Source of the DNA: a virus
Virus record (IMG/VR): IMGVR_UViG_3300044982_000085
Coordinates: 1 to 48,447 of that record
Reading direction: 5' to 3' (one strand)
Length of the DNA: 48,447 bases
Shown here piece by piece: positions 1 to 48,447 of this stretch (position 1 is the stretch's first letter; each line of letters begins with the position of its first letter). Both the position numbers and the translations under genes were made by a program. Under the pieces are notes generated by a model, which saw only the letters and a list, made by a program, of their open reading frames with translations, had not been told where the DNA came from and made no database searches.

Positions 1-273
1 CGACTCCGCCGACCACGCCGCCGACTCCGCCGCCGACCGCGCCGCCGACCGCGCCGCCGACCACGCCGCCGACTCCGCCGACCACGCCGACCACGCCGCC
101 GACCACGCCGCCGACTCCGCCGACTCCGCCGACCACGCCGCCGACTCCGCCGCCGACCGCGCCGCCGACCGCGCCGCCGACCGCGCCGACCACGCCGCCG
201 ACCGCGCCGCCGACCGCGCCGACCACGCCGCCGACCGCGCCGACCACGCCGCCGACCGCGCCGACCACGCCGC
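1..273 (-). repeat. Tandem 9/12-bp coding repeat (left end)
   Basis: Units of 9 or 12 bases built, on the minus strand, from a variable codon (TGG, CGG or GAG) followed by TCG GCG or TCG GCG GCG. There are 25 variable positions in 91 codons. Bases 1-60 and 121-180 are identical, and the match ends at 63/183, so a higher-order 120-bp duplication is visible. All units are multiples of three, so gain or loss of units would not shift the frame. Confidence 0.95.
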
Positions 274-753
274 GTTTATGTCGCAAGTATTCCCGCCAAT
301 CTCAGCTTCGTGACAACGGCGTACCTGCATCATCGCATCCAATACTTGGCGGATGACTGCGTCGATGTCCTCCCCGTTTTTGTGGAGGGCTTGCGTCTGC
401 AACGCGATGAGTCGATCGAGGCGACGTAACGCCAAGCGATGACGCACAAGCTCCAGGTCAGCACCGGGGTGTATCGCTTCAAGGAATGCCTCCGGCCACG
501 CTTGCGCATCTGCGGCGGGGAGCCCTTCAAAAATAGCATCCTCTAAACGAGCAAGCCAAATTGGCAGGCCCAACTCTACGGGGTACTGCTCGTGATCATA
601 ATTTTCGAGCGTGCAGCCCACCGCACAACCGCGGGTGACTTCGCCCCTTTTCTCCCAGCCTACTCCTTGCGTCAAATGCTCCGCAGCGCGGTGCGCTTGG
701 ATACGCGCGATATATTTAGCTTTGATGGCGGGATCGTTGTGGTAAGCCTGCAC
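1..753 (-). CDS. Alanine-rich repeat protein, N-terminal 251 codons (continues past the window start)
   Basis: Open frame from GTG at 753 to the window edge without a stop. The GTG is preceded by AAGGAG with 8 bases spacing, and an in-frame TAA lies just upstream, fixing the start. Residues 1 to about 160 form an ordinary domain (starts VQAYHNDPAIKAKY, contains GCAVGCTLENYDHEQYP and LPIWLARLEDAIFEGLP). From memory this matches a common phage protein family of unknown function that carries low-complexity tails. The last 91 residues are (W/R/E)-S-A or (W/R/E)-S-A-A units. The frame resumes at the right end of the window, where 31 more codons end in a stop overlapping rtcB, so the gene appears to span the joined ends. 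It has its own candidate promoter at 793-822. Function unknown; the helix-like repeat suggests a long rod or interaction arm. Confidence 0.85.
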   Translation of the reverse strand, partial: MQAYHNDPAIKAKYIARIQAHRAAEHLTQGVGWEKRGEVTRGCAVGCTLENYDHEQYPVELGLPIWLARLEDAIFEGLPAADAQAWPEAFLEAIHPGADLELVRHRLALRRLDRLIALQTQALHKNGEDIDAVIRQVLDAMMQVRRCHEAEIGGNTCDINAAWSARSAAWSARSAAWSARSAARSAAWSARSAARSAARSAAESAAWSAESAESAAWSAAWSAWSAESAAWSAARSAARSAAESAAWSAES

Positions 754-792
754 GGGGGCATCTCCTTACGGGGTGATTGTGACGAGGGTGTC

Positions 793-822
793 ACTTTACC
801 GGCGGGTTTTGCCGCTTGTCAA
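793..822 (-). promoter_or_regulatory. Leftward promoter before the repeat-protein gene
   Basis: On the minus strand TTGACA (822-817), an 18-base spacer and TAAAGT (798-793), about 40 bases before the GTG at 753. The spacer contains GGCAAAACCCGCCGG, resembling two other leftward promoters at 42.1 and 45.7 kb. An inverted repeat GTGAC/GTCAC (779-783 and 790-794) covers the -10 and start region and could be an operator. Confidence 0.6.
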
Positions 823-825
823 GCG

Positions 826-1413
826 TCAATCGCCGGTATCGTCCCAACGGCTCCCATTACCGTTACGCGGCTTCACGCCGAACACATCTTTAGGTTCTTT
901 CATGTTGAGTACGTGCCCCTCCGGGTAATTGAGCCCCTTTTCAAGCATGGCGTTGATGGCGATAAGAGGATGCGTCTCGGGTAGCTCCAGCATCAGCGCC
1001 GCGGTGAGGGCTTCAATGCTGCGGTCCAGGTCGGCCACGATGCGATGGTCTACCCAGCGCACGATACGAGTGATGCCTATCCGCTGGGTCTTTTCTCGCT
1101 GCTGGGCCGCTGCGCATTTAAGGCAGACCCGCGTAGAGGTACGCCGACGCGAGATGTGCCCTCGGGCACAAGGCGTCGCAGGACGGTAATACTTACTGCC
1201 CATCGCGATAGCAGCCTCCCGCGTCTCGGGGATCTCCTCGAGGGGCAGGATGGTTTTCGTTCGTTTCCCCAGTTCCTTGATCGCCGTCGTCGCGCATGAC
1301 AAACACGCTTGGTTGCATACGTACCGCTCCGGGTTGGGGGTGCCGCACTTTTTACAGACTCGATCGCTGAAATACCGTTTAAGCCCCAACGCTTTCGCAT
1401 CTTCCCATTTCAT
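826..1413 (-). CDS. Zinc-knuckle protein of unknown function
   Basis: 195 residues, ATG preceded by GAGGAGAT. Two related motifs are visible: KRYFSDRVCKKCG followed by CNQACLSC near the N-terminus, and YYRPATPCARGH followed by CLKC around residues 75-105. This repeated K-Y-x-x-G/D-x-x-C-x-x-(C/H)...C-x-x-C pattern is familiar from small phage zinc proteins and the N-termini of some HNH nucleases, but no HNH catalytic motif is present. The C-terminal half lacks recognisable motifs. It is the first leftward gene after the divergent region, upstream of the repeat-protein gene and rtcB. DNA or RNA binding is an inference. Confidence 0.75.
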   Translation of the reverse strand: MKWEDAKALGLKRYFSDRVCKKCGTPNPERYVCNQACLSCATTAIKELGKRTKTILPLEEIPETREAAIAMGSKYYRPATPCARGHISRRRTSTRVCLKCAAAQQREKTQRIGITRIVRWVDHRIVADLDRSIEALTAALMLELPETHPLIAINAMLEKGLNYPEGHVLNMKEPKDVFGVKPRNGNGSRWDDTGD

Positions 1414-1939
1414 GGTGCTATCTCCTCAGTAGTATGCGATAACGTACCACTTACACCAAACTTTCGCAAGGGTATCGTGTAAAATTTAGGTGGGTGAGAT
1501 GGCGCAACGTGGCGCGGCATGCGGGATCATAACGCCGGATAAAAAGAGGGGTGAGTGGTTCGACACAAACTGCCCTAGAACTCTTATTAACTATACTGTT
1601 TAATTACCCTTTGATATAAGTAGTACCGACATAGCGTGTTCTGTGTCTGATTTCTATTCTAATATTGTAAGGGTTTAAAAGAAGCAGTAGAAGGAGTAAG
1701 TTATAGTAGAATCAGTAAGATATAGCATCGTTCCGTTACAAAGAGTTGTTAAATAGCAGGTGTAAGTAGTAGAGACGTTCTGTAGCGCCTTGGAGCACCC
1801 GTGGCGGGCGTAGCACCGTGAAGCGCCCCAGAAGGAGGGCATCTCGCAAAATAGTTCAGGTTTCACGTGGAACGCTCGGGGGCTAGCGCGGCCGCTGCAT
1901 CGTGGTTACGATGGCCCAACTCCCGCAGGGCCCCACGCC
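1414..1939. other. Divergent intergenic region with an AT-rich core; candidate origin and promoter region
   Basis: No convincing gene in 526 bases. The core (about 1560-1770) is clearly AT-rich compared with the rest. It has a -10-like TATACT at 1592-1597 and repeated TAAGTAGTA (near 1618 and 1763) and AGTAAG words. Bases 778-833 beyond 1000 (1778-1833) can fold with TTCTG/CAGAA and GCGC/GCGC pairing, and a strong AAGGAGG follows at 1832-1838 without a start codon at normal spacing. On the minus strand TTGGTG-N17-CATACT lies just before the zinc-knuckle gene. A role in replication initiation or late-promoter control is inferred from position and composition only. Confidence 0.5.
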
Positions 1940-2422
1940 ATGACCCTCCTCGTCGACCCCGCCGCGCTGGTGCGCCAAAGCCTGGCGCTGTTGCCTCCGG
2001 CGTTGACCAGTGACAGCGCGGCCATCCAACTCATCACCACCGCCCTGCAGGAATCGGGCTTCACCACCCGGCAACAGAGTGGCAATGGACCCGCGCATGG
2101 CTTCTGGCAGTGCGAGCAGGGCGGCGGCGTCGCGGGGGTGCTGAGCAATCGCGCTACGCGTGACATGGCCTTGGCGCTCTGCAACGTGCGCCACGTGCTG
2201 CCTTACCCCGGATCTGTGTGGAACGCGCTCCTTGAGGATGACCCCTTTGCCGGCGCGTGGGCCCGGCTCATCTACTGGGCGGATCCGGCGCCGCTGCCGT
2301 CGCTGCAGGACGTGCCGGGGTCGTGGGCCTACTACCTCAACAACTGGCGCCCCGGTGCGCCGCGGCCTGAGACGTGGGCACCATTCCACGCGCAAGCGTT
2401 GCAGTTGTGGGGTGCGCCGTAG
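1940..2422 (+). CDS. Putative endolysin (lysozyme-like fold)
   Basis: 160 residues. The pattern TALQESGF (Glu38 as candidate catalytic acid), then GNGPAHGFWQCEQGGGV, matches small lysozyme-like phage proteins usually sitting beside holins. No signal peptide or SAR anchor, so it would need a holin. First gene of the late arm, followed by two small membrane proteins and the spanin-like pair, which supports a cell-wall hydrolase. The ATG at 1940 lacks a strong ribosome site, and a tiny 10-codon frame (1911-1943) ends in ATGA overlap with it. The frame stays open upstream for some distance, so the start is uncertain. Confidence 0.7.
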   Translation: MTLLVDPAALVRQSLALLPPALTSDSAAIQLITTALQESGFTTRQQSGNGPAHGFWQCEQGGGVAGVLSNRATRDMALALCNVRHVLPYPGSVWNALLEDDPFAGAWARLIYWADPAPLPSLQDVPGSWAYYLNNWRPGAPRPETWAPFHAQALQLWGAP

Positions 2423-2760
2423 TGGATAACTTGACGACAAGCCTAGGCATCAAACTGGCCAGCCTCGTCGCAGGCTTTGCCGGCGGCGTCGTATCGCTGG
2501 CGTTCGTGCAAGCACTGACCCGCGCCCAGGCCATTGGCGCTGTTGCGGTGGGATCGCTGACCGCGGCGTACATGACGCCCGCTATCGTGCAATATTTCAA
2601 CATTGGTCCAGGTTACGAAAACGGCGTGGCGTTTTTGATTGGCTTGCTGGCTATGCAGGTTATCCCGCTGGTGCAAAAGCTTGCCGTGCGCCGCGTCACG
2701 GATCGTATTGAGAATGGCCAAACAGGGGGCCAACCCACTACCAAAGGCGAGACGCCATGA
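2422..2760 (+). CDS. Putative holin
   Basis: GTG start at 2422 overlaps the endolysin TAG by one base; 112 residues. Hydrophobic segments around residues 9-30, 35-55 and 65-85 alternate with short loops, followed by a charged C-terminal tail (RRVTDRIENGQTGGQP). Size, membrane topology and position between the endolysin and spanin-like genes fit a class I type holin, which would form inner-membrane lesions at lysis. I cannot name the exact holin family. Confidence 0.65.
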   Translation: MDNLTTSLGIKLASLVAGFAGGVVSLAFVQALTRAQAIGAVAVGSLTAAYMTPAIVQYFNIGPGYENGVAFLIGLLAMQVIPLVQKLAVRRVTDRIENGQTGGQPTTKGETP

Positions 2761-3062
2761 CCCCCATGTCCCTCATCGATTGCACGATCGTATTTGTCAT
2801 TCTGCTGTTGGCGTTCGAACAGCTGCGCATTACCCACTTCTACAACGAGCCGTTGCGCGCGCTATGCTTCATCCTGCTATGCGCCGGAGGCTTCGCTCGC
2901 ATTATGTGGGCGACGTCCAACCACGACACGCATTGGTGGACCATCTCGATGCACGCTGGCTTTATGTTGTACGGTGTGCGCAACTGGTCGCAGAAATTCC
3001 AAACGCAAAGGGCTGATGATCGTGAAAAGTTTGCTGTCTCTACTCTTCGGCGCACTCTATGA
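2757..3062 (+). CDS. Small membrane protein of the lysis cassette
   Basis: 101 residues, ATGA overlap with the putative holin. Hydrophobic stretches at about residues 5-20 (LIDCTIVFVILLLAF) and 34-50 (ALCFILLCAGGFARIMW), and a third weaker one near 60-75. The tail is charged. It could be a second holin, an antiholin or another membrane helper; the sequence alone does not decide. Confidence 0.6.
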   Translation: MTPMSLIDCTIVFVILLLAFEQLRITHFYNEPLRALCFILLCAGGFARIMWATSNHDTHWWTISMHAGFMLYGVRNWSQKFQTQRADDREKFAVSTLRRTL

Positions 3063-3309
3063 CGCTTGGGTCAAATGGCGCGCTTCCCACGCCGTTGCTG
3101 CGCAGATTGCCAAAGGCAATGACGCCCAGGCAGCGGCTGCGGCGGACGTCAATCAATTGCGGAGATCCACCGATGTTCACGAGCAAGCTATTCAAGACGC
3201 TTTGCAGCGTGACGCTACTGTCGTTGCTGATCCTGGTAGTAGCTTGCGCCAGCAAAACCAAGCCGACGCCGACGCGACCCGTCGAGCAAACGCCGACGAT
3301 AGCGTGTGA
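3016..3309 (+). CDS. Putative inner-membrane spanin (Rz-like)
   Basis: 97 residues from ATG 3016. N-terminal hydrophobic or amphipathic helix (LLSLLFGALYDAWV) followed by a long polar, Ala/Gln/Asp-rich helical segment. The lipoprotein gene at 3173 lies overlapped in another frame for 137 bases, the arrangement typical of Rz/Rz1 pairs. The membrane anchor is short for an i-spanin, so the assignment rests mostly on position and the overlap. Confidence 0.5.
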   Translation: MIVKSLLSLLFGALYDAWVKWRASHAVAAQIAKGNDAQAAAAADVNQLRRSTDVHEQAIQDALQRDATVVADPGSSLRQQNQADADATRRANADDSV

Positions 3310-3547
3310 CGGTGGCCCTGCTCCCAAGCATCTGGCAGCGTATCCGCTCTTTCCTAGCGGCGCCGATGTCCAGCCCGTTGATTACGCCCAAGCCCTCCAA
3401 GTTATCGCTGCCCTTCGCGGTTACAGTGCCGCCCAGTCTCGCGCCTATCAATCCGCTCTCAGTGGCACCGTTGTCCCCGCCCTTGAACGCAACCGTTTCA
3501 CCCAACGATGCCTCGACGATTACCGTCATCGCGGCGTCATCAACTGA
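3173..3547 (+). CDS. Putative outer-membrane lipoprotein spanin (Rz1-like)
   Basis: 124 residues, ATG at 3173 preceded by GGAG. Signal: positively charged start, hydrophobic core LLSLLILVVA and a lipobox-like cysteine (VVAC, Cys25), then a Pro/Thr-rich segment (KTKPTPTRPVEQTPT). This fits an outer-membrane lipoprotein, with the first 137 bases inside the preceding gene in a different frame. It is longer than classical Rz1, with a soluble C-terminal domain of about 70 residues. Overlapping spanin pairs imply a Gram-negative host. Confidence 0.65.
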   Translation: MFTSKLFKTLCSVTLLSLLILVVACASKTKPTPTRPVEQTPTIACDGGPAPKHLAAYPLFPSGADVQPVDYAQALQVIAALRGYSAAQSRAYQSALSGTVVPALERNRFTQRCLDDYRHRGVIN

Positions 3548-3563
3548 CCAAGGAGTAGCACCC

Positions 3564-3926
3564 ATGTTCTCAATCTCCGCGCTATTGCAGGCACTCGCCA
3601 TGCTTCCACAAATCGAAACGCTGATCGGCTCGATCGTCCAGTCCGTCGAGGCCGCCTTCGGTTCCACTATCAGCGGTAGCGCGAAGCTGTCCGCCGCCGA
3701 AGCGAAGCTCAATTCGTATTTGAGTGAGCTCAATGTCGCCACCGGTGTTGTTACCGACATCCAGGCCGTTGCAACGCCGCTGATCAATGCTGCGGTCGCT
3801 ATGTTCAACGTCACCAAGACCGGCGCGTTTGCTGCGGGCGCAACGCCGCTGTCTCCAGCTGTTGCACCGACTCCAGCCGCGACGCCTACCACGTCGAGCA
3901 TCACCCCCACACCGGCTGCAGGCTAA
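3564..3926 (+). CDS. Hypothetical protein with Ala/Pro/Thr-rich tail
   Basis: 120 residues, ATG at 3564 with AGGAG upstream. The first 90 residues look helical (ALLQALAMLPQIETLIGSIV and following), the tail is low-complexity Pro/Thr/Ala. No motif recognised. It sits between lysis and packaging genes. Confidence 0.65.
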   Translation: MFSISALLQALAMLPQIETLIGSIVQSVEAAFGSTISGSAKLSAAEAKLNSYLSELNVATGVVTDIQAVATPLINAAVAMFNVTKTGAFAAGATPLSPAVAPTPAATPTTSSITPTPAAG

Positions 3927-4189
3927 TGGCACGCCTCGCCGTAGGTTGGCTATGGCTCCGCTTGGGTGTGGTGTCCGCACTGCTGGGCGCAGGCATGTTC
4001 ATCTGCGGCGAGGAGTACCAAGCACGCAATGACGGTCGCGACCTGGCCGTGTGCCGTAGCGATCGTGACTCGGCACAAGGTGAGTCGCTCTACTGGCAAC
4101 AGCGCGACGCTCTGTCGCGCAGCTACTTCAACGATCTGCGCGACTACCTGATACGGCCGCGCCCCGCTCCAAAGACGCCCAAGCCATGA
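3926..4189 (+). CDS. Small single-pass membrane protein
   Basis: 87 residues, start overlaps the previous stop (TAATG). One hydrophobic segment near the N-terminus (LWLRLGVVSALLGAGMFIC), then a charged cytoplasmic or periplasmic part. Followed by ATGA overlap with the terminase small subunit candidate. Function unknown. Confidence 0.6.
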   Translation: MARLAVGWLWLRLGVVSALLGAGMFICGEEYQARNDGRDLAVCRSDRDSAQGESLYWQQRDALSRSYFNDLRDYLIRPRPAPKTPKP

Positions 4190-4518
4190 CCAAAGCTAAA
4201 GAAGTCGTCGTACCGCGCGTCGACCCGCACAAGATGGGCCGGCGCAAAGGCTCGCCCAATCGCAAGACCATTGAGTCCTTGCTGCAGATCAAAGCGAAGG
4301 GCGGCGAAATGCCCATCGATTTTCTGTTGCGCCACATGCGCAACGCCAAGAACCCGATGGAAATTCGCGTCAAGTGCGCCAAGGAAGCGGCGCCGTACGT
4401 GCACCCCAAGCTGAGCACGATCACCCATGTGGGCGACCCTGAGCGTCCGCTGATCAATGCCGAGATGCCGCCGGACATGTTCCAAGCCATATGCATGAAG
4501 GTTTTGGAGGGTGTCTAG
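4186..4518 (+). CDS. Putative terminase small subunit
   Basis: 110 residues immediately before and overlapping terL, the usual position for TerS. The N-terminus has the basic signature MGRRKGSPNRKT seen in small phage DNA-binding proteins of the DUF5681 type; the middle is helical and lysine-rich (RVKCAKEAAPYVHP). TerS recognises the packaging site and delivers DNA to TerL. Homology is inferred from position and the N-terminal motif. Confidence 0.6.
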   Translation: MTKAKEVVVPRVDPHKMGRRKGSPNRKTIESLLQIKAKGGEMPIDFLLRHMRNAKNPMEIRVKCAKEAAPYVHPKLSTITHVGDPERPLINAEMPPDMFQAICMKVLEGV

Positions 4519-4522
4519 CACG

Positions 4523-5998
4523 ATGCTCCAGGTGGCCGAGATGGAGGATGCGGAGCGTTTCGCCGCCAATCTCCTCGCATCGCAAGACCTGTACTTTTTC
4601 ACGCGGTGGATGTTCCTACAGCGCAACCGCGTGCATTGGATGCGTAATTGGCATCACAAGGTAGTGTGCGATACGTTGATGGACGTGTTTCACGGTCGCG
4701 GTGCTGAGCTCACCATCATCAACATCCCGCCGCGCTACTCCAAGACGCAGATAGCCGTAGTGAATTTCATCGCGTGGTGCTTGGGCAAGGTGCCTGACGC
4801 CGAGTTCCTCTATGCCACGTACAGTGGCGAGCTGTCGGAGAAATTCAGCAAAGAGGCGCGCGAGCTGGTTGCCACGAAACAATATCGCCAGATCTTCCCT
4901 ACGGTGAAGCTCGCCAAGCTGACTGACGAGTCGTGGTCCACCACGCTGGGCGGGCAGATCAACGCGATGGGCCTGGCCGGTACCGCTACCGGTAAAGGCG
5001 GCGGCAAGCTGGGTCGCGACAGTTTCGGTGGCGCCATCATCATCGATGATCCTCACAAGGTGGAGGAAGCGCGCAGCGCGCAGCGCCGTGAGAATGTCAT
5101 CACGTGGTTTGAAGGCACGCTCAAGACGCGTCGCAACAACCCGCAGCGCACGCCCATCATTCTGATTATGCAACGCCTCAATGAGTTGGATCTCAGCGGC
5201 TGGGCCATGAAAGGCGGCACGCTCAACCCCATCACGGGCTTCATCGAGGGCGGCAATTGCGGCCTCACCGTGAAGCACATCAACATCTCGGCGCTCGATC
5301 CGGTATTCGAGGAGGCCGTATGGCCCGCGATGCACACCACCGATCAGCTGAAACTGATGCGCAAGACCGGCCCGTACACTTTCGCGGGCCAGTACATGCA
5401 AAGCCCCAACCCGCCCGAGGGCAACATCTTCACGCCCGACGCTATCGAGATCGTGGACGCCCTGCCCGCCGAGGGTATCCGTTGGCTACGTGGCTGGGAC
5501 TTCGCCGCCACCACACCGGTCATCGGCAAAGATCCTGACTTCACCGCGGGGCTCAAGCTCGGCGTCAACGGCTCGGGGCGTTTCTTCATCGGCGACCTCA
5601 CGCACATGCAAGGGCGCGCGGACAAGGTCGAGCAAGCCTTGGTCAACACCGCGGGGCGCGATGGGAAGAAATGCCGTATCGACTTGCCGCAGGACCCGGG
5701 GCAAGCGGGCAAATCCCAGGTGTTCTATTTCACCCAGAAACTCGCGGGCTACCCCGTCACGTCGAGCCCCGAATCGGGCGACAAGGTGGAGCGCGCGATT
5801 CCGTTCAGCGCCCAGGTCAACGCCGGCAACGTCACGATGCTCAAGGCCGAGTGGAATGATCGCGTCATCGACGAGATGCGTGCATTTCCCGGCGGCGCGC
5901 ATGATGATATCGTCGACGCGGGGAGCCGCGCGTTTAATGCCCTGACCTCCAAGGGTCAGCCGATTGTTATTCCTGACGGGTTACTTGCACGCGCATGA
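4523..5998 (+). CDS. terL: Terminase large subunit
   Basis: ATP-driven DNA packaging motor with nuclease. A Walker A-like PPRYSKTQ lies near residue 70 and Walker B AIIIDDPHK near 172. The nuclease domain starts with GWDFAATT and ends with the acidic HDDIVDAGS, as expected for the RNase H-like fold. About 491 residues, normal length. Start: GTG 4511 has its GGAGG directly abutting (0 spacing), so ATG 4523 with 12 bases spacing is preferred; GTG would add four residues. Overlaps portal by ATGA. Confidence 0.93.
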   Translation: MLQVAEMEDAERFAANLLASQDLYFFTRWMFLQRNRVHWMRNWHHKVVCDTLMDVFHGRGAELTIINIPPRYSKTQIAVVNFIAWCLGKVPDAEFLYATYSGELSEKFSKEARELVATKQYRQIFPTVKLAKLTDESWSTTLGGQINAMGLAGTATGKGGGKLGRDSFGGAIIIDDPHKVEEARSAQRRENVITWFEGTLKTRRNNPQRTPIILIMQRLNELDLSGWAMKGGTLNPITGFIEGGNCGLTVKHINISALDPVFEEAVWPAMHTTDQLKLMRKTGPYTFAGQYMQSPNPPEGNIFTPDAIEIVDALPAEGIRWLRGWDFAATTPVIGKDPDFTAGLKLGVNGSGRFFIGDLTHMQGRADKVEQALVNTAGRDGKKCRIDLPQDPGQAGKSQVFYFTQKLAGYPVTSSPESGDKVERAIPFSAQVNAGNVTMLKAEWNDRVIDEMRAFPGGAHDDIVDAGSRAFNALTSKGQPIVIPDGLLARA

Positions 5999-7572
5999 GC
6001 AAGCCACGCACACGCCTCACTCCGCCACGCGTCGCCCCTGTCAAAGAGGCGAAGGCCGTCAACGCGCTGGCCAATGCCTATCGGCAAGCCAATGCACAGA
6101 TGGACCTGGATACGCGCGAGCGCGGGCCGGGCAAGTATTTCTACCCGATGAAGTCGGCCACCCCTCCCCCGGGCGTGTTGCCGGAGGGACACAAGCCGGC
6201 GGAGCTGGCCATGGACTCGGCGGGGTTCGGCGATTACGTCGCGGCTGGCGCGGGGTTCGGCTTCAATGGCTCCGGCGTGTGGCAGGCGTTCCCCGGCTAT
6301 CCGTACCTGGCGCAGCTGACCCAGCTGCCCGAGTACCGCAAGATGGTCAGCATCATCGCCGAGGAGATGACGCGCAAGTGGGTGAAGCTGCGCAACACGG
6401 GCGACCAGGACAAGACCGACAAGCTGAAACAGCTCGAGGAAGCGATGCGCCGGTACAAGCTGCGCGAGGCGTTTCGCCACGTGGCGGAGCTCGATGGTTA
6501 TTTCGGACGCGGCCACCTCTACCCGAATCTCAAGATGCCGGGCAGCACGTCGCAAGCCTCCGAGGTGCCCGACGAGCTCGACAAGGCGCTGATCCTGACG
6601 AAAGAAAAGATCAAGCCGAAAAGCTTGCTGGGCTTCATCACCGTGGAACCCATGTGGACCTACCCCAGCCAGTACAACTCGACCAATCCCCTGTCGCCCG
6701 ACTTCTATCGTCCTGGCGCGTGGTACGTCATGGGCAAAACGGTGGATGCCTCACGCCTGCTCACCTTTGTGTCACGTCCCGTGCCGGACATGTTGAAGGC
6801 CGCGTATTCCTTCGGCGGTCTGTCGCTGTCGCAGATCGCGCAGCCCTATGTGGATCACTGGTTGCGTACGCGCGACAGTGTCAGCGACACGGTGCACAGT
6901 TTCTCGATCAACGGTCTGGCGACCAACATGCAAGTGTTGATGTCGGGGCTCGACCTGACCGGTGGCGATCTGATCAATCGCGCGTTGTTCTTCAACAAGA
7001 TGCGCGACAACAAGGGGTTGATGCTTGTCGACAAGGACACCGAGGAATACTTTCAGTTCAACGTGCCGCTATCGGGGCTCGACGCGCTGCAGGCGCAGAG
7101 TCAGGAACAGATGGCCAGCGTGTCGGGTATCCCTCTCGTCAAGCTGCTGGGTATCCAGCCGGCGGGGCTCAACGCCTCGAGCGATGGCGAGATCCGTGTG
7201 TTCTATGACCACATCCACGCGCAACAGGAAAGCTTGTTTCGCGAGCCGCTGAAATACAGCCTCGACATTATCCAGCTTTCGGAGTTTGGCGAGATCGATG
7301 CCGATATCGATTTCGAGTTTGAGCCGCTCTACCAGCTCAGTGAACTGGAGATGGCCACAGTCCAAAAGACCAACGCCGAGACGAGCGCCACACTGGTAAC
7401 CGCCGCCATCATCTCACCCGAGGAAGCGCGACAGCCCCTCATCAATAACCCCGATAGCCCCTTTGCGGCATTAACCGAGGAAGCCCCCGATGTCCAGCCG
7501 GCCGCAGTTGAAGAGGAGGGAGATAGCCCCGAACCTGCCGACACAAAGGGTACTTCCGCAGGTAAGGGCTAA
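5995..7572 (+). CDS. Portal protein (DUF1073 type)
   Basis: 525 residues. Contains the pattern FGRGHLYPN, the central core with FITVEPMWTYP, and a C-terminal section with VSGIPLVKLLGIQPAGLNA and ISPEEAR, typical of DUF1073/phage portal proteins. Forms the dodecameric DNA channel at one capsid vertex. Begins inside the terL stop (ATGA) and overlaps the minor head gene by 83 bases in a different frame, where its acidic tail (EEEGDSPEPADTKG) is encoded. Confidence 0.9.
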   Translation: MSKPRTRLTPPRVAPVKEAKAVNALANAYRQANAQMDLDTRERGPGKYFYPMKSATPPPGVLPEGHKPAELAMDSAGFGDYVAAGAGFGFNGSGVWQAFPGYPYLAQLTQLPEYRKMVSIIAEEMTRKWVKLRNTGDQDKTDKLKQLEEAMRRYKLREAFRHVAELDGYFGRGHLYPNLKMPGSTSQASEVPDELDKALILTKEKIKPKSLLGFITVEPMWTYPSQYNSTNPLSPDFYRPGAWYVMGKTVDASRLLTFVSRPVPDMLKAAYSFGGLSLSQIAQPYVDHWLRTRDSVSDTVHSFSINGLATNMQVLMSGLDLTGGDLINRALFFNKMRDNKGLMLVDKDTEEYFQFNVPLSGLDALQAQSQEQMASVSGIPLVKLLGIQPAGLNASSDGEIRVFYDHIHAQQESLFREPLKYSLDIIQLSEFGEIDADIDFEFEPLYQLSELEMATVQKTNAETSATLVTAAIISPEEARQPLINNPDSPFAALTEEAPDVQPAAVEEEGDSPEPADTKGTSAGKG

Positions 7573-8308
7573 CGCCGGCATTGATCTGTGGTACCAGCGT
7601 CAGCTCGATGCATCGATTGCCAACATGCAATCCAGCTTGGTGTTTTGGATCACCGCCGCGTGGCGCGCATCGGGCCTGGCGGAAGATGCGACACCGACGC
7701 AGGATCTGTTGAAAGCGTTCCTCAAGCTGTCGCGTCGATGGCAAAAGGCGTTCGATGTGCTCGGCGACACCTTATCCAAACGCTTCGCCGAGCGCGTGTT
7801 GGCCGCTAGTGACGGCTCCCTGCACTCCTCGCTGCGCGTGCGCGGCATGACGGTCAAATTCACCATGACCGAGGATATGCGCATCGCCTACCAAGCCGTG
7901 CAGGCGGAGCAAGTCGGGCTTATCCGCTCCATTGCTTCGGAGCATCTGGTCGAGGTGCAAGGGCTCGTCATGCGCTCAGTAGCGCGTGGCCGGGATCTGG
8001 GTTATCTTACCGACCAATTGAAGGTGCGTTACGGCATCACTCAACGCAGGGCGGCGACGATCGCCCGCGACCAGAACAACAAGGCGACGAGCGTTCTACA
8101 AGCTACGCGTCAGCAGGGACTGGGTTTTGTCGAGGGTATCTGGCGTCACTCCCACGCAGGGAAAGTGCCGCGCCCCTCGCACGTTGCGGCAAACGGGGTA
8201 CGTTTCCGGCTCGACAAGGGTCTCTATCTCGACGGCAAATGGGTTATGCCGGGCGAGGAGATCAATTGCCGATGCGGATGGCAACCAGTAATCCCCGGGA
8301 TTGATTGA
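7490..8308 (+). CDS. Minor head protein (phage Mu gpF-like head morphogenesis)
   Basis: 272 residues; ATG 7490 with GAGGAAG upstream, starting inside the portal gene. C-terminal half has ITQRRAATIARDQNNKAT, then WRHSHAG...RPSHVAANG and ENCRCGW-type ending (EINCRCGWQPV), the pattern of the Mu-F/SPP1 gp7 family with His/Cys motif. Usually a few copies bound to the portal inside the capsid. Position directly after portal supports it. Confidence 0.85.
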   Translation: MSSRPQLKRREIAPNLPTQRVLPQVRANAGIDLWYQRQLDASIANMQSSLVFWITAAWRASGLAEDATPTQDLLKAFLKLSRRWQKAFDVLGDTLSKRFAERVLAASDGSLHSSLRVRGMTVKFTMTEDMRIAYQAVQAEQVGLIRSIASEHLVEVQGLVMRSVARGRDLGYLTDQLKVRYGITQRRAATIARDQNNKATSVLQATRQQGLGFVEGIWRHSHAGKVPRPSHVAANGVRFRLDKGLYLDGKWVMPGEEINCRCGWQPVIPGID

Positions 8309-8313
8309 CCGAT

Positions 8314-9906
8314 ATGCCAATCAAGTCATGCACCCTCCCCGACGGTGGCTCAGGCTACAAGTGGGGGGATTCAGGGCACTGCTACTCAGACCGCAAGGAT
8401 GCTGAGCGCCAAGCCGCCGCTGCACACGCCAATGGCTTCACCGGTGACGAACCCGTCAGCATGCTGCTGGGCGGCGCCAAAGTCCCCAATCGTGCCGCCG
8501 ATCGCATGGCCATTGACCGCGCCACGGTACGTACGCGCGACATTGACGGCCGGATGCACGTGGAGATCACGCCGATCAGCAAGGCGAACGTGTGCCCCTA
8601 CTACGGCCGCGAGATCCCCTTTGCTGAGAATTTCGGCCTCGACCCCGACAAGACCTACATGTTGCTGCGCGATCCGGTGGAGCTGGCCAAAGCCGCCCCG
8701 ACGTCCAACAATATCCAGCTCCTCTGCATCCATACCCCCGTGTCGCCTACCGATACGAAAAAGGAAGTGGTCGTCGGGTGCCTCGGCGAGACCGCGACCT
8801 TTACCCCGCCCTACCTCACCAACTCGCTATCTGTCTGGGATGCCGACGCCATTACCGGCATCGAGGATGGGTCGCAACGCGAATTGTCTTGCTCGTATCG
8901 CTACGTGCCGGACATGACCCCAGGCGTTTACGAAGGCGTCCATTACGACGGGCGCATGACTGAAATTGCCTTCAACCACGTGGCCCTTGTTCCCAAGGGT
9001 CGCGCCGGCCCTGATGTTCTAGTCGGGGACTCTCAACCTGTGGAGCTCCAAACCATGAAACGTAGCCAAAAGGTCGCGGTGTCAGCCGCCCTTAGCGCAT
9101 ATCTGCGGCCTGCCCTGGCCACGGACAGCGTGCCCCAGGTCCGCGCCATTACGCGCGGTGATTACACGGTCGCTCAGCTTGTTGCCGACGCTGCTCGGGT
9201 TTTCCCGGGCAAGGTCGACGAAGCGGCCCTCACCAAGCTGCTCAACTTCGCCCGCGACGAAGCGGAAGATCTGCCGGAGAAGCCCGAAGGCGGTGCCAAC
9301 AAGCCGGGCGGCAAAGCGGACGACGAGGAGGAAGATGACGACATGTCGGCCGAGGATCGGCGCAAGGCGCGTGACGCCAAGCGTGCTCGCGATCGCAAGG
9401 CGCATGACGGCGAATCCGAGGAGGAGCGCGAGGATCGCGAAAAGGCGCAGGATGCCGAGTGGGAAGAAAAGGACAAGGCACGCGATGCCAAACGTGCGGC
9501 CGATGCTCGCCGCCGCGGACGTGACAGCGAAACCGAGGAAGAGCGCAAGGAGCGTGAAGCCAACGACCGCAAGGCATCGGATAAGGCCATCGCTCGTGCC
9601 GTGGACGCCGCACGCACCGAGTTCGCCAACGATCAGGCCGCGCTGCGCAACGCTGAAAAGCTCGTGCACCCGCTGGTCGGTGAGTTGTCGGGCATGAAGT
9701 CGGCCGAGGAAGTGTTCCGCTTCGCGCTGGACTCCGATGGCGTCGACACTGCTGGCATCCACGCAAGCGCCCTCCCCGCCCTTGTCGCGATGCAGCTCAA
9801 GCTGCGCAGCGCCAACGTCGGCACCCCCACAACCATCGCGATGGACGCGGCATCAATCAATACCTTTGATGCGATGTTCCCGAATCGCCTCAAGGTAGGA
9901 GCATAA
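8314..9906 (+). CDS. Prohead protease fused to scaffold-like domain (DUF2213)
   Basis: About 530 residues from ATG 8314 (TTG 8305 possible, overlapping the previous stop). N-terminal 230 residues match the DUF2213 prohead protease pattern, with [10 protein letters not shown] and [10 protein letters not shown] as candidate His and Ser regions and [15 protein letters not shown] near its end. The middle is extremely charged (Asp/Glu/Arg/Lys repeats, about residues 330-440) and likely coiled-coil, then a compact C-terminal piece. This is the classic protease-scaffold layout: the scaffold guides capsid assembly and is degraded before packaging. Confidence 0.85.
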
Positions 9907-9910
9907 TCCC

Positions 9911-10615
9911 ATGAGTCAGATTCCTGGCTTTCAGCAGAACGTCAACATCACCCCGGCCCCGGCCGTCGAGGGCGATTTCGCCACGACCAACGAGCGCATG
10001 TCGGCCGTTGCTGGCCCGGGTGCGTTCGTCGCTGCGGCGACTGTCGGTTGCAACACCGGCCGCTTCGCATGGGCCGACGCTACCGGCACGTTCCTCAGCA
10101 ACACCGGCACGGGCCTGCCCATCGGCTTTGTGCATCGTGACTTGCAGGGTTCGCTTTACAACCTGCTCGCCAACGCCGGCACCAACATCCCGCCGGGCTA
10201 CCCCGTCACCGCCTTCACGCAGGGCGATTTCTGGGCACGCTTCCCGGGTGGCGCAACCCGCGGCCAGAAGGTTTTCGCCTCGCTGGCTGACGGTTCGTGC
10301 CTGGCCGATACGGCCGGCGCCACGGTGTCCGGTGCGGTTGTCACCGGTGCTATTGCGGCCACCACGCTGACGGTCTCGGCAGTGACCTCCGGCACGCTGG
10401 TCGTCGGCATGGAGCTCACCGGTCCGAACGTCGCACCGGGCACCGTGATCACCGGGCTGGGTACCGGCACCGGCGGCACGGGTACGTACACGGTCAACGT
10501 GTCACAGACGGCAGCATCCGGCACCATCACCGGCGGCGGCTACATCGAGACGAAATGGGTAGTCGAACAGACTTGCAATCCCAATGAGCTCGCCAAAATC
10601 TCCAGCTGGGGCTAA
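9911..10615 (+). CDS. Capsid cement/decoration protein with an inserted beta domain
   Basis: 234 residues between scaffold and capsid genes. Residues 1-135 and the last 30 resemble phage structural cement proteins ([34 protein letters not shown]). Residues about 140-205 form an extra Thr/Gly/Val-rich unit with [20 protein letters not shown] and [13 protein letters not shown]. This cassette recurs in unrelated phage structural proteins and probably decorates the surface. Cement proteins stabilise expanded capsids. Confidence 0.7.
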
Positions 10616-10621
10616 GCCGAT

Positions 10622-11662
10622 ATGAAACCGAACATTCAGCAACACCTGGCCATTTTGGCAAACGACTACGGCGTGCACCCCGGCGACGTGCGGGACTACA
10701 TGCCGGCCAGCCGGGCCGAGCGCGGCGTTCTCTTCGGAATGGACGCCGTGCAGCCTGGCACCATCACCACCGCAAACAGCGCCATCCCGGGCTACCTCAC
10801 CAACTACCTTAGCCCCAAGGCGATCACGGTGCTCGTGTCGCCGATGAAGGCGGAGGCGATCGTGGGTGCGGAAAAGATTGGTGATTGGACCACCGCTACC
10901 GCGGAGTTCCCGATCATCGAGAGCGTGGGCGAGACGTCGGCTTACGGCGATTTCAGCAACAACGGCGAGAGCAACACCAACGTCAACTGGGTGAACCGTC
11001 AGTCGTTCCACTTCCAAACCAACACGGAATGGGGCGCTCAGCAGTTGGCACGTGCGGGCGCGGGTCGCATTGATCTGGCCGAGCGTCTGAACATCGCCTC
11101 GATGCTGTCACTCAATAAGTACAGCAACTTGGTGGCGTTCTTTGGCGTAGCGGGCCTGAACAACTTTGGCCTGCTCAACGACCCGTCCCTGTCCGCTCCG
11201 ATCGCTCCGGCGACCAAGGCGGCCGGCGGCGTGACGTGGGCCGTGGCCACCGCTGCGGAAGTCTACGCGGACATTCTCAGCATCTTCGCTCAGCTGGTCA
11301 GCCAGTCGGGCGGCGTGCTGGAGATGGACGCAGCGATGACCCTGGCGATGTCCCCGACCATCGCGGTCAATCTGAACAAGACGAACATCTACAACGTCAA
11401 CGTCATGGTTCAGTTGAAGACCAACTTCCCGAACCTGCGAGTGGAAACCGCCGTCGAGTATGCGACGACCGGTGGCCAGCTGGTGCAGATGATCGTGAAC
11501 GAAGTCGAAGGCCAGAAGACCGCCAGCGTGGCGTTCACCGAGAAGATGCGTGCTTTCCCGGTGATCACCCGTTCGTCGAGCTGGAAACAGAAGAAAATGG
11601 CCGGTTCGTGGGGCACGATCATCTTCATGCCTCTCGCCATCGCGGCCATGCTGGGCGTCTAA
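10622..11662 (+). CDS. Major capsid protein (DUF2184 type)
   Basis: 346 residues, normal for the family. Pattern GYLTNYLSPKAITVLVSPMKAE near the N-terminus, GDFSNNGESNTNVNWV in the extended-loop region and MRAFPVITRSSSWKQKKMAGSWG at the end match DUF2184 capsid proteins with the HK97 fold. A hairpin terminator follows 18 bases after the stop, as expected for the most highly expressed gene. Confidence 0.9.
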   Translation: MKPNIQQHLAILANDYGVHPGDVRDYMPASRAERGVLFGMDAVQPGTITTANSAIPGYLTNYLSPKAITVLVSPMKAEAIVGAEKIGDWTTATAEFPIIESVGETSAYGDFSNNGESNTNVNWVNRQSFHFQTNTEWGAQQLARAGAGRIDLAERLNIASMLSLNKYSNLVAFFGVAGLNNFGLLNDPSLSAPIAPATKAAGGVTWAVATAAEVYADILSIFAQLVSQSGGVLEMDAAMTLAMSPTIAVNLNKTNIYNVNVMVQLKTNFPNLRVETAVEYATTGGQLVQMIVNEVEGQKTASVAFTEKMRAFPVITRSSSWKQKKMAGSWGTIIFMPLAIAAMLGV

Positions 11663-11680
11663 CGCCAATCGTAAAGGGAT

Positions 11681-11706
11681 GCCCCGCCGCTTGGCGGGGC
11701 GTTCTT
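11681..11706 (+). terminator. Hairpin terminator after capsid gene
   Basis: Perfect 8-bp stem GCCCCGCC/GGCGGGGC (11681-11688, 11693-11700) with GCTT loop, followed by GTTCTT. The T tract is short, so read-through into the neck genes is likely. Confidence 0.7.
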
Positions 11707-11737
11707 ACCCTGCCCCATCATCTACGGAGACACTCTC

Positions 11738-12076
11738 ATGGCTAAGGTCGCCACTGTTGCCTGCAAGCTGCCCAACGGTTTGCGCATTTCCCTCCCAAGC
11801 GGCGATGTTGTGTTGCTGGGTGCCCAGCACAAAGACGCCCGTTTCGGCTATGGCTTCACCGCGGTGAATGCTGACGAGTTCCAAGCGTGGTTCGATCAGA
11901 AAAAGGCCGAGAAGTACGAACCGGTCATGAAAGAGCTTATCTTCGTCTCGACGGCTCCCAAGGAAGCCGAGGCGCAGGCCAAGGAAAAGGAAAATGTTCC
12001 TTCCGGTTTCGAAGGCGTCGACGGTGCCAAGCCTGGCCCGGGCGTCGAGAAAGCCAACGAAAAAGACCCGGACTGA
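11738..12076 (+). CDS. Small structural-region protein, function unknown
   Basis: 112 residues, ATG with GGAGA upstream. N-terminal 70 residues are a compact alpha/beta-looking domain (KLPNGLRISLPSGDVVLLG), the tail is Lys/Glu/Pro-rich and probably disordered. Lies between capsid and neck genes; possibly a minor head or head-tail protein. Confidence 0.7.
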   Translation: MAKVATVACKLPNGLRISLPSGDVVLLGAQHKDARFGYGFTAVNADEFQAWFDQKKAEKYEPVMKELIFVSTAPKEAEAQAKEKENVPSGFEGVDGAKPGPGVEKANEKDPD

Positions 12077-12079
12077 TCC

Positions 12080-12556
12080 ATGACCACGGGCGTTGTCATC
12101 TTCAACCCTAGCGTGTTCGCGCAGCGCTTCCCCGAGTTCGCCTCGGTCGATCCGCTGTTGCTGGCCGACTATTTTGGGGAGGCAACGCTCTACCTCAACA
12201 ACACCATATGCAGCCCCGTCTCGCAGATTGAACAACGCGCGCCGCTCCTCAACCTCGTGGTCGCCCACATTGCGGCTTTGTACGCGTTGAAGGCGGACGG
12301 CACGACACCGCAATCCACGTTGGTGGGTCGCATCAACTCCGCCACAGAGGGTAGCGTCAGCGTAGGCACCGACATGGGGCCGCCGTCTGCTAGCGCCGCA
12401 TGGTGGGATCAAACCAAGTATGGCGCGCAGTTCTGGCAGTTGACCATGCCGTTGCGCACGATGCGCTACGTACCGGGCACCTCCTCGCCTGGCTTGCCGC
12501 CCTACGGCTTCATCATCGGCCCCGGGTACCCGCCGCGGGGGCAGCTCGACCCATGA
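12080..12556 (+). CDS. Head completion/adaptor protein (DUF4054-like)
   Basis: 158 residues. Opening [21 protein letters not shown] and the [18 protein letters not shown] segment with [16 protein letters not shown] match DUF4054 neck proteins. They act as the connector between portal and tail. It overlaps the next gene by ATGA. Confidence 0.8.
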
Positions 12557-13071
12557 TCAAGGGCGGCGAAAAGATGAATGCGTTTCTCGACAACTTGCTC
12601 AAGCGAGTGGCGGGAGACGGCAAAGGCCCGGTGACACGCGTCGGTTTTATCGACGGCGCAACCTACCCTGACGGCACCAGCGTGGCCCAGGTCGCCGCGT
12701 GGAATGAATACGGCAACCCCGGCCAGAACCGGCCGCCGCGTCCGTTCTTTCGCAACATGATCTCCGCCAATGCACCGGGCTGGGGCGTGCTCGCTAAAAA
12801 GTGCCTCGCGGCATCGAACCTCGATGGCAAGAAAGCGCTCGACATGATGGGCGAGGTCATGGCTGGCCAGTTGCAGCAATCGATCCGTGACTTTACGAAT
12901 CCTGCATTGGCCAAGTCGACCATTTTGGCGCGCGCAGCCGGAGCGAAGCACGGCGAGATCGAAAACGCCTCTATCGGCAAACCCTTGATCGCTACGGCGC
13001 ACATGATCGGTTCTGTTAGCCACGATGTGGGCTACGTGCTTGAGACTTTTAGCCGGGAGGATGTCCTCTAA
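12553..13071 (+). CDS. Tail completion/neck protein (HK97 gp10-like)
   Basis: 172 residues from ATG 12553 (ATGA overlap); ATG 12574 is an alternative. The signature [23 protein letters not shown] is the typical glycine/proline strand of gp10-like and virion-morphogenesis proteins. Order in the neck cluster agrees. Confidence 0.75.
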
Positions 13072-13448
13072 TGGATCTCCACGGAATCGTGCGTGGCGCT
13101 ATCGGCGCGGTGAATCCCGAGATCCTTTGCTCCATCCAGCAGAGCACCGGGTACACGAAAAATGCCGCGTTCGAACAGGTGCCGAGCTACGCCGCACCGG
13201 TCAACAACGTGTCGATCCAGAAGCAAGCCACGACCGCGGCGGATCTGCGCCACCTCGACGCGCTGAACATCCAAGGCAATCTGTGCACTGTCTACCTCGA
13301 GGGTGCGCAGTATCCGGTGGAGCGCATTACACAGACCGGCGGCGATCTCTTCACTTTCAACGGACAAACCTGGCTTGTCGTTGCGGTGCTGGAGATGTGG
13401 GCCGATTGGTGCAAGCTGGTCCTTTGCCAGCAGAAGAACCCCGCATGA
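13071..13448 (+). CDS. Neck/tail protein, function unknown
   Basis: 125 residues, start overlaps the previous stop (TAATG). Beta-rich small domain with LEGAQYPVERITQTGGDLF and TWLVVAVLEMW. Conserved position between the gp10-like protein and the tail terminator candidate suggests a head-tail joining or stopper role. Confidence 0.65.
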   Translation: MDLHGIVRGAIGAVNPEILCSIQQSTGYTKNAAFEQVPSYAAPVNNVSIQKQATTAADLRHLDALNIQGNLCTVYLEGAQYPVERITQTGGDLFTFNGQTWLVVAVLEMWADWCKLVLCQQKNPA

Positions 13449-13981
13449 GCCTGGCCCCCTCCATCACGCAGCAGCAGTTGCTGACCTCGCTGGGTAATTA
13501 CATCCTCGGCGTTGCGCTGGCTGGCACCTCCGTGATCGTCGGGCAAGTGAACCGCACGCCCACGCCGTTGAATCTCTTTGTGGTCATGACCGTGCTTACC
13601 CTCCCGCAGCAAGGCATGCCGAGCACGACCCGGACCAATCCAGTGGGCGATTCCAACACCGGCAGCGAGAATTACCGCGCCGCGACGCGCTGGCACATGC
13701 AGATCGATTGCTATGGCGACCAGGCCGGGGAAAACGCCCAGCTCATATCGAAAATGTTCAAGACGAATTATGCTTGCCTTGCGTTGGCGTCGAGCGGGGT
13801 GGACATGGCGCCGTTGTACGCGACGGAGCCGCGAAACCTCCAGTTCATCAACGGGGAACAGCAGTACGAACGCCGTTTCAGTTTTGAGCTGGTGGGGCAG
13901 TACAACCCAATTATCTCGGTCCCGTTGGAGTTCGCCAACGAACTGGTGATCAACGCGGAATCTGTGGAGTCGCTCGCATGA
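13445..13981 (+). CDS. Tail terminator-like protein (LIC_12616 family)
   Basis: 178 residues from ATG 13445 (ATGA overlap). Contains RWHMQIDCYGDQAGENAQLIS and FINGEQQYERRFSFELVGQYNP, typical for LIC_12616-family phage neck proteins. It probably caps the tail tube/sheath before joining the head. Confidence 0.75.
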   Translation: MSLAPSITQQQLLTSLGNYILGVALAGTSVIVGQVNRTPTPLNLFVVMTVLTLPQQGMPSTTRTNPVGDSNTGSENYRAATRWHMQIDCYGDQAGENAQLISKMFKTNYACLALASSGVDMAPLYATEPRNLQFINGEQQYERRFSFELVGQYNPIISVPLEFANELVINAESVESLA

Positions 13982-14024
13982 ATACCCGTAATCCTACCCT
14001 CTCGCCGATGTTGGAGCTTCTACC

Positions 14025-15515
14025 ATGACCACGCAGTCGATCCCTATTGAACAGCTCGTCAGTGGTACGCCCAGCGTGCTGCCGGCGGGGGGCGGCAACA
14101 TCAACCAGCTTAACGGTCTGTTGTTGTCCCAAGATCCCGCGACCCCGCAGGGTGTCGTAACGCCGTGGTCCAGCGCCGCAGCCATCGGTGCCTTCTACGG
14201 TCTCGCCTCCCCTGAATATGAGGCCGCGGGCTTCTATTTCGGCGGTCCTGCCGGTGCGCGTTCGCTTCCGCAACAGCTGCTGATCGCGGCGTACAACCCC
14301 GCCCCAGTGGCCGGCTTCCTACGTAGCGCCCAGGTGTCGAGCATGACGCTGGCCGAGCTGCAGGCGTTGAGTGGTGTGCTAACCATCATCTTTGCCGGCG
14401 TGTCCAATACCTCTTCAAGCATCAGCCTGGCCGGCGCTACCAGCTTCACCAATGCAGCCGCGCTGATCCTAGCAGGCTTCACCACGCCTGCCTTCGGGGT
14501 CACTTACGATACGCAGCGCGGATGCTTCCTCTTTACCAGCACGGCGACGGGCGCCACCGAGACCGCAACCTATGCCTCCGGGTCACTTGCGGCTGGCCTG
14601 TTGCTGACCGCCGCCACCGGCGCCACGATCTCACAGGGTGCCGCAGCGGCCACGCCGGCCACCGCGATGCCGGCGATTGTCGCCATCAACCAGTCGTGGG
14701 CGGGGTTCACCACCACCTTCGAGCCAGTGTTGACGGACAAAGAGGCATTCAGTGCATGGACCAACAGCACAAACAAGCGTTACGGTTACTTCGGCTTTGA
14801 CAGCGACGTGAACGCGCTGATCGCTAACACCACCGAGACGTGGATGTACGCGGTCACCCAGGCCAATGAAAACGGCACGTGCGCCATCTTCGGCAACGCC
14901 ACCCACGCTGCCGCGGCGATGGGCTGGATGGCCTCGCTCAATTTCACGCTAAAGAACGGTCGCGCCACGCTGTTTGCGCGAGACTTCGCTGGTCTGATCC
15001 CGAGTTGCAGCAACGGTGAGCAATCGCTGATTCTGACCGCCAACGGCTACAACTTCTACGGCCTATACAGCGGCTTCAATGGGCAGTACATGTTGCTGCA
15101 GAACGGCCAAGTCTCGGGCGTCTACAACTTCATGGACTCCTACGTTCAGCAGATCCAGCTCAATCAGAGTTTGATTGCGGCCATGGTCGAACTGCTGATG
15201 ACCGCCGGCTTTATTCCGTACAACGCCGACGGTTACAACATGATCAGCGAAGCGGCCCAAGGCCCGATCGCGGCGGCGCTGAATTTCGGCACCATCGTGG
15301 CCGGCGTCACGCTGTCCGCGGCGCAGATTCAGGAAATCATCGCGATCATCGGAACGGACGTCTCGGCCGCGATCCAGGCGCAAGGCTGGTATCTGCAAAT
15401 CGTGGATGCCGCGCCGAGCACCCGATCGACCCGCAGCAGCCCGCCCATGACACTGCTCTACTGCGATGGTGAGAGCATCCAGTCGATTCAGTTCGCATCC
15501 ATCAACATTCAGTAA
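14025..15515 (+). CDS. Contractile tail sheath (DUF3383)
   Basis: 496 residues. Start SIPIEQLVSGTPSVLPAGGG and repeated alternating loop/strand structure, a middle segment AFSAWTNSTNKRYGYFGFDSD and the C-terminus APSTRSTRSSPPMTLLYCDG match DUF3383 sheath proteins. It defines the phage as contractile-tailed. Followed directly by the tube gene. Confidence 0.88.
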   Translation: MTTQSIPIEQLVSGTPSVLPAGGGNINQLNGLLLSQDPATPQGVVTPWSSAAAIGAFYGLASPEYEAAGFYFGGPAGARSLPQQLLIAAYNPAPVAGFLRSAQVSSMTLAELQALSGVLTIIFAGVSNTSSSISLAGATSFTNAAALILAGFTTPAFGVTYDTQRGCFLFTSTATGATETATYASGSLAAGLLLTAATGATISQGAAAATPATAMPAIVAINQSWAGFTTTFEPVLTDKEAFSAWTNSTNKRYGYFGFDSDVNALIANTTETWMYAVTQANENGTCAIFGNATHAAAAMGWMASLNFTLKNGRATLFARDFAGLIPSCSNGEQSLILTANGYNFYGLYSGFNGQYMLLQNGQVSGVYNFMDSYVQQIQLNQSLIAAMVELLMTAGFIPYNADGYNMISEAAQGPIAAALNFGTIVAGVTLSAAQIQEIIAIIGTDVSAAIQAQGWYLQIVDAAPSTRSTRSSPPMTLLYCDGESIQSIQFASINIQ

Positions 15516-15528
15516 CTGGAGAGAGCCC

Positions 15529-15960
15529 ATGTCATCGCTTACCTCGGCCTCGGCCAGTTTCCTCCTCACGCTAGCCCCGGCGTTCCCCATCGCGCAAAAG
15601 CTGCAGGGATGGGATACCGACGACCAATTTGTCGTGGCCAGTGTCAAGCGCACCCAAAGCAAAATGGGCGCTGACGGTCAGTTCCACGCCGGCTTCATCT
15701 ATGAGCCGTACGAAATGGACCTGTCGATTTTGCCCGACAGCCCCAGCGTGCTGGTATTCGACGGCTGGGATCAGTACCAGCAGCTGATTCAGGACGTGCT
15801 CTACGCGACGGCCTCGATCAGTCTGCCGGCGGTCGGCAAACGCTACATCTGCACGCGAGGCGTGCTCGACACTAACTCCATCGTGCCCGGTGCGAAAAAG
15901 ATCCTCGAAGTGCAGAAATACAAAATCACGTGGGGCAGCATTGTGCCGGTGGCCCTGTAA
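15529..15960 (+). CDS. Tail tube protein
   Basis: 143 residues, ATG 15529 preceded by GGAGAGAG. Beta-rich with WDTDDQFVVASVKRTQSKMGADG and VQKYKITWGSIVPVAL. Position straight after the sheath and length fit the tube subunit. Overlaps the chaperone gene (TAATG). Confidence 0.8.
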   Translation: MSSLTSASASFLLTLAPAFPIAQKLQGWDTDDQFVVASVKRTQSKMGADGQFHAGFIYEPYEMDLSILPDSPSVLVFDGWDQYQQLIQDVLYATASISLPAVGKRYICTRGVLDTNSIVPGAKKILEVQKYKITWGSIVPVAL

Positions 15961-16430
15961 TGAGCACCGGTCGCAAAACACTGATCTACCGGGCAACGGA
16001 TCGCCGTGATGAGGGGAAAAAATTCCTCATCACGGAAAAGGATTCCTACGACGCCGAGATGTGGGCCATGCGCGCGTTTTGTGCCATGGCCAACGCGGAT
16101 ATTCCGATCCCGGCCAATATCCGCACGATGGGCGCGGTGGGGGCTATCGGCATGATGATGGGCTTCGTTGAAAAGCTGAAATTTGACGATGCAAAAATCC
16201 TGCTCGACGACATGTTCACATGCGTGCAGTTCGTCCCCGATGAAACGAAGATGAGCGCCGACGGCGATGGGGTGTATGCACGTGCGCTAATCGCCAGCGA
16301 TATCCAGGAGGTGACCACGCGGTTCAAGCTGCGCAAGGCCATCTTTGAGCTCCACGCGGATTTTATCATCGCCGCCATTCAATCGACACTAGCGGATCAG
16401 CAAGTGGCGGCGAACACGTCCGCGGGCTGA
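15960..16430 (+). CDS. Tail assembly chaperone, short (G-like) product
   Basis: 156 residues between tube and tape measure, where phages encode their G/GT-type tape-measure chaperones. Mainly helical with LIASDIQEVTTRFKLRKAIF near the end. A second open frame in -1 phase overlaps its last 82 bases and continues to 16603, so ribosomes slipping by -1 would make an extended protein. Confidence 0.75.
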   Translation: MSTGRKTLIYRATDRRDEGKKFLITEKDSYDAEMWAMRAFCAMANADIPIPANIRTMGAVGAIGMMMGFVEKLKFDDAKILLDDMFTCVQFVPDETKMSADGDGVYARALIASDIQEVTTRFKLRKAIFELHADFIIAAIQSTLADQQVAANTSAG

Positions 16431-16603
16431 TCGAGTATGAAAACATCCCCAAATCCATCGGCACGATCGTTACCTCCAAACTCGCGACGCTCCATGAACT
16501 GAAAACTGTCTACGGCTTAGAGGACATGTGGGATTTCTTGGAAATTATCGCCGTGAACACCCACAATCAGATCATGGTCAATAAACACCGGGAGGCGAAA
16601 TGA
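16349..16603 (+). CDS. Tail assembly chaperone, -1 frameshift extension (T-like)
   Basis: Frame open from 16349 to TGA 16603, in -1 phase to the upstream gene, with no ATG/GTG/TTG start before its conserved part. The translated segment includes LATLHELKTVYGLEDMWDFL and AVNTHNQIMVNKHREAK, resembling the downstream part of tail chaperones. Candidate slip sites are T TTT ATC (16361-16367) and GCG GGC TGA at the end of the first frame; neither is a perfect X-XXY-YYZ heptamer. Expression by frameshift is inferred. Confidence 0.6.
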   Translation, partial: APRGFYHRRHSIDTSGSASGGEHVRGLIEYENIPKSIGTIVTSKLATLHELKTVYGLEDMWDFLEIIAVNTHNQIMVNKHREAK

Positions 16604-18357
16604 GCAATATCGTTGACGCCTTCTTTGTGTCGTTCGGGCTCGATGCGTCGTTGTACAAAAAGGGGCAAAAGGAAATCGCCGACGCGAACAAGAAAATTCG
16701 CGACGAGGAAGCGTCGGCCACCAAGGAAACGCTGCACAATCAGAAACAGATCACCGAGGGTCTCTCCTCCATCAAGGTGGGGCTCCTCGAGGTGCTGGCC
16801 GTGGTGGCAGGCGGCATGGGGTTCAAGGCGTTCATCGCGGACAGCATGAACGGACAGGCGGCGTTGCACCGCATGTCGCAGAACCTGAACATGAACGTCA
16901 AGGATATTGAAGCGTGGGGCGTCGTGGCGCAGGGCATGGGCGCCAATGCGGAAGATGCGTTCAACGCGCTGCAGACCGTCGCGGGGGGCATGGCCGAGGC
17001 GGGCGTCAAGGGGTTCAGCGCCTTCACCGACGCGGCGCGCGCCAACGGCGTAGCGCTGCAGGACACCAAAGGCCAGTGGCTTGATAATGCCGATGTGATG
17101 CTGTCGATTGCGCATCGCATGCATCAAATGCCCCGGCAGCAAGCCATGTGGTTGGCGAACCAAATGGGCGTGGGCGCCATGGCCAACACGCTGCTGTTGC
17201 CCGAAAAGGAATTGCAGGCGTACTACGACCAGGCCAAGCGCATCGCTGCCGTTACGGACCAGTCAGCCGCCAATGCCGCGCGCCTGCAGATGAAGTGGGC
17301 GTTGCTGGAGGAGCGGTTCAAAGCGATCCGTGATACGGCGTGGAGCAAGCTGGAGCCGGTGCTGGAAAAGCTCGGCGATCGTCTGGCCAATTGGCTCGAT
17401 AAAATCGACTGGGACAAGGTGATCACGCGTATCACCGAGTTTGCAGCGCAGATTCAATCGATCGTCGAGGCGTTCGGCGGTTGGAAAGATGTGCTGTTGA
17501 TCATCGTGGGCCTCAAGGTGGCCAGCTGGGTGGCCGGTCTCTCCAGCGGTCTTACGGCGTTGCTCCCGATCCTGGCCAGCACTACCGCCGGCATGCTGGC
17601 GCTCGTCGCTGCAGCCGCGGCATTAGCGGGCTACGGCATACATAAGGCGATCGAGGGTACGAAGGCCGATGACTTGATCGGCCATGGTGTGGCGATGGTG
17701 CTGGGCGGCCTCGGCAATCAGGAAGCGCTTGATGCACAGATGAGCCAGATTCGCGGCGACGCTGCGCTATCGCGCAGCAATCGCTCCGGCCCGCGCGGCA
17801 TCCGTAACAACAATCCCGGCAATCTCAACTACGTGGGACAGGCTGGCGCGCATCTGGAGGCGCCGGGCGGACGCTTTGCGGCGTTCGGTACCATGACGCA
17901 GGGTCTCGGGGCCATGGCCGATCAGCTCGAACGTTACATGATCGGAGGTACCGACACGATTCGCAAAATCGTCAACAAGTACGCCCCCGCCAGCGATCAC
18001 AACAACGTCAATGCCTACATTGCCGATCTGATGAAACAGACCGGCGACAGTGCCGATCAGAAGCTCGGTGGCGGCGACCTGGCGTCGCTCATGCGCGCCA
18101 TAATCAACCACGAAGGCAACGGTAAGTTCATCAGTGACGCCGATATAGGAAAGGGCATTCAGTTCAGCGCGCAGCAGCACGCCGCAGCGCGCGCGGGGCA
18201 CTCGAGCAACACGCGGACCAGCACCAGCACGACCCATATCGATCAGCTAACCGTCGTGCTACCTAATGCGCGCGACGCGCAGTCCATGGCGCAGCAGCTG
18301 CCCAACGCCTTGGGGCAGCAATCATTGATCCAGCAATCGAACCGGGGCATTGAATGA
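16600..18357 (+). CDS. Tape measure protein with a peptidoglycan hydrolase domain
   Basis: 585 residues. Helical N-terminal part (residues 1-290), a hydrophobic segment at about 298-350 (LLIIVGLKVASWVAGL onwards), then a separate domain at about 398-515. This begins RGIRNNNPGNLNYVGQ and continues with FGTMTQGLGAMADQLERYM, IRKIVNKYAPASDHNNVNAY and AIINHEGNGKF, the pattern of virion-associated muralytic domains. The protein sets tail length and its domain probably opens the cell wall during DNA entry. Confidence 0.87.
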   Translation: MSNIVDAFFVSFGLDASLYKKGQKEIADANKKIRDEEASATKETLHNQKQITEGLSSIKVGLLEVLAVVAGGMGFKAFIADSMNGQAALHRMSQNLNMNVKDIEAWGVVAQGMGANAEDAFNALQTVAGGMAEAGVKGFSAFTDAARANGVALQDTKGQWLDNADVMLSIAHRMHQMPRQQAMWLANQMGVGAMANTLLLPEKELQAYYDQAKRIAAVTDQSAANAARLQMKWALLEERFKAIRDTAWSKLEPVLEKLGDRLANWLDKIDWDKVITRITEFAAQIQSIVEAFGGWKDVLLIIVGLKVASWVAGLSSGLTALLPILASTTAGMLALVAAAAALAGYGIHKAIEGTKADDLIGHGVAMVLGGLGNQEALDAQMSQIRGDAALSRSNRSGPRGIRNNNPGNLNYVGQAGAHLEAPGGRFAAFGTMTQGLGAMADQLERYMIGGTDTIRKIVNKYAPASDHNNVNAYIADLMKQTGDSADQKLGGGDLASLMRAIINHEGNGKFISDADIGKGIQFSAQQHAAARAGHSSNTRTSTSTTHIDQLTVVLPNARDAQSMAQQLPNALGQQSLIQQSNRGIE

Positions 18358-18974
18358 GCGCCGTGTTGAATGGGGTGCTGCTCGATGCCGTCGACGTGGC
18401 GCGCGTCGTCAATCTGCTGTCGCCCGCGCAGCCGCAGTGGGGCGTGTACAGCACGGGCACCTCCAATCCGGTGATCTTCCCCGACAGCTTCTACAAGGTC
18501 GAATTTGACGACGACTCCAGCGCCAGCGATTACCCCGTGGAAAATGGCGGATTCGCCACGTACAACAAAGTGATGCGTCCGCAAGGCGTGCATTTGGTCA
18601 TGTTGTGCGGTGGGCAGGGAGTCATGTCCCGCCCGGCCTTCATCGCCACGCTCAAGCAGATGAAGGCGTCGACCGAGATTTACGATATCGCCACGCCTAA
18701 CGATCTGATCACCTCGGTGACGCTCACCCGGTGGAACTACCGTATTGCGGCGGACGACGGCGTGTCGCTGCTCACCGTGGAGGCTATTTTCGAGGAAGTG
18801 CGCCAAGCGCCAGCGGCGACGTATTCCACGTCCAATGCGAGCGCCGGCACACCGATCGTCACGAGCAACAGTCCCGATGCGGCTAGCCCCGTGAACACCG
18901 GCAGCGTGCAGCCCAGCGCGACGATTACGGACCTGCATCCCACGGTAGGACCGGACGGACAGCCCCTAGGATGA
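18354..18974 (+). CDS. Tail/baseplate protein, function unknown
   Basis: 206 residues, ATGA overlap with the tape measure. Core with GGFATYNKVMRPQGVHLVML and ALKQ-like helix region reads like baseplate hub-associated proteins just after the tape measure. The last 50 residues are Ser/Pro/Thr-rich. It probably links tape measure or tube to the baseplate. Confidence 0.7.
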   Translation: MSAVLNGVLLDAVDVARVVNLLSPAQPQWGVYSTGTSNPVIFPDSFYKVEFDDDSSASDYPVENGGFATYNKVMRPQGVHLVMLCGGQGVMSRPAFIATLKQMKASTEIYDIATPNDLITSVTLTRWNYRIAADDGVSLLTVEAIFEEVRQAPAATYSTSNASAGTPIVTSNSPDAASPVNTGSVQPSATITDLHPTVGPDGQPLG

Positions 18975-19309
18975 ACTACATTCCTCTCCAGCCGCTGGCA
19001 TCGCAGCAGTTCACCACGACGCTGGCCGGGCAGACATGTCTGATCGCGCTCTATCAAAAGAGCAGCGGTTTGTACATGGACCTCACGGTCAACAACGTGT
19101 CGATCCTCAATGCTCAAATATGCTTGGTGAACACGCTGCTCGTGCGTTTCTCGTATCTGGGATTTGTTGGCGACCTGGCGTTTATCGATACCCAGGCCAA
19201 TGGCGCCCCGCTCGATCCATACTTTACTGGGCTGGGCGATAGCACCGCGCGTTGGCAGTTCCTTTACTTGACGCCGACCGATGTTGCGGTGCAGACGGTG
19301 GCCATATGA
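18971..19309 (+). CDS. Baseplate plug protein (DUF6983-like)
   Basis: 112 residues, ATGA overlap. Motifs TLAGQTCLIALYQKSSGLYM, FSYLGFVGDLAFIDTQ and RWQFLYLTP are those of baseplate plug proteins of simple contractile tails. It sits at the base of the tube next to the hub. Confidence 0.8.
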   Translation: MNYIPLQPLASQQFTTTLAGQTCLIALYQKSSGLYMDLTVNNVSILNAQICLVNTLLVRFSYLGFVGDLAFIDTQANGAPLDPYFTGLGDSTARWQFLYLTPTDVAVQTVAI

Positions 19310-20259
19310 CCGTCAACATGGCCAGCAAGATCCTACAAGTGCAATTCGCGCTGGATGGCGATACGTTCGATGGCAGCAACAACACGATCACCGTAAGCGG
19401 GCTGCGCACTAGCTGCGTGGTCAACAGCTATAACGGGAGCATTGGGTCATTCGCCTCTAACTTGAGTTTGAGCATTAGCGGCATGGCCAATCGCGACATG
19501 GCCAAACTGAGCACGCTGGGATTTAGCAGTGGCATTTACAACAAAAACCTGATCACTGTTTCTGCGGGCGATTCGCTGAGCAGCTTGGTCCAGGTCTTTG
19601 CCGGCGGTATCACTTACGGAAACGCCGACTATAACGCCATGCCACAAGCGCGCCTCGACATCGTGGCCAGCGCCATGGCGTCGCTGCAGTTCGCCCCGGT
19701 AGCGGCGTCCAGCTTCCAAGGGACGCTCAGCGTGGCCGCGATGATCGAGGCGGTCGGCAAGGCATGTAATCCGCCGATGGCGTGCGTCAACAACGGCGTT
19801 ACGGCCACACTGAGTAACCACGCGGTAGGGGGTTCGGGTGTTGATCAGATTGAGGATATTTGTCAGGCGTCTGGCACGCAGTTCAAAATCGCCAACGGTC
19901 CCTCGGGTCAGCCTACGATTTACCTATGGCCGCAAGGTTCCACGGCAGACGCGCAAGTGGTATCTGTAAACGGGTCTACCGGGATGATCGGCTATCCTAC
20001 GTACTCGTTTCGGGGGCTCGACGTGCGATCGTATTTCAATCCGCAATTAGAGATCGGGCGTCAAGTCATGGTGACCAGCACGACGCCGCCGCCGGCCGCC
20101 AATGCGCCGCAGCAGACGCCGGGTATGGGACCGTCCCCGGGGGCCAGTGGTACGTTCTACGTATGGGGCGTCACCCACAATCTGTCGAGCGAAACGGTCA
20201 ACGGGCCGTGGGAAACGATGGTCAACCTAGGGAACAACAACACCAGTGCCCGCGGATAA
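19306..20259 (+). CDS. Baseplate hub protein
   Basis: 317 residues from ATG 19306 (ATGA overlap). Contains FDGSNNTITVSGLRTSCVV and a second half with GVDQIEDICQASGTQFKIA and LDVRSYFNPQLEIGRQVMV, as in phage hub proteins equivalent to Mu gp44/P2 gpD. A Pro-rich loop (TTPPPAANAPQQTPG) precedes the last strands. Located between plug and spike. Confidence 0.75.
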   Translation: MTVNMASKILQVQFALDGDTFDGSNNTITVSGLRTSCVVNSYNGSIGSFASNLSLSISGMANRDMAKLSTLGFSSGIYNKNLITVSAGDSLSSLVQVFAGGITYGNADYNAMPQARLDIVASAMASLQFAPVAASSFQGTLSVAAMIEAVGKACNPPMACVNNGVTATLSNHAVGGSGVDQIEDICQASGTQFKIANGPSGQPTIYLWPQGSTADAQVVSVNGSTGMIGYPTYSFRGLDVRSYFNPQLEIGRQVMVTSTTPPPAANAPQQTPGMGPSPGASGTFYVWGVTHNLSSETVNGPWETMVNLGNNNTSARG

Positions 20260-20977
20260 TTTCAACACGTTCAACAATTCCAGCGCGAGCGGTGATCAAC
20301 ACGCGGCGCTGAAATTCTGGCTGCGCCGGTCGCTGGCCCAAATGCGCGTGGCCTCCATCGTGCGCATCAAAACGGTTTACAACTCCGGGGGCGTTGCGGC
20401 GTCCGGCATTGTCGACGTGCAGCCACTCGTGCAACAGATCGATGGGCAGGGTAACGTGTACGCGCTGCCGGTGATCTTTGGCGTGCCCTACTCTCGGCTG
20501 CAGGGCGGCACCAATGCGGTCATCTTGGATCCGCAGGTAGGTGATATTGGCTGGTGCATTTTCGGAGACCGCGATCAGTCCGCGGCGATCGCCAGCAAGG
20601 GCCTGTCCATCCCGGGCAGTGACCGCCGGCATAGCCTCTCCGATGCCATGTACGTGGGCACCGGACTCACCGGCGTGCCGACGCAGTATGTGCAGTTTTC
20701 GAGCGCCGGGGTCGATATCGTGTCGCCGACGGCCGTCAAAGCCACCGTGGATGGGTGTTCTTTCACGCTCAATGCTTCGGAGTTCGTCGCCAGCGCGGGC
20801 GGGTCGTCTATGACCATCAATGCCAGTGGCATTGCCTTCGTCGGCCCGGTGACCGGCAACGAGACGGCGACATTCACCGGCGAAGTCGAGGGCAACAACA
20901 TCAAGCTTTCCGTGCTCCAAGTGAGCGGCGTGCAGACCGGTAGCGATATCTCCGGCCCACCGGTGCCCGGCACATGA
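20246..20977 (+). CDS. Baseplate spike (Gp138/gpV-like)
   Basis: 243 residues, GTG start overlapping the hub gene by 14 bases. N-terminal OB-like domain (IVDVQPLVQQIDGQGNVYAL, VGDIGWCIFGDRDQSAAI), then a Gly/Ser/Thr beta-helical spike shaft (TVDGCSFTLNASEFVASAGG). Acts as the membrane-piercing tip. Confidence 0.8.
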   Translation: MPADNFNTFNNSSASGDQHAALKFWLRRSLAQMRVASIVRIKTVYNSGGVAASGIVDVQPLVQQIDGQGNVYALPVIFGVPYSRLQGGTNAVILDPQVGDIGWCIFGDRDQSAAIASKGLSIPGSDRRHSLSDAMYVGTGLTGVPTQYVQFSSAGVDIVSPTAVKATVDGCSFTLNASEFVASAGGSSMTINASGIAFVGPVTGNETATFTGEVEGNNIKLSVLQVSGVQTGSDISGPPVPGT

Positions 20978-21336
20978 CCGTTACCTACCAGTTAGACCCT
21001 ATTACGTGGGACCGCGTCGTGGGCCCCGACGGCAATTACGTGCTGATCAGCGACGGCGCACAGATCGCGCAAGATGTGCAGTGTGCTATCCGAACGTTCT
21101 TCGGAGAGTGCTGGTATGACACGACGCAGGGTGTGCCCTATCGCGAGAGCATTTTGGGCGTCTGGCCACCACCAGCGACCAGCTTTTTGAAGGCGCAAAT
21201 CGTTCGGGCAGCTGCTACAGTGCCCACCGTCACCGCCTGCACTGTGACTCAGTTGCAGCTGGTTAACCGCCGCATGACGGGAGTGGCGCTCGTGAGCACG
21301 ACCGTAAGCGCAGTCCCCATTGAGGTGGTTTTCTGA
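20974..21336 (+). CDS. Baseplate wedge (gpW/gp25-like)
   Basis: 120 residues. Pattern DGAQIAQDVQCAIRTFFGECWYDTTQGVPY is diagnostic for the gp25-like lysozyme-fold wedge component. ATGA-type overlap with spike and one-base overlap with the gpJ-like gene. Confidence 0.85.
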   Translation: MTVTYQLDPITWDRVVGPDGNYVLISDGAQIAQDVQCAIRTFFGECWYDTTQGVPYRESILGVWPPPATSFLKAQIVRAAATVPTVTACTVTQLQLVNRRMTGVALVSTTVSAVPIEVVF

Positions 21337-22550
21337 TGGCCATTACAACCAACGTTCCCGCCATCCAATTTACGCCCGGCGGCGTGGTGTTGCCCACTGA
21401 GGCGGAGATTCTCGCAGGCGTCCAGGCGGATCAGAACGCCGCGGCCGGCGGATCGCTCAGCAGCACCCTTACCTCACCGCAGGGGCAGGAAGCGCAGAGC
21501 GCTACGGCGATCATCGGCGCCAAGAATGGCGAGATCGCTTTCCTCGTGAATCAGTTTGACCCGGACAACGCTTCCGGCAAGTGGCAGGACGGTCTCGGTC
21601 AGCTCTATTTCATGACGCGCATTGCCGCGTCGGGTTCCGTGGTGCCAGTGCTGCTGACGGGTCTTGTCGGTGCCACGGTGCTGGCCGGTGCGTTGGTGCA
21701 AGACCCATCCGGCTACCTGTGGTCGTTGCTGGCTGACGCTACGTTCACCGTTTCCGGCAACGTTACCGCCGATTTTCAGTGCCAGACAACCGGGCCGATC
21801 GCATTGGCCAATGGCGTCTCGCTGATCATCTACAAGGCGCAGGTAGGTTGGGAAACGGCCACCACGTCGGGCACGGCGGTGCCTGGCAACGATGTGGAGA
21901 GCCGCGCAGATTTCGAGTGGCGCCGACAGAACAGCGTGGCCTCCAACTCGCAAAACTGCGTCGATGCAACATTGGGCAGCGTGTTGGCCGTGCCTGGCGT
22001 GCTGGACTGCTATGTGATTGACAACCCGCAGCCCACGACGGTTAACACCGGGGTCACCAATTACCCCGTAGTGCGAAACTCCATTTACGTGGCCGCGGTC
22101 GGCGGTGCTGCGGCTGACGTCGCGCAAGCGATATGGGTCAAGAAACCACCCGGCTGCAACTATAACGGCAACACGAGTTTCACCGTTACGGACACCGCCA
22201 ACACGGGGAAACCGACCTACGTGGTGTCGTGGGAAACGCCAACCAGTGAGCCGGTATTCATTACAGTGAACATCGCCAACAACCCGAACTTGCCGAGCAA
22301 TATCATCGCGCTGGCGCAGGCCGCGGTGCTTGCAGCGTTCAATGGGCAGGATGGCGGCTCACGCTCGCGCATCGCATCGACCACGTATTCAGGCCGCTTC
22401 TATGCGGGGCTCTACGCGATCAACCCCAACGTCAATGTGGAGTCGGTGTTCTTGGGGCTGAGCGCCTCGCCAACTGCAACCGCCCTGGCGATGGGCATTG
22501 ATCAGAGCCCAACACTGGCGCAGTCCAATATCGTCGTGAACCTCATCTGA
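21336..22550 (+). CDS. Baseplate J-like protein
   Basis: 404 residues. Begins with the usual gpJ opening (AEILAGVQADQNAAAGG), then ASGKWQDGLGQLYFMTRI and the core ESRADFEWRRQNSVASNSQN with PGVLDCYVIDNPQPT. Forms the wedge arms of the contractile baseplate. Confidence 0.88.
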   Translation: MAITTNVPAIQFTPGGVVLPTEAEILAGVQADQNAAAGGSLSSTLTSPQGQEAQSATAIIGAKNGEIAFLVNQFDPDNASGKWQDGLGQLYFMTRIAASGSVVPVLLTGLVGATVLAGALVQDPSGYLWSLLADATFTVSGNVTADFQCQTTGPIALANGVSLIIYKAQVGWETATTSGTAVPGNDVESRADFEWRRQNSVASNSQNCVDATLGSVLAVPGVLDCYVIDNPQPTTVNTGVTNYPVVRNSIYVAAVGGAAADVAQAIWVKKPPGCNYNGNTSFTVTDTANTGKPTYVVSWETPTSEPVFITVNIANNPNLPSNIIALAQAAVLAAFNGQDGGSRSRIASTTYSGRFYAGLYAINPNVNVESVFLGLSASPTATALAMGIDQSPTLAQSNIVVNLI

Positions 22551-22552
22551 CG

Positions 22553-23185
22553 ATGCGCGATTTCACCGCCACCCTCCTATCCCAATTCGCAACGAGCCCG
22601 AGCATTACGGCAGACGTTGCGAATTGGAACGCATGGATTCGCCCAGATATCGACCTCGACAACTTCTATAGCTACGTGTGGAATGTGCAGACGGCGCAGG
22701 GATTCGGCCTCGATATCCTCGGGCGCATCGTGGGCGTTACACGCAACATTACGATCCCCGGGGTCAATGTCGATTTCGGATTCAAGGAAGCGTTACCCGG
22801 CAGCTACGGTTTCGGGCAGGCACCGTTCTACAACGGGCAGTCCACGAGCAGCGTTTATCAGCTGGCCGATGATGCTTTCCGCACCCTGATCCTCGCGAAA
22901 GCCGCCATCAATATCTGCAGCTTGACTTGTCAGAGCATCAACGCCCTGCTCCAGCTGCTTTTTCCCGGTCGCGGCAATTGTTTCGTGGTGGATCTGGGTA
23001 ATATGCAGATGCGCTATGTGTTCGAGTTTCCCTTGCAACCGTGGGAGTTGGCCATCGTCAATGGCGGGTTCTTGCCGCGGCCGTCCGGGGTGCTGGCAAC
23101 GGTGCAAGTGATCCCGGTTACAGTGACTTTCGGATTCTATGAAGGCGGTTATCCACCTTTCGGTTTCGGCAATTTTTTCTACTAG
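22553..23185 (+). CDS. DUF2612 baseplate/fibre-connecting protein (gpI-like)
   Basis: 210 residues. Contains WNVQTAQGFGLDILGRIVGV, ADDAFRTLILAKAAINICS and the aromatic/glycine end (GFYEGGYPPFGFGNFFY), as in DUF2612 proteins. Equivalent in position to gpI, linking wedge and tail fibres. Confidence 0.8.
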   Translation: MRDFTATLLSQFATSPSITADVANWNAWIRPDIDLDNFYSYVWNVQTAQGFGLDILGRIVGVTRNITIPGVNVDFGFKEALPGSYGFGQAPFYNGQSTSSVYQLADDAFRTLILAKAAINICSLTCQSINALLQLLFPGRGNCFVVDLGNMQMRYVFEFPLQPWELAIVNGGFLPRPSGVLATVQVIPVTVTFGFYEGGYPPFGFGNFFY

Positions 23186-23193
23186 GACTCGCC

Positions 23194-24660
23194 ATGTTAC
23201 TCGCCAATATCCCCACCCTAGTTGCCGTGCCTTTCGCCAGTGGCGCCGGCAGCAGTTACATAAATCCGATCCCAGTGGCGTCGCAGATTGGCGTAGGCGA
23301 CGGCAGCGCCGCCTCCATGACCACGGGTTTCCCGCCTAAGACGTTTCTCCCGGAAGATGCGGGCGGCATCCCTCCGCATGGCGGGGACTTCAATGGTGTG
23401 CTGAATCTGGGTAGCGCGATTGATCAGTGGTCGCAGGCGGGCGGCGGGTATCCCTACAACGCTACGTTCTCCGGCACGGTGGGAGGCTACCCGAAAGGTG
23501 CCATCATCCAGCGCAGTGACGCTACGGGCGATTGGATCAGCACGGTAGACGGCAACACCACCAATCCCGACACGGGCGGTGCCGGCTGGCTCCCCTACGG
23601 CGGATCGACGCAGATCTATGTGCAGGCTCTCACGAATCTGAGCGTCACCGCGCCGATCTTGAGCGCCGCCTGCCCCATCATCGTGCTCACCGGTGCGCTG
23701 ACCGCGAACGTCAATTTGGTGCTGCCCGCGTGGGTGAGCAATGAGTGGTTGATCTCCAACCAGTGCACCGGTGCTTTCACCGTGACCGCAAAGACGGCGA
23801 GCGGCTCAGGCGTCGCGGTGGCGGTGGGTAGCACCACGGTATATTGCTCGTCGGCCGGCATTCAGTCGGGATCGGCGTCGTCGGGCACTGTGGTTTCTGT
23901 GGCGGTCACTCCGGCCAATGGAGTATCCGCGGCTAACGTTGGCACGGCTACCGCGCCAGTATTCGCTTTCACGTTAGGTAGCATCACTCCCGCTCTAGTG
24001 AGCGCCGGGGGAGCCGTGACAGGGGGTGCGACTCAAGCAATCTCTGTGATGGAAACTGCTACGGGCGGATTAGGAGGACTGGGTGTCAATACCTCCAGCA
24101 GCAATGCGTTCAACAGCGCCTTTATGTACTTCAACAACACCGGTAAATTTGCTGGGTATTTCGGCATCGGCAATGACAACAATTGGCGCGTCGGTGGCTG
24201 GTCCATGGGTGCGGTGTCGTACCGCGTCGTTCACGAGGGGCTTAGCGCCGTCAATTTCGCCGGCAGCATCAGCTACACCACCAGTGACGCCACCCTTTGC
24301 GACCGCCGATACAAGGAAAACATTCATCGCGTTGACCCGCGTCCGTTGCATCGGCGTCTGCCCTTCTACGAATACACCCGTAAAGATATCGCGCCTGGCC
24401 AACCAGGTCACCGCGCACGTAGCGGCATGGCGCAGGATGCACGCAAGATTGACCCGGACCTTGTGCAGCCGTGTCCCGCGCCGGCCGGTAGCCCGCTCAA
24501 GCATAAAGATTTTCTCGGCATGCACAAAACCGATATCGCCTACGAAGAGGCGATGTATGCAGGCCTGGCCACCGATCGCCACGAACGGCTGATTGCGAAG
24601 CAGGCACGGCTTATCGAACGCCTGACCAAGCAAGTGGCGAAGCTGAGCGCACGTGCATGA
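23194..24660 (+). CDS. Tail fibre with C-terminal S74-type chaperone-like domain
   Basis: 488 residues. The first 170 or so residues (IPVASQIGVG, GGDFNGVLNL, NTTNPDTGGAGWLPYGG) are paralogous to the spike at 25320, so this is the virion attachment module. After a Gly/Ser-rich middle, residues from about 365 read TLCDRRYKENIHRVDP, and the end is a helical coil (LIAKQARLIERLTKQVAKL). This matches the intramolecular chaperone of S74 tail fibres, where the motif normally starts with Ser-Asp; here position 369 is Cys. Confidence 0.82.
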   Translation: MLLANIPTLVAVPFASGAGSSYINPIPVASQIGVGDGSAASMTTGFPPKTFLPEDAGGIPPHGGDFNGVLNLGSAIDQWSQAGGGYPYNATFSGTVGGYPKGAIIQRSDATGDWISTVDGNTTNPDTGGAGWLPYGGSTQIYVQALTNLSVTAPILSAACPIIVLTGALTANVNLVLPAWVSNEWLISNQCTGAFTVTAKTASGSGVAVAVGSTTVYCSSAGIQSGSASSGTVVSVAVTPANGVSAANVGTATAPVFAFTLGSITPALVSAGGAVTGGATQAISVMETATGGLGGLGVNTSSSNAFNSAFMYFNNTGKFAGYFGIGNDNNWRVGGWSMGAVSYRVVHEGLSAVNFAGSISYTTSDATLCDRRYKENIHRVDPRPLHRRLPFYEYTRKDIAPGQPGHRARSGMAQDARKIDPDLVQPCPAPAGSPLKHKDFLGMHKTDIAYEEAMYAGLATDRHERLIAKQARLIERLTKQVAKLSARA

Positions 24661-25316
24661 CCGTCGGTAAAGCCTCCGCCGGTGTCGACCTTGACGCGAT
24701 CTTTGATCTATACGTCGAGGGCACACCCGTGGGCGCCACCGGGGAAACGTATGGGCCGATTGGGTCCGCTTCCGATATCGGATACCGCTACGCCCCGCTG
24801 ATCTACGGCACGATGGCGGCGCCGACCCACATTTATGTCATGCGCGGCGGCGTGCCTACTGACCTCAATCAGCTGTTTGCGGCAAAGGGTACTGCGAGCT
24901 ACGCCTTGTCCATCAACGGCCAAACCTTTGCGCAAGCGGTGCGTATCGGGTCGGGTTCGGGCAGCGCAACGATTCAATTCAATGTGACCACCTCGGGGTG
25001 GCAGGTAGTGGGTAGCGGGTTCGGTGGCGTGCTCACGCCGGCCGCCGGAACGCAGGCCAGTGGCGCCAATCCCGCGGGGGCAGTGACAGCTCAGCTCAAT
25101 GGTACGCTTGTCCCGGGATTCAATGCCGGCACCTATGCGACCAATGCCGCGAGCCCTTTGGCGATCAGTTCCAACCCGGGACTATCGGTGACGGCCTCGG
25201 GCGGTGTGACACCCGGGAAAAACTGCCACTACACGACGGTGATCAATTTCTTCAATTCCAGCGGTACCAACATCTCGTCGACCACTATTCTCCTTGTTGC
25301 TTCTGAGGGCGGCTAA
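24657..25316 (+). CDS. Tail fibre-region protein, function unknown
   Basis: 219 residues, ATGA overlap with the fibre gene. N-terminal part is globular (FDLYVEGTPVGATGETYGPI, THIYVMRGGVPTDLNQLF), the rest Gly/Ala/Thr-rich as in adhesive phage proteins. Placed between two receptor-binding genes, so an accessory fibre or tip protein is likely. Confidence 0.65.
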   Translation: MTVGKASAGVDLDAIFDLYVEGTPVGATGETYGPIGSASDIGYRYAPLIYGTMAAPTHIYVMRGGVPTDLNQLFAAKGTASYALSINGQTFAQAVRIGSGSGSATIQFNVTTSGWQVVGSGFGGVLTPAAGTQASGANPAGAVTAQLNGTLVPGFNAGTYATNAASPLAISSNPGLSVTASGGVTPGKNCHYTTVINFFNSSGTNISSTTILLVASEGG

Positions 25317-25319
25317 GTC

Positions 25320-27641
25320 ATGAAAGCTATCAATACTCCCGCCCCGATCGTTACGCCGTGGGGCGTTGATGCGGCCTTTATCGCCGCGATTCCGGTGGCG
25401 TCGCAGGTATCCACGATCCCCAACGGTGCCTCACTCATGGATGGATTTCCGGTCTCATGCTTCCAAGACCCAGAAGCCGGCGGCTTGGCTCCTCGAGGCG
25501 TGGATTTCAACGGCATTCTCAACCTGCTATCACAGTCGCTCGTGTGGGCGCAGGCCGGCGGCCAGTACGTCTACAACGGCACCTATCAGACGGCGATCGC
25601 GGGATACCCGCAGGGTGCGCTTATCGCGCGCACGGATCTGTCCGGCTGGTGGGTCAACCAGGTGGATCAGAACACCACCAATCCCGAGGCACTCGGCGCC
25701 GGTTGGGTGCCGTTGAGCAACCCCGCGGCGCCGCTGGCCATTGCACTGACGAATGCCAATGTGACGCTGACCGCGCTGCAGGCCGCCGCATTGGAGTTCA
25801 CACTTACCGGCACATTGACGGCGAATGTTGAGCTGATCGTACCGGCATGGATCGGAACACGTTGGATCATCAACAACAAGACGACCGGGGCATTTACGGT
25901 CACGGTTCAAACAGCTGCCGGCACGGGCGTCATCCTGCAGAGCGGCACCACCCAGGTGCACAGTGATGGCACAAACGTGGTGCTGAGCGTGGCCTTTTTG
26001 CAAAACGGCACGAGTGCGGTGCTGCGCCCTTTCCAAGATAAAAGCCGCGATACGGTCAGCGTCCGCGATTACATGACGCCCGCGCAGATCGCCGATTCCC
26101 TGACAGGATCCCCGACGCTCAACACCAACGCATGCTTCGTTGCGGCGTGCACCTACTTGCAAGCTTTGGGCGGTGGAACGCTGGACATTGAGGCGGGTAC
26201 CTACCTTGTGGGTGCCCAGACCTTTGCCGGCACGACGGGGCTCGGGTATTCCTATCTCGGCATTGCGCCGATCAGTTTTTCCGGCTTGACCCACCCCATC
26301 AAGATTCGCTGCAAGGGTGCCGTGCTGACGATGGCAGCAGGGCTGAAATTCGGTTCTTACAATCCCACCACCGGTGCTTCGTACACGCCCACGCTGCCCT
26401 TCACGAATACCGACTATCAAGCATCCGTCGGCAATTTCATGCAGTTCACCAACTGCGCCTCGGTGGAAGTAGACAGCGTGGAATTGAATGGCAACGCCGC
26501 GGGTGCGGTGCTGGGCGGCCAGTGGGGCGACACGGGGTATCAATGCCCGGGCAGCGGCATCAGCGTGCAGGGATGCAATAACGTTACGCTCAAAGACGTT
26601 TATGCCCACCACTGCTGTCTTGATGGTCTCTATGTGGGGTACCAGTCGCTGACGGAAACATCCCCCATTTACCCGCATACCCTCATCGGTTGTCGCTCCG
26701 AGTTCAATAGCCGACAAGGTTTGAGCTGGACAGGCGGGACACATATCGAAGTGCTCGGCGGTTCCTACTCCAACACCGGCAACAACGGCTCGATCGCTTC
26801 CGCGCCGATGTGCGGCATCGATGTCGAGCCGTCCAGCACCGTATGCAAAAACGGTACGTTCGTGGGCGTGCAATTCATCAACAACGCAGGCGGGAATCCT
26901 GGCAGCAATGCCAACCGTCCGGACATCCAGTTCGTCAATTGCCGGTTCGTGGGTACCACGAACTATTCATGGTTCGGCGGTGGCAACTGTGAGGGATGCA
27001 CTTTCGAGGGTGAGACGGTCATCGCGGCACCCAGCTATTTTCACAACTGCCAATTGACGATGGCACCCATTAGCGCGGCGACGCTATACGGCAACTACGC
27101 CTGCACGGCTGGCACGACAGCGGGCTACGCGATTTTGGACGGGTGCACGATCAACGCGGGATTGCTCGGGGCGTGTTTCAACAGCGGCCTGACGACCACG
27201 CTGCAATACAATAACTGCACCCTGATCGGCACCAGCCAGACGCTCCACTCAGACTTCACGGGCTCTGTGATCACCGGGTTAGTGACCACGACGGGCGCGA
27301 CGATCTCCAGCGACCTGAGCGCGCTCACCTCCTCCGGCGTGGGCGTCCTGCAGTGCACGCAATATGCCTCGGTGGCGAATACCTACACCGAGCGCACCGG
27401 CACGACCACGACGGGCCTGCTTTACAACTCCTCGGGAGACGGCAATTTTCGCGTCTATGGCGGGGCGTACTGGGTCAATGGCAAACGCGTGGTCGGTGCG
27501 CAAATCACCGGGTACGGTACGCCGACAGGGGGTGTGCGCATCTCCAATTTCCCCGGTGCCTCGGCAACCTTGGTGCAATGCTCGGAAGCTATCGCACAAC
27601 TCATCGCGGATTTTGAGACCCACGGTATGTTGGGCGTGTAA
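25320..27641 (+). CDS. Tailspike with beta-helix domain
   Basis: 773 residues. N-terminal 220 residues share the attachment module of the fibre at 23194 (IPVASQVSTIP, GVDFNGILNLLSQS, NTTNPEALGAGWVPL). A linker PFQDKSRDTVSVRDYMTP precedes a right-handed beta-helix region (about 260-640) with many short repeats (ALGGGTLDIEAGTYLVGAQ, GSGISVQGCNNVTLKDVYAH). Such spikes often depolymerise capsule or O-antigen; I see no clear catalytic residues. The TAA is followed directly by the stop of the opposing DNA polymerase gene. Confidence 0.85.
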   Translation: MKAINTPAPIVTPWGVDAAFIAAIPVASQVSTIPNGASLMDGFPVSCFQDPEAGGLAPRGVDFNGILNLLSQSLVWAQAGGQYVYNGTYQTAIAGYPQGALIARTDLSGWWVNQVDQNTTNPEALGAGWVPLSNPAAPLAIALTNANVTLTALQAAALEFTLTGTLTANVELIVPAWIGTRWIINNKTTGAFTVTVQTAAGTGVILQSGTTQVHSDGTNVVLSVAFLQNGTSAVLRPFQDKSRDTVSVRDYMTPAQIADSLTGSPTLNTNACFVAACTYLQALGGGTLDIEAGTYLVGAQTFAGTTGLGYSYLGIAPISFSGLTHPIKIRCKGAVLTMAAGLKFGSYNPTTGASYTPTLPFTNTDYQASVGNFMQFTNCASVEVDSVELNGNAAGAVLGGQWGDTGYQCPGSGISVQGCNNVTLKDVYAHHCCLDGLYVGYQSLTETSPIYPHTLIGCRSEFNSRQGLSWTGGTHIEVLGGSYSNTGNNGSIASAPMCGIDVEPSSTVCKNGTFVGVQFINNAGGNPGSNANRPDIQFVNCRFVGTTNYSWFGGGNCEGCTFEGETVIAAPSYFHNCQLTMAPISAATLYGNYACTAGTTAGYAILDGCTINAGLLGACFNSGLTTTLQYNNCTLIGTSQTLHSDFTGSVITGLVTTTGATISSDLSALTSSGVGVLQCTQYASVANTYTERTGTTTTGLLYNSSGDGNFRVYGGAYWVNGKRVVGAQITGYGTPTGGVRISNFPGASATLVQCSEAIAQLIADFETHGMLGV

Positions 27642-30047
27642 TCACTTCCTGAAACGTTTGCCGCGCCACCCTCCGCGGGCGAAGATGGGCCACCCTGTCG
27701 CCCACGGGGGCATCGTGTTCATCTCGCGCTCAAATTCTTCGACGCTGCCAAACCCCTCGGGGATCTCCGCGACGTTTTCATCATAGACGTGCAGCACGAT
27801 CGGGTAGCCCGCCGCTTCCTGGCGCAGCTTGCCGTGACGCTGAATATCGTTGGCGACGGCCTGGCACGCATTCTCGATACAGATGCCGGCGTAGAGCGGC
27901 ATATCGATCCAGCCGTAGGGGCCCTTCTTGGGATTGGTGTTCCACCCCTTGAAAGTGATCGCCAGTCCGCGCCAGTCTTGCGGCGCCGGGTAGATGCGTG
28001 GCTGATGATAGGGAATGCGCCGGCCGCTGGGCAGCTCCATATAGAGCACGCGATCGTAGACAAACCAGGTCAGGCCGCTGAATGTGCCGTCGAGCCGGTG
28101 CACCGCGTACCGGTAGCCCGGGTTTTGGATGGCGGCGATCGCCATGCCCTCCATGCCGTGCAAATACGTGTGGTTATCCCACGGCTTCGCGCCAAGCGTC
28201 TGGGCCTGCACGGCTTCCCACGTGGGGCCGCTGCACGCCATGCCCCCGGCGGCGAGCGCCTGACGGTGCCACGCGATGATGGCGGGGTGGGCCTTCTGGC
28301 CGCCGGCCAGAAACACGATCGAGGGAGAGGCATGGCGCCACGCCAAAATGTCGGCGATGATCTCCTCATCCGTTCCTGGCATATCGAATGCCTTCGCTGA
28401 TCCGAGCCACCCCATGTACCCGAAAGCGAGCTCCGCGATCTTGCCTTTCTTCCGCAAGGGATGGTGATCCCCCGTGGTTGCTTTGCAGTCGAGAATCGTC
28501 TGTAGCGGCACCTTGAACATCTGGCTGGCCGACGCTTCGTAGATCTTGCCGTGAGTGCGGAACACGTCGATACGCCACTGTTCCCCGGATAGCATCGCGT
28601 TGACCACGGCTTCAATCGCCGAGTAGTCGCTGCCCACCAGGTCATGGCCGGGCGCCGCGGTGAAGAGACCGCGCAAGCATCCGCTGATGACGCCCATGGC
28701 GTCGCCCCAAATGCGCTCGAGGTACTGCAGGTTGCGCGAGCGGATGATGTCTAGCGCATCGTCGGCCGCCTCCACGTTCCAATCAAACTTCCGGGCGTCA
28801 GGCGCGCGCACCGTGTTGCAGTGGGGGCACGTCGTGCGCGGCGCCGGGTACCAGCGCGTACACATGGCGCACTGGTAGCACTCCGGCCCCGAGTTGGGCA
28901 GATTGGTGGGCTGCGGGCCGTTGCCGGTGGGGCGCCCCGTGCGCGCGCCGTGGAACGTAAAGAGGTCGTGGAGGCGATCGGCGAGCGTCGCTTGGTTGAG
29001 GATTGCAAATACCTTTTTGACGCTGGCGCTGCCCACCGTCGCGCGGATCTCCAGCACGCGAGTGCAGATCGGCACGTTGGAACAAAAGCGTACCGAGTCA
29101 TCAACCAGTGGGGTGGCGCGCAGGTGCTTCAACGCCAGTTCTACGCTCTCTTCGTCCAGCGAGGTGAGATAGACGTTGTGCGCCGCCAACCATCCGAGGA
29201 TCTGTTGCACCTTGCTGGCGGCGTCGATCCCGGTCAGCTGTCGCAACTCGATGTTGTAAAACTCCAACGCCTGCTCCACCAGGTCGGCACACGCTTGAGC
29301 ACTCTCCCGGTCGATATGCACGCCGCGCTCGTTGATAGCTTGGTCGAGCAGCCAGTATTCCAACTCGGGCGCCGGCAGATCCGGCACACGCCTCGACACC
29401 TCGGCCTCCGCCGCAATGTCCGTTTCGTTGTATGCCTGATAGTCCAGTGCGTCGCTCGGTGCATCGTCGAGCCGGATCCGGGTGCGTGGGTCGGCCTTCG
29501 TGGGATTGCGCGGCATGGAGAAAATGTTCATCAACGCCTTGCCGCGCTTGTCCTTTTGGATGGGCGTCTGCAGCACGCCAGCGACGTCGTCCAACGCGGG
29601 AGGCAGTGACCACGCGCGGCACTTGGCCATCGAGCAGCGCAGCTGATCGGGGCGCAGCGGAGGGAAGCCCAGCTTCACCGCCACGCGACTCCAGATCTTG
29701 CGCTCGAACCCGGCGTTGTGCGCCTCGAGCAGCTGCCCGCGCTGAATGTGGTCGACGAGGTCCGCCGGCAGCGGTTGGCCCTGGCGCCACCGTCGACGCC
29801 CGCGACCGTCTTTCAGATCGTAGGCCAACATCAGCAGCTCGGCGGTGGGGTGCTCCGCATAGCAGGCCGCCCCTGTAACGGGTAGCCCCTTCTTGCCTTG
29901 CGAGGCGTGCGGCAAGCAATCCCACTTGCGGGAGCCGGCATTCCACACGTAGCCCGCTTGGCTATACGTCTCCACATCGATATCCGGCAGGATCGTGGCG
30001 TAGCCAAATCCCGCCGGCACGCATTGGCCCGCGAGCAGCTCCGTCAC
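27642..30047 (-). CDS. Family A DNA polymerase with 3'-5' exonuclease and zinc-ribbon insertion
   Basis: 801 residues from GTG 30047 (GTGA overlap with rdgC). Exonuclease motifs: DIDVET (D24, E26), HNAGFE (110-115) and YNETD (206-210). Polymerase motif A GSDYSAIEAVV (D474), motif B RKKGKIAELAFGYMG (532-546) and motif C HVYDENV (D756, E757), where the usual His before Asp is Tyr. A Cys-rich insertion C390/C393/C396 ... C407/C410 follows the TGRPTGNGPQPTNLP motif. No 5' nuclease domain. Replicates the phage genome. Confidence 0.92.
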   Translation of the reverse strand: MTELLAGQCVPAGFGYATILPDIDVETYSQAGYVWNAGSRKWDCLPHASQGKKGLPVTGAACYAEHPTAELLMLAYDLKDGRGRRRWRQGQPLPADLVDHIQRGQLLEAHNAGFERKIWSRVAVKLGFPPLRPDQLRCSMAKCRAWSLPPALDDVAGVLQTPIQKDKRGKALMNIFSMPRNPTKADPRTRIRLDDAPSDALDYQAYNETDIAAEAEVSRRVPDLPAPELEYWLLDQAINERGVHIDRESAQACADLVEQALEFYNIELRQLTGIDAASKVQQILGWLAAHNVYLTSLDEESVELALKHLRATPLVDDSVRFCSNVPICTRVLEIRATVGSASVKKVFAILNQATLADRLHDLFTFHGARTGRPTGNGPQPTNLPNSGPECYQCAMCTRWYPAPRTTCPHCNTVRAPDARKFDWNVEAADDALDIIRSRNLQYLERIWGDAMGVISGCLRGLFTAAPGHDLVGSDYSAIEAVVNAMLSGEQWRIDVFRTHGKIYEASASQMFKVPLQTILDCKATTGDHHPLRKKGKIAELAFGYMGWLGSAKAFDMPGTDEEIIADILAWRHASPSIVFLAGGQKAHPAIIAWHRQALAAGGMACSGPTWEAVQAQTLGAKPWDNHTYLHGMEGMAIAAIQNPGYRYAVHRLDGTFSGLTWFVYDRVLYMELPSGRRIPYHQPRIYPAPQDWRGLAITFKGWNTNPKKGPYGWIDMPLYAGICIENACQAVANDIQRHGKLRQEAAGYPIVLHVYDENVAEIPEGFGSVEEFEREMNTMPPWATGWPIFARGGWRGKRFRK

Positions 30048-30934
30048 GCCGCACCCACCGGTGGAATGTTGAACCAGCGCGTCATCTTGTCGAGCAGCCC
30101 GGCCACTGCGGACGCCTGCAGGAAGAAACTAGCGTCACCCGGGTTGCGGCCATCTTCCTCGTCGTCCTGCAAGTCAAACTTCAACTTGCGCAACACGAGA
30201 TTCTCATCGAGCACAAATTGCAGTCCCTCGATGCCGAGCGCCAGACGTTTGACAGTTTTGCCGCCGCTCAGGCTCTCGAAAATCTCATCGGTCTGCAGAT
30301 CTTGGCGACGAAAAATCGCCCGCGGGCCTGACGGGGCAGCACGATCATTGAGTTCGCATTCATCGCCGAGTGCCACTTCGACGGGGGCTCCCATGTAGTT
30401 GTCGAGCCATGCGGTCATCTCGGTGCGCGGCGACAGCTCCGGCGCAGGCGGCACGACCGGCAGTGAGCCCAACGCCTCGCGCAATTGCCCCACGACGTGC
30501 AGCGCCTCTTTGGGGCTTGCGGTGTCGAGGCACAACCACCCCAACGACAGATCAAACCAACCGTAGACACGCTTATAGCGGATCGGGGCATGGGGGAGCA
30601 GGCGCGCAATGATGTCGTCACGCATGCGCTTACGCTCACGGCCGCCGACCTTGCGCCCCTCCAGCTCGGCGATGTTGGCCACGGTGCGGTCAAGCGTGCG
30701 ATTGACATGGGACATCTGCAGCTGACGCGTGCCGGTCTCCACGCAAAACTGCAGGCGTGTGCCTACGTGGCGGACGAAGTGCGCGCCATCGATCATGGCG
30801 AAGCCACTGGTTTGTAACGTGGCGGGACCGGGATCAAAGAACGGGTATTGCGGCACGACCTCGGCGAGCCGGGTCAGCACGTCCAGGCCCGTGACGGAGC
30901 CGAAACGAAACAGCGTGAGATTGCGAGGGGTCAT
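30044..30934 (-). CDS. rdgC: RdgC-like recombination-associated protein
   Basis: 296 residues, usual RdgC length. Matches include NLTLFRF at the start, LEGRKVGGRERKRMRDDI, RYKRVYGWFDLSLGWLCLD and a conserved end (GKTVKRLALGIEGLQFVLDE). RdgC binds double-stranded DNA as a ring and limits RecA action. In this phage it directly precedes the polymerase gene and follows the SSB gene after a terminator, so it is part of the replication/recombination set. Confidence 0.85.
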   Translation of the reverse strand: MTPRNLTLFRFGSVTGLDVLTRLAEVVPQYPFFDPGPATLQTSGFAMIDGAHFVRHVGTRLQFCVETGTRQLQMSHVNRTLDRTVANIAELEGRKVGGRERKRMRDDIIARLLPHAPIRYKRVYGWFDLSLGWLCLDTASPKEALHVVGQLREALGSLPVVPPAPELSPRTEMTAWLDNYMGAPVEVALGDECELNDRAAPSGPRAIFRRQDLQTDEIFESLSGGKTVKRLALGIEGLQFVLDENLVLRKLKFDLQDDEEDGRNPGDASFFLQASAVAGLLDKMTRWFNIPPVGAA

Positions 30935-30947
30935 AACTCGGGCTCCG

Positions 30948-30989
30948 TGAAAAGACCCGGCGCAGCAGGGGGATATCCACTGCGCCGGG
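30948..30989 (-). terminator. Hairpin terminator between SSB and rdgC
   Basis: 10-bp perfect stem CCCGGCGCAG/CTGCGCCGGG (30956-30965, 30980-30989); on the minus strand it is followed by TCTTTTCA. It may act as a partial terminator, setting polymerase/rdgC expression below SSB. Confidence 0.75.
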
Positions 30990-31006
30990 TAAAGGTCGCA
31001 CCCGTG

Positions 31007-31927
31007 TTACGGGGTGAGTATACCCGCAGTGATCAGCTGCTCGTCACTCCACCCGGCGGCGCGGTAGGCGTCGTAAGTGGTCATGGCCAGTGCGGTCAAT
31101 TGTCTAACCGGCGCTGCGGGGGGTGCAGGTGGTGCGGGAGGCGTGGCCGGCGGCGTTGGCGCTGCGGGGGCCAGTATCGCCGTATTGGGCACCGTAGGCA
31201 GCGGAGGCGGCGGTACAACAGCCGCGGGAGTGCTGGGCGGTGCCGGTGGACCCGGCGGGGGCGGCGTGGCTGCAGCGACCGTGACAGGGGCCAATGCACC
31301 GGCGGGCACTTCGGAGGCACCGGCGGGGAGTGGCGCTTGGCCAAAGCCCACCGACGCCGCGTCCATGCCGAGCTGAATTTCGGTGCCGAATGCTGAGTAC
31401 GCGACCATGTTGTAATTCAGGTAGACGCCCGGATTGCCGGTGCTTTTGTTGCCCGCCACGCTGCCCGCCACTTGGATGAAGTAGCCGGCCTTGATCGTGT
31501 CCGGCGGGATCGCCGAGCTACCGTCGCGGTTGAACGTCTTGGGCGGATTGGAGCCACCGAACCACACGACCCAGTGACCCGGGTAACCCTCGGCCTCGCA
31601 GGGCTTTTTGCCCTTCTTGTTCGGAACCTGGCTATCGCCGTCTTGAATCTTCCACGAGAAACCGGGAGCGTTGCCCTGTCCGGCGGGCCATGCCGCGTGG
31701 CCAGCGGCCCAAATGATGGCGCCCCATGCCGTGTTCGCCCAGTGCGTATGGCCGGCTTCCTTGGCGAACGCTACGCCGAAATTCCACTCGGTGCGCGGCT
31801 GGCCAATGTTGTCGCCGGACTTGTAGACAATCGGCCGGCCTTCGTAGTCGGTGCTGCGACCCTGAGAAACACTACCGCCCACCAAGCGGCCAACAGGGAA
31901 AAGAATCGGTGTAGCTTGATCAGACAT
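31007..31927 (-). CDS. Single-stranded DNA-binding protein (DUF2815-like) with Pro/Ala linker
   Basis: 306 residues from ATG 31927 (AGGGA upstream). N-terminal 190 residues match DUF2815 phage SSB (VGRLVGGSVSQGRSTDYEGR, WNFGVAFAKEAG, FIQVAGSVAGNKSTGNPGVY). Then about 80 residues of Pro/Ala-rich linker and a conserved-looking C-terminal peptide (YDAYRAAGWSDEQLITAGIL) likely used for partner binding. Coats single-stranded DNA in replication and recombination. Confidence 0.8.
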   Translation of the reverse strand: MSDQATPILFPVGRLVGGSVSQGRSTDYEGRPIVYKSGDNIGQPRTEWNFGVAFAKEAGHTHWANTAWGAIIWAAGHAAWPAGQGNAPGFSWKIQDGDSQVPNKKGKKPCEAEGYPGHWVVWFGGSNPPKTFNRDGSSAIPPDTIKAGYFIQVAGSVAGNKSTGNPGVYLNYNMVAYSAFGTEIQLGMDAASVGFGQAPLPAGASEVPAGALAPVTVAAATPPPPGPPAPPSTPAAVVPPPPLPTVPNTAILAPAAPTPPATPPAPPAPPAAPVRQLTALAMTTYDAYRAAGWSDEQLITAGILTP

Positions 31928-31938
31928 AAGGTATCCCT

Positions 31939-32340
31939 CTAGTTGCGAATCGCCAGCCATGCGGCCAGCCGTGTGAAAATGGGGGTGTCGCCGCTACTAC
32001 CTGGCGCATCGACGGTGTCAAGAAACTGGTGCACGGTGTCGCGTTCTGTAACGTTCTGCGTAATCTCAGAAACGCAGCTGTTGTAATTGAAGCGCAGCAA
32101 CTCGATTTCTTGCTCGAGGGCATCGTGTTTAGCGTGCCACTCGTTAGAGCTGCGTTGCGCGTCGCGCAGTTCACTCTGCGCTTTGATGCGCCCTTGCACC
32201 TCGGTCGCTAACGAGTTTTTATAATCGTCGATACGTGCAGTGGCGTCGCGGAGCACTTGCGCTGCGGTGTCGATCTGCTCTCGCAGCGCGCGCTGCGCTT
32301 TGAGGCTCAACGGCTTCTGTTTTGCTTTGCGCTTGATCAT
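31939..32340 (-). CDS. Coiled-coil protein, function unknown
   Basis: 133 residues, ATGA overlap with the DUF2800 gene. Basic N-terminus (MIKRKAKQKPLSLKAQRAL), then a long predicted helix rich in Glu/Gln/Arg up to about residue 100. Located between nuclease and SSB and behind the candidate promoter at 32415-32443. Confidence 0.65.
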   Translation of the reverse strand: MIKRKAKQKPLSLKAQRALREQIDTAAQVLRDATARIDDYKNSLATEVQGRIKAQSELRDAQRSSNEWHAKHDALEQEIELLRFNYNSCVSEITQNVTERDTVHQFLDTVDAPGSSGDTPIFTRLAAWLAIRN

Positions 32341-33455
32341 TTTGAGTTCCCAAAAAGTTTGCGGGCGGCCTTGGTGTCGGCCGGCACAACGCGGAGTTCA
32401 CCGCGTGGAGTATCAGAGTATTTCATAATGACGGCTTCGTCAATACCGAACCCCACCGCCTGTTTAGGCGTGACCAAGGCCGGCTTGGCGAGGTCCACAC
32501 CGAACAATGCGCCGAGGTCCAGCACCTCCCGCACCGGCTTGGTCCAGCGTTGCCGCGTGGTCGCCGCCTCGAGTTGGAACATCGGCACATCCACTCCGGC
32601 TTTGATGCGCGCCATCACTTGCGCTTCCAAGCCCGCATGACGCGCCTCGAGAGCTTTACGTGCGCGGCTCAGCTTCTGAAACTCACGCGCCAAGGGGCCG
32701 GGCGCCAAGTCAAACGGCACGCTGTCCCCCGTGATGGCCAACGCTTCGTAGCCAGCACGCTGCAGCGCATCGCAGCGGTGCGACGCGGGGCAATCGATGC
32801 ACTCCTCGTTGACCACACATTGGCTGTCCGGGCCGATGTCGTGCGCCACGCTGCTCATCGTGTTGAAGTAGCTGCGCAGATCCGAGGCTCGGATTTCCCA
32901 TGTGCGCACCGGCTGACCGCGGTAGAAGCACCGTGGCTGAACGATGTGCATACGCACGAGAATCAGCTGATCCGCCAAGCCGTCCAGGTGCTCGAGGATG
33001 GCGGCCACGTAGGCAATCAGTTGCCAGCACTCGAACACCTCCACGTATCGGTGGCCGAATTTGTAATCGAACAGGTCGAGGATGTTGACGTCAAAGCCCC
33101 ACGAGTCGGGCGTGCCCCACAAATCGGGGTGCAATCCCGCAGCCGCCGCACGCTGCTCCACGTGCAGGCCGTCGCGCCACGTCGCGCCACGCACGGCTTT
33201 GATGTGGTCGGCATAGAGCGCGGCGCCCTCCAGCATCTCCACCGTGATGGCGACGCCGTTGGGCGCAAGATCCCCTTCGCGCGGTATCGGCATGTCACAC
33301 AACATCTGCGCGGCCACCCAGTGTGCGGCGGTACCCTCGGCGGCTTCCTCGCTTTCCGGTTCGGGCGGCGTGGCTTCAATCATTGCAACGCTGCCTTTAC
33401 ACACCATCCAGCGCGAAGCGGAGCTCGGGGCAAGTCTGGCGTGGTCGTCACTCAT
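32337..33455 (-). CDS. DUF2800 PD-(D/E)XK nuclease
   Basis: 372 residues. N-terminus APSSASRWMVCKGS and EGTAAHWVAAQML are the start of DUF2800/Cas4-like exonucleases; the active-site region is GTPDSWGFDVNILDLFDYKFG with Lys near the end. A Cys cluster (CVVNEECIDCPASHRC) could hold zinc or an iron-sulfur cluster as in related nucleases. Likely 5'-3' recombination exonuclease working with the SSB. ATGA overlaps on both sides. Confidence 0.8.
   Translation of the reverse strand: MSDDHARLAPSSASRWMVCKGSVAMIEATPPEPESEEAAEGTAAHWVAAQMLCDMPIPREGDLAPNGVAITVEMLEGAALYADHIKAVRGATWRDGLHVEQRAAAAGLHPDLWGTPDSWGFDVNILDLFDYKFGHRYVEVFECWQLIAYVAAILEHLDGLADQLILVRMHIVQPRCFYRGQPVRTWEIRASDLRSYFNTMSSVAHDIGPDSQCVVNEECIDCPASHRCDALQRAGYEALAITGDSVPFDLAPGPLAREFQKLSRARKALEARHAGLEAQVMARIKAGVDVPMFQLEAATTRQRWTKPVREVLDLGALFGVDLAKPALVTPKQAVGFGIDEAVIMKYSDTPRGELRVVPADTKAARKLFGNSK
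32415..32443 (-). promoter_or_regulatory. Leftward promoter with TGACG-N4-CGTCA palindrome
   Basis: Minus strand: ATTGACG with TTGACG at 32443-32438, 17-base spacer, TACTCT at 32420-32415; palindrome TGACG-N4-CGTCA at 32429-32442. It lies in the 3' part of the DUF2800 gene and points at the coiled-coil, SSB, rdgC and polymerase genes. Three similar sites occur at 34.3, 36.1 and 37.5 kb. Confidence 0.6.
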
Positions 33456-34291
33456 ACGGAGGGGAAGAAATGCGCGTTGAATTGAGCGATGGCCGCGGGG
33501 TTGGTCACAATCTCGCGCAGATTGGCCACCTGCAGTTGCGTGACCAAGTAGTTATCGATATCCACTTTGGAGATTTTCCCAGTTGTGACGGCTTCCTGCA
33601 CGCGGCCGACCAAGGTGGGGAAGTCGATAACGGTCGGTGCCGCGGGCGCTGGCGGTGCGGGTGGCGCAGGGGGCTGGGCTTCGGCCATCGCATTGGCGAC
33701 GGGTGGCGCAACGGCTCGGCCTTGGCGTGCATCATATTCCGCGCGAACACTCTCAACGAGGTGTTCTTGCACGCCACGCTTCAATTTCCACGTGTTATCC
33801 GATTGGATGCGTGCGCGGCTCGATGCGTGGATGCGCTCATCCCATTCGTAGCCTGCCGAGTCAACGACTGGGACACGGCCGGTCGCCGCATTGGGGGCAG
33901 CTGGCGCGACCGGCGGCGGAGGGGCAGGCGGGACGACGTTCGGTGCCAAAGTAACCGGCGGCGCCGCGGGGGCAATCGGCAATGGTGCGGCAACCGCAGG
34001 CGTATCGGCAACACTCGGCGCCAAAGGGCCGCCACCGCCAAAGGTCGCACGGGCCGTGGCGATATCGTCTTGCAGGCCGACCGCTTCGCCGAGGGCCGCG
34101 GAGGGATGCTCCGACTCCTCCAGCTTTGCTACGGTTTCGCGCAACGCTTGTTCGAGCTGCGTACCGTCGAGCTTGAGCGTGATCTCATTCTCATGCGATG
34201 AGACGCCACCGAGGGCCAATACCGCATTGGACAATCGGCGGGCCTCGCTGGCGCTGAGCTCCCCATCGATGTTAATCGTTACGTTGATCAT
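33452..34291 (-). CDS. Replication-region protein with Pro/Ala linker, function unknown
   Basis: 279 residues. N-terminal strand-helix unit (INVTINIDGELSASEARRL, LDGTQLEQALRETVAKLEES), Pro/Ala-rich linkers at about 90-135 and 200-220, a middle WDERIHASSRARIQSDNTWK segment common in phage proteins, and a helical C-terminus. Architecture (domain, Pro/Ala linker, terminal helix) resembles the SSB two genes away. First gene of the leftward unit starting at the divergent promoter. Confidence 0.7.
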   Translation of the reverse strand: MINVTINIDGELSASEARRLSNAVLALGGVSSHENEITLKLDGTQLEQALRETVAKLEESEHPSAALGEAVGLQDDIATARATFGGGGPLAPSVADTPAVAAPLPIAPAAPPVTLAPNVVPPAPPPPVAPAAPNAATGRVPVVDSAGYEWDERIHASSRARIQSDNTWKLKRGVQEHLVESVRAEYDARQGRAVAPPVANAMAEAQPPAPPAPPAPAAPTVIDFPTLVGRVQEAVTTGKISKVDIDNYLVTQLQVANLREIVTNPAAIAQFNAHFFPSV

Positions 34292-34317
34292 ACTTGCGAC
34301 CTCTTGAGTGTTTTGGG

Positions 34318-34361
34318 TTGACTGCCGACGAAGCCTAACCCCATAATGACGGCATCGTCAA
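34318..34361. promoter_or_regulatory. Divergent promoter pair with shared palindrome
   Basis: Plus: TTGACT (34318-34323), 18-base spacer, CATAAT (34342-34347), 28 bases before the helicase ATG. Minus: TTGACG (34361-34356), 18-base spacer, TAGGCT (34337-34332), toward the gene at 34291. Both overlap TGACG-GCAT-CGTCA (34347-34360), so one regulator could control both directions. Confidence 0.6.
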
Positions 34362-34374
34362 TAGGGAATTTTTC

Positions 34375-36129
34375 ATGCCTGCACTGCGCGCCCCCCAAGC
34401 CAAACTTAAACAGGGCATTCAGTCCGCATGGAGTAGTGGCGCTCAGGTAGTGATGGCGGTCGGCCCGACCGGATTCGGAAAAACCGTCACGTTTGCGGAT
34501 CTCCTCCTCGATGAATCGGATGCTACCGCCGCCATCGCTCACCGTCGCGAATTGGTAGGACAGATGTCCCTGGCGTTGGCACGTAACGCGGTGCGACATC
34601 GTGTCATCGGCCCCAAGGAGTTGTGTCGTCAGATCGTTACCGCCCACATGGCGGAGTTGGGGCGCAGCTATTACGACCCGAGCGCGAAATGTGGCGTGGT
34701 GGGCATTGACTCACTCCCCGGTCTCAGTGCTTGCGATCCATGGTTGGGGCAGGTGCGCATGTGGGTGGGCGACGAGGGCCACCACTTTTTGCGCGACAAC
34801 AAATGGGGCCGCGGCGTGGCGCTTTTCCGTCGCGCTGAGCGCGGCGTGTTGTTCACGGCGACCAGCTTTCGCGCCGACCGCAAAGGGCTGGGCCGCGGCG
34901 TGTTGCTGCCAGACGGCGTGACGTGGAGCAATGATGGCATCGCGGATGCTCTCGTGCTCGGGCCGACGATGGGAGAGCAGATCGCGCAAGGGTACCTCAC
35001 CAATTTCAGGCTGTTTACGCCGCCCTCCGATGTGGACTACTCAGACGTTAACGTGACTGACTCGGGCGACTTGTCCCCGGTCAAGCTTCGCGCGGCGGTG
35101 CATCGCTCGACGCGGTTCGTCGGTGACATCGTGGCGGAATACCTACGCATCGCGCCGGGAAAACTTGGCGTCACGTTCGCGGTGGACGTCGAGTCCGCGA
35201 CGAAAATAGCGGTTGCTTTTCGCATGGCGGGCGTGCCGGCGGAAGTGGTCAGCGCCAACACCCCCGACGGCTTGCGACGAAACATTCTGCAACGGTTTCG
35301 TCGTCGCGAAATACTGCAACTCATCAACGTGGACCTCTTTGGCGAAGGTTTTGACTTACCGGCTATTGAAGTCGTCAGTATGGGGCGCAAGACCGAAAGT
35401 AAGGCGCTGTTTGATCAACAGTTCGGCCGCGCGCTGCGCCTTATGGTGGATGAAGATGTCGGCCGCGGGTGGGAGGAGCACACCGTAGAAGAGCGTCTCG
35501 CCCACATCGCCGCGAGCAGCAAGCCCTACGCCATCATCATCGACCACGTGGGGAACATTGAACGGCACCTCCCGCCCACGGCGCCGCGTTATCACACGCT
35601 GGCGCGAGGGGATCGGCGCATCAAATCCGATTTCACTGATGCCATCCCGATGCGCACCTGCCTCAATCCCGATCCCGTGTGCGCGGCATCGTATGAACGC
35701 GTGCTCAAAGCGTGCCCGATATGCGGATTCGTGCCGGAGCCGGGACGCCGCGATGGGCCGCAGTACGTCGACGGGGTGTTGCACGAGCTGTTGCCCGACG
35801 TGCTGGCCGCGATGATCAAGGCGCGGGATTTGCGCGACGCCCCGCCGCTCTACCCCGCCAATAGCAATATCGTTATCTCCGCGGGCATCCGCAATCGCCA
35901 CGACGAGGCGCAGCAGGCCCAGGCGCGGCTACGCAAGGCCATGGCACTGTGGGCTGGCCACCGAACTGGGCGCCTCGGTCAGCCGCTCGATGAGGCGCAG
36001 CGCCGGTTTTATTACATGTTCGGCGTGGATGTGCTCACGGCCCAAGCATTCCCCCGCGCCGAGGCCGAGGCGCTGGCGCTACGTATCGAGACAAAAAACG
36101 CTATTGACGGCCTCGTCACTATGGGCTAG
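34375..36129 (+). CDS. SF2 DEAD/DEAH-like helicase
   Basis: 584 residues. Motif I GPTGFGKTV (30-38), motif II DEGHH (133-137), motif III-like FTATSFR, and motif VI QQFGRALR near 350. The C-terminal part contains a small Cys pair (CPICG, with CLNPDPVC upstream) that may be a zinc knuckle, then a helical domain. Resembles phage and RecQ/UvsW-type DNA or RNA unwinding enzymes. First gene of the rightward island. Confidence 0.88.
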   Translation: MPALRAPQAKLKQGIQSAWSSGAQVVMAVGPTGFGKTVTFADLLLDESDATAAIAHRRELVGQMSLALARNAVRHRVIGPKELCRQIVTAHMAELGRSYYDPSAKCGVVGIDSLPGLSACDPWLGQVRMWVGDEGHHFLRDNKWGRGVALFRRAERGVLFTATSFRADRKGLGRGVLLPDGVTWSNDGIADALVLGPTMGEQIAQGYLTNFRLFTPPSDVDYSDVNVTDSGDLSPVKLRAAVHRSTRFVGDIVAEYLRIAPGKLGVTFAVDVESATKIAVAFRMAGVPAEVVSANTPDGLRRNILQRFRRREILQLINVDLFGEGFDLPAIEVVSMGRKTESKALFDQQFGRALRLMVDEDVGRGWEEHTVEERLAHIAASSKPYAIIIDHVGNIERHLPPTAPRYHTLARGDRRIKSDFTDAIPMRTCLNPDPVCAASYERVLKACPICGFVPEPGRRDGPQYVDGVLHELLPDVLAAMIKARDLRDAPPLYPANSNIVISAGIRNRHDEAQQAQARLRKAMALWAGHRTGRLGQPLDEAQRRFYYMFGVDVLTAQAFPRAEAEALALRIETKNAIDGLVTMG

Positions 36130-36132
36130 CCT
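36104..36132 (+). promoter_or_regulatory. Rightward promoter with TGACG-N4-CGTCA palindrome
   Basis: TTGACG 36104-36109, 17-base spacer, TAGCCT 36127-36132; palindrome 36105-36118. Located over the last codons of the helicase gene; likely start of the 36158-37567 gene group. The -10 is weak (three of six). Confidence 0.5.
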
Positions 36133-36157
36133 TCGCCTAACTTATGGGAGAGCACCC

Positions 36158-36427
36158 GTGGATCGTGGCATAAAAGAAATGATCGAAGAGATGCAAAGCC
36201 TACTCGATGATATGCACGGCATCGAGGAAACTTGCGACTCCTTAGAAGCATCGCGGGATGAGGCGGTGGGAGAGCGGGACGACTTGCAAGACCAGATCAA
36301 CACTAGCTATGTGGAGATCGAAGCGCCCCGCGCCGTGCTATCCCTGATCGATCGCGGGTACCTCGTGCTGATCGATCCGGCCTACCAGGTAGAGATTGAC
36401 GATTTGCGAAAGGCGTGCGGGCTATGA
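36158..36427 (+). CDS. Small coiled-coil protein
   Basis: 89 residues from GTG 36158 with GGGAGAG upstream. Strongly acidic, heptad-like (MIEEMQSLLDDMHGIEETCD, ERDDLQDQINTSYVEIE). No family recognised; ATGA overlap with the nuclease gene. Confidence 0.65.
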   Translation: MDRGIKEMIEEMQSLLDDMHGIEETCDSLEASRDEAVGERDDLQDQINTSYVEIEAPRAVLSLIDRGYLVLIDPAYQVEIDDLRKACGL

Positions 36428-36897
36428 ATGTCTTTTACGAATGGGCCGCTGCGTGGGGCATTCCGCCGGGCGCATTGAATGATCTGCGCAAGCGGCTTAT
36501 GGCCGGGGATGAAGTGCCGTTAACGCCCGGCGTCAGTGAGGCGGCGGTTCAGAACCAAGTGCGCCTCGAGGCCACACGCAAAGGCGGCCGGTTGTGGCGC
36601 AACAACGTGGGGGCGCTGCCCGATGCACGCGGCGTGCCGGTGCGCTATGGCCTGGCCAACGATTCGGCGGCCGTCAACGCGGTGATCAAATCCAGCGATC
36701 TCATTGGTCTCATGCCCAAGATTGTCACGGCGGCGCACATCGGCCAAACGTGGGGTGTCTACACGGCGCGGGAATGCAAGGATGGTTCGTGGCGCTACGC
36801 CGGCACCGAGCGCGAGCAAGCACAACTCCGTTATCTCACATTGGTGAGTTCCTTGGGCGGGGATGCCGCCTTTTGCACGGGAGAGGGTACGTTATGA
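36424..36897 (+). CDS. VRR-NUC-type nuclease
   Basis: 157 residues. Pattern SEAAVQNQVRLEATRKGGRLW (E near start), WRNNVGALPDARGVPVRYGL, SDLIGL, then ARECK (the E-x-K) and EREQAQLRYLTLVSSLGGDA with FCT near the end match VRR-NUC/PD-(D/E)XK nucleases related to Holliday junction resolvases. Likely processes branched DNA before packaging or in recombination. Confidence 0.82.
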   Translation: MNVFYEWAAAWGIPPGALNDLRKRLMAGDEVPLTPGVSEAAVQNQVRLEATRKGGRLWRNNVGALPDARGVPVRYGLANDSAAVNAVIKSSDLIGLMPKIVTAAHIGQTWGVYTARECKDGSWRYAGTEREQAQLRYLTLVSSLGGDAAFCTGEGTL

Positions 36898-37337
36898 AAA
36901 CACTACTGGCTTTGATGTTCGCATTGTTCTGCGGTGCGGCTTGCGCAGCCGATTTCGATCTCGGTACGTTCAGCCCCGGCTTGTCGGGGGTCAATACGCA
37001 GTGGCACTACCTGAGCGACACGCTGTTTTACACCTCGCATCGAAATCCCGCCTTTCCCGCGGATACGGAAGTGGTGATCAAAATGGGGAAACGCGGCGCG
37101 AGTGGCAAGATGCTGCACGTGTACCTTTTCACTTTCGATATTCGCTGTCCCGCCGATGGATCGACGCCCGACACGTTTGGCACCGAGGGGTACACGCAAT
37201 TTGACGGCAGCGGAAACTATATCGGCCAGTTGGTGAGCGATCGACCGGGCGGCGAAGATAGCGATACAGACAGCAACCCGGTGGCCGCCGCGGTGTTTGG
37301 GCTGGTGTGCCGTGAGCATCAGGTAGCGCAGCGATGA
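36894..37337 (+). CDS. Secreted or periplasmic protein, function unknown
   Basis: 147 residues, ATGA overlap with the nuclease. Clear Sec signal peptide MKTLLALMFALFCGAACAA with cleavage before DFDLG. The mature part (about 127 residues) is beta-rich and has one cysteine pair (IRCP ... GLVCRE) for a possible disulfide. Uncommon among replication genes; could be a moron affecting the cell envelope, superinfection or host signalling. Confidence 0.75.
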   Translation: MKTLLALMFALFCGAACAADFDLGTFSPGLSGVNTQWHYLSDTLFYTSHRNPAFPADTEVVIKMGKRGASGKMLHVYLFTFDIRCPADGSTPDTFGTEGYTQFDGSGNYIGQLVSDRPGGEDSDTDSNPVAAAVFGLVCREHQVAQR

Positions 37338-37567
37338 ACAAGCAGGAACAATTCGTCGAGGATCAGCAGGGGCCGGAGTGGACTCGCATAGCTCTGAGAA
37401 TGCTCTACGGGGCTCATGGGGATTACGAAAATAAAAAGATGCACATTCGTGCAAAGACTAAAGGCCTCGTGTGCCACGATCGGGTGTTGACGTGTTACCC
37501 CCGTACTGTCGGGGCCGAATACGTTAGAGCGCTGGCGATGATTGACGGTCTCGTCACTACGGTTTAA
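37334..37567 (+). CDS. Small hypothetical protein
   Basis: 77 residues, ATGA overlap with the secreted protein. Basic central segment (YENKKMHIRAKTKGLVCHD) and an end IDGLVTTV that resembles the helicase end IDGLVTMG, because both overlap a palindromic promoter. Function unknown. Confidence 0.6.
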   Translation: MNKQEQFVEDQQGPEWTRIALRMLYGAHGDYENKKMHIRAKTKGLVCHDRVLTCYPRTVGAEYVRALAMIDGLVTTV

Positions 37568-37570
37568 TCT
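37542..37570 (+). promoter_or_regulatory. Rightward promoter with TGACG-N4-CGTCA palindrome
   Basis: TTGACG 37542-37547, 17-base spacer, TAATCT 37565-37570; palindrome 37543-37556. About 28 bases before the TetR-like gene start, suggesting that gene may be autoregulated; primase-helicase follows. Confidence 0.65.
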
Positions 37571-37597
37571 GACTCAACTTTCCTCGAGCACCGCATC

Positions 37598-37921
37598 ATG
37601 ACGAAAAAGAAAAGCCCCGAGGTGCGCCGCGAGCAGATCCTTGCCGCAGCGATCACCCTAGCGGCTCGCACCAACTACGCCACCGTGACACGTAAACAGA
37701 TTGCCGACCATTGCGGCATCGCCGAGGGGCTCGTGTCCAAGTACCTCGGCACCATGATCGAGCTGCGTCGCACGCTGATGCGCACTGCCGTCCACGATGC
37801 GCCCACCAATCCCCACGCGCGCCGCATCGTGGCGCAGGGGCTGACCGCGGGGGATAAGCACGCTCGCAAAGCCTCTGACCTCGTGAAGAACCTGGCCATG
37901 GTTGAAGCCGCTCAATCGTAA
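37598..37921 (+). CDS. TetR-like DNA-binding protein, short
   Basis: 107 residues. Residues 8-60 read as a TetR N-terminal helix-turn-helix (RREQILAAAITLAARTNYAT, RKQIADHCGIAEGLVSKYLG). The rest is too short for a ligand-binding domain (normal TetR about 190-220). It could repress through the palindromes found nearby; this is inference. Lies between the promoter and the primase-helicase gene. Confidence 0.75.
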   Translation: MTKKKSPEVRREQILAAAITLAARTNYATVTRKQIADHCGIAEGLVSKYLGTMIELRRTLMRTAVHDAPTNPHARRIVAQGLTAGDKHARKASDLVKNLAMVEAAQS

Positions 37922-37933
37922 CCGGAGCGTGCC

Positions 37934-40312
37934 GTGGAACAATTACCCGAGGCGCTAGCTCCCCTAGCTGCTTACAAACAGTTCATCGTTTATAAACTGA
38001 TTCCGAGTCTTGATCGGGTCGGAAAGACCGACAAAATGCCGGTGGATTTTCGCACCGGCCAGATACGCAACGCGCACGAGCCCGCGATATGGTGCACGGC
38101 CGCGGAAGCGATCGACCACGCCAAGCGCATGGGCGCCCCGCACGGTGTCGGCTTCGTGTTTACGGACGCCGATCCTTTTTGGTTCCTCGACATCGACGGA
38201 GCGTGGGATGCCCAGATGCAGCAATGGTCACACGTGGCCCTCGCACTGTGCCAGCGACTCAGCGGCTGCGCCGTGGAGGTCAGCTCCAGCCACACCGGCC
38301 TGCACATCTTTGGCACGGGCGACATCCCGCGGCACGGCACACGCAATACCGAATTGCACCTCGAGTTCTATCACACGAAACGCTTCGTTGCCCTGACCGG
38401 CATCAACGCCGCCGGCAGCGCCGCCTACGCACCGCCTGCCCTCGCCGCCCTTGTCGCTGAATACTTCCCGCCCATCGGCGATGGGTCCAGCAACGCCGCG
38501 GATTGGTGGACAGAAGCACCGGTTGCGGCCTGGCGCGGGCCGGCCAACGATGCGGACCTCCTACGCCGCGCGCTGCAATCCAAGTCAGCCCGATCGCAGT
38601 TTGGCGCCTCTGCCAGCTTCCAAGCCCTTTGGGATGCCGATCCGGGCACCCTGGCCACGCATTGGCCGCCGGACAAGGCCGGACACGCGTACAACGCCTC
38701 CCACGCGGATATGGCCTTAGCGCAGCACCTGGCCTTCTGGACAGGCAACAACGCGCAGCGCATGTACGACATGATGTGGCAATCGGAGCTCGTGCGCGAC
38801 AAGTGGCACGCTCGCGACGGCTACGTGCGCGACACCATCCGCGCCGCGTGCGCCCTACAAACCGAGTGGTGCCAAGATAAGGCCGTTGAGCTGCCCGGCC
38901 TCCCTACGCCCGCACAGACGGTCCCGGCCCCCTCTAGTCCCGCTTCGCCGGCTCCCGCACCGCAGCTGATCACGGGAAGCACGTTCCTCGGGCCCGACCA
39001 GCAAGTGCAGCTCTTTGCCGGCTGCTGCTACGTGGCCGACATCGATCGCATCATGATTCCGTCTGGCGTGATGATGAAAGATCGCCAGTTTCGCACCCGG
39101 TACGGCGGTTTGACGTTCAGTCTCGACGCCGGCAACGAACGCACCACCCGCAACGCGTGGGAAGCCTTCACGGAGTCCAGCGTGTACCGGTTCCCCCGCG
39201 CCGATGCGTCATGCTTCCGGCCCTTGCTACCCGCCGGTGCGCTGATCGAGGAGAATGGCCGCGCCTTGGTGAATCGTTACGTGCCGATCGATATCCCGCG
39301 CATGCAGGGCGATGTGTCCCGGCTTTGGGCGCATCTTCGGATGCTGTTGCCGGCGGAGCAGGACGTACAGATCCTAATGGCCTACATGGCCGCGTGCGTG
39401 CAGCATCAGGGGCATAAATTCCGATGGGCGCCGCTGATCCAGGGTGTCGAGGGCAACGGTAAAACACTGTTGGCCAACATGGTGCAACGCGCCGTGGGCA
39501 AGCATTACACGCACTGGCCGCTGGCCAAGGATATCGCCAACAACTTCAACGCGTGGCTCGAGGGCAAGACACTCTACATCGTCGACGAGACGTTCATCGA
39601 CGATAAGCGCCTCGATGTGATGGAGACCCTCAAACCGATGATCACCAGCGAAGAAGGTATTCAGATCACGTTGAAAGGCGTGGACTCGGTGACGCGCGAC
39701 ATCTGCGGCAACTTCCTGTTCTTTACGAACCACCCTGACGGTTTGCGCAAGTCGCGCAACGATCGCCGCATTGCGCCCCTCTTCACCGCGCAGCAACGCG
39801 CGGGCGACCTGGCCGCCACCGGTATGACAGAGGCGTATTTCGAGGATTTCACCGACTGGCTCAAGCGGCGCGACGGATACGCCATCGTGGCGGATTTCCT
39901 GTGGACCTACCCCATCCCGCCGGAGCTCAACCCGCGCAGCATGGCACGCGCTCCCCAGACCTCCTCCACAGATACGGCCATACGCGAGGGACTCGGCGCG
40001 ATCGAGCAAAACATCCTCGAGGCGATCGAGCAAGACGAACCGATGTTCCGCGGCGGCTGGGTATCGAGCGCCGGCATTAAACGCGTGGCCGATGCGCTGC
40101 GCCGATCACTCCCGCAGACCAAATACAACGGCGTCATGAATGCGTTGGGCTACGTACCGCATCCCGGCTTACCGGATGGGCGCAGCAATAATCGCGTCAT
40201 GCCCGAGGCGCAACGCTCACGGCTCTATGTGCGCAGCGGCACACCCGCGGCGATGCTCACCAATGGCGCGGAGATTGCGGCCGCGTACCAGGCCGCGCAG
40301 GTGTCGCAATGA
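37934..40312 (+). CDS. Primase-helicase (primase-polymerase-like N-terminus, SF3-like helicase)
   Basis: 792 residues from GTG 37934 with CGGAG upstream. N-terminal domain has FLDIDGAWD (D86, D88) and VSSSHTGLHIFG (about 116-127), signatures of archaeo-eukaryotic primases. The helicase part carries Walker A GVEGNGKTLLA near residue 504, followed by IVDETFIDDKR and FFTNHPDG. Combines primer synthesis and unwinding for replication. Confidence 0.9.
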   Translation: MEQLPEALAPLAAYKQFIVYKLIPSLDRVGKTDKMPVDFRTGQIRNAHEPAIWCTAAEAIDHAKRMGAPHGVGFVFTDADPFWFLDIDGAWDAQMQQWSHVALALCQRLSGCAVEVSSSHTGLHIFGTGDIPRHGTRNTELHLEFYHTKRFVALTGINAAGSAAYAPPALAALVAEYFPPIGDGSSNAADWWTEAPVAAWRGPANDADLLRRALQSKSARSQFGASASFQALWDADPGTLATHWPPDKAGHAYNASHADMALAQHLAFWTGNNAQRMYDMMWQSELVRDKWHARDGYVRDTIRAACALQTEWCQDKAVELPGLPTPAQTVPAPSSPASPAPAPQLITGSTFLGPDQQVQLFAGCCYVADIDRIMIPSGVMMKDRQFRTRYGGLTFSLDAGNERTTRNAWEAFTESSVYRFPRADASCFRPLLPAGALIEENGRALVNRYVPIDIPRMQGDVSRLWAHLRMLLPAEQDVQILMAYMAACVQHQGHKFRWAPLIQGVEGNGKTLLANMVQRAVGKHYTHWPLAKDIANNFNAWLEGKTLYIVDETFIDDKRLDVMETLKPMITSEEGIQITLKGVDSVTRDICGNFLFFTNHPDGLRKSRNDRRIAPLFTAQQRAGDLAATGMTEAYFEDFTDWLKRRDGYAIVADFLWTYPIPPELNPRSMARAPQTSSTDTAIREGLGAIEQNILEAIEQDEPMFRGGWVSSAGIKRVADALRRSLPQTKYNGVMNALGYVPHPGLPDGRSNNRVMPEAQRSRLYVRSGTPAAMLTNGAEIAAAYQAAQVSQ

Positions 40313-40638
40313 AGCCGCGCATACGCCAGACTGGCCCCATCACTTGGGAGTGTCGCTCAGCTTGGAAATGCGGGTGGGGGTTCACTCCAGTGCAAGCCTA
40401 TCGGGCTTGGCGTCGTACGCCCGAATGGCCCCACATTGCGCCGGGGCTTTTTGACAAAGGAGGGGCGTACTTGTCGAGTGTCAGTGAAACAGATGAAGCC
40501 ACGCAATCAACGCGCATACCAGCATTGACCACGCCCAGCCGTGCCACCCGATCCGGCTATAGATGGGCGGCGCGCTGGGCGGCGTGGTGGAATAGGGCGG
40601 TAGGCCGGACAGAAAGAAAAACAGCGCCGCGAGAATGA
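40309..40638 (+). CDS. Small protein with Cys/Trp-rich N-terminus
   Basis: 109 residues, ATGA overlap with primase-helicase. The first 50 residues (RIRQTGPITWECRSAWKCGW, FTPVQAYRAWRR) resemble a family of tiny phage proteins of 45-60 residues. The remaining part runs antisense across the membrane gene at 40481-40660 and is less convincing; the true gene may have been extended. Confidence 0.5.
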   Translation: MKPRIRQTGPITWECRSAWKCGWGFTPVQAYRAWRRTPEWPHIAPGLFDKGGAYLSSVSETDEATQSTRIPALTTPSRATRSGYRWAARWAAWWNRAVGRTERKTAPRE

Positions 40639-40660
40639 GAAACACCAGGGTCATGTTCAT
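40481..40660 (-). CDS. Small two-segment membrane protein
   Basis: 59 residues, ATG 40660 to TGA 40481. Hydrophobic MTLVFLILAALFFFLSGLPP, a Pro/Ser/Tyr loop, then WAWSMLVCALIAWLHLF. Both segments could cross the membrane. Overlaps the rightward gene by 158 bases in antisense. Reading frame, length and hydrophobic pattern strongly support a real gene. Confidence 0.72.
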   Translation of the reverse strand: MNMTLVFLILAALFFFLSGLPPYSTTPPSAPPIYSRIGWHGWAWSMLVCALIAWLHLFH

Positions 40661-40725
40661 GGGCCGGAGCGTGCGCGGCGCGATGTGATGAGACTGTAAA
40701 AGATGACCGGATGCGATCCCGGCAT
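40657..40725 (-). CDS. Possible 22-residue peptide
   Basis: ATG 40725 with AGAGG six bases upstream; reads MPGSHPVIFYSLITSRRARS and ends in ATGA overlap with the small membrane protein. It may be a leader peptide for coupled translation or a real micropeptide. Short length makes it uncertain. Confidence 0.35.
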   Translation of the reverse strand: MPGSHPVIFYSLITSRRARSGP

Positions 40726-40813
40726 GGGGTACCTCTGAACATCCCGGGCTGCCGAGTCGAACGGCGAGGAGTGCTTTGCACCTGCCCTGCGTATCGCCTA
40801 CGCATTCATCCTC

Positions 40814-40972
40814 TTAAAGTTTATCCGATAAATCGTCGCGATCAATGGGGTACGCCTTGTCACGCTCGACATAACGGACCTCCCACGGGGGAATGCGCCA
40901 ACCCTCGGCGTCTTGATAGCAGACCCCGTACAGAGCGAGATCCTCGAGCAGCAATCGCGCGTTGTCGTCCAT
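40814..40972 (-). CDS. Small hypothetical protein
   Basis: 52 residues, start overlaps the previous stop (TAATG). Acidic, with GWRIPPWEVRYVERDKAYPI. No family recognised. A run of 88 bases without a gene follows before the 22-residue peptide frame. Confidence 0.6.
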   Translation of the reverse strand: MDDNARLLLEDLALYGVCYQDAEGWRIPPWEVRYVERDKAYPIDRDDLSDKL

Positions 40973-41178
40973 TATGCCGCAGGCTCCGGCACGACCCACC
41001 ACTGATCGATGCGCGCCGTGTAACCTGGCTCGAAACGAATCACGTAGGTGAAATAATGCGCAGGCTCTCTTACGCCTCGGTTGCAGATAGCGTGATCGAT
41101 GACGCCCACCTCGTTGCCTACCCGGACGCGGAGGCCCGGGACGAGAGGGTGAATAGTTTTGCGGATGGATGAGTTCAC
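40972..41178 (-). CDS. Small hypothetical protein
   Basis: 68 residues from GTG 41178 in GTGA overlap with the methyltransferase-like gene; ATG 41193 inside that gene is an alternative. Beta-looking with VPGLRVRVGNEVGVIDHAIC and FEPGYTARIDQWWVVPEP, resembling small SH3-like or KOW-like barrels, a guess only. Confidence 0.6.
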   Translation of the reverse strand: MNSSIRKTIHPLVPGLRVRVGNEVGVIDHAICNRGVREPAHYFTYVIRFEPGYTARIDQWWVVPEPAA

Positions 41179-41918
41179 GGCGAAAACCCCCATTGATCAG
41201 CCATAGCATCAGCGATGCCTTGGTAAGTGATAGCGCGAAGATGCGCCCGGTCAGGTGAGGGACTAAGCTTGTTTTGCCCGCTATCGGTCTGGTTACCCCA
41301 TCGTTCGCGCATCCGAATCCCGCCGCATCGCGTGCAATCATCGTTGTACTTGGCCATGTCTTCGTAGGTCATGTGATTACCGCAATCGGCGCATACGTAG
41401 CGCGGGCTGATGGGCTTCGTCGGCTTCAGGTCCGGCAAATTACAGTTACGCCATAGCCCTGTGGATTTACTGGCGTCATCGCCAAACTGATGAGGCTGAA
41501 TGACCTGATCCGCTGGCCGGTACATCGTGCCCAAAAACGACGGCGAAGGGTTTTCCGCCTCGACATTGAAGGGCAAATCCATCAACCTTCTGAAATTGGA
41601 CACGGCTTCATCACGAGCGGCACGTCGCTCTGCACCCACGAGCGTTCTTGGCTTCAGCTTCTGATGATACGGTCCATCCTTGAAAGCCCATGCAGCAGAA
41701 ACGGTGAGGTAGGTGCAGTCGGGGTGGAAGATGCCCAGATCCCAGTAGCCGACCTCGCCGGTGAGAATGCGCCAGATGTCGTCCTGCAGGTGCCATCGAG
41801 CGCCTTCCGGGTCAGTGCCTCGGTACGGTTGCACGTCGCAGCTCCATGCCTCGTGACCGCGTTTGCGAAACGCTGCCGCCACGACACCGCTGCACTCATA
41901 CCCGGCAAGGACTCTCAT
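41175..41918 (-). CDS. DNA cytosine methyltransferase-like protein
   Basis: 247 residues from ATG 41918 (ATGA overlap). Starts MRVLAGYECSGVVAAAFRKR with SCDVQPY, resembling the SAM-binding motif I of C5 cytosine methyltransferases. The catalytic region reads GIFHPDCTYLT (usual PPC, here PDC), then VEAENPSPSFLG and a phage-type end (ITYQGIADAMADQWG). A Cys4 knuckle (CADCG ... CTRCGG, about 190-215) is inserted. Could modify phage DNA against restriction; activity uncertain given the altered motif. Confidence 0.75.
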   Translation of the reverse strand: MRVLAGYECSGVVAAAFRKRGHEAWSCDVQPYRGTDPEGARWHLQDDIWRILTGEVGYWDLGIFHPDCTYLTVSAAWAFKDGPYHQKLKPRTLVGAERRAARDEAVSNFRRLMDLPFNVEAENPSPSFLGTMYRPADQVIQPHQFGDDASKSTGLWRNCNLPDLKPTKPISPRYVCADCGNHMTYEDMAKYNDDCTRCGGIRMRERWGNQTDSGQNKLSPSPDRAHLRAITYQGIADAMADQWGFSP

Positions 41919-42097
41919 GCCCCGATTTCCTTGGCGATGCGGTTCGGCAGCTGGCAATTCGCGACCCATTTCGGCGCGTTGCAGATGCCAAAAATCCGAT
42001 TGTCGCGGATGACCGTGAACACTTTATTATTGCCGACGATCACGACGTTCTGCACGAAGATGCGGAGATCGGGGGTAGCGTATCCGTAGCGGGCCAT
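41915..42097 (-). CDS. Small hypothetical protein
   Basis: 60 residues, ATG with GGAGAG upstream, ATGA overlap with the methyltransferase-like gene. Contains IFVQNVVIVGNNKVFTVIRD. First gene behind the leftward promoter at 42126-42155. Function unknown. Confidence 0.65.
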   Translation of the reverse strand: MARYGYATPDLRIFVQNVVIVGNNKVFTVIRDNRIFGICNAPKWVANCQLPNRIAKEIGA

Positions 42098-42125
42098 GGC
42101 GGTGCTCTCCGTTGAAGTGGAACCA

Positions 42126-42155
42126 AGCTTACAACCGGCAATTCTTGCCTGTCAA
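42126..42155 (-). promoter_or_regulatory. Leftward promoter with GGCAA/TTGCC palindrome
   Basis: Minus: TTGACA (42155-42150), about 18-base spacer holding GGCAAGAATTGCCGG, then TAAGCT (42131-42126). Closely similar to the site at 45745-45773. Overlaps the 3' end of the preceding small gene. Confidence 0.55.
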
Positions 42156-42332
42156 GCCCTTTCGTCGCAGATGCGCTCCGCTGCTGCGCGTGATGATGCC
42201 GCGCTTGCTCAGATCCTGGCGCAAGGCGTCCAGCTCGCGGCGGTATCGCTGCGCATCGTAGGGATGACCGTCGTGCACCGCCTCAATCATGAGATGGCGC
42301 AACAGACGGTAATAGGGCAGCGGATCAGCCAT
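42129..42332 (-). CDS. Small basic hypothetical protein
   Basis: 67 residues. Helical first half (YYRLLRHLMIEAVHDGHPYD, RRELDALRQDLSKRGI) and a basic tail whose last codons overlap the promoter. No family recognised. Confidence 0.55.
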   Translation of the reverse strand: MADPLPYYRLLRHLMIEAVHDGHPYDAQRYRRELDALRQDLSKRGIITRSSGAHLRRKGLTGKNCRL

Positions 42333-42534
42333 ATCCAGCGAGTGCCTCGAGGGCGATGCGGAACGTGTAAGACATGGCCAGCGCCCCGCTCACGTAGTTG
42401 CGCAGCGTGCGCTCACTGCAGCCCAGGCGCTGCGACACCTCCACTTGCGTCAGCCCCGTGGCGTCCACGAGGGTGCGGGCGTACGTGGCGGGTACCGAGG
42501 ATGCCTTGCGGGCGTCGGGCTTGCGTGCGGTCAT
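42325..42534 (-). CDS. Small helix-turn-helix protein
   Basis: 69 residues from ATG 42534 (ATGA overlap). Helix-turn-helix visible in TGLTQVEVSQRLGCSERTLR followed by NYVSGALAMSY, as in Cro/XRE-like regulators. Could regulate nearby leftward promoters; target unknown. Confidence 0.75.
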   Translation of the reverse strand: MTARKPDARKASSVPATYARTLVDATGLTQVEVSQRLGCSERTLRNYVSGALAMSYTFRIALEALAGYG

Positions 42535-42794
42535 GGCATTCTCTCGAGCAGGGTGATGAAGAGGGTGGGGAAAGACTGGGCGCACCACGCGCGGGCCTCT
42601 GCCTCATTACGAAACACGAAGCCCTCCACCGGTTTGCCGACGTCAAAGCCGATGCGCCATAGCTTGGGCATCGTGGCTAGGGTCGCTTCGTAGTCGTCGC
42701 AGAGATCGAGGATGGATTGCAGCTCGCTGACCGATAGCGATGGCGCATCGTCAGCGAGCCATGCGCGGAGTTTCTCGACGACTATAACGGACAT
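42531..42794 (-). CDS. Small hypothetical protein
   Basis: 87 residues from ATG 42794 with GGAG eight bases upstream (GTG 42803 would be too close to it). Helical N-terminus (EKLRAWLADDAPSLSVSELQ), then FVFRNEAEARAWCAQSFPTL resembling a phage-type short alpha/beta unit. Unknown function. Confidence 0.65.
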   Translation of the reverse strand: MSVIVVEKLRAWLADDAPSLSVSELQSILDLCDDYEATLATMPKLWRIGFDVGKPVEGFVFRNEAEARAWCAQSFPTLFITLLERMP

Positions 42795-43135
42795 GTGAGG
42801 CACTCCACGTAATCGATACAGGTGTCCCGCCAGTTAGCCGCCTTGGCGCGTGCATCCTCTTCGTTGTCGGCGTCAATATCAGCCCACGTACCGCCGATGT
42901 AGTGCACGCGCCACTGCTTCACGTAGCGGCCCGTTGGCGCGCCGATCTTTTCAAGGACTACGCACCAAATGTCATCGGTGGGCCAACCTTGCGACCCTGG
43001 CGTTTTTGCCCACGCCGTGACGAAACGTAAGCCGTCATCGATCCACTGTTGCACCACGTCGATTGATGCCATGCTGCCGCTAGGCAGTTCGATGTGGAGA
43101 AAATTAGACGTCTCGCGAATAATTTCAAAGTTCAT
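42782..43135 (-). CDS. Hypothetical protein
   Basis: 117 residues from ATG 43135. Contains LHIELPSGSMASIDVVQQWI, WPTDDIWCVVLEKIG and TWADIDADNEEDARAKAANW. Overlaps neighbours by 11-13 bases. No function recognised. Confidence 0.65.
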   Translation of the reverse strand: MNFEIIRETSNFLHIELPSGSMASIDVVQQWIDDGLRFVTAWAKTPGSQGWPTDDIWCVVLEKIGAPTGRYVKQWRVHYIGGTWADIDADNEEDARAKAANWRDTCIDYVECLTCPL

Positions 43136-43421
43136 TTGAATAGTCCTGTTGAAACATCCATGGTTGATATCGAATGCCTGAGAGATACGCCATGGCGTTG
43201 AGGTCGCGTAGGATTTGTTCCGGGGTGGCTGGCTCCCATGTTGCCTGTAAGGTATACCCGCGGGTGAGTTGCAAACCGCCCCATGATGCATCGGTGCGCC
43301 CTTGCGAATAGGCACTCAGAGCCCACGCGGGTAACGTGCCTTGCGGCTTGGCGTAGAGGCCCATGTGCTGCTCGCGTTGGCCTTGCGCGTAGAACCAGCG
43401 TTTGCCGGCGAGACGTTTCAT
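43125..43421 (-). CDS. Hypothetical protein
   Basis: 98 residues from ATG 43421 (GAAGGAG upstream, ATGA overlap). Basic, aromatic-rich (KRLAGKRWFYAQGQREQHMG, GGLQLTRGYTLQATWEPATP). Unknown. Confidence 0.6.
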   Translation of the reverse strand: MKRLAGKRWFYAQGQREQHMGLYAKPQGTLPAWALSAYSQGRTDASWGGLQLTRGYTLQATWEPATPEQILRDLNAMAYLSGIRYQPWMFQQDYSNEL

Positions 43422-43681
43422 GTCGGCTCCTTCGGCAGCGCGTCGGCTAGTTTGTCGGCCAAGTCGCAAGCCTGTTGATCGGTGTTGTATATGTCGTAAC
43501 GTCCAGCGTTGCGAAGTATGTCCAGCACTCCACGTATCGCCTCAATATCTACCGTCTGCGCCTTGGTCGCGGCGAGGTCTGATTTTACCGTATCCCATGC
43601 TTGGCGAATTAGCATTCCCTTTGGGTGAAGATAGATAAACCCATCGAGAAGGTTAATCGCTACATCGAGTGTCATCGTCAT
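43418..43681 (-). CDS. Hypothetical protein
   Basis: 87 residues. Helical, with DVAINLLDGFIYLHPKGML and ADKLADALPKEPT at the end. ATGA overlap with the next gene; two bases after the 54-residue gene upstream. Unknown. Confidence 0.6.
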   Translation of the reverse strand: MTMTLDVAINLLDGFIYLHPKGMLIRQAWDTVKSDLAATKAQTVDIEAIRGVLDILRNAGRYDIYNTDQQACDLADKLADALPKEPT

Positions 43682-43683
43682 GG

Positions 43684-43848
43684 CTAATCGTCTAAATCAA
43701 TGATGCGCGTTACCCACCCGCACTCGGCATGCTTTTGAACCCACATATCAGCGGCTTCCACCGTTTCAAATGTTCTATTTCCGAATTCGCATTGGATGAT
43801 TTCAACATCATCCGCATCGTCAGCATTAAGCAATACGATAACGTTCAC
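43684..43848 (-). CDS. Small hypothetical protein
   Basis: 54 residues, GTG 43848 with GGAGG upstream and GTGA overlap with the preceding gene. Reads VNVIVLLNADDADDVEIIQC and ends WVTRIIDLDD. Strong ribosome site and overlap support a real gene. A short alpha/beta unit is likely. Confidence 0.7.
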   Translation of the reverse strand: MNVIVLLNADDADDVEIIQCEFGNRTFETVEAADMWVQKHAECGWVTRIIDLDD

Positions 43849-44243
43849 GATTCCTCCCCCTCGCGTGACTCGGCGGTCATGGCGGCGATGTGACGATCTA
43901 GCGCGGCGCCACTTAGCACCAGAAAATCATCTTCGATAGGTACTGAAATAACTGCGCCGTTATTTTCGTCGCGCAGCCACCGATACCAAGCCGCATCCTT
44001 CGCCTCAGCGGACTCGGTGGGCGGGTGGTCGGCATAACGGTGCACGTCATGATTTAAAAAGACCACTTGCTTGCCATCCGCTCCCCATGAATATCGAGGC
44101 TTTTCATCTATATCGGGCTTCGCCTCCTCACGAGCGCGCAGGAGGGCGGCGAAATCGTCACACACATCCGCTTCTGAGTTCATTCCATTAGCCCTACATA
44201 TACGCGACCTAGCTTCTAGTTGCTGACTCGTGTACGTGGTCAT
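43845..44243 (-). CDS. Hypothetical protein
   Basis: 132 residues from ATG 44243. Contains QQLEARSRICRANGMNSEAD, an acidic middle and AAWYRWLRDENNGAVISVPI. Such proteins are common in phage early regions without known role. Confidence 0.6.
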   Translation of the reverse strand: MTTYTSQQLEARSRICRANGMNSEADVCDDFAALLRAREEAKPDIDEKPRYSWGADGKQVVFLNHDVHRYADHPPTESAEAKDAAWYRWLRDENNGAVISVPIEDDFLVLSGAALDRHIAAMTAESREGEES

Positions 44244-44392
44244 GGCTGATGGCACTCCACATCGATTTTTGCTTGCTTCGCTCGAAGACATGAGACGTAA
44301 TTATCCTGGCTACTACATGATTTAAATCCTACGCAGCACACCGCCGCTATGCCGATAAACAACGCCACGCCTGCCCAGTCGATTTTGTTCAT
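44240..44392 (-). CDS. Small membrane protein
   Basis: 50 residues, GGAGAG before ATG 44392, ATGA overlaps at both ends. One hydrophobic segment (WAGVALFIGIAAVCCVGF) followed by a Cys/Ser-rich soluble tail (SCSSQDNYVSCLRAKQAK). Possibly membrane-anchored. Confidence 0.7.
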   Translation of the reverse strand: MNKIDWAGVALFIGIAAVCCVGFKSCSSQDNYVSCLRAKQAKIDVECHQP

Positions 44393-44751
44393 TTCGTCTC
44401 TCCAAGCTTTGTCGAAAATGATTTAGGTAAGCGAAGTCCGGCATAGGCTAGTTGCAATCTGCGCATCTCTGGCTCATCAAGTGCGGCTAAATCAACTGAC
44501 CTTAGTACGCCTATTACAGCATCGTTCAATTCAAGCAATTCACCGGCATCTACCAATACGTTATTTCCGTAAATCATCTCCGGCACACCATCCCGCCGCT
44601 TAGCGTGGGCGAGGGCGGCTCGAATGACACCGAGCGCCTCAACAGCAATATCTTGCTCTGCGGTTAACTCTATCCACCCGAATGCATCGTTCACTAGCTC
44701 GAATGCTTGTTCGAGACTCATTACCTCGCGATCTTCGTTACTCGGGGTCAT
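44389..44751 (-). CDS. Hypothetical helical protein
   Basis: 120 residues, ATG 44751 with GGAGG spaced seven bases. Acidic helices (SLEQAFELVNDAFGWIELTA, EPEMRRLQLAYAGLRLPKSF). Function unknown. Confidence 0.65.
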   Translation of the reverse strand: MTPSNEDREVMSLEQAFELVNDAFGWIELTAEQDIAVEALGVIRAALAHAKRRDGVPEMIYGNNVLVDAGELLELNDAVIGVLRSVDLAALDEPEMRRLQLAYAGLRLPKSFSTKLGETK

Positions 44752-44882
44752 ACCGGCCGCCTCCGCGTAAAGCTCCACCCTTGTGGGATCTGCGACCAGG
44801 TACCCACGAAGGTGAGCAGCTGCACGCTGCAGCACCCGTGGATGGCGCGGGCCAATTGCCACACGTAGCGATGATTATTCAT
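44748..44882 (-). CDS. Small basic hypothetical protein
   Basis: 44 residues, ATG 44882 to TGA 44748, ATGA overlap with the next gene and 8-base overlap with the previous. Reads NNHRYVWQLARAIHGCCSVQ and ends FTRRRPV. Ribosome site GGAG is 10 bases away. Confidence 0.55.
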   Translation of the reverse strand: MNNHRYVWQLARAIHGCCSVQLLTFVGTWSQIPQGWSFTRRRPV

Positions 44883-45081
44883 GGCCTATTTTCTCCATGG
44901 CCTGCAGGGTGACGGCGCGTGATCGCTCCATGGCGCGCATGGCGTCGGTCACGAAGTGTTGGTGGGGGTTGCCCAAGCGCTGCGCACCGCGAGCCCGTAG
45001 CAGCGACGTGCGGGCCATTTGCAGGGCCATCTGCGCTACGTCGAGCTCACCGAGGAGGTGCGGGACATCGTTCGGGCTCAT
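44875..45081 (-). CDS. Hypothetical helical protein
   Basis: 68 residues from ATG 45081 (ATGA overlap). LLGELDVAQMALQMARTSLL and DAMRAMERSRAVTLQAMEKI suggest two helices. Unknown. Confidence 0.6.
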   Translation of the reverse strand: MSPNDVPHLLGELDVAQMALQMARTSLLRARGAQRLGNPHQHFVTDAMRAMERSRAVTLQAMEKIGHE

Positions 45082-45407
45082 AACAGCCCCCAATGCGCCA
45101 GCAACGCGCCGAGAGCGACGCACGCAGAGAGACCGAGGCAGCTGGCTATAAACTTCCACAAGGTGCTCCAATCGGCGCGCTTGGCCGGGGAGGATGGCGG
45201 GGCGATGATCTCGAAACTACTCGCCGGGCCGAGACAGGCTTTTTCCTCATGGTGGTCCATCTTCGCCCAGTAGTGGCCATCGCGGTCCGTGTCAAACCCC
45301 GTCGCTCCGCGACTCCACAGGGTCGTCACGGGGTCGATGAGTGTCCCCGTGGAATCTTTGGGAGCGTAAGAGATGCTTTTGAGCATTCGGATGCGTGCGC
45401 CGATCAT
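45078..45407 (-). CDS. Hypothetical protein with C-terminal membrane segment
   Basis: 109 residues. N-terminal soluble beta part (STGTLIDPVTTLWSRGATGF), one transmembrane segment near the end (LWKFIASCLGLSACVALGAL). ATGA overlaps on both sides. Confidence 0.65.
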   Translation of the reverse strand: MIGARIRMLKSISYAPKDSTGTLIDPVTTLWSRGATGFDTDRDGHYWAKMDHHEEKACLGPASSFEIIAPPSSPAKRADWSTLWKFIASCLGLSACVALGALLAHWGLL

Positions 45408-45550
45408 AATTCCACCCCCCGTTGTGCGTGATGAGCGGCCAATTTGGCCTCGAGATACGCTTGCAACTCGTCGTCAGACATGGCCCGCGTGTTGGCGATC
45501 TCCGGCTTGTTATCGGAGGGCAACACCGCCATAAGCTCGGCGGCGTTCAT
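45404..45550 (-). CDS. Small acidic protein
   Basis: 48 residues, ATG 45550 to TGA 45404, ATGA overlaps at both ends. Contains MAVLPSDNKPEIANTRAMSD then a short helix. Unknown. Confidence 0.65.
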   Translation of the reverse strand: MNAAELMAVLPSDNKPEIANTRAMSDDELQAYLEAKLAAHHAQRGVEL

Positions 45551-45714
45551 GCTACGACATCCATGTGGTGCAACACTTCCGCCAACGGCAGGCCCAGTGC
45601 TCGCGCCGTGGCTTTGGCGCCCTTCAACACCTTGCGGGCGTATGTCAGCGAGCAGCCCAGGTGCTCGGCGATGCTGCAGATCAGCTGGGCGTTGATGGCG
45701 GTAGCGAAGTCCAT
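45547..45714 (-). CDS. Small helix-turn-helix-like protein
   Basis: 55 residues, first gene behind the promoter at 45745-45773. LICSIAEHLGCSLTYARKVL could form a helix-turn-helix. It might bind the palindrome in its own promoter; inference only. ATGA overlap with the next gene. Confidence 0.6.
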   Translation of the reverse strand: MDFATAINAQLICSIAEHLGCSLTYARKVLKGAKATARALGLPLAEVLHHMDVVA

Positions 45715-45744
45715 GGCCTATCTCGTTTCGTTGGTGTTGGAGCG

Positions 45745-45773
45745 AGATTACACCGGCAATTATTGCCTGTCAA
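45745..45773 (-). promoter_or_regulatory. Leftward promoter with perfect GGCAAT-A-ATTGCC operator
   Basis: Minus: TTGACA (45773-45768), 17-base spacer GGCAATAATTGCCGGTG, TAATCT (45750-45745). The spacer holds a perfect 6-bp inverted repeat. Near-consensus sigma70-type promoter followed by ATG about 31 bases on. Confidence 0.75.
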
Positions 45774-45927
45774 GCGCCTTGCGTAACTTTGCGAAAAATC
45801 GGTCCAGCAAGTCGGGAGGGTTGGCCGCGTGATGGAGCGCCAGCCATTCCGCAAACATCCGTTCTCTGTCGGCTTGCGTGGCGCTTGGCGGCACGGACTT
45901 CAGGGGGACGCGGATGATGTGCGCCAT
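45760..45927 (-). CDS. Small hypothetical protein
   Basis: 55 residues, start overlaps the previous stop (TGATG). Reads IIRVPLKSVPPSATQADRER and DLLDRFFAKLRKALDRQ, with the final codons inside the promoter -35 and operator. Unknown. Confidence 0.65.
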   Translation of the reverse strand: MAHIIRVPLKSVPPSATQADRERMFAEWLALHHAANPPDLLDRFFAKLRKALDRQ

Positions 45928-46160
45928 CACAGAAGCCGCTCAATTACGCGGATTAATTCCACGGTGGCCGTATGCTGTCGGGCCAATGCCTGGCGGTTGG
46001 GTGGCGTCGTGGCGTTGAGCATGGCGGTGTATTGCACGCGGGCGCGCTCGGTGAGGCTGTCGAGCAGCGTTTGCACGCGGGCGCGCTGGCCATTCACGCC
46101 ATCAAGATAGCTACGCAGGCATGCATCGGCCATCCGCTTGGTTGTTGTGATGTGCCACAT
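45927..46160 (-). CDS. Hypothetical helical protein
   Basis: 77 residues, TGATG overlap with the upstream gene. Basic helices (RARVQTLLDSLTERARVQYT, TATVELIRVIERLL). No motif recognised. Confidence 0.6.
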   Translation of the reverse strand: MWHITTTKRMADACLRSYLDGVNGQRARVQTLLDSLTERARVQYTAMLNATTPPNRQALARQHTATVELIRVIERLL

Positions 46161-46360
46161 CAGACCATCCCTGGCAGCAGCTTCAATGCCGAGAGGATCC
46201 GCTCCTCCACGATGGCCGTTCCCCCGTCGCGATTGGCGGCGGACGCCTGGCCGAGCAGCTGCGCTATCTGGCGCATGGTGTTGGCCCGCTCCACGCGTGC
46301 GGCCTGAATGGTGCGGATGTCGACGCGGACGGTGGGCTGTTTAGCTTTACGATTTGGCAT
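46160..46360 (-). CDS. Small basic hypothetical protein
   Basis: 66 residues, begins PNRKAKQPTVRVDIRTIQAA, mostly helical. Overlaps neighbours. Unknown. Confidence 0.6.
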   Translation of the reverse strand: MPNRKAKQPTVRVDIRTIQAARVERANTMRQIAQLLGQASAANRDGGTAIVEERILSALKLLPGMV

Positions 46361-46565
46361 GGTCTTGCTCCTTCGGGGATGCGGTGGCGTGAATGAAACG
46401 TTGCGCGACGGCGATGCAAATAGCGGGATATCCTTTCACGGCGGCTTCTAAAGTGTCGGGTGTGCCGTGTGACATATCCTCCAGCATCTGCTGCAAGATC
46501 GTCGGGTAGCCCTTGAGTAGCAGATAACGCGCCAACTGCACTACTTTCGGGTCTAGTGTCGTCAC
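46347..46565 (-). CDS. Hypothetical protein
   Basis: 72 residues from GTG 46565 (GTGA overlap). LARYLLLKGYPTILQQMLED reads as a short helical domain. Unknown. Confidence 0.6.
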   Translation of the reverse strand: MTTLDPKVVQLARYLLLKGYPTILQQMLEDMSHGTPDTLEAAVKGYPAICIAVAQRFIHATASPKEQDHAKS

Positions 46566-46777
46566 AGGGGTACCCTCACGGCGCGCTCAGGCAACCATGC
46601 GCCATTAATTTGAACCTTGCAGCCGGACCACATGCCGTAGTCGGTGGTGTATCCACTGTGCGCCCACCGAGCGTGGCAAGCGATACGATCTGGCACACTG
46701 ACCGCGAAAGCAATCGGCAGGATAATCGCCAGTACCAGGATGAGCGCAAATGCGAGGAGGAATAGGCCGTCTTTCAT
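46562..46777 (-). CDS. Small membrane-anchored protein
   Basis: 71 residues with a strong N-terminal hydrophobic segment (LFLLAFALILVLAIILPIAF), then a soluble domain with two Cys (CHARW, GCKVQING). Could be exported and anchored. ATGA overlap with upstream gene. Confidence 0.65.
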   Translation of the reverse strand: MKDGLFLLAFALILVLAIILPIAFAVSVPDRIACHARWAHSGYTTDYGMWSGCKVQINGAWLPERAVRVPL

Positions 46778-47127
46778 GGCTCAAGGTCTCCCAGCAGATC
46801 GCGAACCATGCTCAGCCGCGAATGGCACTCGCCCAGGTTGTTGTCACTGAGCGCGTTGTAGGCGAGGCGCACGTGCTCACGTACCGCATGCTTGTCCATC
46901 GCGATGAGGTCCGCCTCAGTTACTGCTGACATGAAGTTAGCGCGCTCGATGGTGGCGAGATCCTTTTGCGCCATCCCCACAATCATGTCAGCAAATGATG
47001 CGTTTTCCACCTTTTCGTGGATCATCCAGTCCTTCAAATCCCGCTGCGCTTGGAGGGGTGGCAGAGCGAAAAGCACTTGCATGCGTGTGACGTAGAGTTG
47101 CGTCAGGAGAGCGAGGCGGTCAGTCAT
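46774..47127 (-). CDS. Hypothetical helical protein
   Basis: 117 residues from ATG 47127 (AAAGGA upstream, inside the end of rtcB). All-helical looking (LQAQRDLKDWMIHEKVENAS, HVRLAYNALSDNNLGECHSR). Unknown. Confidence 0.65.
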   Translation of the reverse strand: MTDRLALLTQLYVTRMQVLFALPPLQAQRDLKDWMIHEKVENASFADMIVGMAQKDLATIERANFMSAVTEADLIAMDKHAVREHVRLAYNALSDNNLGECHSRLSMVRDLLGDLEP

Positions 47128-47129
47128 GA

Positions 47130-48353
47130 TTATCCTTTGACACAAACGATCTGGCGGAGGGTGTGCACGATGTCGACCAGGTCGGATTGCGCCGCCATGA
47201 CCGCATCGATGCTCTTATACGCTGCAGGGGTCTCGTCGATGACCTCCTCATCCTTGCGGCACTCGACGCCCTCCGTAGCGGCGATGTGGTCGGCCACGGT
47301 GAAGCGGCGTTTAGCCTCGGTGCGTGACATGGCGCGGCCAGCCCCGTGGGAGCAGCTGCAAAACGACTCCCTGTTCCCCTTGCCGCGCACGATGAAGCTC
47401 TTCGCGCCCATGCTGCCGGGGATGATGCCCAGCTTGCCGGCCTCGGCGTTGACGGCGCCCTTGCGCGTGACCATCACGTTCTCGCCGAAATGCCGCTCCC
47501 ACGCCACATAATTGTGGTGGCAGTTCACCGCCTCGTGCTGCACGCCAAAGGGGCGGCTCAGTGTGCGCTGAATGGCTTGCACCGTGGCGGCCATCATCGT
47601 TTGTCGATTGAGCATGGCGTACTGCTGCGCCCACTCCACCGCCTCACGGTAGTCGGTGAAGAGTTTGGAGCCCTCGGGGATGTACGCGAGATCCGCATCC
47701 GGCAGGTTGATGAACCAGCGGCGCATATCCTCTTTGGCCAGCGCAATGAAGTGCTGTCCGATGCGGTTGCCGATACCGCGACTGCCCGAGTGCAGCATGA
47801 TCCATACCGCGCCCTCTTCGTCCAGGCACAGCTCGATGAAGTGATTGCCGGTGCCGAGCGTGCCCAGGTGATTGCCGGCACGTGCGGCGGCTTGGGCAAT
47901 TTTGGGGTGGCGCTTGGCGATGTTCTGCAACCGATCGAAAAGCTCGCCGGACCACAGAGCGGTGCGGGTATCACCCCATGCGCCGCGGTCATTGACGCCA
48001 CCGTTATCGGTGCGGCCGTGCGGCACCGCGGCCTCTATGGCGCTGCGGATGGCGTGCAGGTTGTCGGGGAGATCCTTCGCGAGCAGCGTGGTGCGCGCCG
48101 CGATCATGCCGCACCCAATGTCGACACCGACCGCCGCGGGGATGATGGCGCCCTTCGTGGCGATCACGCTGCCTACCGTGGAGCCCATCCCCCAATGCAC
48201 GTCGGGCATGACCGCAAGGTGTTTATAGAGGAACGGCATGCGTGACAGGTTGTTGAGCTGGTCGCGCGCCTGTTGCTCCACTTGCACGCCGCGCGTCCAT
48301 GCCTTGATGGGGACGCCGGGCGACTCGAGCATGTCGTAAGAGGCGGTGCTCAC
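47130..48353 (-). CDS. rtcB: RNA-splicing ligase RtcB
   Basis: 407 residues from GTG 48353, typical full-length RtcB. Joins RNA 2',3'-cyclic phosphate or 3'-phosphate ends to 5'-OH ends using GTP and manganese. Visible motifs: DVHWGMGSTVG, GVDIGCGM (Cys81), GTGNHFIEL, LHSGSRGIG (His188), CHHNYV (His279/280), PGSMG and CSHGAGR (His336, the residue guanylylated in the family). All key residues are present, so activity is likely. Translationally coupled (GTGA) to the repeat-protein gene. Could repair host or phage RNA cut by defence nucleases; this role is inference. Confidence 0.95.
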   Translation of the reverse strand: MSTASYDMLESPGVPIKAWTRGVQVEQQARDQLNNLSRMPFLYKHLAVMPDVHWGMGSTVGSVIATKGAIIPAAVGVDIGCGMIAARTTLLAKDLPDNLHAIRSAIEAAVPHGRTDNGGVNDRGAWGDTRTALWSGELFDRLQNIAKRHPKIAQAAARAGNHLGTLGTGNHFIELCLDEEGAVWIMLHSGSRGIGNRIGQHFIALAKEDMRRWFINLPDADLAYIPEGSKLFTDYREAVEWAQQYAMLNRQTMMAATVQAIQRTLSRPFGVQHEAVNCHHNYVAWERHFGENVMVTRKGAVNAEAGKLGIIPGSMGAKSFIVRGKGNRESFCSCSHGAGRAMSRTEAKRRFTVADHIAATEGVECRKDEEVIDETPAAYKSIDAVMAAQSDLVDIVHTLRQIVCVKG

Positions 48354-48447
48354 GGGTTCGCCTCGCGGAGAAGCTCGAGGAGATCAGTAGCTTCCGTTTT
48401 CCACGCCGCCGACTCCGCCGACTCCGCCGACTCCGCCGACCACGCCG
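48350..48447 (-). CDS. Alanine-rich repeat protein, C-terminal 31 codons (continues past the window end)
   Basis: On the minus strand the frame reads AWSAESAESAESAAW, then a non-repeat tail KTEATDLLELLREANP and TGA at 48352-48350. It uses the same five codons (GCG, TCG, TGG, CGG, GAG) as the left-end repeat, so it is almost certainly the end of the same gene. The TGA overlaps the GTG start of rtcB (GTGA), suggesting translational coupling. Joining base 48447 directly to base 1 leaves the two halves one base out of frame. This fits a repeat trimmed or collapsed during assembly, or a truly variable repeat. Confidence 0.8.
   Translation of the reverse strand, partial: AWSAESAESAESAAWKTEATDLLELLREANP
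48401..48447 (-). repeat. Tandem 9/12-bp coding repeat (right end)
   Basis: Same unit family as at the left end, here mostly the 9-base GAG TCG GCG form. It lies inside the C-terminal part of the alanine-rich repeat gene. The two ends are parts of one repeat tract rather than independent terminal repeats. Confidence 0.9.

Follow-up and report, generated by a model that had tools for sequence, protein, structure and literature searches.

The stretch of DNA that we analyzed (the window, 48,447 bases) is a whole IMG/VR virus record, and its sheath, head and baseplate genes identify it as a contractile-tailed phage (myovirus). A megablast search of window positions 25000-45000 against 50,697 phage records found no DNA-level relative; DNA similarity to members of the genus Jedunavirus was likewise absent. 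The primase is 42-48% identical to those of Jedunavirus and related dwarf myoviruses, the replication module is homologous, and a TetR-like gene is conserved. On the minus strand, the leftward unit includes genes for DNA polymerase A (27642-30047) and an RdgC-like protein (30044-30934), both recognized by family matches. They are joined on this strand by a Gp2.5-like ssDNA-binding/annealing protein (SSB, 31007-31960; PHROG 7011, 5e-65), a small open reading frame without a family match that lies downstream of promoter 1 (31939-32340), a DUF2800 exonuclease whose C-terminal codons for IDEAVIMKYS bear promoter/operator 1 (32337-33455), and a protein conserved in relatives, the first gene to the left of operator 2 (33452-34291; PHROG 11133). 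The plus strand carries a DEAD/DEAH-type helicase (34375-36129, family matches), the nuclease that served as anchor for related loci (36415-36897; PHROG 93), a small open reading frame whose last codons, MIDGLVTTV, bear promoter/operator 4 (37334-37567), the TetR-like gene and, downstream of promoter 4, a primase-polymerase with a DUF5906, NrS-1-like domain (37934-40312).

The first-pass annotation had reported four shared palindromic sites in this module, each followed by a -10-like hexamer 17-18 bases on, and both observations hold. Promoter/operator 1 (32415-32443, minus strand; TTGACG-N17-TACTCT, operator TGACGAAGCCGTCA; dyad 32429-32442) is located within the 3' end of the exonuclease gene, with the small open reading frame and the SSB gene downstream. 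Promoter/operator 2 (34332-34361, minus strand; TTGACG-N18-TAGGCT, operator TGACGATGCCGTCA; dyad 34347-34360) is the leftward promoter for the PHROG 11133 gene and for the side of the module with exonuclease, SSB, RdgC and polymerase. Promoter/operator 3 (36104-36132, plus strand; TTGACG-N17-TAGCCT, operator TGACGGCCTCGTCA; dyad 36105-36118) falls within the final codons of the helicase gene and is followed by the nuclease operon, and promoter/operator 4 (37542-37570, plus strand; TTGACG-N17-TAATCT, operator TGACGGTCTCGTCA; dyad 37543-37556) lies about 55 bp upstream of the start codon of the TetR-like gene. Transcription would thus run leftward from sites 1 and 2 and rightward from sites 3 and 4, and the TANNCT hexamer follows after 17 bp, except at site 2, where the spacing is 18 bp. 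All sites but site 2 are embedded in the 3' ends of genes (exonuclease, helicase and the open reading frame at 37334-37567), all in the same reading frame.

The window contains five copies of the dyad TGACG-N4-CGTCA, and shuffled versions of the window contain 0.06 copies on average and at most one, close to the earlier estimate of about 0.05 chance occurrences in 48 kb. The fifth copy (8445-8458) is located inside the head-protease gene; this copy and a near-match at 47991 both lack a -10 element, and we take them as chance occurrences. The conservation shared by the four promoters reaches past the dyad (CGTCA-YTAYG), and the full pattern TTGACG-N4-CGTCA-YTAYG-...-TANNCT is found exactly four times in the window and never in the shuffles. 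A weight matrix trained on 135 promoters of relatives, with the window excluded, ranks the four sites first (scores of 42.2, 30.7, 28.2 and 19.8); the opposite strand of two of the four dyads scores 20.5 and 11.7, the top score in shuffles is 12.2, and the next unrelated site in the window scores 1.7. The -10 hexamers of the window match the sigma70 consensus TATAAT at only three of six positions, and a plain consensus promoter scan of the window called none of the four sites. Such a scan does suggest a divergent rightward promoter for the helicase unit (34318-34347, plus strand; TTGACT-N18-CATAAT, 10 of 12 matches), a candidate by inference only. Operator 2 would sit on the start-site region of this promoter, so that a single operator could serve both directions.

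Related loci were retrieved through the nuclease gene and protein (PHROG 93) and not through the motif, which yielded 77 new IMG/VR loci comprising 1.02 Mb. The nuclease was chosen as anchor because alignments of the TetR-like proteins offered no sufficiently conserved stretch; IMG/VR scans with single proteins, using the TetR-like protein and the primase of the window as queries, found nothing. The 77 loci contain 116 copies of TGACG-N4-CGTCA, with about one expected, compared to 0-3 copies for each of the other spacers between 0 and 12 and 0-2 for scrambled half-sites. The shorter dyad TGAC-N6-GTCA is present in 197 copies in the nuclease-anchored loci, versus about 10 for other spacers. Of 417 oriented sites, 162 have the hexamer TANNNT at +23 from TTGAC, a sharp peak equivalent to a spacer of 17 bp; at this optimal spacing, the -35 and -10 elements of the relatives are good. 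The first-pass annotation had named lack of conservation in relatives as an outcome that would refute its proposal, and the motif passed this test. The dyad is found in phages of Klebsiella, Escherichia, Edwardsiella, Pantoea, Vibrio, Shewanella and Acinetobacter (in the latter with the half-site TGACA). Among the fetched relatives, phage 138 has dyad promoters and phiPLPE has variants with a single mismatch, and in some relatives copies of the dyad are intergenic. A DNA-only scan of IMG/VR with a 20-base pattern returned 82 loci, near the number expected by chance, about 36 of which encode the same replication module; these motif-selected loci were excluded from the statistics. In bacterial genomes, used as a negative control, matches to a similar pattern are scattered and chance-like, with a -10 element at 17-18 bp in 3 of 119. 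In GC-rich genomes the coding background overwhelmed an unrestricted de novo search for dyads; a listing of dyads restricted to promoters worked where this search did not.

The dyads recur at the same gene positions. Exact copies mark the 3' end of the exonuclease gene, ahead of the SSB gene, in 32 of the 52 related loci eligible for this position; 30 of 75 eligible loci have one upstream of the TetR-like gene, 22 of 64 one in the divergent helicase region, 20 of 64 one at the end of the helicase gene, and 14 of 68 one downstream of the primase. If one mismatch is allowed, a dyad lies no more than 160 bp upstream of the TetR start in 43 of the 54 dyad-positive loci, against a background of 10% in random stretches. 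The distance to this start is mostly -55 to -63 in relatives, and -55 in the window. In the operator closest to the TetR-like gene the half-sites are often non-consensus (GGCA, GACA or GACC), which, we infer, would suit a weaker autoregulatory site.

The proposal that one regulator acts on all promoters of the replication module is strongly supported, on comparative grounds only, by the conservation of the motif, the fixed -10 spacing, the recurrent gene positions and the site before the TetR-like gene. The first-pass annotation had left the regulator unnamed; the evidence points to the gene at 37598-37921 (plus strand), which encodes a short TetR-like protein of 107 amino acids (Pfam TetR_N, 2.9e-5; PHROG 8723) with the recognition helix GIAEGLVSKYL. 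The TetR_N helix-turn-helix is present (PF00440, 24.2 bits with a cutoff of 24) and is matched by 53 of 56 family members, and the PDB profile matches are TetR regulators. The AlphaFold model is all-alpha (pLDDT 96). Its top solved folds in Foldseek are TetR-type with a probability of 1.00, the best E value being only 7e-3 and the TM scores about 0.57 to 0.66; the nearest PDB folds belong to the LuxR/SmcR/HapR group of TetR-family regulators, and the closest viral structure models are similar in size to the window's protein. The canonical size of about 200 amino acids, with a C-terminal ligand-binding and dimerization domain, is not met, the protein having about half this length. The TetR-like proteins of relatives range from about 92 to 220 amino acids, and the longer ones apparently gain their length from a second N-terminal HTH-like segment; such an extra segment is carried by many relatives. 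Of the 80 nuclease-anchored loci, 78 carry the TetR-like gene. The two loci without it (L113 and L140, one of which is short) contain no dyads.

We consider it probable that these genes form a conserved replication regulon under TetR control whose operator has turned over, and we assign a probability of about 0.78 to the more specific reading that the sites are sigma70-type promoters with a dyad operator through which the TetR-like protein acts as an autoregulated repressor of the replication module. The sites, their promoter geometry, their conservation and positions, the selection on codons described below, and the linkage to the TetR-like gene are observed; the identity of this protein as the binder, its repressing action and the timing are inferred, in the absence of binding or transcription data. 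The dyad TGACG-N4-CGTCA would occupy the -35 element and spacer of all four promoters. Host polymerase would transcribe the replication module upon phage entry; once the TetR-like protein has built up, its dimer on the operator would block RNA polymerase, and all four units, including its own gene, would be damped together, resulting in early-gene shut-off or control of expression levels. The missing canonical ligand-binding and dimerization domain and the poor -10 hexamers of the window count against this reading.

An alternative explanation is that the TetR-like protein activates these promoters or acts both ways. The quorum regulators LuxR, SmcR and HapR, TetR-family proteins to whose group the nearest PDB folds belong, can activate or repress, and given the poor -10 hexamers of the window assistance by a protein is conceivable. 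However, the operator lies over the -35 element and spacer, in other phages over the spacer or the -10 element, and never at a fixed upstream position suited to an activator; moreover, the relatives' -35 and -10 elements are good and optimally spaced. The finding that all operator versions are located inside the core promoter favors steric repression, and we regard activation as unlikely. We are equally doubtful that another host or phage factor binds the dyad and that the TetR-like gene is merely a member of the regulon. Binding data are lacking and phages carry other small DNA-binding proteins, which leaves room for this reading; however, the occurrence of the dyad in phages of different host genera argues against a host factor, the bacterial genomes gave only chance-like matches, and the TetR-like gene accompanies nearly all of the related loci, those without the gene also being without the dyad. 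A third reading, in which the dyads represent cis-elements of a replication origin or of another kind, or a coincidence of protein coding, could be entertained from their location within the replication module and, for three of four, inside genes in one reading frame, but it is very improbable in view of the -10 spacing peak, the intergenic copies in relatives, the positions at gene starts and the synonymous-codon pattern.

The codon pattern concerns site 1. The C-terminal exonuclease peptide [IV]DxxVIxx[YF] (IDxxVIxxYS) is encoded as ATT GAC NNN NNN GTC ATT ... TAC/TAT, and 36 of the 44 phages use GTC for its valine. These 36 cases fit the operator pattern by definition, and the comparison that counts is with the other valine codons of the same genes: GTC is a minority valine codon in most of these exonuclease genes, and accounts for 14% in that of the window. 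In four Jedunavirus-like phages that have an intergenic SSB promoter the peptide is kept and is written ATC GAC CCG TCC GTT, and in a locus without dyads (L164) it is kept and written ATC GAT GAA GCC GTT. We reject a purely protein-coding account of site 1, the same peptide being written with other codons where the operator is absent. In Acinetobacter phage Scuro, whose operator is TGACA-N4-TGTCA, the exonuclease peptide reads IDKNVI instead of IDEAVI. The valine codon pattern, the phages with GTT and phage Scuro show that the site at the exonuclease end is under regulatory selection beyond that on the protein, and operators within coding sequence provide a clear case of dual coding.

The phage protein shares the TetR_N helix-turn-helix with TetR, QacR, AcrR and SmcR/LuxR/HapR, and a palindromic operator that overlaps the core promoter, also just before the regulator's own gene, is likewise as in the TetR family, a likeness of location only in the absence of binding data. 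In contrast to that family, the protein has about 100 amino acids without the canonical C-terminal domain, and it is found in tailed phages with one operator at several replication promoters. Lambda Cro and the anti-CRISPR-associated Aca proteins are autorepressed phage regulators, and they resemble the proposed system in combining a small HTH protein, an inverted-repeat operator at early promoters and negative feedback. The fold family differs, however, and in the proposed system a single class of operator extends over the entire replication module, partly within coding sequence. Phages phiPLPE, CP-T1 and 138 have tetR genes of the same family as that of the window. Comeau and colleagues, who pointed them out, considered a possible co-option for phage purposes, mentioning osmotic stress (PMC3391216). 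Promoters, palindromes, motifs and operators are absent from the text of that paper; neither the paper on SFCi1 nor a review that includes PEAT2 and relatives of Jedunavirus describes an operator or regulon (PMC5371815, PMC8472413), and we found no such description in the open-access literature searched. The present analysis proposes a target for a gene family commonly annotated as "putative TetR regulator" or "hypothetical protein", and it offers a testable regulatory logic for widespread, little-annotated lytic phages, many Klebsiella phages among them.

Phages with few or no TGAC dyads have the same genes, and other shared repeats or dyads are found in the same promoters. The best explanation is that the operator has turned over across the phage group. 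Whether the TetR-like protein and all operators, about four to nine sites per genome, repeatedly switched specificity together, with the operator sliding from the -35 element to the spacer and to the -10 element and even altering the exonuclease peptide, is a matter on which we consider the odds to be even. All 53 non-redundant proteins from dyad-positive phages have G, A or S at residue 44, in the recognition helix. In dyad-negative phages this residue is mixed, 9 of 23 proteins having P, Q or T; from sequence this is only suggestive of a tie between the residue and operator class. A tree-based test for covariation between recognition helix and operator was not significant, because the tree of this short protein is poorly resolved and only one supported independent pair was available. 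The many natural repressor-operator pairs with an apparent change of operator across a whole regulon make regulon rewiring directly testable. The operators of the dyad-negative phages were identified by eye: Pseudoalteromonas phage PY6 has GTAGCGC-N4-GCGCTAC in the spacer, Aeromonas phage AeroV_348 has GGGCT-N6-AGCCC on the -10 element, VP16T, CKB-S1 and 1.009 have repeats of the type TTAGATTAGC around the -10 element, and in SFCi1 GTTACGTAAC follows the -10 element.

All four of the window's promoters (32415-32443, 34332-34361, 36104-36132 and 37542-37570) carry a -10 hexamer of the form TANNCT, whereas in the related phage loci this element reads TANNNT and its fifth position is seldom C (17%). 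The TANNCT hexamers may reflect the promoter preferences of the host. A fifth perfect TGACG-N4-CGTCA dyad is found in the window at 8445-8458, but it is located within the head-protease gene and is not accompanied by a -10 hexamer; we treat it as a chance occurrence.

The TetR-like protein, the proposed regulator, is frequently 166-220 aa long in the related loci (L093, L066, L135, L142, L119 and many others), and the longer versions have an apparent second HTH-like segment on the N-terminal side, e.g., RRELCDRAGIPDGSFPHVMG. Downstream of the replication module, several related loci harbor arrays of TTCGC/GCGAA units at 15-bp spacing (L145, near 11666-12048; L151, near 11357-11690; L152, near 10974-11335; and L184, near 8632-8909).

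The window also encodes, on the minus strand, a DNA methyltransferase (41175-41969; PHROG 757, 1e-43) and, close to the right end of the record, an RtcB-like RNA/tRNA splicing ligase (47130-48353; PHROG 1075, 9e-150). Annotated methyltransferase genes are also present in the module of several relatives.
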